Source: a virus. Taken from it: a DNA stretch of 32,561 bases. Position numbers and translations under genes: made by a program. The stretch spans positions 1 to 32,561 of the IMG/VR virus record IMGVR_UViG_3300009100_000032, one strand, 5' to 3'. This document shows positions 1 to 32,561 of the stretch, piece by piece (position 1 is the stretch's first letter; the number at the start of each line of letters is the position of its first letter). The notes under the pieces were generated by a model. That model saw nothing but the letters and a program-made list of their open reading frames with translations, did no database searches and had not been told where the DNA came from.

Positions 1-2
1 TC

Positions 3-356
3 GACAAGAAAGTTCTGATTGGAAAATTTGTGAGCGCCGAATTCAAAGAGAAGCACAAGGTCTCTTGGAAGGTCCAGAACCCGACACAAGCCGATGTGGT
101 CCAGCACATCATCAAAGAGTTGACCACCGAAGCACGCTGGCGCAAAGCGGTGCAGCATCTGCGCGAGGCTGGCAAGATCGAAGGCATCCCGCAAGACATC
201 GGCCCGATCATCAAGGAAATTATCGCGGACGTGGAGCGCGAGGAAGCCGACTCCGTGCGAGAGACTCTGTTTAAACACTTCTGGTCTCAGATCGCTCGTG
301 GCGTTACGCGTGGCGTGCCGGAATGGTATAAAAAAGAAATCGGCATGGTCTCTTGA
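3..356 (+). CDS. Hypothetical protein, 5' end cut by window edge
   Basis: The reading frame is open from base 3 to the TGA at 354-356, so this is the C-terminal 117 codons of a longer gene. A GTG at 30 is in frame, but nothing marks it as the true start because the frame continues upstream of it. The visible part is charged and mostly helical in character, with KEIIADVEREEADSV around the middle and a Trp-containing basic end (EWYKKEIGMVS). I recognise no family. The stop codon overlaps the -35 box of a promoter for the next gene, so this gene probably closes an upstream transcription unit. Coding status is supported by the open frame and lack of a competing frame; function is unknown. Confidence 0.6.
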   Translation, partial: DKKVLIGKFVSAEFKEKHKVSWKVQNPTQADVVQHIIKELTTEARWRKAVQHLREAGKIEGIPQDIGPIIKEIIADVEREEADSVRETLFKHFWSQIARGVTRGVPEWYKKEIGMVS

Positions 357-380
357 CAAGCTGAAAAAACCTGATACACT
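353..380 (+). promoter_or_regulatory. Sigma-70-type promoter, possibly leaderless
   Basis: A perfect TTGACA lies at 353-358 and TACACT at 375-380, with a 16-bp spacer. A start site about 7 nt past the -10 box would fall at 386-387, immediately before the ATG at 388, so the transcript may be leaderless. It overlaps the stop codon of the preceding gene. Identification is by consensus only. Confidence 0.6.
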
Positions 381-387
381 CGTCGCA

Positions 388-561
388 ATGAAAAATACTG
401 ACACGGGGCTTCGCCAGCAAATCGCGAAGGCCGAAACCAAAGAGAGCGTGAACGACCTGCTGGTCATCGGCACGCAATATGAGAATGCCAGCGCGCACAC
501 CAAGCGTCGTTGGCTCAACACTGCGCGGCGTCGGCTGGCCGAGTTGAAAATATGCAAGTAG
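388..561 (+). CDS. Small hypothetical protein, 57 aa
   Basis: A 57-residue basic, helical protein. The ATG at 388 is chosen because it follows the promoter at 353-380 directly; a longer frame opening at 298 would overlap the previous gene and the promoter. It ends RRRLAELKICK with a TAG at 559-561, followed two codons later by an in-frame TAA, a tandem-stop arrangement. The last codons overlap the ATG (552) of the next small gene by 10 bp. The Arg/Lys-rich C-terminus would suit nucleic-acid or protein binding, but no family is recognised and no function is claimed. Its place directly after a strong promoter suggests early expression. Confidence 0.55.
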   Translation: MKNTDTGLRQQIAKAETKESVNDLLVIGTQYENASAHTKRRWLNTARRRLAELKICK

Positions 562-662
562 AAGTAAACCCAATCGCTTTTCAATCGGCCATCGCTATCG
601 TGGCGGTCTGTCTGTTCGTCGGCTGGGCGGTATGGCTTTTTGTCCAAAACGTATGCGACTGA
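552..662 (+). CDS. Single-pass membrane micropeptide, 36 aa
   Basis: ATG at 552, TGA at 660-662, 36 residues. After a short polar N-terminus (MQVEVNPI), residues about 9-31 form an almost uninterrupted hydrophobic stretch (AFQSAIAIVAVCLFVGWAVW and following) that is long enough for one transmembrane helix; the tail is VQNVCD. It overlaps the previous gene by 10 bp and the next one by 10 bp, so it appears translationally coupled on both sides. Small single-helix proteins are common in phage early regions and can act as holin-like or superinfection-exclusion proteins. Neither role is shown here, and the short length means chance cannot be excluded. Confidence 0.5.
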   Translation: MQVEVNPIAFQSAIAIVAVCLFVGWAVWLFVQNVCD

Positions 663-994
663 AAATTCACACGGACCACGACATCAAGGATTTCGTCCTC
701 GGGCCGCGAGACCACATCGACGTGCGAGATGGTTTGATTAACGTCTTCGTTGACGGGCAATGTTCGCCCGTCGCAACCATCGCGTCGCGGTTTGTGACGC
801 ACATTGAGATCGTGCCCTATGTCGGCCCGGAACATCCGCCCATGATTCCAATTATGTATCAACGTCCCGTAAACGAATCCCGGTGGGTGCGAAAGTATTG
901 GAGTTGCGGCAACTGCGGCTGGACAAACTTTTTTAATCGTGAGCACTGCGACAAGTGCGGAATCGGATGCAAGCCCATTTCAAATGAAAAATAA
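653..994 (+). CDS. Protein with C-terminal RanBP2-type zinc finger
   Basis: 113 residues from the ATG at 653. An alternative ATG at 632 would overlap the micropeptide by 31 bp. The N-terminal 80 residues look like a small beta-rich domain without a family I know. The C-terminus carries Y-W-S-C-GN-C-GWT-N-FFNREH-C-DK-C-G, which exactly fits the RanBP2-type zinc finger pattern W-x-C-x2-C-x3-N-x6-C-x2-C. In eukaryotes this fold binds single-stranded RNA or ubiquitin; in bacteria and phages it occurs as a small zinc ribbon of mostly unknown role. Binding of RNA or of a host protein is possible here but is inference. It overlaps the next gene by 11 bp. Confidence 0.72.
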   Translation: MRLKIHTDHDIKDFVLGPRDHIDVRDGLINVFVDGQCSPVATIASRFVTHIEIVPYVGPEHPPMIPIMYQRPVNESRWVRKYWSCGNCGWTNFFNREHCDKCGIGCKPISNEK

Positions 995-1466
995 AAACAC
1001 CAAAGTTGTTCCCGCCGAGATCGACGGGATGCCACCGGAAGTTGCTGTCGAAATTCTTTGCGGCAACAAAATCACCAATCGCATGCGCAAGAACTGCATG
1101 GCGGTCCGCCAGAAGGTCTACCCGAGTCTGGCCCCGATCATCAACGCCGTGGATGTGGACGGCACTCCGATTCAGGAATACCTGACGGATGCTGCCATCT
1201 CGCATGAGACGAAGCTTGCCAAGAAAGCGAAACGATTGACCCTCGAACAGTTGTCCTCGCATCACCACCGCGTGACCCGGAGACGATTCGCCGTGCAGAA
1301 GCTTTACCTCAAGCTGATGCAGAGCGAAGCCAGCGAAGCGCACAAGGCCGCGCTCGGTGACGAGTTGACCGCCCGCGCGCACCTGCTGGAACTGGCTCAG
1401 GACTCGCTTTTGGCTGAGGCAACGCGACGCATCAAAATTGCAAAAAGTCGCGGACAACGGCACTAA
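984..1466 (+). CDS. Hypothetical basic helical protein, 160 aa
   Basis: The ATG at 984 (MKNKNTKVVP) is preferred over an in-frame GTG at 939, which would lie deep inside the preceding gene. The start context is A-rich (TCAAATGAAAAATAAAAAC) with no Shine-Dalgarno. The protein is rich in Lys, Arg and Ala, probably all-helical, with clusters such as KLAKKAKRLT and HHHRVTRRRF, and ends in a basic tail. The His/Arg cluster near the middle suggests nucleic-acid contact, but I recognise no domain. An 18-bp gap separates it from the P-loop kinase-like gene. Confidence 0.65.
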   Translation: MKNKNTKVVPAEIDGMPPEVAVEILCGNKITNRMRKNCMAVRQKVYPSLAPIINAVDVDGTPIQEYLTDAAISHETKLAKKAKRLTLEQLSSHHHRVTRRRFAVQKLYLKLMQSEASEAHKAALGDELTARAHLLELAQDSLLAEATRRIKIAKSRGQRH

Positions 1467-1484
1467 AACCGGGCACTATTTAAT

Positions 1485-2465
1485 ATGAACGAATTGCAGA
1501 ACCCCACCCTTGCTCGGCCTATGGACCCTAACATGATGGGCGGTGAAATTGCCGCCCTCAAGGGTATCTTCGACCTCACCAATAATCCCGACCTCGAATT
1601 GCTGCCCGGCCAGAAGGCTCGCACTTCTGCCGATCAACCATCGGTTCAGGTTGGCCCCGAACCAATGCCGGTTCAAGCGCCAGTTGAGCAACCGATGCCC
1701 GGATTGCGTCGGCCTATCGGTCGCTGCCTGCTTTTCTCCGGCAGTCTGGGAGTGGGCAAGGATTACATCGCTGAGAAAATCGGCGCGAAGGTGTTCGGCT
1801 TTGCGGACCCAATGTATGGTGTGGCATCTTATCTCACCGGGGTGGCTGTGACTTCGACGCAGAACAAAGACTTGCCCGGCATGCGCGACCTGCTCCAGAA
1901 GATTGGGCAGTGGGGCAAGAACGACGTGAACGACAAATATCCATACACGCCCGCGCGCGCCATCTTCTGTTACGTCGTTCGCACGCTCGGCATGCGCGGC
2001 GCGTTCCCGGATAAGAGCGTGGACTGGTCACAGTTCGGAACCGACCCGGACATCTGGCTCAAGGCTTGCGACAACCGCACCGTGGCTTTCAAGGAAGTCG
2101 AGGCAACCCAGCGTGTCGCAATCACCAATGCACGATTCAAAAATGAATTGGAACATTTTCGCGCGCTGCCTGATTGGGACCACTGGCATGTGATCTGTTC
2201 CATGGAAACGTGGACCGAACGGCTCGCCAAAAAGAAACTCACACCGCAGTCGAAAGAACTTCAAGACGTGTCCGAGCAATTGGCGCTCGCACTCAATCGC
2301 GACGTGGCGCAGAAGATTGCGGCTCGGACGAGCAACAACAAGCTGCGCGTCATCTGGAACGATCCTCGCCCCTGCCCGTCGCCCCGGCTCTACACCACCG
2401 CGCAATTCTTGCAAGAGATTTCCAACGCTGACACCGCCCCAGACGTTTCAATTTCAGATGAGTAA
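1485..2465 (+). CDS. Deoxynucleoside monophosphate kinase-like P-loop protein
   Basis: 326 residues. Residues 1-75 are a Pro/Gln-rich extension without obvious fold. The Walker A motif is GSLGVGKD (86-93), preceded by a hydrophobic strand (CLLFS). The segment ITNARFKNELEHFR (213-226) resembles the (D)VRFxNEAE signature of phage dNMP kinases related to T4 gp1, where it lies near the substrate. The expected reaction is phosphorylation of dNMPs to dNDPs with ATP in the cytoplasm, feeding phage DNA synthesis. The long N-terminal extension is unusual for that family. The start follows an A/T-rich TTTAATATG context. Next in the block are a deoxyribosyltransferase-like and an HD-domain gene, so a nucleotide-pool role fits. 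Exact substrate is not deducible. Confidence 0.72.
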   Translation: MNELQNPTLARPMDPNMMGGEIAALKGIFDLTNNPDLELLPGQKARTSADQPSVQVGPEPMPVQAPVEQPMPGLRRPIGRCLLFSGSLGVGKDYIAEKIGAKVFGFADPMYGVASYLTGVAVTSTQNKDLPGMRDLLQKIGQWGKNDVNDKYPYTPARAIFCYVVRTLGMRGAFPDKSVDWSQFGTDPDIWLKACDNRTVAFKEVEATQRVAITNARFKNELEHFRALPDWDHWHVICSMETWTERLAKKKLTPQSKELQDVSEQLALALNRDVAQKIAARTSNNKLRVIWNDPRPCPSPRLYTTAQFLQEISNADTAPDVSISDE

Positions 2466-2625
2466 AAAACTATATTACAAGATACGGGCCTTTGAGAAAG
2501 GCAAATCCCGACCGATCAAGTTCAACTGTCACGCGGAGAATCCGCTGATGGCGTTTGAACAGTTTGCAATCGTGATGCTCGTGGCGGGCACGAAGCTCGA
2601 CCGATTCACAGTCCAAGCCACATGA
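2458..2625 (+). CDS. Small hypothetical protein, 55 aa
   Basis: ATG at 2458, TGA at 2623-2625. It overlaps the kinase-like gene by 8 bp and the next gene by the 4-bp ATGA junction, so it sits in a coupled chain. The product starts MSKKLYYKIRAFEKGKSRP and contains AENPLMAFEQFAIVMLVAG, giving a beta-rich start and a helix, typical of small phage proteins of about this size. No family is recognised. The tight junctions on both sides are the main evidence that it is translated. Confidence 0.6.
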   Translation: MSKKLYYKIRAFEKGKSRPIKFNCHAENPLMAFEQFAIVMLVAGTKLDRFTVQAT

Positions 2626-3107
2626 ATTCCACCGTTTACTTGGCCGGGCCAATTACGGGCTGCTCGTTTTCCGGCTGCACCGATTGGCGAAATGATGTTA
2701 TCAACCGCCTGAAGCCGTTCGGCATCAAAGGACTGTCGCCCATGCGCGCGAAAGACTATCTGGCCCGCGAAAAGAAAATCACCGGCTCCTATGAAGACAA
2801 AGTGATGTCCTGCTCGCGCGGCATTATGACGCGCGACCGGTTCGACACCATGCGGTGCGACGTGCTGCTGGTTAATTTATTGGGCGCAAAAAAGATTTCC
2901 ATCGGCACCATAATGGAAATTGCGTGGGCCGATGCAAAACGGACACCCATTATTTGCGTCATGGAAAATCCTGTATCCGGCGAGGAACGACAAATTGGGA
3001 GTCTGACAGACAATGTTCACGATCATCCAATGATTCGGGAGGCAATTGGCTTTCGCGTTTCGACTTTGGACGAAGCGGTCGATGTAGCTCTCAAAATTCT
3101 GATATGA
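2622..3107 (+). CDS. Nucleoside 2-deoxyribosyltransferase-like protein
   Basis: 161 residues. The N-terminal VYLAGPITG (5-13) is the characteristic first strand and loop of the nucleoside 2-deoxyribosyltransferase fold. CDVLLVNLLG (79-88) followed by SIGTIMEIAWA (93-103) provides the conserved Asp, Gly and catalytic Glu (E99). Members transfer deoxyribose between bases or hydrolyse the N-glycosidic bond of deoxynucleosides or dNMPs. In phages they are thought to recycle host nucleotides or to clear unwanted or modified dNMPs. The gene joins both neighbours by ATGA overlaps and lies between a dNMP-kinase-like and an HD-domain gene. Transferase and hydrolase activity cannot be told apart from sequence alone. 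Confidence 0.82.
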   Translation: MNSTVYLAGPITGCSFSGCTDWRNDVINRLKPFGIKGLSPMRAKDYLAREKKITGSYEDKVMSCSRGIMTRDRFDTMRCDVLLVNLLGAKKISIGTIMEIAWADAKRTPIICVMENPVSGEERQIGSLTDNVHDHPMIREAIGFRVSTLDEAVDVALKILI

Positions 3108-3676
3108 AGACGGGAACCAAATCGGTTCTGTTCGGGGTGCATCAATTCCTCTGGCATCCGTGGACTGTGGCGAAAGCATGGCGATGGCTGTATGGCCGCT
3201 GGCCGACCTTCCATCAGTGGATTGCAATTTTCTGTCACGACATCGGATATTTGGGCAAAGCAGAAATGGACAGCCCGGAAGGCCAGACGCATCCCGAGGT
3301 GGGCGCACGAATTGCCAAAAAAATTGTATATTGGTGTTGCCGTCTGCGCGGCAAGGATGACTTTGACGCGGACACCATCAGCGACGAGATTTACGATCTC
3401 TGCCTGTTCCATTCGACGCACTACGCTCAAATGAAAGGCAACGTCGTGAGCGCTCTCTATCTGCCGGACAAAGCCTGCGTGCTGTTCGACCCGACAAATT
3501 TTTATTTGTTGCGGGGCACCCTGAGTGGTGAAGTGTTCGAATACACGGACCGTGAAAATGAGAAGAACGGCACTGAGCTTGCACCAGACGAATGGCTTCG
3601 TCAGTATCGTGGAGTCATCAAACGCAAGACGGATACTTTCTTCGAAAGCGGATTCCGAAAATGCGCCACACATTAG
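3104..3676 (+). CDS. HD-domain phosphohydrolase-like protein
   Basis: 190 residues, starting at the ATG at 3104 (ATGA junction with the preceding stop). A longer frame from 2924 only overlaps the upstream gene. Metal-binding candidates are H18 (LWHPW), H45-D46 (CHDIGY), H63 (THPEVGA), H103 (FHSTHY) and D122 or D129. This order matches the HD superfamily of metal-dependent phosphohydrolases. HD enzymes in phage nucleotide clusters include dNTP triphosphohydrolases such as the dATPase DatZ and 5'-deoxynucleotidases. The surrounding cassette points to deoxynucleotide hydrolysis, but the substrate is not predictable. No PurZ-like gene is in the window, so a 2-aminoadenine genome is not supported. 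It overlaps the next gene by 16 bp. Confidence 0.75.
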   Translation: MKTGTKSVLFGVHQFLWHPWTVAKAWRWLYGRWPTFHQWIAIFCHDIGYLGKAEMDSPEGQTHPEVGARIAKKIVYWCCRLRGKDDFDADTISDEIYDLCLFHSTHYAQMKGNVVSALYLPDKACVLFDPTNFYLLRGTLSGEVFEYTDRENEKNGTELAPDEWLRQYRGVIKRKTDTFFESGFRKCATH

Positions 3677-4221
3677 TCGGTGAACTTCCGAACCATAGGT
3701 ATGTGTTTATTGACACGACGCACACGCACAAAGAACCGAGGGGCTGGCTCCCGGCAGTCTGGTTTGGAGTCGTGGGTTATCCGGGCCGCACATGGGGCTG
3801 CACGGTGCTTTTCGAAAATGGCGCGATATATCGTAATCTTCCACCGCATGCGTTGGCTTTTGACAATCCGCCATCGGAGGTAGATTGGACGCCACAGGAT
3901 GCGCAAACGTGGGATTGCTACGGCTGGGATTTTACGATGATCGAATACAGTTACCTGCGCGGCCTCGACGTGTTGGTGCGCACCAAGCGCAAGCAGGCGC
4001 ATGAAGGTGAATACTTATTTTCTGCCGCCCCAGTGGGCGATGGATTTTCCGCGCATCCCGAGCAGGCCAAAGAATTTTCGTTCATCCGTCTGTTCAATGG
4101 ACGATTGACGATTCAGCCCACTAACAACGTTCTCTTTCGCGAGCGTAGCTTCACTACGCACGATCTGACCACGTTTCCCACGGACTTGAAGCGACAGACG
4201 GACGTATGGACTTCGGAGTAA
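3661..4221 (+). CDS. Hypothetical Trp/Tyr-rich protein, 186 aa
   Basis: The ATG at 3661 (MRHTLVGELP) is chosen; an earlier in-frame ATG at 3592 would lie well inside the HD gene. The protein is rich in aromatic residues, for example WLPAVWFGVVGYPGRTWGC and AQTWDCYGWDFT, and is probably a compact beta-rich fold. I recognise no catalytic signature. It overlaps the HD gene by 16 bp and the helicase gene by 16 bp, so it belongs to the same polycistron. A role beside the nucleotide or helicase functions is possible only by context. Confidence 0.65.
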   Translation: MRHTLVGELPNHRYVFIDTTHTHKEPRGWLPAVWFGVVGYPGRTWGCTVLFENGAIYRNLPPHALAFDNPPSEVDWTPQDAQTWDCYGWDFTMIEYSYLRGLDVLVRTKRKQAHEGEYLFSAAPVGDGFSAHPEQAKEFSFIRLFNGRLTIQPTNNVLFRERSFTTHDLTTFPTDLKRQTDVWTSE

Positions 4222-5717
4222 AACTTCGGCCTCACCAGCACGAGCCGGTCGAACACCTGCTTGAAGTCCTTCGATATGACAGGACGGCTGCTGATCTGTC
4301 CGACACCGGGACGGGAAAAACTTACGTCGCAGCCGCTGTGTCACACGCCCTCCAACTTCCTACACTCGTTGTGACACCAAAGGTTGCAATCAATCAATGG
4401 CACCGAGCCGCCGAGCATTTCGGGGATACGCTAAGTGTAACTAATTATGAGATGCTTAGGACGGGCCGGACACCGTTCGGTAAATGGGACAAAACGCCGC
4501 CTAGCGGTCTACATACAGGACGTTATTTTCAGTGCATCTCCTGTCAGTGCGTCGTGAACTTCGACGACTACCAGCCGTGCTATTGCCACCCGCTGGGAAT
4601 CCATTGCATCGAAGAAAAAAAGAAGCCGTGGAAGTATGGCGAGTTTCATTTTCACCCAAATGTGGGGATGGTGATTTGGGACGAGGGGCATCGTTGCGGC
4701 GCGCTCGACTCGTTGAACGCCGATATGATGATTGCTTCTCGGCGCGACGTTAACAGAAGCTTGGTTCTTTCCGCAACCGCTGCGTGCAGCCCGCTGAAGA
4801 TGTATGCCATGGGTTATTTTCTCGACGTGCATACGGGCGACTTTGACATGCCGTTGTCCGGGCGGAAAAAATTCTACTCGTGGGCTTGCAAGTATGGGGT
4901 GCGCAAAGAGCCGATGCGAGGATTACAATGGCGCGTGACGCCGGGACAGCAGCAGATCGTCATGGCTGAGATTCGCAAGCAGATCATTCCAGCGCGCGGT
5001 GTCCGCGTGACCGTGGCCGACATCCCCGGATTTCCAGAACGTGAAATTACAAGTGAATTATATGACCTCGAAGAACACAATCTCATTGATCGGCTTTACG
5101 CTGATATGGAGGAACCGCTCCAACGCTTGGTGGATAAAGCATCAGGGGACACCAATCCAGAACATCCTCTTACTCTTGTCCTCCGCGCCAGACAAAAAAT
5201 TGAATTGCTCAAAGTGCCCATTGCCGTTGAGTTGGCGCGAGACTACATGGAAAAAGGATATTCGGTCGGCATCTTCGTCAACTTCTCGGAAACCATCGCG
5301 GCGTTGCGAGAACGACTTAGCTCCGACTGTTTTATCGATGGTAGCGCAGCCGGTCAACGATGTCGCCAGAAAAACATCGACCGGTTCCAGAGGCACGAGT
5401 CCCGGCTGATCATCGTCAACAACGAAGCGGGCGGCATCGCGGTTGACCTGCCGGACCTCGACGGCAACCATCCGCGCGTCGGCCTCGTGTTCCCATGTTT
5501 TTCGGCGGTTACCATGCGGCAGGTGTTCGGACGATTCCATAGATTGGTTGGCCGGAGTATCTGTCATTACCGAATTTTGTTCGCCGCGAAGACGGTGGAA
5601 ACCAAGGTCCATAGGAACCTACAGACAAAGTTGAACAACCTTGACGCCCTTAATGATTTAGACCTTATGCCTGACAATTTGTGCTTGACGCGGGCACATT
5701 TTGGCGGCACTACTTAA
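4206..5717 (+). CDS. SNF2/SF2-type DNA-dependent ATPase (helicase-like)
   Basis: 503 residues with superfamily 2 motifs in order: Q-motif-like LRPHQ (7-11), Walker A DTGTGKT (33-39), motif Ia LVVTPK, motif II WDEGH (158-162), motif III LSAT (188-191), a C-terminal RecA lobe from about 340 (VGIFVNFSET), motif V NNEAGGIAVDLPD (405-417) and motif VI RQVFGRFHR (438-446, Q..GR..R). DEGH rather than DEAD/DEAH is typical of the Swi2/Snf2 group, so translocation along duplex DNA is more likely than classic unwinding. Between motifs Ia and II there is a Cys-rich insertion (C110, C113, C115, C125, C127, C134) that could bind zinc. Such proteins often assist phage replication or recombination. The start overlaps the previous gene by 16 bp and has no Shine-Dalgarno. 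Confidence 0.88.
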   Translation: MDFGVKLRPHQHEPVEHLLEVLRYDRTAADLSDTGTGKTYVAAAVSHALQLPTLVVTPKVAINQWHRAAEHFGDTLSVTNYEMLRTGRTPFGKWDKTPPSGLHTGRYFQCISCQCVVNFDDYQPCYCHPLGIHCIEEKKKPWKYGEFHFHPNVGMVIWDEGHRCGALDSLNADMMIASRRDVNRSLVLSATAACSPLKMYAMGYFLDVHTGDFDMPLSGRKKFYSWACKYGVRKEPMRGLQWRVTPGQQQIVMAEIRKQIIPARGVRVTVADIPGFPEREITSELYDLEEHNLIDRLYADMEEPLQRLVDKASGDTNPEHPLTLVLRARQKIELLKVPIAVELARDYMEKGYSVGIFVNFSETIAALRERLSSDCFIDGSAAGQRCRQKNIDRFQRHESRLIIVNNEAGGIAVDLPDLDGNHPRVGLVFPCFSAVTMRQVFGRFHRLVGRSICHYRILFAAKTVETKVHRNLQTKLNNLDALNDLDLMPDNLCLTRAHFGGTT

Positions 5718-5718
5718 T

Positions 5719-5901
5719 ATGCCAGCAGTAAGCAAGCGACAGTATAGACTGATGCAAGCAGTTGCACACGGCACGGCGCGCAACAAGCCCACGGGTTTGA
5801 GCCGGTCAGAGGCGCAAGAATACGTCTCCGGCCAGTCCCCGAAAGGTTTGCCTGAACGAAAACGCGCCCGCGATACAATCCGTAAGAAAATTTTAGGGTA
5901 A
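5719..5901 (+). CDS. Small phage protein with C-terminal KGLPE motif
   Basis: 60 residues from the ATG at 5719 in the context CTTAATATG (an in-frame TTG at 5701 is less likely). It starts MPAVSKRQYRLMQAVAHG and contains SGQSPKGLPERKR. This layout resembles small phage and bacterial proteins that start MPxxSKxQQR and end near KGLPE (the DUF3008-type family as I recall it), whose function is unknown. The protein is strongly basic. In other phages such genes often lie near structural genes; here it is in the early block after the SNF2 gene. Confidence 0.65.
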   Translation: MPAVSKRQYRLMQAVAHGTARNKPTGLSRSEAQEYVSGQSPKGLPERKRARDTIRKKILG

Positions 5902-5954
5902 TGGTCCCTTGTAAAACCGGCGTCTCCTGTCCGCTTGATGGGTATAAATAAATT

Positions 5955-6122
5955 ATGATATTGTCCAAATCACCCCGACGAAACCACATGATGTGTGTTT
6001 ACCACAACATCGGCCCGGACGGCAAGAAAACCAGCATCACGCGCCACGAACCTATCGACCCCAGCAAGCCGTGCATCAGGCGCAAATTCCTCGGTAAGGC
6101 GGCTGCTAAAGGCCAACTGTGA
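5955..6122 (+). CDS. Small basic hypothetical protein, 55 aa
   Basis: ATG at 5955 and TGA at 6120-6122. The start lies in an AT-rich stretch, TATAAATAAATTATG, with no Shine-Dalgarno; TATAAA at 5943-5948 could be a -10 box, but no matching -35 is visible. The product is very basic and contains MMCVYHNIGPDGKKT and PSKPCIRRKFLG, with two Cys. Its stop forms a GTGA junction with the next start at 6119, which supports translation. No family is recognised. Confidence 0.5.
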   Translation: MILSKSPRRNHMMCVYHNIGPDGKKTSITRHEPIDPSKPCIRRKFLGKAAAKGQL

Positions 6123-6496
6123 GCAAGACTTACGAGCATAAAGGTTAGGAGCGTTACGAAGCGCTCAAACTTCTGTCGGACATCGAACCCATTGCCGCTG
6201 AATTCGGATTACACGTGGGCATGTGCGGCTCGGTGCTGCACAAAGGCCACAGCAATGACGATCTCGACCTCGTGGTCTTCCCGCTGAAGACCGAGAAGGG
6301 ATACGACTTTCAAGGATTCCAATCGCGGCTCGAAGACCTAGGATTTTTCGATTGGTTCAACTGCTCACCTTATCACGAAGAAGACAAGAAGACGGTGTTC
6401 TCGTGTTACCTCAACTATAAACAACGTGTCGATTGGTTCCTGTGTTACATCGACGAAGAAGACGTTCGCTATGACAAGTCCAACCCCCGAAACTGA
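6119..6496 (+). pseudogene. Nucleotidyltransferase-fold gene with in-frame TAG at codon 10
   Basis: A GTG at 6119 overlaps the upstream TGA in a GTGA junction like the ATGA junctions elsewhere in this block. Nine codons later the frame meets TAG at 6146-6148. After it the frame is open to TGA at 6494-6496 and reads ERYEALKLLSDIEPIAAEFG, then HVGMCGSVLHKG and NDDLDLVV. That is the helix, strand, GS and DxD layout of the nucleotidyltransferase fold. The helix before the strand belongs to the fold, so starting at GTG 6215 or ATG 6221 would remove an essential part. No ATG lies between the TAG and 6221. Explanations are a CAG-to-TAG type nonsense mutation, an assembly error, amber readthrough or a non-canonical start. 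The predicted role is nucleotide transfer; the substrate is unknown. Confidence 0.7.
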
Positions 6497-7736
6497 AGAA
6501 CGCAAGCATCACGAGTATTCACCTTCCACGTTGCAATCGTTGGAAGCGTGCCCGTGCTATCGGAGCCGTCCCTCGACGCATATTCGAACGATCATCGGCA
6601 CGATCTCGCACAAGGTGACAGAGACGCGCGAAGACGACAACCGTCTGGACGATGAAGACGCGAACGCCGCTGCCGAGTGCCTCGACTTTTACGACAAGCG
6701 CTTGCAACTGGCGCAAGCTATCCGTCATAAAGCCGTGCAAGAAAAGGCGGTCACCATGTATGACGGTGGCGGATTTAGTGAGCGTGACCCGATGCCCGAA
6801 GCAGAAAAAGTAATTCCGGCCATCATCGAGCTATTGGAAACATATCTTGCCGTTGACAAAATCAAATTTTCTGACGGCGTAGAGTCTACCACGGCAGGAT
6901 ACGTGGACCGTGTCATCATCGCGCATACCCGGACCTACGCCGAGCTTTTCGACTGGAAATTCGGAATGTGGCCCGTGGAAAAAGCGGAGAACAACCTCCA
7001 AGGGATGGCTTACGTGCTCGGCCTTTTTCGAGAATACCCGACGTTGGAGTCGGCTCGATTCTGGTTCAAGCAGCCGAACACCGGAGAAATTTCGCACGTG
7101 CTGATCACACGCACCATGGTTGTGGATATCTATCTGCGGATTCAAGCGGTGGTGGCTCGTGCTCGTGTGGCTCGCGGTCTCGTTGCGCAGAATGATTGGT
7201 CCATGGCAAACCCGATGGTTCCGGTCTGCAATTTTTGCGACCACATCGGACGCTGCCAGAAGGTTCTCGCTATCGCGCTGAAGGTGGGCAAGAAGTTTTA
7301 TCCGCTGGAAATCCCAGAGCACATCACGCCTACAATGGTGCAAGACCCGCACAATACCAGCATGGCGATGCGGTTGTCCGCCGTCATGGCAGTATGGGCC
7401 AAGTCGTATCGAAGTGCGACTACTGACCGCGTGATTCGTCGAGACGCAGATACGCCGAACGGTTTTGTGCTGACCTCGCGCGCGGATCGTGTCGTGAAAG
7501 ATGTCGATGCGCTGCGCAAAATCGCATTGAAGTATCTTTCCAAAAAGGAATACGACGCGCTGCTCTCGAAAGAGCCGCCGTTTGGAACGCTGGAGGATGC
7601 CATCAAAGACAAGGCACCTCGCGGGCAGAAAACTGCCGTCCTTGAAAAATTTCAAGCCGAGATCATGGAATGTGGAGCGGTCACCAAAGGGGACCCTTAC
7701 ACATTTCTCCGCGCTGTTGCGGACAAAAAGGACTAG
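6471..7736 (+). CDS. RecB/Cas4-like PD-(D/E)XK nuclease with Fe-S cysteines
   Basis: 421 residues from the ATG at 6471 (MTSPTPETEE), which overlaps the previous gene by 26 bp; a longer frame opening at 6426 is less likely. YSPSTLQSLEACPC (16-29) matches the SxxxxxxCP opening of RecB/Cas4-type nucleases. Active-site candidates are H47 and E51, then GYVDRV (143-148, D146), ELFDWK (158-163, D161 and K163) and Q177. A Cys near the N-terminus (C27 or C29) plus C253-x2-C256-x5-C262 fits the Fe-S staple of Cas4 and AddB. Phage relatives (DUF2800-type) commonly sit in replication blocks and are thought to act as exonucleases in recombination. The tail after about residue 270 is an extra domain without clear identity. 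Confidence 0.82.
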   Translation: MTSPTPETEERKHHEYSPSTLQSLEACPCYRSRPSTHIRTIIGTISHKVTETREDDNRLDDEDANAAAECLDFYDKRLQLAQAIRHKAVQEKAVTMYDGGGFSERDPMPEAEKVIPAIIELLETYLAVDKIKFSDGVESTTAGYVDRVIIAHTRTYAELFDWKFGMWPVEKAENNLQGMAYVLGLFREYPTLESARFWFKQPNTGEISHVLITRTMVVDIYLRIQAVVARARVARGLVAQNDWSMANPMVPVCNFCDHIGRCQKVLAIALKVGKKFYPLEIPEHITPTMVQDPHNTSMAMRLSAVMAVWAKSYRSATTDRVIRRDADTPNGFVLTSRADRVVKDVDALRKIALKYLSKKEYDALLSKEPPFGTLEDAIKDKAPRGQKTAVLEKFQAEIMECGAVTKGDPYTFLRAVADKKD

Positions 7737-7744
7737 GCTTGGAT

Positions 7745-7760
7745 ACATAAACACATAAAC
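7745..7760 (+). repeat. Tandem octamer ACATAAAC in a translation leader
   Basis: Two adjacent copies of ACATAAAC (7745-7752 and 7753-7760) end 2 nt before the ATG at 7763. The leader has no Shine-Dalgarno and is A-rich and likely unstructured, which may itself favour initiation. It could also be a chance duplication. Confidence 0.5.
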
Positions 7761-7762
7761 CT

Positions 7763-8629
7763 ATGAACGTAGAATTCGGCCCGTCATCCGGTTCGGCCCC
7801 GGCTCCCGTCTTGGAGAAGAAAGAGACACACGCGACGCCCGTATCTGGCGTCACCGTCGAGTCAACGACCACCGTGGCCGCACCTGTCCCTCAAGTGCCT
7901 GCGGTTGCTTCTCCCAGTTTTCTCGCGCCTCGCGGCCTTGTCCTTGGTGACAAGCTGCCCGAGTTTAAGGAAATCATTTTTCCGCGCGTGAACATCTCGC
8001 AGAACATCGGTCAGTTGAAGGACACCTTCCAGCCCGGTTCTCTGGTTTATAACCAGAACACCTTGCTGTTCACGCCGCCGATCATCGACAAGACGACTGG
8101 CAACGTAACCAAGCAGGGCTTGCCTCCAGTCAGCATGATCGTGCTCGGCTTTCGTCCGACTCGCTTCGTCGAGAAGGTCAAAGGCGGCGCGCGCGGTTTG
8201 ATCGTGGACACCGAGGAACAGGTCCGCGCGGCTGGCGGCACCACGGATTACAACGAGTGGAAGCTCAAGGAAGCTTCCGGCATTAAGCGCTTCGAGGCGC
8301 TCGCCGAAGCCATCGTTGCAATTCGTCGTCCTGACCACTGCAAGGATGACAAGTCCGTGTTCGTCTACGACGTGGACGGGCACCGTTACGCGCTCGGAAT
8401 CTGGGGTCTCAAGGGCACGGCTTACACCGTGGCCAAGACCGCCTTTTTCACGCCGCGTGCAATGGGCTGCTTGCAAGAAGGCGGCTATCCGTCTTACGTG
8501 TTCGCGGTCACCACGAAGTGGAAACCCTTCGATGGCGGCAACGGCGCGTGGATTCCGGTGTGCATTCCGGTCGAACGCACCAGCGAGAAAGCGCTGGACT
8601 TCGTTCGCAAGGTCCTCACTGGCCAATAA
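7763..8629 (+). CDS. Possible phage ssDNA-binding or recombination protein
   Basis: 288 residues. Residues 1-50 are a flexible Ala/Pro/Thr/Val-rich segment. The folded part has alternating beta segments, such as VSMIVLGFRPTRFVEKV, SVFVYDVDGHRYALGIWGL and WIPVCIPVERT, with many aromatic and Lys/Arg residues. No motif identifies it with certainty. Phage nuclease genes of the DUF2800 type are often followed by a gene for an ssDNA-binding-like protein and then the DNA polymerase, and this gene has that position. The assignment therefore rests on context and general character. A structural protein is a less likely alternative because the neighbours are replication genes. A hairpin without a T-tract follows the stop. 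Confidence 0.45.
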   Translation: MNVEFGPSSGSAPAPVLEKKETHATPVSGVTVESTTTVAAPVPQVPAVASPSFLAPRGLVLGDKLPEFKEIIFPRVNISQNIGQLKDTFQPGSLVYNQNTLLFTPPIIDKTTGNVTKQGLPPVSMIVLGFRPTRFVEKVKGGARGLIVDTEEQVRAAGGTTDYNEWKLKEASGIKRFEALAEAIVAIRRPDHCKDDKSVFVYDVDGHRYALGIWGLKGTAYTVAKTAFFTPRAMGCLQEGGYPSYVFAVTTKWKPFDGGNGAWIPVCIPVERTSEKALDFVRKVLTGQ

Positions 8630-8636
8630 TCATCGG

Positions 8637-8667
8637 GGTGGACGAAGAAAAAAAAACTTCGTCCACC
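8637..8667 (+). terminator. Perfect hairpin with nine-A loop, terminator-like
   Basis: An 11-bp perfect inverted repeat, GGTGGACGAAG (8637-8647) and CTTCGTCCACC (8657-8667), flanks a loop of nine A. It starts 7 nt after the stop codon at 8629 and ends 2 nt before a -35 box. There is no T-tract after the stem on the plus strand, so it may be a weak terminator, an RNA-stability element or an insulator. Confidence 0.5.
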
Positions 8668-8669
8668 TC

Positions 8670-8698
8670 TTGACATCGTTTAAACTATCTGATATAGT
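8670..8698 (+). promoter_or_regulatory. Sigma-70-type promoter with GTTTAAAC in its spacer
   Basis: TTGACA (8670-8675), a 17-bp spacer and TATAGT (8693-8698) give a near-consensus promoter. The spacer holds the perfect palindrome GTTTAAAC (8678-8685), which recurs seven times in the window and could be an operator. The predicted start near 8705 leaves a leader of about 17 nt before the ATG at 8722. It would drive the SprT-like, DNA polymerase, primase and sigma block. Confidence 0.72.
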
Positions 8699-8721
8699 GT
8701 GCGAGCCTAGTTAATGGCACT

Positions 8722-9369
8722 ATGAAAAACAAACCGAAACATCAAACCCGAGAGGAATGGCTGCTCGCGGCCCTGACTCTCATGCGTCCCTTGTTTGAAA
8801 ACAAGGGTTATAAAGTCCCGGAAGTCCGGGTGTCGTGTGGCTGGCCCTCTACGGGCGGTCTCAAAGCAAAGAGCAGGACGCTCGGTCAAGCGTGGTGCAA
8901 AACTGCGTCGTCCGATAAGGTCGGCCAGATTTTCATCTCGCCTTATCTCGAAAAAACCGTCGATGCTTACGGCGTGTTGCCCGTGCTCGTTCACGAGCAG
9001 GTGCATCAGGTCGTTGGCGTGAAAGAAGGCCACAACAAGGTCTTCGGCAAATGCGCTCGCGCGGTGGGCCTCGAAGGCAAGCTCACTTCCACCGTAGCAG
9101 GCAAAGAGCTTACGGAACTGTGCAAGGTGTGGGACGAAAAACTCGGACCCTACCCGCATTCGAAGCTGGACGCCAACAAGCGCCCGACGAAGAAGCAGAG
9201 CACGCGTCTGATCAAGTGCCAATGCACGGAGTCAGAATATTGCGTCCGCATCACGCGGAAATGGCTGGAAGAATTCGGTGCGCCGATATCTCCAGTGAAC
9301 AACAAGGTGATGAAATTCGAAATCCCGGACGATCTCGATTTCGACGACGGAGAGGACAACGATGAATAA
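8722..9369 (+). CDS. SprT-like zinc metalloprotein
   Basis: 215 residues. HEQVH (91-95) with H104 in EGHNKVFG gives the HExxH...H zinc site of SprT-like domains, followed by the typical CARAVGLEGK. SprT/Spartan proteases act on DNA-protein crosslinks; phage versions are common near replication genes and their targets are unknown. The C-terminal ribbon usual in this family is damaged: CQC (166-168) and C174 remain, but the expected second CxxC after GAPI reads SPVNNK. The stretch VRITRKWLEEFG retains the family layout. The end is a highly acidic tail (DDLDFDDGEDNDE). The start follows a promoter and has no Shine-Dalgarno. It overlaps the next gene by 8 bp. Confidence 0.82.
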   Translation: MKNKPKHQTREEWLLAALTLMRPLFENKGYKVPEVRVSCGWPSTGGLKAKSRTLGQAWCKTASSDKVGQIFISPYLEKTVDAYGVLPVLVHEQVHQVVGVKEGHNKVFGKCARAVGLEGKLTSTVAGKELTELCKVWDEKLGPYPHSKLDANKRPTKKQSTRLIKCQCTESEYCVRITRKWLEEFGAPISPVNNKVMKFEIPDDLDFDDGEDNDE

Positions 9370-9712
9370 CGGCACTGACACGCTAGACGTGGCGTCGCTT
9401 CGTTTCCTGAATCGTTCGGCGCTAAAGCAGCATGCGCTTAATTGCGCGGCCCGCATGCGACCGAAGTTCACCCGAGTCGGACAGGATTTTCTCGACGAGG
9501 TGGAAGCGGATGTCGAATCGTTTGTGCGCGGTCTGCGCACCGAATCGATGAAAGATGTCGCGGCTGGACCCGTCCTCGAACCGTCAGAGGATTTTCTCAC
9601 GGGTGCGCTGATCGAAAAGATCAAGCCCATTCTCAACCGACAAGTGGCCCGGATTATTCAGGCCAAGGTGTGGCGTCAGACTACTGGCGTTACCTTGGGT
9701 CGCACCCGGTAA
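9362..9712 (+). CDS. Hypothetical helical protein, 116 aa
   Basis: The ATG at 9362 overlaps the stop of the SprT-like gene and is preceded by a Shine-Dalgarno-like GGAGAGG, rare in this window. The product is probably all-helical: LRFLNRSALKQHALNCAARM and FLDEVEADVESFVRGLRTES are amphipathic, and the C-terminus is basic (VARIIQAKVWRQTTGVTLGRTR). I recognise no family. The combination of acidic and basic helices could suit a DNA-associated or accessory replication protein, but this is inference. An 86-bp gap with hairpins separates it from the polymerase gene. Confidence 0.65.
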   Translation: MNNGTDTLDVASLRFLNRSALKQHALNCAARMRPKFTRVGQDFLDEVEADVESFVRGLRTESMKDVAAGPVLEPSEDFLTGALIEKIKPILNRQVARIIQAKVWRQTTGVTLGRTR

Positions 9713-9729
9713 ACCATTGCCCTGAGTAG

Positions 9730-9787
9730 CCTTGCAAGGGTTACATGCAGGCTCGCCACCGGGGTCCCCGGCGTGAAGGGGACCCCG
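9730..9787 (+). promoter_or_regulatory. Inverted repeats in the DNA polymerase leader
   Basis: The gap 9713-9798 holds a 10-bp palindrome, CCTTGCAAGG (9730-9739), and a perfect 10-bp stem, CGGGGTCCCC (9760-9769) with GGGGACCCCG (9778-9787), around an 8-nt loop. The stem ends 11 nt before the polymerase ATG at 9799. There is no T-tract. The GC-rich stem so close to the start could limit ribosome access or serve as an autoregulatory RNA site; a partial terminator is an alternative. Confidence 0.5.
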
Positions 9788-9798
9788 ACAAACCAACT

Positions 9799-11826
9799 AT
9801 GGACGCAGTATGCATCGACTTCGAGACGTTCTTCTCTCGGAAACTAAAATACACCCTTCGCACATCCATCGCCGAACAATACTGCCGCCACAACCTTTTT
9901 GACCCCTATTTAATTTCTGCATGTGATGGAAAAAGCACGTGGGTGGGTTCGCCGAAAGAATTCAATTGGGATGCTTTGGATGGCAGAATCGTCGTGGCGC
10001 ATAACGCTTACTTCGAGCAGACTGTGATGGAAGAACTAGAGCGCCGAGAGTGGATTCCAAAAACGTTGTGTCGCATTAAAGAGTTTCACTGCACCGCTAA
10101 TCTCACTGCTTACTTGTGCAATCGTCGCGCACTGGACCAAGCCGTGAAATACCTTTATGGCGAGGACGTTCCCAAAGACGACCGGACTGAGGCGGATAAC
10201 AAACGCTGGCCCCAAGATTTTTCGCCGGAGCGTCAACTGTCGATGCGCGAATACGCGCGCCGAGACTGCTGGTATGGTAAGCGACTGTTCACAGACTTTT
10301 TCGAGAAGTGGCCGCAATTGGAGCGCGAGTTAAGTAGAATCACGATCAACCAAGGTCGTGCTGGATGTCAAATCAACACCCAATTGTTAGATACTTACAT
10401 CTACCAATCACACGAAATGAAACTCAACACGGAAAAGGTCATTCCATGGATGGCCGATTCCGAAGACGAGGAAGATTCGTGGGAAGATTTTGACGCCAAT
10501 AAGAAGCCCACCTCCACAAAGTGCATTGCAGAACAGTGCCGTCGCGCGGGCATTCCTTGTTGCCCGGTGAAATCGGACGACGAAGAAGCCTACGAGGAAT
10601 GGGAAGTAACGTATGGGCCTACGAACCCATGGATTAACGCGGTGTCGTCGTGGCGTTCGATTAATAAACTCTACAAGACGTTCATGAAGGTCAAAGGACG
10701 CCTTCGCGCCGATGGCACAATGCCTTTTGCACTTAAATATTTCGGCGCGCACACCGGACGATGGAGCGGAGCCGAGGGTGTGAACATGCAGAACATGCGA
10801 AGCCGCCCCGTTTTTTGCAACGAGCACGGTCTGATGGAGTCGGACGTGAAACGCGAAGACACTGCCGTCAACACGCTTGACGAAACCGGGAAGTTCCCTG
10901 AGTGGGTTCGCTACGCAATTGATTTTCGACATCTGATCATACCTCGTCCCGGCAAGAAAATGATTGTCTCGGACTTGAGCCAGATCGAACCGCGCGTTCT
11001 CGCGTGGGCGTCAGGCAACAAGGAAATGCTAAAACTCATGGCGTCCGGTATGTCACCATACGAAGCGCACGCACGTGCAACGATGGGCTGGACCAAGCCG
11101 GGCGAGCTTAAGAAGGCAGGCAAGACGGATGCCGAAGCGGCGCGCGTTTATAAACTCGCCAAGGCGCGTGTGCTGGCCCTTGGATACCAAGCGGGATGGG
11201 AAAAGTTCATCGCGATGGCCGCGAAGATGGCGCAATTGGACATCACAGCCGACGACCCGGAATGGATTGAAGACACGCATCCGATCACTGGTGAAGTTCG
11301 CCGAGTGAGCGGCTACGGCTCAACCAGCAAACGCATTGTAGCCGAATACCGGGCGCAGAATTCGCTCGTCGCCGGGCGAGATACTGGCATGTGGGACAAG
11401 CTGGACCAAGCGTTTAAACGATCTGTCGGTGAGGATTTTTCAATCACGCTCCCGAGTGGACGCGTGATGCGATACGAAAAAGTGCGGTGCGAATCGCGCA
11501 TCGAACCCGATAAAGAAACCGGGGAGCCGCGTCGTCGGTCGGTCTTCACGGCGGACGTAGGTGGACGACGATTTCAGTTTTACGGTGGTAAGTTCACTGA
11601 GAACTACTGCCAAGCAGTCGCGCGAGACGTGCTCGCGTGGCAAATGGTAAACATGGACAAGCGGGGGTGGTGGAACCTGTTCAATGTGCATGATGAAGCG
11701 GTCCTTGAAGTGGACCCAGACGTAACCGATGCCGACGTAAATGCGGAGATGTCGCGCACCCCAGAATGGCTTAAGGATTTTCCTGTGGCCTGTGAAACGA
11801 AAGAGCTTCCGCACTATCTCAAATAA
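9799..11826 (+). CDS. Family A DNA polymerase with 3'-5' exonuclease
   Basis: 675 residues from the ATG at 9799; an in-frame ATG at 9745 would read through the hairpin region. The exonuclease domain shows DFET (7-10), VAHNAYFE (66-73) and YARRD (152-156), a DEDDy layout. Polymerase motifs are HTGRWSG with NMQNM (318-333), motif A DLSQIEPR (392-399), motif B around K455 to Y463 (KARVLALGY) and motif C VHDE (630-633). It replicates the phage genome, together with the primase-helicase just downstream. A segment between the exonuclease and palm (residues about 218-265) is acidic and may be an insertion. No 5' nuclease domain is present. The stop overlaps the next start as TAATG. Confidence 0.95.
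   Translation: MDAVCIDFETFFSRKLKYTLRTSIAEQYCRHNLFDPYLISACDGKSTWVGSPKEFNWDALDGRIVVAHNAYFEQTVMEELERREWIPKTLCRIKEFHCTANLTAYLCNRRALDQAVKYLYGEDVPKDDRTEADNKRWPQDFSPERQLSMREYARRDCWYGKRLFTDFFEKWPQLERELSRITINQGRAGCQINTQLLDTYIYQSHEMKLNTEKVIPWMADSEDEEDSWEDFDANKKPTSTKCIAEQCRRAGIPCCPVKSDDEEAYEEWEVTYGPTNPWINAVSSWRSINKLYKTFMKVKGRLRADGTMPFALKYFGAHTGRWSGAEGVNMQNMRSRPVFCNEHGLMESDVKREDTAVNTLDETGKFPEWVRYAIDFRHLIIPRPGKKMIVSDLSQIEPRVLAWASGNKEMLKLMASGMSPYEAHARATMGWTKPGELKKAGKTDAEAARVYKLAKARVLALGYQAGWEKFIAMAAKMAQLDITADDPEWIEDTHPITGEVRRVSGYGSTSKRIVAEYRAQNSLVAGRDTGMWDKLDQAFKRSVGEDFSITLPSGRVMRYEKVRCESRIEPDKETGEPRRRSVFTADVGGRRFQFYGGKFTENYCQAVARDVLAWQMVNMDKRGWWNLFNVHDEAVLEVDPDVTDADVNAEMSRTPEWLKDFPVACETKELPHYLK
11412..11419. 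repeat. GTTTAAAC palindrome, one of seven copies
   Basis: This perfect 8-bp palindrome also occurs at 269-276, 8678-8685, 14323-14330, 23048-23055, 30388-30395 and 31603-31610. By base composition fewer than one copy is expected. Several are in the longer context CGTTTAAACG. Six lie inside genes and one in a promoter spacer. Partly it reflects Phe-Lys codons TTT-AAA, so function is uncertain. Confidence 0.55.
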
Positions 11827-14018
11827 TGTTCTACGCAACAGACAGTCTCGTAACAAAAACGGTAGCACCGTGCGAGCCGTGGGCCTTCGTGCCCACACAG
11901 CAAGTGTCGGAACAAATCCGGCATGATAAACAAAGTCGTCAAGACTGGTATCAGAGCATCAGCACCAAATGGAATTTTTACACTGTGTTGGAAGCTTCCA
12001 ACCCCAACCAACGCATAAGTAAAGAGGATAACCCGCCTCGATTGCAAGGCGGCTTCGCGGGAGACTTCGATGTTCCGATTCCAATGAGTCGAATCACGGA
12101 AGTTATCGACATGATGAAAATCAAACCGGCATGGATTGAGATTTCACTAGGCAAAAAGATTCGCTTGGTATGGCTGTTTGACAGTCCGTTGCGCATCGAT
12201 TCGGTGGACTTCTTTATGTTCTTCGCCAACAAGGCGAAAGACTGGTTGCGGATGGACCTGCTTCCCGGATTTGACGAAGGAGCGTTCACGGACCCCACGC
12301 GACTGCTATGCAATGGCGCGGAGTGGATTTCTACCGGCCACGGTCCAATTGACCCCGTTAAGCTCCAAGCGTTCTATGTCGAAGCGGGGCGAGAGTTTCG
12401 CTTCAAGTCCAGCGACCCGGCTGAGGTGCCGTTGGACATCGTTGAAAAGAAAATCCGAGAGCTTTACCCGAAATTTGATTGGCCGTCTGAATTTGTTATC
12501 GACAGCCAAGGGCCGTCTTTCTGGGTGCCCGGTTCTACGTCCGCGATGTCGGCCATCGTGAAGAAGGAAGGCATGTTCACCTTCTCCGATCACGCGGAGA
12601 AGTCGTTTTACTCGTGGGGCGACATCTGCGGCATGGATTTCGTCAAAGGCTACGCTGAAAACGCAATCTCGATGGCCACCAAGGACATATACTACGACAA
12701 GAAAAATTACTGGCGCAAGATCGACGGTGAATGGGACAGTATGCCCGCCACCGAAATGCAAATCTATCTGGAAGTGGAGTGCGGCCTCAGCACGAAGCCC
12801 GATAAGACTGGACGCGTGCCTCTCAAAGTTGCACTGAGTCATATTCACAATTCTGGACGCATCACGGGTGCCGGTCCGTTTGTGTTTCAACCTCCCGGTC
12901 CGATCATTTCGATGGGACGCCGCGTGCTTAACACTTACAGGAACAAAGCGGTTCGTCCGGCTGGCGGCACTCAATATTGGGGACCCCAAGGGAATTTTCC
13001 ATTCCTCTCCGCACACTTCGATGTGCTTTTCGACCCGGTCATTCAACGAGATTTTTTCGTCGCGTGGGCCAAACATGGATATCGCGCCGCGATTGAACAA
13101 ATTCCGATGTCGGGTTCGCACGTCTACCTGATGGGCAACGCCAACGTCGGCAAAACGTTTACGGGCCGAGGTGTGATGGGAAAACTTCTTGGTGGCTTCG
13201 TGGACGCATCGGGGTTTATGCTGGGCAACACTGGGTTCACTTCGGAATTGCACGAGGTGCCGCTATGGTGCATCGATGACGATACCACGCATGAGAACCC
13301 GCAAGCGCACGCGCGGTTTCAGGCGATCTGGAAGAAAGCGGCAGCAAATCAAGAATTCACCTTCAACAAAAAGTTCGAAGTTCCCTTGACAATTGTCCAT
13401 CCAGTGCGTATTATATGTTCATTGAACATGGACTACGTATCAAGTCGTTCGCTAGGCTCGATGGATGATTCGTCGCAAGACAAAACGAATCTGTTTCGGT
13501 GCTCGGCAGAAGGAAAACTCAAATTCCCGCCCCGGTATGAGATGGAAAAAATCGTGGACCGGGAGCTTCCGTATTTTGGACGATGGCTGCTGGACCATGA
13601 ACCACCGGAGCACGTTATACGCGACGTTCGGTTTGGCTACGAGTCCTATCAAGAAGAAACGCTACTCGACCGCGCGCATCAAGGCAGCAAGAGTGCGCCG
13701 TTTAAAGAGTTGCTAATCGAATGCCTGCGCGCGTATTTCAAACGCGAACCCAATGCAACTGTTTGGCGTGGACCCGTGACGATGTTGTTGCGAGAGCTTC
13801 ACATGAACCCCGGCAACGAGTCCGTGTTGCGCATGCTGCGGCTGGAGCAGACCAACCGATATCTCGAAATGATTCAACGCGAGGGGCTTATCAAATGCTC
13901 CGTTGAAACAGGACCGATGAAAGTCCGCATCTGGGTTTTTCATCGATTCGAAGACATGCCAATTTCTCAAATCACACCACCCCCAATGCCTGAACAATCC
14001 GACACGTTTAACAAATGA
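11826..14018 (+). CDS. Primase-helicase (AEP-like N-terminus, SF3-like helicase)
   Basis: 730 residues. The helicase core has Walker A GNANVGKT (437-444), Walker B WCIDDD (481-486) and a motif C-like IICSLN (529-534), the layout of SF3/D5-type phage and plasmid helicases. Upstream, GDFDVP (79-84), KIRLVWLF (111-118) and DPTRLLCN (156-163) resemble the catalytic Asp and downstream motifs of archaeo-eukaryotic primases. Priming and unwinding are therefore probably combined in one protein at the phage fork. A C-terminal winged-helix-like part (about 625-710) may bind DNA. The start overlaps the polymerase stop (TAATG) and the end overlaps the sigma gene by 4 bp. A consensus promoter lies inside the coding sequence at 13386-13414. 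Confidence 0.85.
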   Translation: MFYATDSLVTKTVAPCEPWAFVPTQQVSEQIRHDKQSRQDWYQSISTKWNFYTVLEASNPNQRISKEDNPPRLQGGFAGDFDVPIPMSRITEVIDMMKIKPAWIEISLGKKIRLVWLFDSPLRIDSVDFFMFFANKAKDWLRMDLLPGFDEGAFTDPTRLLCNGAEWISTGHGPIDPVKLQAFYVEAGREFRFKSSDPAEVPLDIVEKKIRELYPKFDWPSEFVIDSQGPSFWVPGSTSAMSAIVKKEGMFTFSDHAEKSFYSWGDICGMDFVKGYAENAISMATKDIYYDKKNYWRKIDGEWDSMPATEMQIYLEVECGLSTKPDKTGRVPLKVALSHIHNSGRITGAGPFVFQPPGPIISMGRRVLNTYRNKAVRPAGGTQYWGPQGNFPFLSAHFDVLFDPVIQRDFFVAWAKHGYRAAIEQIPMSGSHVYLMGNANVGKTFTGRGVMGKLLGGFVDASGFMLGNTGFTSELHEVPLWCIDDDTTHENPQAHARFQAIWKKAAANQEFTFNKKFEVPLTIVHPVRIICSLNMDYVSSRSLGSMDDSSQDKTNLFRCSAEGKLKFPPRYEMEKIVDRELPYFGRWLLDHEPPEHVIRDVRFGYESYQEETLLDRAHQGSKSAPFKELLIECLRAYFKREPNATVWRGPVTMLLRELHMNPGNESVLRMLRLEQTNRYLEMIQREGLIKCSVETGPMKVRIWVFHRFEDMPISQITPPPMPEQSDTFNK
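13386..13414 (+). promoter_or_regulatory. Internal sigma-70-type promoter in the helicase gene
   Basis: TTGACA (13386-13391), a 17-bp spacer and TATTAT (13409-13414). The predicted start near 13421 is 7 nt ahead of an in-frame ATG at 13428 (Met535 of the primase-helicase). It could make a 196-residue C-terminal fragment or boost transcription of the sigma gene at 14015. Chance occurrence inside a gene cannot be excluded. Confidence 0.42.
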
Positions 14019-14677
14019 ATAATGCTGCTAATCAACCGCACGAAGGCTTACTTCGCGGTTTACCCACTGTAACACTGACCGCCGAGGTTGAACTGGACCT
14101 CGCGCGCAAAGGCGACGAAGATTCTCGCAACGATCTGGCACTCCACAACATGCGCGAAGCATTTTTCTATGCCCTCGCGTGCGCGAAGACGCTGCCGCCC
14201 GATGAAGTTTACAGCCTGTGCTATAAAGCACTATCGGCGGCTGCACGCAACTTCGAGCCGGGCCGCACGTCGCGATTCTTCGCGTTTGCCAAACCCTACA
14301 TCCGGGGGGAAATCTATAGAACGTTTAAACGACTTACTCATGTGGTCACCAAAGCCGAGACGATGGAAATCCCGGTGGAAGCCGACGATGAGGACTTGGC
14401 GAGCGCCAACTTTGAAGCATTCCAAAAAGCGACCGCTGTCGCGCCCGATTTTGAATCGATACAGGCACGCGACGAGTGGGCGAGTATCAAACCGCTGCTC
14501 GCCGAGCTTACGGAGCGAGAGCGAATGGTGCTCCAGCTTTTTTACCAATCCGGTTTTAACTTTAGCCAGATTGGCAAGCTTTTGCACGTCTCCCGAGAAG
14601 CTATTAGAGTGACTCATGTCCACGCAATCAAGAAAGTTCGTTGCCAAGTCGCTCGAAAACCGGGACTGTTTAATTAG
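14015..14677 (+). CDS. Phage-encoded RNA polymerase sigma factor
   Basis: 220 residues. Residues about 30-106 resemble sigma region 2, with ARKGDEDSRNDLALHNMREA and the downstream FAFAKPYIRGEIYRTFKR (region 2.4-like, for -10 recognition). Residues 165-209 form region 4: LTERERMVLQLFYQSGFNFS then QIGKLLHVSREAIRVTHVHAIKKVR, a clear helix-turn-helix for -35 recognition. There is no region 1.1 and only a short linker. The expected role is to redirect host RNA polymerase to phage promoters, most likely for the minus-strand late operon. ATGA overlap with the helicase gene; the TAG stop directly abuts the ATG of the next gene, in frame. Confidence 0.9.
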   Translation: MNNAANQPHEGLLRGLPTVTLTAEVELDLARKGDEDSRNDLALHNMREAFFYALACAKTLPPDEVYSLCYKALSAAARNFEPGRTSRFFAFAKPYIRGEIYRTFKRLTHVVTKAETMEIPVEADDEDLASANFEAFQKATAVAPDFESIQARDEWASIKPLLAELTERERMVLQLFYQSGFNFSQIGKLLHVSREAIRVTHVHAIKKVRCQVARKPGLFN

Positions 14678-15220
14678 ATGAAAATCTTGGGTCTGGACCT
14701 CGCGACGAGCACGGGCTATGCATACAACGATGATCAGAACCAGTTTCACTGTGGTTCGTGGCTGCTGGCTACCGAAGCAGAACTTAAAGCGGCTCGCAAA
14801 CAACGTCTCAATCGCCGACTAGACCCTCGCGTGGTTCAACTTTTTAAATTGACTCAGGGCCTGCATACATTACATTGCTTCGACGTGATCGTATTTGAAG
14901 ACGTTGAATTTTCCAGCTACACTTTGCAGTGTCAACTCTGGGCCAGCTTTCGCGCCGCGATCTGGCTCGCTCCCATGGCGCACAAGCAGCCCGTTTTCGA
15001 AACCGTCCCCGTGCAGACGCTGAAAAAGTTTGCTACCGGCCACGGTGGAGCAACCAAAAGCATGATGGTCTCCGCGCTTGTCAAACAGGACTCTCGTTTC
15101 TCGCGTCACGTGGACCCCGAGATGGCAGTGTTCAACGGATGGCCAGTAAACGACGACGCCGTGGACGCCACGTGGCTCTGGAAATGGGCCAAGCTCCATT
15201 TAGGAAGAATGAAAGTATGA
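14678..15220 (+). CDS. RuvC-like Holliday junction endonuclease
   Basis: 180 residues of the RNase H-fold RuvC type. Acidic catalytic candidates are D7 in ILGLDLATSTGYA (3-15), E74 in IVFEDVEF (71-78) and D160 with D163 in NDDAVDATWLW (158-168). This is the normal D-E-D-D pattern. It would cut branched DNA made during phage replication and recombination before packaging. Its ATG follows the sigma factor TAG without a gap. The short LFK/HTLH region between the first two motifs is family-typical. It overlaps the next gene by the ATGA junction. Confidence 0.85.
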   Translation: MKILGLDLATSTGYAYNDDQNQFHCGSWLLATEAELKAARKQRLNRRLDPRVVQLFKLTQGLHTLHCFDVIVFEDVEFSSYTLQCQLWASFRAAIWLAPMAHKQPVFETVPVQTLKKFATGHGGATKSMMVSALVKQDSRFSRHVDPEMAVFNGWPVNDDAVDATWLWKWAKLHLGRMKV

Positions 15221-15957
15221 ACAAAACGATTCCCATACCGAGCCGGGAGCAGGTTACCAATCTGCAAGTCAGCACGATTCTCAGTTCCATTCAGACGCTG
15301 ATGCCGTTTTTCCATAGTAGTGATTGGAAAGATGGTGGCGTGATGGATGAATCGACTAAGTTTAGCGTGCAGACGACAATGATCAAGCTCTGCAATCGTT
15401 TGGATATGGTCATGGATGACAATGACCGCTGGAGCATGAAAAGCACCGGGGAACTGGAAAAACATTTGTCGAATCTTTACTCCGAGCACGCCCGGACGCT
15501 CAAACTGCAACAGCAACAGCTTTACTACCTGAACCGGCCCCACGTTCGGCACAGTCCTTCGCTCTACCGTCTGGTAGACGGTTCGTGGCTCGCCATTCTG
15601 GGCAACCTCGACGATATCAATAACGCCGTCGTAGGTGTCGGCGGCTCGCCTGCGCAAGCGCTCGAAGCATTCGACGACATGTTCAATGGCAAAATTCCCA
15701 CCCATCTTCAGCCGTGGATGGAAGTGCGGGAAGAAGCAATTAAAAATAATTTACAACCCCCAACAAAAGAGCAATATGACAAACAAAAGATGGACGACCG
15801 AAGAAGTCGCGGAACTGACAAAAATGAAGGCGGCGGGATACAGCCCGGAAACGATAGCGGCGGCTCTAGGCCGGACCAAGAAAGCGGTGGAGATCAAACT
15901 GGACCATCTCCCGACCCCAACAGCCCCTACAACTTCGACGGTCCTCCCGGCATCTGA
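15217..15957 (+). CDS. Hypothetical protein with overprinted acidic tail
   Basis: 246 residues from the ATG at 15217 (MNKTIPIPSREQV), preceded by AGGAAGAATGAAAGT, a weak Shine-Dalgarno-like run. Residues 1-185 look folded: a helical N-terminus, LEKHLSNLYSEHARTLKLQQ, then RLVDGSWLAILGNLDDINNA and a helical end with QPWMEVREEAIKNN. The rest (from about residue 187) is Gly/Ser/Asp/Pro-rich and shares 182 bp with the start of the next gene in another frame. I recognise no family. The tail may be an overprinted extension rather than part of the ancestral protein, or the gene may end later than it once did. Confidence 0.65.
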   Translation: MNKTIPIPSREQVTNLQVSTILSSIQTLMPFFHSSDWKDGGVMDESTKFSVQTTMIKLCNRLDMVMDDNDRWSMKSTGELEKHLSNLYSEHARTLKLQQQQLYYLNRPHVRHSPSLYRLVDGSWLAILGNLDDINNAVVGVGGSPAQALEAFDDMFNGKIPTHLQPWMEVREEAIKNNLQPPTKEQYDKQKMDDRRSRGTDKNEGGGIQPGNDSGGSRPDQESGGDQTGPSPDPNSPYNFDGPPGI

Positions 15958-17044
15958 AGTGGAGGACAAATCCCGCGTAGATTACTGGCGCAAACGCGCT
16001 GGTGAACTGGAGAAGGCCCTTGCCAAGGCCGAACAGTCTCAGACCGCCGTGGAAGTGTTGTGCGAGCACGTGTTGGAAATGGCTCCCAAGTCATACCAGC
16101 CGATGCCCAACGTGGTTCGCGACTGCGCAGTCCGAATCCCGACTTCGTCCCCGCAATCCGCTGTGGCACTTTTTTCGGACACGCACATCGGGGCAATCGT
16201 TCACAAAGAACAAACGCTGGGCCTTGGCCATTACAATTTCGAAATTTTTCTTCGGCGTCTAGCGCGCTTCGGTCGTTCGATTCGCAGCATTCTGAAAGAC
16301 CACACGACGACGCAGATTTCAGAGCTTGTCGTTCCGATTCTCGGCGACATGATCGATGGCGCACTGTCACACAGTGCCGAGTCGGGCCAGCCCAACACCA
16401 TCTTGGCTCAATTCTATGCTGGCGGGCACGCTATCGCACAATTCTTGCGCGATCTCAGCGATCTGGCACCGATGCGAGTCTACGGCTGCGTCGGCAATCA
16501 CACTCGCTGGCAGAATCAACATCGCATGCCGTCGAAAAATCGCAACAGCAACATGGACATGCTGCTCTATCTCTACGTGCAAGCCCTGACGCGTGACATT
16601 CCCAAAATTCAGTGGAACCTAAACTGGCAACCGTTCGCGGTGTTCGACGTTCAGGGTTACACGATGTATTGCGGCCACGGCGACAACCTCCGAGGCGGCG
16701 ACAAAGCGCTCGGCATCCCGGCGCACGCCATGGGACGAATGGTCAGCACAACGTCGCAACTATTCACGCGAGAGGACATGCCCGCTCCGCATTACTATTG
16801 CGTCGGTCACTTGCATCGACCCATTTCCGTCCCGCATTCGCGTGGCGAGGTGATCGTCAACGGTGCGTTCCCCGGCATCGACGGATTCGCACTCGGTGAG
16901 TATTTCAACTCGTCGTATCCGTCGCAAAAATTCTGGCTGATGCATCCGAAGTTTGGCCGCTCGGCCACTTACGATCTGCGGCTCGACATAGGCGACGAAA
17001 CGCCTCACGGCTACAACCTCCCGGAGGTATTCCCTTGTGCGTAA
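15776..17044 (+). CDS. Metallophosphoesterase with N-terminal Myb/HTH-like domain
   Basis: 422 residues. The start at ATG 15776 is chosen because RWTTEEVAELTKMKAAGYSP and LGRTKKAVEIKL (5-42) form a Myb/SANT-like three-helix DNA-binding unit. A Pro/Thr linker and a coiled-coil-like helix (68-100) follow. The calcineurin-like catalytic domain has SDTH (134-137), GDMID (190-194), GNHTR (240-244), CGHGD (299-303) and GHLH (344-347), all metal ligands in place. Family members are phosphodiesterases or nucleases such as Mre11/SbcD, or phosphatases. Here the DNA-binding domain suggests a DNA substrate, which is inference. The first 182 bp overlap the preceding gene in another frame. Confidence 0.85.
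   Translation: MTNKRWTTEEVAELTKMKAAGYSPETIAAALGRTKKAVEIKLDHLPTPTAPTTSTVLPASEVEDKSRVDYWRKRAGELEKALAKAEQSQTAVEVLCEHVLEMAPKSYQPMPNVVRDCAVRIPTSSPQSAVALFSDTHIGAIVHKEQTLGLGHYNFEIFLRRLARFGRSIRSILKDHTTTQISELVVPILGDMIDGALSHSAESGQPNTILAQFYAGGHAIAQFLRDLSDLAPMRVYGCVGNHTRWQNQHRMPSKNRNSNMDMLLYLYVQALTRDIPKIQWNLNWQPFAVFDVQGYTMYCGHGDNLRGGDKALGIPAHAMGRMVSTTSQLFTREDMPAPHYYCVGHLHRPISVPHSRGEVIVNGAFPGIDGFALGEYFNSSYPSQKFWLMHPKFGRSATYDLRLDIGDETPHGYNLPEVFPCA
17023..17027 (+). promoter_or_regulatory. Strong Shine-Dalgarno GGAGG before a GTG start
   Basis: GGAGG at 17023-17027, 9 nt before the GTG at 17037, is the clearest Shine-Dalgarno sequence in the window and decides this start, which lies inside the end of the metallophosphoesterase gene. 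Confidence 0.6.
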
Positions 17045-17279
17045 AGTTCGATTGCGTGAACGAAAACTTGGCCGAGAAGACGCGTGGGGCGTCTCGTGGT
17101 TCGAGCACAAATTAGTCGAAATCGATCCGCGACAGAATTCAAAGTCTAGGATGAACACCATCATCCACGAAGCGCTCCATCAGTCTGATGACAAAATGTC
17201 AGAAAGAAAAATTCGGCATGCGGCACGAATCATTACCGAATTGCTTTATGGCGACGGCTACCGTCGCATTATGAAGTAG
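17037..17279 (+). CDS. Small HExxH metalloprotein, 80 aa
   Basis: 80 residues from a GTG with a strong upstream GGAGG, overlapping the previous stop by 8 bp. The core is TIIHEALHQSDDKMSERKIR, holding a canonical HExxH zinc site (HEALH), followed by a helix AARIITELLYGDGYRRI. The order basic strand, WGVSWFEHKLVEIDP, HExxH and C-terminal helix matches small zincin-like proteins common in phages. It is near the minimum size for such a fold, and protease activity is not certain. It closes the plus-strand block and overlaps the minus-strand holin-like gene by 11 bp, tail to tail. Confidence 0.7.
   Translation: MRKVRLRERKLGREDAWGVSWFEHKLVEIDPRQNSKSRMNTIIHEALHQSDDKMSERKIRHAARIITELLYGDGYRRIMK
17251..17267. 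terminator. Hairpin at the convergent gene junction
   Basis: GCGACGG (17251-17257) and CCGTCGC (17261-17267) form a 7-bp stem with a 3-nt loop just inside the end of the plus-strand block, next to the convergent stops. There is no T-tract on either strand, so it is a weak candidate bidirectional terminator. Confidence 0.25.
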
Positions 17280-17499
17280 GCGTGGTCTCCACTGACTTCT
17301 CGCCGAAGCGTTGAACTGCCTTGGTGCCAGAAATTCCGAGGGTTAAAATTATCACCGACTCCGGCAAGGGCTGAATGGTTCTCGTTCGAATAGAGATGCC
17401 CGCCCATACCACAAACAGACCGAGGGTCCACGTTAAAAAAGCAAGCCGCATCGAACTCAAACCGCCCTCGTTGTCCTGCACGAATTCGTTGAGTTTCAT
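17269..17499 (-). CDS. Holin-like small membrane protein
   Basis: 76 residues on the minus strand. After DNEGGLSSMR there is a first hydrophobic segment (about 17-37, MRLAFLTWTLGLFVVWAGIS) and a second one near 47-60 (ESVIILTLGISG), followed by KAVQRFGEKS. The two-helix layout with a small acidic N-terminus and a VQRFGEK end resembles a class of small phage membrane proteins annotated as holins. It would sit in the inner membrane and time lysis. No endolysin is recognisable in the window. The ATG follows the upstream TAA without a gap. The identification is by layout, so other membrane roles remain possible. Confidence 0.55.
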   Translation of the reverse strand: MKLNEFVQDNEGGLSSMRLAFLTWTLGLFVVWAGISIRTRTIQPLPESVIILTLGISGTKAVQRFGEKSVETTPTS

Positions 17500-18114
17500 T
17501 TAAATAGCGGGCTTCATTATATTGTTGAGAATACGACCGGCACCGGGCTGGGGGCCAGAGGTAGGAGCGCCGGGAGAGATGTTTTTCAGACGGGCTGTGG
17601 TGAGCTTATTCTGCACGCTGGCAGGCGCGGGAGCCGGGCTGGGTGCTGGAGCAGGGACGTTCGCTGTCTTCGCGCCACCGGGCACCTGAGCGCTAAGGAC
17701 GGGGTTATTCTCGCCGGACATGGAGACCGCCTGATTAACCTCGTCGAACGCCGGAGCCACCTCCAAAAGACGGCCTTGCTTGTCGGCTTCGATCAAATCC
17801 TGACCGGCAATGTGAAGCTGGTTGAAAAGCACCCCCAAATCGCCCGCCATGCTGCGATAGAAACCGATACCGGCCCGCTGAATGGCGTCTTTATTGTCCT
17901 CGATGATCTTCGCCTCAGGACGCTGGGAAAATTCTTTGATCGGGGTGGACACGGCAGGGGGCTGGCCCGCAAAAAGCGCTTGCATGGCTGGAATCTGATT
18001 CAACTCGTCGGAAATGGCTCCGGCCTTGGGCTTAGGCGATTCTGCGCCCGGTTTGGGAGTCACTTCTGCTTCGACAGGGGCGGATTGCTTGGGTTCGACG
18101 ACGATTTCAGCCAT
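17500..18114 (-). CDS. Ala/Pro-rich protein, 204 aa, probably virion-associated
   Basis: 204 residues. The first 35 and last 60 residues are low-complexity Pro/Ala/Lys sequence (for example PAPAPSPAPAPA). The middle (about 35-130) is helical, with AMQALFAGQ and GFYRSMAGDLGVLFNQLHIA. I recognise no family. It lies between a 52-residue gene and the holin-like gene at the 3' end of the late operon, where virion or lysis-accessory proteins are usual. Its composition is similar to that of the 531-residue late protein at 24451-26046, which suggests a similar role, but the two were not aligned. Confidence 0.65.
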   Translation of the reverse strand: MAEIVVEPKQSAPVEAEVTPKPGAESPKPKAGAISDELNQIPAMQALFAGQPPAVSTPIKEFSQRPEAKIIEDNKDAIQRAGIGFYRSMAGDLGVLFNQLHIAGQDLIEADKQGRLLEVAPAFDEVNQAVSMSGENNPVLSAQVPGGAKTANVPAPAPSPAPAPASVQNKLTTARLKNISPGAPTSGPQPGAGRILNNIMKPAI

Positions 18115-18119
18115 ACTAA

Positions 18120-18278
18120 TTAGTCCCTCAAATTGCGTTTCTTGACAAGGTCATCGGCGTGCTTTTCCTCGGCGTCCAAGCGCTCTCGCACTTCATCCCA
18201 AAATTCTTGTTCTTGTGGGACCGTCAGTGCCAGTCTGGCCGCTGCAATTAGCTCTTTTTTGTTCTCAATATTTTTCAT
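18120..18278 (-). CDS. Small charged protein, 52 aa
   Basis: ATG at 18278 and TAA at 18120, minus strand. The ATG overlaps the stop of the giant gene in an ATGA junction, strong evidence for translation. The product begins MKNIENKKELIAAARLA and continues with QEQEFWDEVRERLDAEEKHA, then VKKRNLRD, a highly charged and probably single long helix that could form a coiled coil. It fills what otherwise looks like a 160-bp gap. No family is recognised; an assembly or chaperone role for the giant protein is only a guess from position. Confidence 0.6.
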   Translation of the reverse strand: MKNIENKKELIAAARLALTVPQEQEFWDEVRERLDAEEKHADDLVKKRNLRD

Positions 18279-21200
18279 TCGTTTGCTCCCGCTAAGGCAC
18301 GCGCTTTAGCCAGAAACTGCTCTCGGGCCTTTTGGCGTCGTGCATCTTTTTGTGCTTTCGACATAGGTAAATCTCGCTGAACTTGGGGCAAAGTCAAGTT
18401 ACTTTTTATGCGTTCTCGGACCTCGGGTAGGCGCTTCATCTGCTCACGAAAATCACCCAAATCCAGCCTACTCCATCCATTTTCGGCCCAAAGCTTTTTC
18501 TCTGCGAACCACATTGCTGCCTGAAGGGCCGAGGGCTTCATGCCCACCTGCGCGGCGGCGTGGCGAAACGCCTTTTGGGCGAAATCAAAATCCTTGTCCG
18601 TCACAGGGGCGATATTCTTGGGCATGATGCGCCAGCGTTCTTGACCTTCGTAGCCAATTCGCCGCATCGTCCGATCTGCCCACAGATCGATTGTTGCTTC
18701 ATCGCTCGCACCGATCAAGTTCTCGACGAAATTCAAAGTCTTCGGACCGCGCGCCTTGGTCAACCACTGCCGGGCAAAAACTTGGAGCACGGGCAGCGAG
18801 TGAATGCCGTAAAGGTTGCCGTTGGTTTGCCGGGGTTTCAGATCGTGCTTCTCAATCCAGTGCGCTAGAAACGAGGCAGGCGTCGGTCTCTTGGGCGGAT
18901 TGGGAATCCGGCCCGCCTGCCATTCTCTGTTATACCACGGTTTCCATCTGTCGGTCGCAATCATATCGAGACCCTGATTGAATTTCGAAATGACTTTTGC
19001 AAACCGTCCGGCTCGAAAACTCTCGATGGCGTCTACGGCGTAGCCGAAATTAGTTTCGACGCTGGTCTGAGGACTCGTAGCCGCGAGAAGTTCCGCCATG
19101 AGTTGTGCATCGGTCCCAAATTCTTTCTTAAGCAAGGGCGTAAACTCGCCATACCAGTCAGCCCCCGCTTTGAACACCGGGTCGTTCGAATTTTCTTTTG
19201 CCAGTTGCACGAGTCTATCCCCGAACGCTTTGACGGCGGCTTCTTCGGAACCAGCCTTTTTAAAAAGTGGAGAGCCGATAATGTCGGAGGCAATCATCTC
19301 GTTTCGGTCGCGAGGAACAATGGCTTCCGGGAAATGGTCCTCTAACGCCTTGGTAGACATTTCTGATAACTCTTTGTTGGTCAAAAATGCTTTGGGCGCT
19401 TTCTCGCCAAATAAATCTTCTTTACCTTTGGGCTGAAATTTAACCGCCTCACCGGCAAGCAGCGACGGCAGAGCCGCTTTGATTTGCTCAACTGTATTCA
19501 AGACGGTCTCACCTGTGCCCCCCGATTCTACGGTTTCGTTTTTTACCGCATCCCAGATCGACACCTGATTATTGTTACGCGCAAATTGTAGAGTGTTTTC
19601 GCGATGCTCTTGCGGCACAACGGCATTGATGTCAATGGATGCTTGGTCACCTTCTCCAAATTTGAAAACACCCGCGACCACATCGTCGCCAAGAAGTTCT
19701 TTGTAGGGTGCGATAGCCTCGCGAAAATTCTCTGGTGTCAAATCTTTGATCGGCACGTTCACACTCGCCAGCGTGACGATATCAGATTCACCGGACGGCT
19801 TCCACACGTCTCCGGTTTTAGTAAATGTTTGACCCGATGACTCGCCTTCCTGAATTTTTTCCAACTCGATGGTGAGAGGATGATACCGGCGCATCTGTTC
19901 AAACATATGACGGCCCGGACGCGCTCGTTGGCGTGCTTGTTCTTCTACGCGACGGCCCGCGTCACCCTCAGGTTGCAATTGCGCTTTGGAAACCGCCTTC
20001 TCAAACAGACGTTCAGACGCCTGACCAGTCTCACGCTTCTCACCGATATCACTGAACGGCAGCATGGCGGCTTTTTCTTTGTCGTCCAAAGTAAAAATAC
20101 TGACTTCGTTGTAGTCGTCGAGCTTCTCCAGTTTGTTGCCGCTCAACAGAGACACCCCGATGCGGTCAATGTTAGACGCGTTGGCGTCGATGAAATTGCG
20201 AACCGCCTCGCGCTGCCTCGGCCAGTCTTTAGTCCGGGCTTCAACCATAAGCATTCCGTTGCTGTAATCCCAACTCAAACGCACAAAGCCTTTGTTGATT
20301 GCGCCAATACGATTGTCTTGGGTCTCGTCGTCGGGAAGCTTATACTGCTTTCGCACTTCGGGATTCTCGTTGAGGTATTCGTGGTGCCACTGGCCCCCAA
20401 TATTCACGACTTTGCCGTTCGGCAACACCCACGCTTTACTGAAGCCAGCCTTCGCTGGTTTCATCTTCAGTTCTTTTTTGGGTTGTGGCTGCATCTGGAC
20501 CAAAGTGTCCCCTATTTCGGCCCCAGTGTCAACGGTATCTTTCATTGACCCCGTGTTCGTGGCGGCTTCGTATGCCTCTCGAAAAAATTGAATTTTGGAC
20601 CCAAAGGAAGCGGCGGCTTCCATCTTTTTAACATCCTTGCTGGCGATGGCGTCCCGCATTACCGTCTTGCCTTGTTCCTTCAACGCTTCGTGAATCATTA
20701 ACAGAGAATCCGGGTTATCGCTACGCAGACCAAGCTGTCGCGCGGCCTCTGTGAAGCCACCGGTCTTTGCCATAGACTGTGCCCACGTCGAGAATTCTTC
20801 GTCGCTTAACGCCAGCACTTCCTCGGCGCTCTTGGGCTGAAACCTTGCGTTCAGTTTGGGACCCATAAGCTGGCTGGTTTCAAGGCCGGGCCGATTCTGT
20901 TCATCCATCGCACCGGGCTTCGATTCCTGAGAAATTTGCTGCATCTCTTTCGCGCGCTCGAACGCTTCCTCGCGCGTCAAAAATTCACCGGGCGTGTTCG
21001 TAGTGAACCCATCGGCGAACGGACCCTTAGCGCCAACCGCACGCGCTTTTTCTTCTGCGGCACCATGCCAAAAGCCTTCCCAGACTTTGCCACGCTCATC
21101 TTTGATTGCTGCGGACTTGACGGCGCGCTCGCTTGATGACGGTTGAAAACCTGCTGAGAGAGTGAGGACGTTGCCGCGAAACTCGGGCAACTCACCAGCG

Positions 21201-24200
21201 ACTTGAACGTCCTTAATATTTTCCAAATTCAAGCGCTGCTGAGCTTCGATAAACTCCGGCATCGCGACGCCTTTGGCTTGTGCAGCCGTTTCGATCTGCT
21301 GGCGAAGCGGATTCACTTCTTTAATCGGCTGACCAGCGATGCCTTGGCGTTCGGCCTCCGCTCCAGTAAATTCCCCGCGAGGAATTACCGGGATTTCGGT
21401 CCGGCCCGGTTGCGTCGCTTCGCTAACCGCTTGACCTGCGAGGTTGAGTGGGAGCTTGCCCTTCTGCACACGCGGCGTGTCGGGAAGTTTGATGCCGAAA
21501 AGCATGCTGATGAAATCGGCTTTAAGTTGTGGAAGCGCTGTGGCCTGCCCACGCACTGGGGGCGCATAGAATCCTCGCTCGGCGATCTGGCGAGGCACAA
21601 CCAGCGACTCACCGGCACCTGTGCGACCGCCCATTTGATTCTGAACGAAAGTCTGAACGTCTTTAAAAAGTTCCTGCCAGCCCTCGGGTGTGAACGTGCC
21701 TTCCTTAACCGGATACGGCGACGCGTCGGCGACGCCAAGCTCTTGAAGCTTCGCGGCCAGTTTGTGCGCGTTGGATGCAAACACTTCGGGTGCCCATCCC
21801 AAGATTTGATATTTGCCGCTCTTGAGCTTCAACACTCGGTCGGGGAAAAAATTCTTCTCCCACAACGCGCGAGCCTCGGGCGGCATGGTTCGAAACGCTT
21901 CGATAATGGCCCGGCGTGCTTCGCGGTTGGACGTAATCGCACCGGCTGGCTCGTCTGGCGCAGACAAATAATTGACCTTCAGTCCCGCTTGCTGCGCGAT
22001 AGCTTCCGCGACCGAACCAAGGATTTCGCGAGGTGATTGCGTGCCTGCTGTAATAGGAGTTGTAGGCGCATCCTCGGCGGCGGCTCGGGCTTCGTCGGCG
22101 GGAGATACTTTCTCAGGTTCTGTGGGCGTAGGCAAGGGTTCATCTGGTGTAACAGTTACAGGCGGTTTGATTTCACCCGGCCTAGCGGTAGGACGAGGTT
22201 CAACAAGTGACGGAGCTTCTCGCACTGCCTCAGTAACACGAAATCGGGGAGCCACTTCGCCAATCTGCGAAAGACGTTCCGGTGACAGAGGTTCGCCACC
22301 AAGGGTGCTGACGAGTTGCGCAACGATGCGCGCCAGCCTGCCGGTTAGCCCGGACACATTCTGTAGGCTCGCACCCCCGTGCTTAAACACCATGTCGAAA
22401 TTTTCTGCGGCCAGTTCACGCGCGAGGTATGAGTCCGCGATGGCGGTAGCTTCTTGCGGCGAAAGCAAATCGCGCCATACACGTTGAGCGATATCATTTG
22501 GCTGGACATTTGGATTGGCCTGCACCGCTTTGTCCATCACGTCGCCTAAAATCGCTTTGACCCGGTCTTGCACAAACCCGGACGGAGGTTCCGTGCCCGT
22601 GGCCGCACGGTATTCGTTGCCAACTTCCATGGCGATTTTTTCTTTAGCGTAATCCAACCCAGTGCCGGTGCTGTCCAAGATAACTTCGCGCCAGTCACCT
22701 TCGCCGATACGCGACGCATAACGCTGGCCCTCTTGCTCCCATCTAGGACCGTATTCTTCGCGAACGATCTGATCGATAGCTTGATTCGCCGTTTCTCCCA
22801 GCACGTCTTGAATCGCATGAAACGATTCGTGCGGAGCGGCGTCAACGTTGCGCGCAATGATTACATTGCGCGGTTGACCGCTTGCGTCCGGTAAAGCCGT
22901 CACAAAGAACCCTTCGGTCTGGGAAAACTGACGGGCCTGATCGGGCGAAAGTCCGGCGTTTAAAAGATTCCGTTCGAGCGTAGGAGCGTCCTTGGCCAAA
23001 AACACATCTGTGTCGGTATGAGACCCTTTGAGAAATTGACGGATTGCGTTTAAACGAGTTTGAACTGCGGGCGGTGCGTTCTGAATTGCATCCGCATGCA
23101 TCGCGTCTAAACTTGGGAGCTTTCCCGACGACGGCGTTACAACATCACTGCCCCATGCGCGAGGACCCACGATCTGACCGCTGATAATTCGAGCGCCAGC
23201 CCGTTTGCCAGCACCTAGACCGCCGAAAAATGCACCGATGCCTACCGATTCAGTGTCGCGAGGTGCTTCGGACGTGAGTGCAGCCGTCCCGATGTCGAAC
23301 GCGAGACCTTTACCGATCTCCGCAGCCGCCATAGGCGTAGCACCGATCACATCCTTTGCCAATTGCCGCGTGCCTGTGGTTACGGGAGCCGCGCCAGCGA
23401 TTTCCTTACCCGCCTCCGCAATTGCTTTGCCGCCTTTCGAAATTTTGCCGCCGATTTTGGAAACGATCTCGCCTCCCTTGAGTCCGGCCAGTGCGCCGAT
23501 GGGTCCAGCCTCAATCGCGCCCTTCACCATGCCCGCAGCAGGCGCAACGATCTTCACTGCCTTGCCGCCAAGGTCTGTGAGCTTGCCTGCGGCCTGAATC
23601 GCGCGACCGCCAGTGACTTCTGCCACATCGCCAGCCTTCTGTATGACTTTTTCAGCCGCCGCGCCGACTTTAGCAGGCACTAGCTTACCCACACCCTGAA
23701 AAGCTTTGCCAAAAGTGTAAAATGAGAGAGGGTCACCTGCCGCAAGCTGTGCGGTTTCCTCTGGACGAATCGGTTTGCCCGCAGCTTCCAATTCTTTGCG
23801 AACTTCACCACCTGCCGCTTCGAGCAACGCGCCTTTACCTTTCAGAATTTCTTCTTCGGTCTCGCCGGAGCCAACGTCGCTCCACAAATCGCTCAATTTT
23901 TCTTCCGGCGTCTGCTCAGCGAACGCGCGACGAACTTTTCCAATCGCTTTTTCGCCCATGCGAGCGACGCCGAACGTCGCGGCTTCCGTTCCCGCTAAAT
24001 TTTCCATGATTCGACGCTGACCTTCCTGCGCCAATTCGGTCTGAAAGCCCGGACCTTGGCCGGTAAGCTCTCCCGCCATGCCGATGAACGGCATTGCGAA
24101 CGCATTCGCGTAATTCCACGCTTGTTTGCCGAACCCTTTGGCAATGTCGAACACGGTGCGAGCCACTTTGCCCGGACCGGGGATGTCCGAAAGCTCAAAA

Positions 24201-24445
24201 CCACGATCTTTGATGCGGCTGTGAACGTCGGCGATCTTTTGCACCGTCGCTTGGTCCTGCCACAGGTCTTTGTTGCGACGAAACTCGCTCACCAAGTCGA
24301 AATTATCCTTGTCCTTAATCGCGAGATCGAAAAGTTCGTCAGCAGAAAAATCTCGAATGGGATTTAACGCGGCTGGAGCGCCTTGCTGCGCAGCATTTTC
24401 ATACTCCGCGATTTCCTCGGGAGTCAACTGAATCGGGTTCGCCAT
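18275..24445 (-). CDS. Giant multidomain virion or ejection protein, 2056 aa
   Basis: One uninterrupted frame. Residues 90-130 and 240-410 hold Gly/Ala-rich hydrophobic or amphipathic segments (AAGMVKGAIEAGPIGALAGL) that could cross or disturb membranes. HESFH (539-543) is an HExxH zinc-protease motif. A Pro/Thr/Glu-rich linker (740-805) follows. Later segments are separated by recurrent (F/M/L)QP motifs at about 1100, 1202, 1318, 1490 and 1670. Residues 1338-1450 form a compact domain (VVNIGGQWHHEYL, GFVRLSWDYSNG). The C-terminal 1685-1985 segment (LLAATSPQTSVETNFGYAVD, RGPKTLNFVENLIGASDEAT, IDLWADR) resembles a helical domain seen in phage proteins that recalls HhH-type DNA glycosylases. 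This architecture suits a polyvalent protein injected with the genome. Domain functions are inference. Confidence 0.8.
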   Translation of the reverse strand: MANPIQLTPEEIAEYENAAQQGAPAALNPIRDFSADELFDLAIKDKDNFDLVSEFRRNKDLWQDQATVQKIADVHSRIKDRGFELSDIPGPGKVARTVFDIAKGFGKQAWNYANAFAMPFIGMAGELTGQGPGFQTELAQEGQRRIMENLAGTEAATFGVARMGEKAIGKVRRAFAEQTPEEKLSDLWSDVGSGETEEEILKGKGALLEAAGGEVRKELEAAGKPIRPEETAQLAAGDPLSFYTFGKAFQGVGKLVPAKVGAAAEKVIQKAGDVAEVTGGRAIQAAGKLTDLGGKAVKIVAPAAGMVKGAIEAGPIGALAGLKGGEIVSKIGGKISKGGKAIAEAGKEIAGAAPVTTGTRQLAKDVIGATPMAAAEIGKGLAFDIGTAALTSEAPRDTESVGIGAFFGGLGAGKRAGARIISGQIVGPRAWGSDVVTPSSGKLPSLDAMHADAIQNAPPAVQTRLNAIRQFLKGSHTDTDVFLAKDAPTLERNLLNAGLSPDQARQFSQTEGFFVTALPDASGQPRNVIIARNVDAAPHESFHAIQDVLGETANQAIDQIVREEYGPRWEQEGQRYASRIGEGDWREVILDSTGTGLDYAKEKIAMEVGNEYRAATGTEPPSGFVQDRVKAILGDVMDKAVQANPNVQPNDIAQRVWRDLLSPQEATAIADSYLARELAAENFDMVFKHGGASLQNVSGLTGRLARIVAQLVSTLGGEPLSPERLSQIGEVAPRFRVTEAVREAPSLVEPRPTARPGEIKPPVTVTPDEPLPTPTEPEKVSPADEARAAAEDAPTTPITAGTQSPREILGSVAEAIAQQAGLKVNYLSAPDEPAGAITSNREARRAIIEAFRTMPPEARALWEKNFFPDRVLKLKSGKYQILGWAPEVFASNAHKLAAKLQELGVADASPYPVKEGTFTPEGWQELFKDVQTFVQNQMGGRTGAGESLVVPRQIAERGFYAPPVRGQATALPQLKADFISMLFGIKLPDTPRVQKGKLPLNLAGQAVSEATQPGRTEIPVIPRGEFTGAEAERQGIAGQPIKEVNPLRQQIETAAQAKGVAMPEFIEAQQRLNLENIKDVQVAGELPEFRGNVLTLSAGFQPSSSERAVKSAAIKDERGKVWEGFWHGAAEEKARAVGAKGPFADGFTTNTPGEFLTREEAFERAKEMQQISQESKPGAMDEQNRPGLETSQLMGPKLNARFQPKSAEEVLALSDEEFSTWAQSMAKTGGFTEAARQLGLRSDNPDSLLMIHEALKEQGKTVMRDAIASKDVKKMEAAASFGSKIQFFREAYEAATNTGSMKDTVDTGAEIGDTLVQMQPQPKKELKMKPAKAGFSKAWVLPNGKVVNIGGQWHHEYLNENPEVRKQYKLPDDETQDNRIGAINKGFVRLSWDYSNGMLMVEARTKDWPRQREAVRNFIDANASNIDRIGVSLLSGNKLEKLDDYNEVSIFTLDDKEKAAMLPFSDIGEKRETGQASERLFEKAVSKAQLQPEGDAGRRVEEQARQRARPGRHMFEQMRRYHPLTIELEKIQEGESSGQTFTKTGDVWKPSGESDIVTLASVNVPIKDLTPENFREAIAPYKELLGDDVVAGVFKFGEGDQASIDINAVVPQEHRENTLQFARNNNQVSIWDAVKNETVESGGTGETVLNTVEQIKAALPSLLAGEAVKFQPKGKEDLFGEKAPKAFLTNKELSEMSTKALEDHFPEAIVPRDRNEMIASDIIGSPLFKKAGSEEAAVKAFGDRLVQLAKENSNDPVFKAGADWYGEFTPLLKKEFGTDAQLMAELLAATSPQTSVETNFGYAVDAIESFRAGRFAKVISKFNQGLDMIATDRWKPWYNREWQAGRIPNPPKRPTPASFLAHWIEKHDLKPRQTNGNLYGIHSLPVLQVFARQWLTKARGPKTLNFVENLIGASDEATIDLWADRTMRRIGYEGQERWRIMPKNIAPVTDKDFDFAQKAFRHAAAQVGMKPSALQAAMWFAEKKLWAENGWSRLDLGDFREQMKRLPEVRERIKSNLTLPQVQRDLPMSKAQKDARRQKAREQFLAKARALAGANE

Positions 24446-24450
24446 AAAAA

Positions 24451-26046
24451 TTAGGGAACGTCGTAATATTGACCATCGGGACCGCGCTGGACGCGACGAC
24501 CGGTGGAAAGTGTAATCACGGGACCCGCTGCTCCCTGTGTGGGGGCCGCACTGGCACCAGCCGGAGTAACGGGACCAGAAACTTGCTCACGCAAACTCTC
24601 ATACTGTTGCGGCGTCATGCGGCCACTGATGACCTGCTCCATAGCGGTCTCAACTGCTTGACGTGCTTTGGCCTTATTGACTTGCACGGACTTATCGTCA
24701 CCGACCACCGGGAAGAAAGTGCGATCATACCACGCTTGCTCTTTCGGAGAAATCGCGGCACCGGACTCCAAACGCAACAAACCTTGCATCCATGACGCTG
24801 CCGAGGTAACATAGTTTCGTTCCTCCGCAGTCATGCCGGTAAGACTCGCAGCGATCTGTCCCGTAGTGCCAGCTTTGTAAGCAGCCATGCGGGCCTGAGA
24901 TGGAATCGTAGTGGGGTCAAAGCTTGGATTCTGTTCCAAGCTGTTCAAAACTTTGTTCGAAGCAGCCGCACGATTCAACGCGATCAACGCGCGACCCTGC
25001 ACTTCAGTGTAAGGCTTGCTCGGCGCTTCTTTCTTGCTCGTCACCATGCCCAATGGACCGAATGCTTGACCGGGCGTAGCCTCAGCAGGCGCGGACGGCA
25101 TCTCGATCATCGGTTTAGCTGCCGATTTCGGTTTCACAACGTCAGGCAAAAACTGGCTCAACTGCGCATCGCGAGAAACAGCTTCCGCTTGCGAGACCGG
25201 ACCTTTCGGGAACACCGGAATTTCTGCCGGTTGTGCTGGCACAGCCGGAGTTACGGGTGCAGCAGGCGCAGGAGTCGCCGCAGGTTGCACTTGACCAGCT
25301 TCACCGAAAACATTTGGAGCCTTTGGCTGACCGAGAGCGTCGAACATGGCGGGCGTCATCGTGGCAACCGTCGCCTTATACTGCTGGAGCTTCTTAAATG
25401 TCTCAGCCGGAACTTGCTGGCCACGAAAAGTGATGAACGGTGTCTGACTGGGACCCTTCACAGTGGCACCGGATGCGTCCACGACTTCGATCTCAGGATT
25501 TTCAACCTTCGATTCTTTGTCGAACGATTCGGCTTTCGATTTTTCCGACATGAAATTCAGCAGGACGCCGAATCGGCGAGTGATCTCGGCTTGATCAGCT
25601 TGTGTTAATCCCTTAGAGGGGTCAACGACGACGGGCCAACCGGCCTTGGTGAGAGCGTTTTGCATTTCCAGCACGCCCGAACCCTTCATCTGCGCGTCCA
25701 GAATCGCGGCTTTCAGTTCAGCTTCCTTCGCGGTCTGAGCCGTAGGAGCAATGGCCGCACGAGACGACGCTTCCGCGCCCTTCGCTTTCCGTTCTGCACT
25801 GCGCGCAGCGATAGCTTCGGGGCCTTGTTCCTCTTTCGCGAGCAGTTCTTCCAGTTTAGTCTTCTCCCGAGCGGCACCCGCGCCAGAAACGCGCGCGGAA
25901 ATATCTTCGGCAGTGATGAAGCCCTTTCGGACGGCATCCGATAGCGCGTCTACCGCACTCGGCGTCACCACTTCGCTGGCACGCGCTACGATAGACGACG
26001 GGTCGATACGACCCAATGGAGTTTGGGGAGCAGATTCGAGACCCAT
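24451..26046 (-). CDS. Ala/Pro-rich internal virion protein, 531 aa
   Basis: 531 residues starting in the context AATTTAATTTATG. The N-terminal 120 residues are helical and charged (REKTKLEELLAKEEQGPEAI). The middle (about 250-330) is Ala/Pro-rich linker (PAATPAPAAPVTPAVPA). The C-terminal part is helical again with GLLRLESGAAISPKEQAWYD and an ending GRRVQRGPDGQYYDVP. The RLESGAAIS...W.R.F.P..GD stretch recalls a helical segment seen in several phage virion proteins, but I cannot name the family. It lies directly upstream of the giant gene with a 5-bp gap, the position of ejection proteins in short-tailed phages. Confidence 0.65.
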   Translation of the reverse strand: MGLESAPQTPLGRIDPSSIVARASEVVTPSAVDALSDAVRKGFITAEDISARVSGAGAAREKTKLEELLAKEEQGPEAIAARSAERKAKGAEASSRAAIAPTAQTAKEAELKAAILDAQMKGSGVLEMQNALTKAGWPVVVDPSKGLTQADQAEITRRFGVLLNFMSEKSKAESFDKESKVENPEIEVVDASGATVKGPSQTPFITFRGQQVPAETFKKLQQYKATVATMTPAMFDALGQPKAPNVFGEAGQVQPAATPAPAAPVTPAVPAQPAEIPVFPKGPVSQAEAVSRDAQLSQFLPDVVKPKSAAKPMIEMPSAPAEATPGQAFGPLGMVTSKKEAPSKPYTEVQGRALIALNRAAASNKVLNSLEQNPSFDPTTIPSQARMAAYKAGTTGQIAASLTGMTAEERNYVTSAASWMQGLLRLESGAAISPKEQAWYDRTFFPVVGDDKSVQVNKAKARQAVETAMEQVISGRMTPQQYESLREQVSGPVTPAGASAAPTQGAAGPVITLSTGRRVQRGPDGQYYDVP

Positions 26047-26049
26047 AAA

Positions 26050-26766
26050 TTAAATTGCCCAACCACCGGGCATTGCTGGACCAGTCCAACCGCTTCGACG
26101 CGGAACCGAATAGCTGGACGCTGGCATGTTTAACCAATTCAGTTCACCTTCATCACGTAAAACTTTTGCGCGGTCCGAGTATTTTTGCATCAGAATGTTT
26201 CCAACGCTTCCGGTCGTATATTTCGCCGCATCTTTCATCTGGCTACGAAGGTATCCCATAGCCGCTTGACTGGCTTCTCGTTGACGGGCCGCTTCATTTC
26301 CCCGCGCGACTTGCATGGCTTGCTGTTGAGCGAGCACGGTCTGAGCTTTAGTCAAATCCGGGTCTTGCTGCGGACGCACCGCACTCAAAATCTGTTCCAA
26401 CAGTGTAGCCACGTCAGTTTGACCGGGCAAATTTTGATTCGCACCACCTTGGAGAAAAGGTGGAAGCGCCGCACTTGCATTAGTCGCAGCAGGAACCACC
26501 GAGGTGGCAGAATTTGCACCGCTCGTTGCGCCGGGAATTATCACCGTGCCCGTTCCGGCTGCGGCGGAAGCGCCGGGACCAGTAGCCCCCGGAGTGACAA
26601 CCGAAGACGGTGCAGGCGCGGGTTCATTAAAAGCGCGACGAGTCACGCCTCCAGACAAACGAAGCTTCTGCTCGGGTGTCAGCACTTGACCGGGCTTGAC
26701 CTGTGGATTGACCACCTGATTGATTAATGAGCTAGGCCACAAACTGGCCGCTGTCCAACCTGCCAT
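26050..26766 (-). CDS. Putative ejection-type virion protein, 238 aa
   Basis: 238 residues. A Trp-containing N-terminus (MAGWTAASLWPSSLINQVV) is followed by Ala/Gly/Ser/Thr-rich low-complexity sequence (50-110), then a helical Gln/Ala/Arg-rich region (LAQQQAMQVARGNEAARQRE and MGYLRSQMKDAAKYTTG), and an aromatic end with WTGPAMPGGWAI. Composition and position between the other Ala-rich proteins fit an internal or ejected virion protein. I recognise no family. The start sits in TTATAAATTATG without Shine-Dalgarno. A 3-bp gap separates its stop from the next gene. Confidence 0.6.
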   Translation of the reverse strand: MAGWTAASLWPSSLINQVVNPQVKPGQVLTPEQKLRLSGGVTRRAFNEPAPAPSSVVTPGATGPGASAAAGTGTVIIPGATSGANSATSVVPAATNASAALPPFLQGGANQNLPGQTDVATLLEQILSAVRPQQDPDLTKAQTVLAQQQAMQVARGNEAARQREASQAAMGYLRSQMKDAAKYTTGSVGNILMQKYSDRAKVLRDEGELNWLNMPASSYSVPRRSGWTGPAMPGGWAI

Positions 26767-26769
26767 AAT

Positions 26770-27741
26770 TTATAATCGGTATGCCGTCCCAGCGTTGCCT
26801 TGAAAGGCCGTCGCCTGTTGACCGCCCGGACCTATAACCGGTTTGTTTAAAATTGCATTCAAAATATTCCCAGCCGCCGATCCAGCCGCCCCCAATGTGC
26901 TACCCAAAATTTGCGCCTGTCCCATACCCCCACGAGCCGCTACATCCGCCGCGCTCTGAGCTAACTGATTGGACGCGCCCACGCGCGCGAGCCAAATGTT
27001 CGCGATGTCAGTTCCACCTAGACCCGCCTCGGGAACCATTTGATTCGATTGCTGCAAAACACTTTGAGTCGCTTGAAGCTTGCCCAAACTTTTCGCAGCG
27101 AGATTCGGAAAAAGTGATCCAAGGATACTCTGACGACGAACGTCCATCTCCTGTGCGGCGGTAGCGAGTTGTGTCGCACGCGCCTGACGATCAGCTTTAA
27201 GTTGCAACGCTGCGGTGCCGATCAACTCGCGCAAAATGTTCCCTCCCAATCCCCTCCCACTAGCCTTCCCTGTCGCCGAACCGCCTTGTTCCAAACCGGC
27301 CTGAACCAATTCCGCTTGAACATCCGGGGGCAATGTCGCTCCGGCGTTAAGCTCGTTCATCGCTTCGCCAATCAGCTTGGTCTTAACATCCTCCAGACCT
27401 TGGGTGCCGCGAATCGCTTCCTCAGCCGCGACACTGGCCACGCGATCTGCCTCATCACCCTGCAATCCAGCAAGTCGATCAGAAATCAGTCGTTCGGCCT
27501 GATACCGTTGCTTCAGCAACTCAGGGTCTACGATGCCTTGAAGACGCAACCGCTCCTGCGCGCGCTGAACATCCGCTTGCCGAGCTTTATTGCCGATTTT
27601 GGTGGGGTCAAGCTGTTTAAATACCCACTCCCGTTGTTTTTCAAGCGCCTCAATCTGCGCCTCTGTCGCGTCCTTGATGGCATCGGCCTGCATCATGCCG
27701 CCGACGATGCCGCCTACCGCGCCGAAAAGTGAGTCCCACAT
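26770..27741 (-). CDS. DNA-ejection/internal virion protein (T7 gp14-like position)
   Basis: 323 residues. The N-terminus is MWDSLFGAVGGIVGGMMQAD, a Gly-rich hydrophobic segment, followed by long charged helices (ATEAQIEALEKQREWVFKQL and AQERLRLQGIVDPELLKQRY). The C-terminal half is Gly/Ala/Gln-rich with AAGSAAGNILNAILN. A hydrophobic Gly-rich start followed by a helical body and Ala/Gln-rich tail is characteristic of proteins that short-tailed phages inject to form a channel through the cell envelope, such as T7 gp14. Sequence identity with that protein is not claimed. It follows the fibre-like gene after a 21-bp gap and precedes two more ejection-type genes. Confidence 0.65.
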   Translation of the reverse strand: MWDSLFGAVGGIVGGMMQADAIKDATEAQIEALEKQREWVFKQLDPTKIGNKARQADVQRAQERLRLQGIVDPELLKQRYQAERLISDRLAGLQGDEADRVASVAAEEAIRGTQGLEDVKTKLIGEAMNELNAGATLPPDVQAELVQAGLEQGGSATGKASGRGLGGNILRELIGTAALQLKADRQARATQLATAAQEMDVRRQSILGSLFPNLAAKSLGKLQATQSVLQQSNQMVPEAGLGGTDIANIWLARVGASNQLAQSAADVAARGGMGQAQILGSTLGAAGSAAGNILNAILNKPVIGPGGQQATAFQGNAGTAYRL

Positions 27742-27762
27742 ATGTAAACAGTGCCTTTTTTA

Positions 27763-28584
27763 TTACTCTTTGACAAGCGTCCACAGGGCCACTGTAGCGG
27801 GAAAGTTGACATTCACGCCACCGGGGTCTGAGTCGATTAAAGTGGTTTCACCGTAGGTTTCGAACGCTGCGCGCTCGGCCACACCTGCCGACACCGTGAG
27901 CACGGTTTCGGGAGAGCCGCCTGCATCCTTCGTCGCACCGGAAATCCATCGGCCACGTAGATTTTGGTTCGACGCGCCGAACAACACCCAGCCCGGATTC
28001 GCAGTGAGCGCATCCGTCAACGTGTTGAACGAAACATGCTTGATGTCGCCGGGCACGCCAGAAACGGTGCGCCACAAATTACGCTCCCACCAAATCAAGC
28101 AGGCGATGGTCGTGTCGTAAAACTGTTGAAAGTCCACCGGGTTCGTAGGACGAACGGAAGTGGGACCAGACAAAGTAATACCCGTAAACGGAATCCATCC
28201 CGCTCCGTTGTTAACATACCAACCAATCGGACTGCCGATGCTCGGATCGGACTCTGTCGCGTCTTTGGTGGTGCGCAACCACACCGGAGGGTCGGCGGTT
28301 AACGGCGTGCTGGACCCGGTCTGAAACCACAACGTCTCCGAATCGGAAATATCCAACGGCACATAGCGCTTCAAGTCTTCGTCGAAAACATACCATTTGT
28401 TTCCGTCTTTCAACCACGGACCTACATTAGATGTCGGCTCATTGTCACCGATGAAAATAAAGTTCACGGCGGTCGGTGAGACGATTTTCATCCGACGAAC
28501 CATTTCGTTCGCCAACTGTTGTGGCGAGACGTGCAGATCACCGGGCAACTGCCCCATAGTGATGATCAAATTTGTATCATTCAT
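27763..28584 (-). CDS. Putative tail fibre or tail appendage protein
   Basis: 273 residues. The N-terminus contains LHVSPQQLANEMVRRMKI, then three modules of the form (G/P)xxxP...W....W..: GPWLKDGNKWYVFDEDLKRY, WFQTGSSTPLTADPPVWLRT and GWYVNNGAGWIPFTG. The C-terminal region (GWVLFGASNQNLRGRWISGA, then a hydrophobic end) resembles collar-like or fibre-associated domains. This architecture occurs in base and fibre proteins of tailed phages; the assignment is by layout. The ATG lies 1 bp after the stop of the preceding gene. It may bind the Cys-rich appendage protein encoded upstream. Confidence 0.55.
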   Translation of the reverse strand: MNDTNLIITMGQLPGDLHVSPQQLANEMVRRMKIVSPTAVNFIFIGDNEPTSNVGPWLKDGNKWYVFDEDLKRYVPLDISDSETLWFQTGSSTPLTADPPVWLRTTKDATESDPSIGSPIGWYVNNGAGWIPFTGITLSGPTSVRPTNPVDFQQFYDTTIACLIWWERNLWRTVSGVPGDIKHVSFNTLTDALTANPGWVLFGASNQNLRGRWISGATKDAGGSPETVLTVSAGVAERAAFETYGETTLIDSDPGGVNVNFPATVALWTLVKE

Positions 28585-28585
28585 A

Positions 28586-29899
28586 TTAGTATGCCTCTAT
28601 TCTCATGCACTCGGGACCGGGGCAACATCCCGCAATGCGTTGGTAAATTCCTACTGGGCCTTCGCCCTTGTTTTTTACACCCGTCCAAATGTCTTGGCCG
28701 AGATAACTGAAAATGTGAATCGCCCAACCGCAGCCGGTCGAATTGAACGAGCCTGATGTTCGCAAACTGGCACCGATACAAAACCCATGCAGCAAATGCG
28801 CCGGGGGCCACGGACAGCCACCGCATGGTGACGCCGGTTCGAATTCCTGTTCGATAAAATATCCGTCGTCCACTTTGACCGGAAATGTTCCGGCCCACGG
28901 AATTGGGTCCACACAATTTGTGTCAGGATAACTTTCACAATTGACGCAAGTCGTCCACGACAGCCCGCAAAGGCTGATGTCGAACAGACCTTCACTGTAA
29001 TCGACGATGCGATACCGATCTCCCGTAGGACCATAGGCGCACGTTGTGTCATCGCCCGTTTCCTCGCAAGGACCAGACGGAGGATCGGGAGGTTCGCCGC
29101 CACCTCCGCACTGTAGGTAAAGCGAAAATTTTAACTTGTTATTTCCTTGCGGATTGACCCCGATTTTACCACCCGTGTGGACGAACTGAAAATCGTAGGG
29201 CGGGGGCGTAGCCGCAAACATATCCTCTACCGTTGCGTAACACGTGAAGTCGGTGTTATACGGATTCAACGCCGAATTTGTCCCATCGTTCCATTCCGCC
29301 GTGTAGTCTTCGGGAAACTGCACCGCAAGACATGGAGACTCGCCAGAAAAATTGCTGTCCAATTCTACAACGATTTTATACGTGCCGGGTGCAAAGTTTG
29401 TGTTAGTCCCAAACCATGTCGTGACCTGATTCGGAGTAATCTTAGTGCTGAACAAAGACCATCCGCCTATACACGGACCGAAATTCCCACCGAGTGGCGG
29501 TGCGGGAGGCTCAGGAGACTCAGGCGTTCCAGTTCCATTAGGCGGACTCGGCGGACCTTCGCCTTCGGGAGTAACCGGGGTCACTACGTAATCGCCGGGC
29601 GGCACCACGATGGGTCCATTCGTAACGCACTCGTAAAGTAACACAAGCTGTCCGTTAACCACCTGATAGATGTTGTAGCAAATCGCACCCGGAAACGTTT
29701 CCCAATCGATGAAAAAAGGACCCGGAAACGTTCCGAAAATCCTTGGCTTACCCATGGGCGTCAGCTTTGTGAACAACGCGGGCAAGAAAATAGAAAGCAG
29801 TGCGATGCCCGTCGAAGCGATGGGCGGTTCGCAAGCTGCTGGCGACACATAATTAATGATTGGCCGTCGCGCGTATAAAACTTCAACGATTGAATTCAT
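28586..29899 (-). CDS. Cys-rich appendage protein with FN3-like domain
   Basis: 437 residues. After a hydrophobic start (29-46), residues 51-112 read like a fibronectin type III fold (FIDWETFPGAICYNIYQV, VPPGDYVVTPVTPEGEG). A Pro/Glu/Gly linker (112-137) leads to a beta-sandwich-like domain (140-265) and a C-terminal domain with many Cys. The protein has 20 Cys, with 14 after residue 260, including CVNCESYPDTNC, CGGCPWPP and CCPGPEC. That is unusual for a cytoplasmically assembled virion protein and suggests disulfides or bound metal outside the cell. Its place next to the fibre-like gene suggests a receptor-binding or decoration role. No family name is claimed. Confidence 0.6.
   Translation of the reverse strand: MNSIVEVLYARRPIINYVSPAACEPPIASTGIALLSIFLPALFTKLTPMGKPRIFGTFPGPFFIDWETFPGAICYNIYQVVNGQLVLLYECVTNGPIVVPPGDYVVTPVTPEGEGPPSPPNGTGTPESPEPPAPPLGGNFGPCIGGWSLFSTKITPNQVTTWFGTNTNFAPGTYKIVVELDSNFSGESPCLAVQFPEDYTAEWNDGTNSALNPYNTDFTCYATVEDMFAATPPPYDFQFVHTGGKIGVNPQGNNKLKFSLYLQCGGGGEPPDPPSGPCEETGDDTTCAYGPTGDRYRIVDYSEGLFDISLCGLSWTTCVNCESYPDTNCVDPIPWAGTFPVKVDDGYFIEQEFEPASPCGGCPWPPAHLLHGFCIGASLRTSGSFNSTGCGWAIHIFSYLGQDIWTGVKNKGEGPVGIYQRIAGCCPGPECMRIEAY
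29687..29732 (-). repeat. 13-bp direct repeat encoding a TFPG pair
   Basis: ACCCGGAAACGTT occurs at 29687-29699 and 29720-29732, 33 bp apart and in the same frame. On the minus strand both encode a TFPG-containing turn in the FN3-like domain (GTFPGP and ETFPGA). It probably reflects a small internal duplication or turn constraint rather than a regulatory site. Confidence 0.6.
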
Positions 29900-29902
29900 G
29901 CT

Positions 29903-31885
29903 TTATCCGAGACTGAAAATTCTAGGCAACAAGGATGACAGTTCCACCTCGGCGCGCTTGGTAGCGATTCGAGTGGCCACTCGGTCAGCCGCTGACTGTG
30001 ACACGACGCTCTCCGCGTCGCCAACCCCCACGGTCGTGATTCCATCCTGAGTCAACGACACCGTCTTGTTCGCAAAAAATTGTCGGAAGGCGAGATTGGC
30101 CGTCTCAGCAGCCAACTCGGCTCGGTCTTCCGATTGAACGCCGACTCCATCGAATCGAATCGCGTTAAATTTGGTTTCGTCCACGCACGCTTCATTCGTC
30201 CCGTTTGGCGGAACCGGTTCGTGCGTGCTGTAAGCTCGAATCCATCGAACTGCGGCGGGACCGTGACCGACAATCAGTAACTGAAAGCTATCATCGATGT
30301 CTTCGTTGCTTTCGGACTCGATTGGGCACGACCCGGTTTCGTCCGTCTTCTGCGCCGCTTCCTCTGTGCGCTCCACGCGAGATTGAGGTTTAAACGAGAA
30401 CAATTGCGTGGTTGCAGTGATAGGGACTTCGGTCATTAAATTACCGCGCTCCACTGAAATCGTTTTTGCGAGCACGTTCTTGTATGAACCTCGCAGTCCA
30501 CCCGCATAGAATACTCCAAAGTCGAGAGCTTCTTCTATACCAACCAAACCAATTTCCGCCCACCCAAATTTACAAAGCTCGCCAGCCGGTTTTCTTTCGG
30601 ACGATTGCCCGAAATAACCGCGAGTTTCAATCGACCACGTGATCGGACAATCGCTGTCCAACCGCTGCGAGATAAACGCTTCCCACAAACGATTGGAGCC
30701 GTCGTTATCCACTGACACGTGAAAAATTCTTTCCTGACCGGCCACGGTGCCGGACAACCATTCCACGGGACGGGTTCCCATCCAATAGCTGGCCCACGAC
30801 GCGCCGGAGTCATCGTTGATCGTCTCAATGCTGGCATCATTCAACACCCACGTATGCTTGTTGTAGTTGTCCTCGGCTGGGACACTCATCAGCAGATACG
30901 AACCGTAAGCCGCACCTGCCGCCAACGACAGATCGTCACTCAACTTCGACTTGCTGAACATCATTTCGTTGTCGCGAATGGGTAAGCGAGATGACACCTG
31001 ACTCGCGCGCGCATTGTCAAACATGACGATTCCAGACGCGCTGAACCACGATAGCCGACCAAAGCTAGAAACAACTGACCGCTGTGAAGTGCAACCGACT
31101 TTAAACACTTCAGATTGCATATTAACGGTCGTCGGCCACGAACTGCGATCACGAATGTAAGCCTGAATCAACTCTGCGTTATTGTTGGTAAACACAATCA
31201 ACTGTGGGTTTACCGTTCCGGGTGTCTTCACCATGGCGGTTACTTCTCCATCGAACGAAAACGAATCCGTGCCGCCGAGATAAATGCTTTCACGGAAGCT
31301 GAACGGATTGGAAATATCCGACGCGCGCACTGAATTTTTAAACGCAACCCACAGGCGGTCACCTACCCACACCATTGGTCCTCCAATCGGCGTTTCAAAA
31401 GGCTGATTACGGATATGGTCCGAGTTGGACCCATCGTAAAATGCCGGAGCCGTCAATCCGCCGTCTTGAATGATCAAAACGTTGCGAGGGTCAATAGTCT
31501 CGATGGCCGAACCTTGATCCGCTGTTTTCCGTTGCGCGGATTGCACCGTTTGGCACCAGAACACTTGCTTCGCAAACGGCGACATCAAAATATTAGGAAT
31601 CTGTTTAAACGTCAAGAAGGGCCACGTCGCAGTGTAAAGAACTCCGTCCACGCACACGATAATTTCTTCGATGCCAGATCGAGGACGAAAAAGAAATGCA
31701 CCCTGAAGCTTACCGACTGGAAGGGTCGCTACGCAGCGATACCCCGGACGACACGACAACATGCCGCCGATGTTGAGGATATTCATGCCGCTCCAGTAGT
31801 AACCGAGCGGCAGTTGCGCGGGGTCCGAGTCGGACTTCATCCCTCGGAAAAACGTCCCGTCGAAATCGTAGAGTGGAGTAGCCAT
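29903..31885 (-). CDS. Nozzle-like tail protein (tail tubular B type)
   Basis: 660 residues. The N-terminus (LYDFDGTFFRGM, then YYWSGMNILNIGGMLSCRPG) carries the signature of nozzle or tail tubular B proteins of short-tailed phages: a GG-type loop and an RPG turn. Repeated beta-blade-like segments follow, such as VWVGDRLWVAFKNSVRASDI, NPQLIVFTNNNAELIQAY, SSFGRLSWFSASGIVMFD and AAYGSYLLMSVP, consistent with a beta-propeller. The C-terminal 60 residues are helical. It would form the distal tail tube with the adaptor-like protein encoded just upstream. The start overlaps that gene's stop as TAATG. The assignment is by pattern, without alignment. Confidence 0.7.
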   Translation of the reverse strand: MATPLYDFDGTFFRGMKSDSDPAQLPLGYYWSGMNILNIGGMLSCRPGYRCVATLPVGKLQGAFLFRPRSGIEEIIVCVDGVLYTATWPFLTFKQIPNILMSPFAKQVFWCQTVQSAQRKTADQGSAIETIDPRNVLIIQDGGLTAPAFYDGSNSDHIRNQPFETPIGGPMVWVGDRLWVAFKNSVRASDISNPFSFRESIYLGGTDSFSFDGEVTAMVKTPGTVNPQLIVFTNNNAELIQAYIRDRSSWPTTVNMQSEVFKVGCTSQRSVVSSFGRLSWFSASGIVMFDNARASQVSSRLPIRDNEMMFSKSKLSDDLSLAAGAAYGSYLLMSVPAEDNYNKHTWVLNDASIETINDDSGASWASYWMGTRPVEWLSGTVAGQERIFHVSVDNDGSNRLWEAFISQRLDSDCPITWSIETRGYFGQSSERKPAGELCKFGWAEIGLVGIEEALDFGVFYAGGLRGSYKNVLAKTISVERGNLMTEVPITATTQLFSFKPQSRVERTEEAAQKTDETGSCPIESESNEDIDDSFQLLIVGHGPAAVRWIRAYSTHEPVPPNGTNEACVDETKFNAIRFDGVGVQSEDRAELAAETANLAFRQFFANKTVSLTQDGITTVGVGDAESVVSQSAADRVATRIATKRAEVELSSLLPRIFSLG

Positions 31886-32559
31886 TATACAATGTCGTAA
31901 TCCCTGCGGTCCGTGAGCGAACCTTCGCCATCAAGGACCTGAATCGGACTCACCGTAGTGGTCGGTTCGGCCTTCTGCTGGGCTTCGATCTCCAACCGCG
32001 TGGCGTTCAACTCGAACTGTTGCGCGTTGCCTAAATCATTAGAGGAATAAAATTTGCGCGCCTGCACACCGAGCAGAAACGCCATGCGACTGCGCATCGG
32101 CACATGATCAAACCTACTTTGAAAGACCGGATTGTGTCGCATATAAGCTACACGCACCCACGTCGCCGGGCGGTTGATTTTGATGCGCCGGAACTGTGGA
32201 ATGGTCTCGTCCGGCTCGTAAATTCCCAGCAGAACATTGTCCTGCGTCGCCAGCTTGATGGACCCCGCTGTCATCTCTTTGAAAATTCCGGTAATGCGCG
32301 CCACGGTCGGAGCAATGGTGTCCGGGACCGCGACGCCGTAGATTGTCGGCACCTGATAACCGTCCATCCATACGCCATCCACTTGACGACGCAGCTTTTG
32401 CCCTTCGGAATCATATCCGAAAATTATTAATTGCTTACCGTTATCGTCGGGCATCTGTAACTGAGCCACGAGCTTTTTGGGTTCGACGATGTCGCGGTAG
32501 GTGTAATGCCACGCACCCTGATCTTGCCACGACCAGTCGCATCGTTCACGACAGTCGCC
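31885..32559 (-). CDS. Adaptor-like tail protein, 5' end cut by window edge
   Basis: The minus-strand frame is open to the right edge, so at least 30 residues upstream of the GTG at 32469 belong to it and the true start is outside. The visible part is beta-rich at first (LIIFGYDSEGQKLRRQVDGV, DGYQVPTIYGVAVP) and then PATWVRVAYMRHNPVFQSRF, MRSRMAFLLGVQARKFYSSN and a helical NAQQFELNATRLEIEAQQK. That end (bulky basic residues, then aromatic helix, then an ALR-type helix) resembles adaptor or neck proteins placed before the nozzle gene in podovirus-like phages. The function is inferred from this pattern and position. Confidence 0.55.
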   Translation of the reverse strand, partial: GDCRERCDWSWQDQGAWHYTYRDIVEPKKLVAQLQMPDDNGKQLIIFGYDSEGQKLRRQVDGVWMDGYQVPTIYGVAVPDTIAPTVARITGIFKEMTAGSIKLATQDNVLLGIYEPDETIPQFRRIKINRPATWVRVAYMRHNPVFQSRFDHVPMRSRMAFLLGVQARKFYSSNDLGNAQQFELNATRLEIEAQQKAEPTTTVSPIQVLDGEGSLTDRRDYDIV

Positions 32560-32561
32560 CA

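Follow-up and report, generated by a model that had tools for sequence, protein, structure and literature searches.

The window, a viral DNA stretch of 32,561 nucleotides covering positions 1 to 32,561 of IMG/VR record IMGVR_UViG_3300009100_000032, encodes a giant protein of 2056 residues which the evidence supports as a polyvalent protein of a known class, with a glycosylase-like C-terminal end as its new element. In the reading that we favour, with a probability of roughly 60%, this protein would be packaged in the virion, ejected into the new host and processed by its zincin-like domain, and its C-terminal domain would act there as a DNA glycosylase/AP lyase.

Gene organisation and family of the giant protein

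The following genes are central to the analysis:
18275..24445, minus strand: giant polyvalent-type protein gene, 2056 aa, stop codon included (frame and homologues)
24451..32559, minus strand: seven co-directional frames preceding the giant gene, of 531, 238, 323, 273, 437, 660 and at least 224 aa (frame list)

The sequence-only reading had described one uninterrupted frame of 2056 residues, and this was confirmed, with an ATG start, as running from 24445 to 18275. No strand had been given for it; the gene is on the minus strand, and the plus-strand reading of the same interval is riddled with stops. The giant gene is the last of the minus-strand block and adjoins plus-strand replication genes, the phage encoding its own polymerase, helicase and exonuclease. 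Among the neighbouring frames, that of 660 aa had weak virion-structural matches and the others had weak matches or none. The 323-aa neighbour, which has a Gly-rich hydrophobic start, was considered as a T7 gp14-like internal protein, a candidate that was dropped when PHROGs, PDB and phage searches proved unsupportive.

Because a 2145-aa homologue, 52% identical to the giant protein, is encoded in a second viral contig and many further relatives were found in viral contigs, the frame is, on the sequence evidence, more than a product of chance. The family is large, with members of approximately 1,800-5,200 aa in phage contigs of up to approximately 75 kb; relatives of the C-terminal domain are encoded in 442 viral-contig stretches and those of the HESFH-containing domain in 25. 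A search of genome contigs retrieved seven MAG contigs with relatives, most of them with comparable giant open frames. No match to the whole protein was obtained by tblastn against 50,697 phage records, and no full-length relative was found among cultured phages; the C-terminal domain alone gave weak matches only in the phage records, from actinophages and one Roseobacter phage. Sequence searches of the PDB with the giant protein and with profiles of its zincin-like and C-terminal domains returned nothing relevant, and a scan of the relatives for terminase (PF03237) gave no match.

N-terminal region and zincin-like domain

The N-terminal portion comprises:
23135..24445, minus strand: conserved N-terminal region with Gly/Ala-rich helices, aa 1-437 (homologues in 82 frames, which represent 42 distinct sequences)
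22211..23134, minus strand: predicted zincin-like metallopeptidase domain, aa 438-745 (alignment, model, lethal-factor fold matches)
22817..22831, minus strand: HESFH motif, aa 539-543 (sequence and alignment of relatives)
22415..22417, minus strand: Glu677 in the RELAAEN stretch, predicted as the third zinc ligand (invariant in all relatives covering the position)

The Gly/Ala-rich runs noted earlier do exist, Gly and Ala together making up approximately 30% of residues 101-150 and 32-46% over 201-450. The membrane segments that had been read into them were rejected on hydropathy: the highest Kyte-Doolittle mean across the whole protein (19-residue window) was 1.09, relative to a usual transmembrane level of approximately 1.6. 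A few relatives do reach 1.7-1.95 in the N-terminal region, and amphipathic helices rich in Gly and Ala could still make contact with membranes. The earlier proposal of a multi-domain polyvalent-class protein therefore stands in outline, with its zincin and glycosylase-like parts retained and its membrane segments lost.

A zincin had been proposed around the HESFH motif, and the position of that motif was verified at 539-543. Together with the downstream Glu677 it provides a predicted zincin-type ligand set, and the model covering this domain and the WYL-like barrel (pLDDT 85.5) has a three-stranded sheet and two helices in the strand and helix order expected of a zincin. Structural comparison of this predicted model gave modest matches to the lethal-factor fold (Z ~6). 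The modelling thus supports the placement of HESFH and the distant Glu677 in a predicted zincin-like fold. Nearly all relatives have HExxH or HDxxH at this position, and in some EEMGH takes the place of HExxH; since such variants occur, protease activity may not persist in every member.

Exchangeable cassettes and their joints

The features behind the zincin-like domain are:
21155..22099, minus strand: predicted WYL-like barrel carrying a long insert, aa 783-1097 (predicted model and structural matches)
21140..21148, minus strand: joint FQP, aa 1100-1102 (sequence, relatives)
20909..21130, minus strand: cassette A, aa 1106-1179 (27 distinct copies; the position differs between proteins, which have up to three each)
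20834..20842, minus strand: joint FQP, aa 1202-1204 (sequence, relatives)
20543..20815, minus strand: cassette B, aa 1211-1301 (27 distinct copies)
20486..20494, minus strand: joint MQP, aa 1318-1320 (sequence)
20054..20446, minus strand: cassette C, aa 1334-1464 (26 distinct copies; within the glycosylase-containing AlphaFold model)
19970..19978, minus strand: joint LQP, aa 1490-1492 (sequence)
19448..19867, minus strand: cassette D, aa 1527-1666 (11 distinct copies; within the glycosylase-containing AlphaFold model)
19430..19438, minus strand: joint FQP, aa 1670-1672 (sequence, relatives)

The best structural matches of the WYL-like barrel, which the sequence-only reading had missed, were to seven WYL proteins, including BrxR, CapW and PafBC (Z 9.0-10.5, with only 82-102 residues aligned), whilst the Pfam WYL profile gave no match to it.

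The cassettes behind the barrel are swapped among relatives and set apart by F-[Q/K/S]-P joints. FQP was observed 69 times against 15.9 expected, and only 1 of 88 F[QKS]P joints fell inside a recognised cassette, where 40% would be expected. Cassettes in relatives include ART-PolyVal, GNAT and histidine-phosphatase domains, with ART-PolyVal (PF18760) and GNAT in homologues L042 and L002, and structural neighbours included entries named ART-PolyVal-like and large polyvalent protein. The glycosylase domain is itself absent from one near relative (L096).

The C-terminal glycosylase-like domain

The C-terminal features are:
18449..19228, minus strand: HhH-GPD glycosylase-like domain (DUF7178), aa 1740-1999 (PF23802, structural matches, alignments)
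18740..18742, minus strand: Lys1902, predicted Schiff-base nucleophile
18686..18688, minus strand: Asp1920, predicted catalytic Asp

A glycosylase-like end had been suspected from the motifs SPQTSVETNF and ATIDLWADR, which do begin at residues 1791 and 1917, respectively, and a fold of this kind was recovered at approximately 1740-1999. The domain matched DUF7178 (PF23802) with 50.6 bits against a curated cut-off of 27 (E 3e-13). The two-part construct containing it was modelled by AlphaFold with a pLDDT of 87.8. When both two-part models were searched against the PDB with Foldseek no significant match was found, probably because each model holds several domains; the Z-scores reported here come from a second structural comparison conducted after it. 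In that comparison the six best matches of the predicted C-terminal model were all HhH-GPD glycosylases, led by the OGG of M. jannaschii (Z 10.5, 180 of 205 residues, rmsd 3.8) and followed by T. maritima OGG (9.7), two D. radiodurans endonuclease III-3 entries (7.5 and 7.2), C. acetobutylicum OGG (7.0) and Pa-AGOG (6.5).

Alignment with hhalign to a single endonuclease III (E 0.24) placed Lys1902 and Asp1920, 18 residues apart, on Lys120 and Asp138 of the E. coli enzyme with no gap between them. Both residues are invariant in the 60 relatives listed and in four standalone phage homologues, and since this holds where overall identity among the relatives falls to approximately 30-40%, it points to catalysis having been kept in the glycosylase part. 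A scan of ten records for the HhH-GPD profile PF00730, at E values of up to 10, gave no match to the domain, whilst all control genomes were matched. The modelled fold and the invariant residues support the C-terminal domain as a predicted DNA glycosylase with an HhH-GPD fold, and DUF7178 thereby gains a likely function.

Proposed mechanism and alternatives

In the favoured reading, the N-terminal 1,100 residues, with their Gly/Ala-rich helices, zincin-like protease and WYL-like domain, form a conserved carrier. The exchangeable cassettes follow one after another behind it, with F-x-P joints between them, the predicted HhH-GPD glycosylase being the last. The protein would be packed inside the virion and later ejected; its delivery with the DNA is probable, judging from the gene position and the polyvalent class. 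The zincin may release functional fragments by cleaving its own chain or that of a sister copy, with the joints or their surroundings as plausible sites, and in the newly infected cell the C-terminal fragment would work on DNA bases by means of Lys1902 and Asp1920. Injected phage proteins act within the first minutes of infection. A base-excision glycosylase/AP lyase entering with the genome could mend lesions in environment-damaged DNA prior to replication, or could serve as a weapon directed at the DNA of the host or of a rival. We suggest, tentatively, that a large group of phages injects such an enzyme within a protein that cuts itself, the enzyme being the terminal, detachable cassette and the F-x-P joints between cassettes being read by the zincin. 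No report of a cleavage site for this polyvalent family was found in the literature, and the joint motif offers a concrete prediction for the cutting of giant polyvalent proteins into parts, a step proposed in 2017.

Alternatively, the glycosylase may work in the producing cell or in the head, repairing or trimming replicating or packaged phage DNA, the giant protein being a polyprotein that is processed before packaging and injects no effector. There is a precedent in the zincin-containing DdrB of P1, whose cleavage is believed to precede encapsidation (PMC5512222), and a base-excision enzyme would suit the polymerase, helicase and exonuclease of this phage. However, the giant gene ends a presumed late block, as the N4 virion RNA polymerase gene does, and lies outside the replication genes, whilst the ART and GNAT companion cassettes of relatives are typical of injected effectors; we regard this alternative as unlikely. 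Somewhat less likely still is a structural ejection-conduit or core protein, whose zincin and glycosylase domains would be non-catalytic scaffolds for binding protein and DNA. The loss of the HExxH motif in a few relatives is consistent with it, as is the N4 virion RNA polymerase, which is packaged unprocessed and yet requires its zincin region for packaging (PMC5512222), but the invariance of Lys1902 and Asp1920 argues against it. Base-hypermodification enzymes of thymidine-modifying phages are also predicted to have a glycosylase fold, one that performs no excision, but a role of that type is very improbable here, given that the Lys found in excising glycosylase/lyases shows no variation among the sequences compared, that a virion-type protein is an odd home for a replication-time modification enzyme, and that no thymidine-modification kinase or transferase was recognised in the window.

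Comparison with known systems

The virion RNA polymerase of N4 (gp50) resembles the window protein in its giant size and in having a zincin-type HExxH region; its gene closes the late block beside opposing replication genes, as the giant gene closes a presumed late block here. No RNA polymerase module was found in the window protein with Pfam and PHROGs. A PF00940 scan was uninformative, since it matched nothing, control genomes included. In hhalign comparison of the two zincin regions only the strand-HExxH motif aligned.

Standalone actinophage proteins of DUF7178 (PF23802)/phrog_3842, some annotated as N-glycosylase or DNA glycosylase, belong to the same family above the cut-off and retain the same Lys and Asp. 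They are of approximately 200 aa and lie outside any giant virion-type protein, whereas in the window protein an additional insert precedes the HhH part of the domain. With the archaeal and Thermotoga OGG, AGOG and endonuclease III enzymes the window domain has in common a predicted fold and the Lys-Asp spacing of endonuclease III, but its sequence identity to HhH-GPD glycosylases is very low, and its activity is a prediction.

Polyvalent proteins, encoded by phages and conjugative elements, are an established class, and the survey by Iyer et al. (2017, PMC5512222) names a zincin-like peptidase as their hub and proposes that it processes them. The survey makes no mention of DNA glycosylases, base excision or helix-hairpin-helix domains and describes no linkers, and its passage on WYL domains deals with CRISPR systems. 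No glycosylase domain was reported in the searchable literature on polyvalent proteins, nor was a report found of an injected base-cutting enzyme of this kind. The window protein unites several distinct domains (zincin-like, WYL-like, cassettes A-D and HhH-GPD-like) in one polypeptide, and it has in common with the class the zincin HExxH and Glu, its homologues adding ART-PolyVal and GNAT. The giant multi-domain form, zincin-like hub, exchangeable effector cassettes and phage context of polyvalent proteins are thus also seen in the family described here.

The giant protein and its genomic setting

Translation of the minus strand confirmed the giant frame, with the motifs HESFH (539), SPQTSVETNF (1791) and ATIDLWADR (1917) positioned as the sequence-only reading had given them. 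Gly/Ala-rich stretches are present, but the membrane segments read from them were not borne out, the Kyte-Doolittle maximum (19 residues) being only 1.09.

24445-18275, minus: giant protein, ATG start, 2056 aa
21155-22099, minus: giant residues 783-1097, a WYL-like barrel interrupted by a long insert, from the aa 438-1102 model

Seven minus-strand frames lie upstream of the giant in the same direction. One of them, encoding 660 residues, had a weak virion-structural match (phrog_3287, 2e-6) and homologues in 15/15 related records searched. At lower coordinates, genes on the plus strand code for a DNA polymerase, a helicase, an exonuclease and nucleotide enzymes, as well as for a sigma-factor-like protein; some plus-strand assignments are listed below. 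The 32,561-base record has no end repeats and is probably a fragment.

2622-3107, plus: nucleoside 2-deoxyribosyltransferase (PF05014, 2.8e-8)
8722-9369, plus: possible second zincin, a phrog_6361 protein weakly matching an SprT-like metallopeptidase
14015-14677, plus: sigma-factor-like gene (phrog_351, 1e-16); no RNA polymerase has been recognised in the phage so far
14678-15220, plus: weak RuvC-like protein
15635-17044, plus: weak GcrA/HTH and metallophosphoesterase-like protein

Relatives

One viral contig encoded a full-length homologue (52% identical), whilst none was found among INPHARED phage records. Domain-alignment scans retrieved the C-terminal domain from 442 viral stretches and the zincin domain from 25; the former was also present in seven metagenome-assembled genomes, mostly within giant open frames. 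Complete relatives ranged from ~1,800 to 5,169 aa, on contigs of up to ~75 kb. At two viral-contig loci, L070 (1480-16986; 5169 aa) and L084 (1066-14472; 4469 aa), the glycosylase domain sits mid-protein. A viral predicted-structure search with the aa 1330-2020 model returned giant proteins of uncultured phages, some of them labelled ART-PolyVal-like or large polyvalent protein. A PF03237 scan of 11 related phage records (~69-75 kb) detected no terminase, and the head genes of this phage group look very divergent.

Predicted domains

The C-terminus, assigned to DUF7178 by Pfam, was modelled within aa 1330-2020 (61 sequences, pLDDT 87.8) and compared by VIA-align with candidates from Foldseek. 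The top six matches were HhH-GPD 8-oxoguanine glycosylases and endonuclease III-3 (Z 10.5 to 6.5), in agreement with the glycosylase-like fold proposed earlier; further rows, at Z 5.5 and below, fell mostly on another domain of the model. Neither Lys1902 nor Asp1920 varied among the 60 sequences shown, and four standalone actinophage homologues keep both. E. coli endonuclease III uses Lys120 and Asp138 for catalysis; their spacing of 18 is shared, and hhalign superimposed the two pairs in an alignment not significant alone (E 0.24). The modelled domain thus has an HhH-GPD fold and residues, yet is not counted in Pfam family PF00730, since that profile gave no match.

Modelling of aa 438-1102 from 35 sequences (pLDDT 85.5) gave three strands, a HESFH-bearing helix and a later helix with Glu677, which is invariant in all relatives covering the position. 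The strand and helix order and Glu677 support a zincin-like domain, as proposed around 539-543, whilst the structural match is modest, the closest solved zincin-type fold being anthrax lethal factor (residues 39-263; Z ~6). Polyvalent peptidases have been tied to lethal factor by profile search (Iyer et al., PMC5512222). Relatives mostly carry HE(S/A)xH, with a few having HDxxH or no motif.

Parts of aa 790-1098 matched WYL domains of BrxR, CapW and PafBC (Z 9.0-10.5) over 82-102 residues (rmsd 2.0-6.6), the matching parts being separated by a long insert. This predicted domain stays a lead at fold level, because Pfam finds no WYL there. BrxR and CapW, which the barrel resembles, are regulators of anti-phage systems.

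Exchangeable cassettes and their joints

Closer relatives retain aa 1-1102 as one block, behind which cassettes vary in kind, order and copy number. The L002 homologue, from another viral contig, has a GNAT acetyltransferase in place of cassette A (aa 1106-1179), and that of L042 has ART-PolyVal and histidine phosphatase cassettes. At L096 the 660-residue neighbour is 71% identical to that of the window, whilst the giant has different cassettes and no glycosylase. This giant of a close relative (L096:7648-13131) carries cassette A twice plus additional cassettes, most of them preceded by an FQP-type joint. Among complete non-redundant giants that have the middle domain, 31/32 carried the glycosylase, an overestimate since many had been retrieved by means of the glycosylase domain.

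The 61 non-redundant giants contained 69 FQP tripeptides, where shuffles predicted 15.9. Behind the middle domain, 1/88 F[QKS]P tripeptides fell inside a recognised cassette, although cassettes make up 40% of that length. A joint lay within 40 residues upstream of 16/25 cassette A starts, compared with 11% of random positions; the association was weaker for cassette D (2/10) and the glycosylase (8/30). Since the relatives are not independent of one another, the binomial p of 1e-18 makes the evidence look stronger than it is. Flexible linkers, cutting sites and recombination seams are all possible roles for the joints, and the data favour none of these.

Proposed function and comparison with known systems

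Once inside the cell, the zincin would divide the giant into parts, of which the one with the glycosylase would target DNA. It may serve either to repair the incoming genome or to attack foreign DNA. Service on the phage's own DNA is slightly favoured by the near-constancy of the glycosylase in the sample while other cassettes vary, although the sample was drawn partly through that domain and L096 is without it. Bacteria use DNA glycosylases against phages (PMC11078745), and proteins injected by phage T4 inhibit the restriction enzymes of its host (PMC12373910); our literature search found no report of a phage that injects a glycosylase. Packaging and ejection appear the most likely fate of the giant, because of its polyvalent class and because its gene occupies the same relative place as the virion RNA polymerase gene of phage N4.
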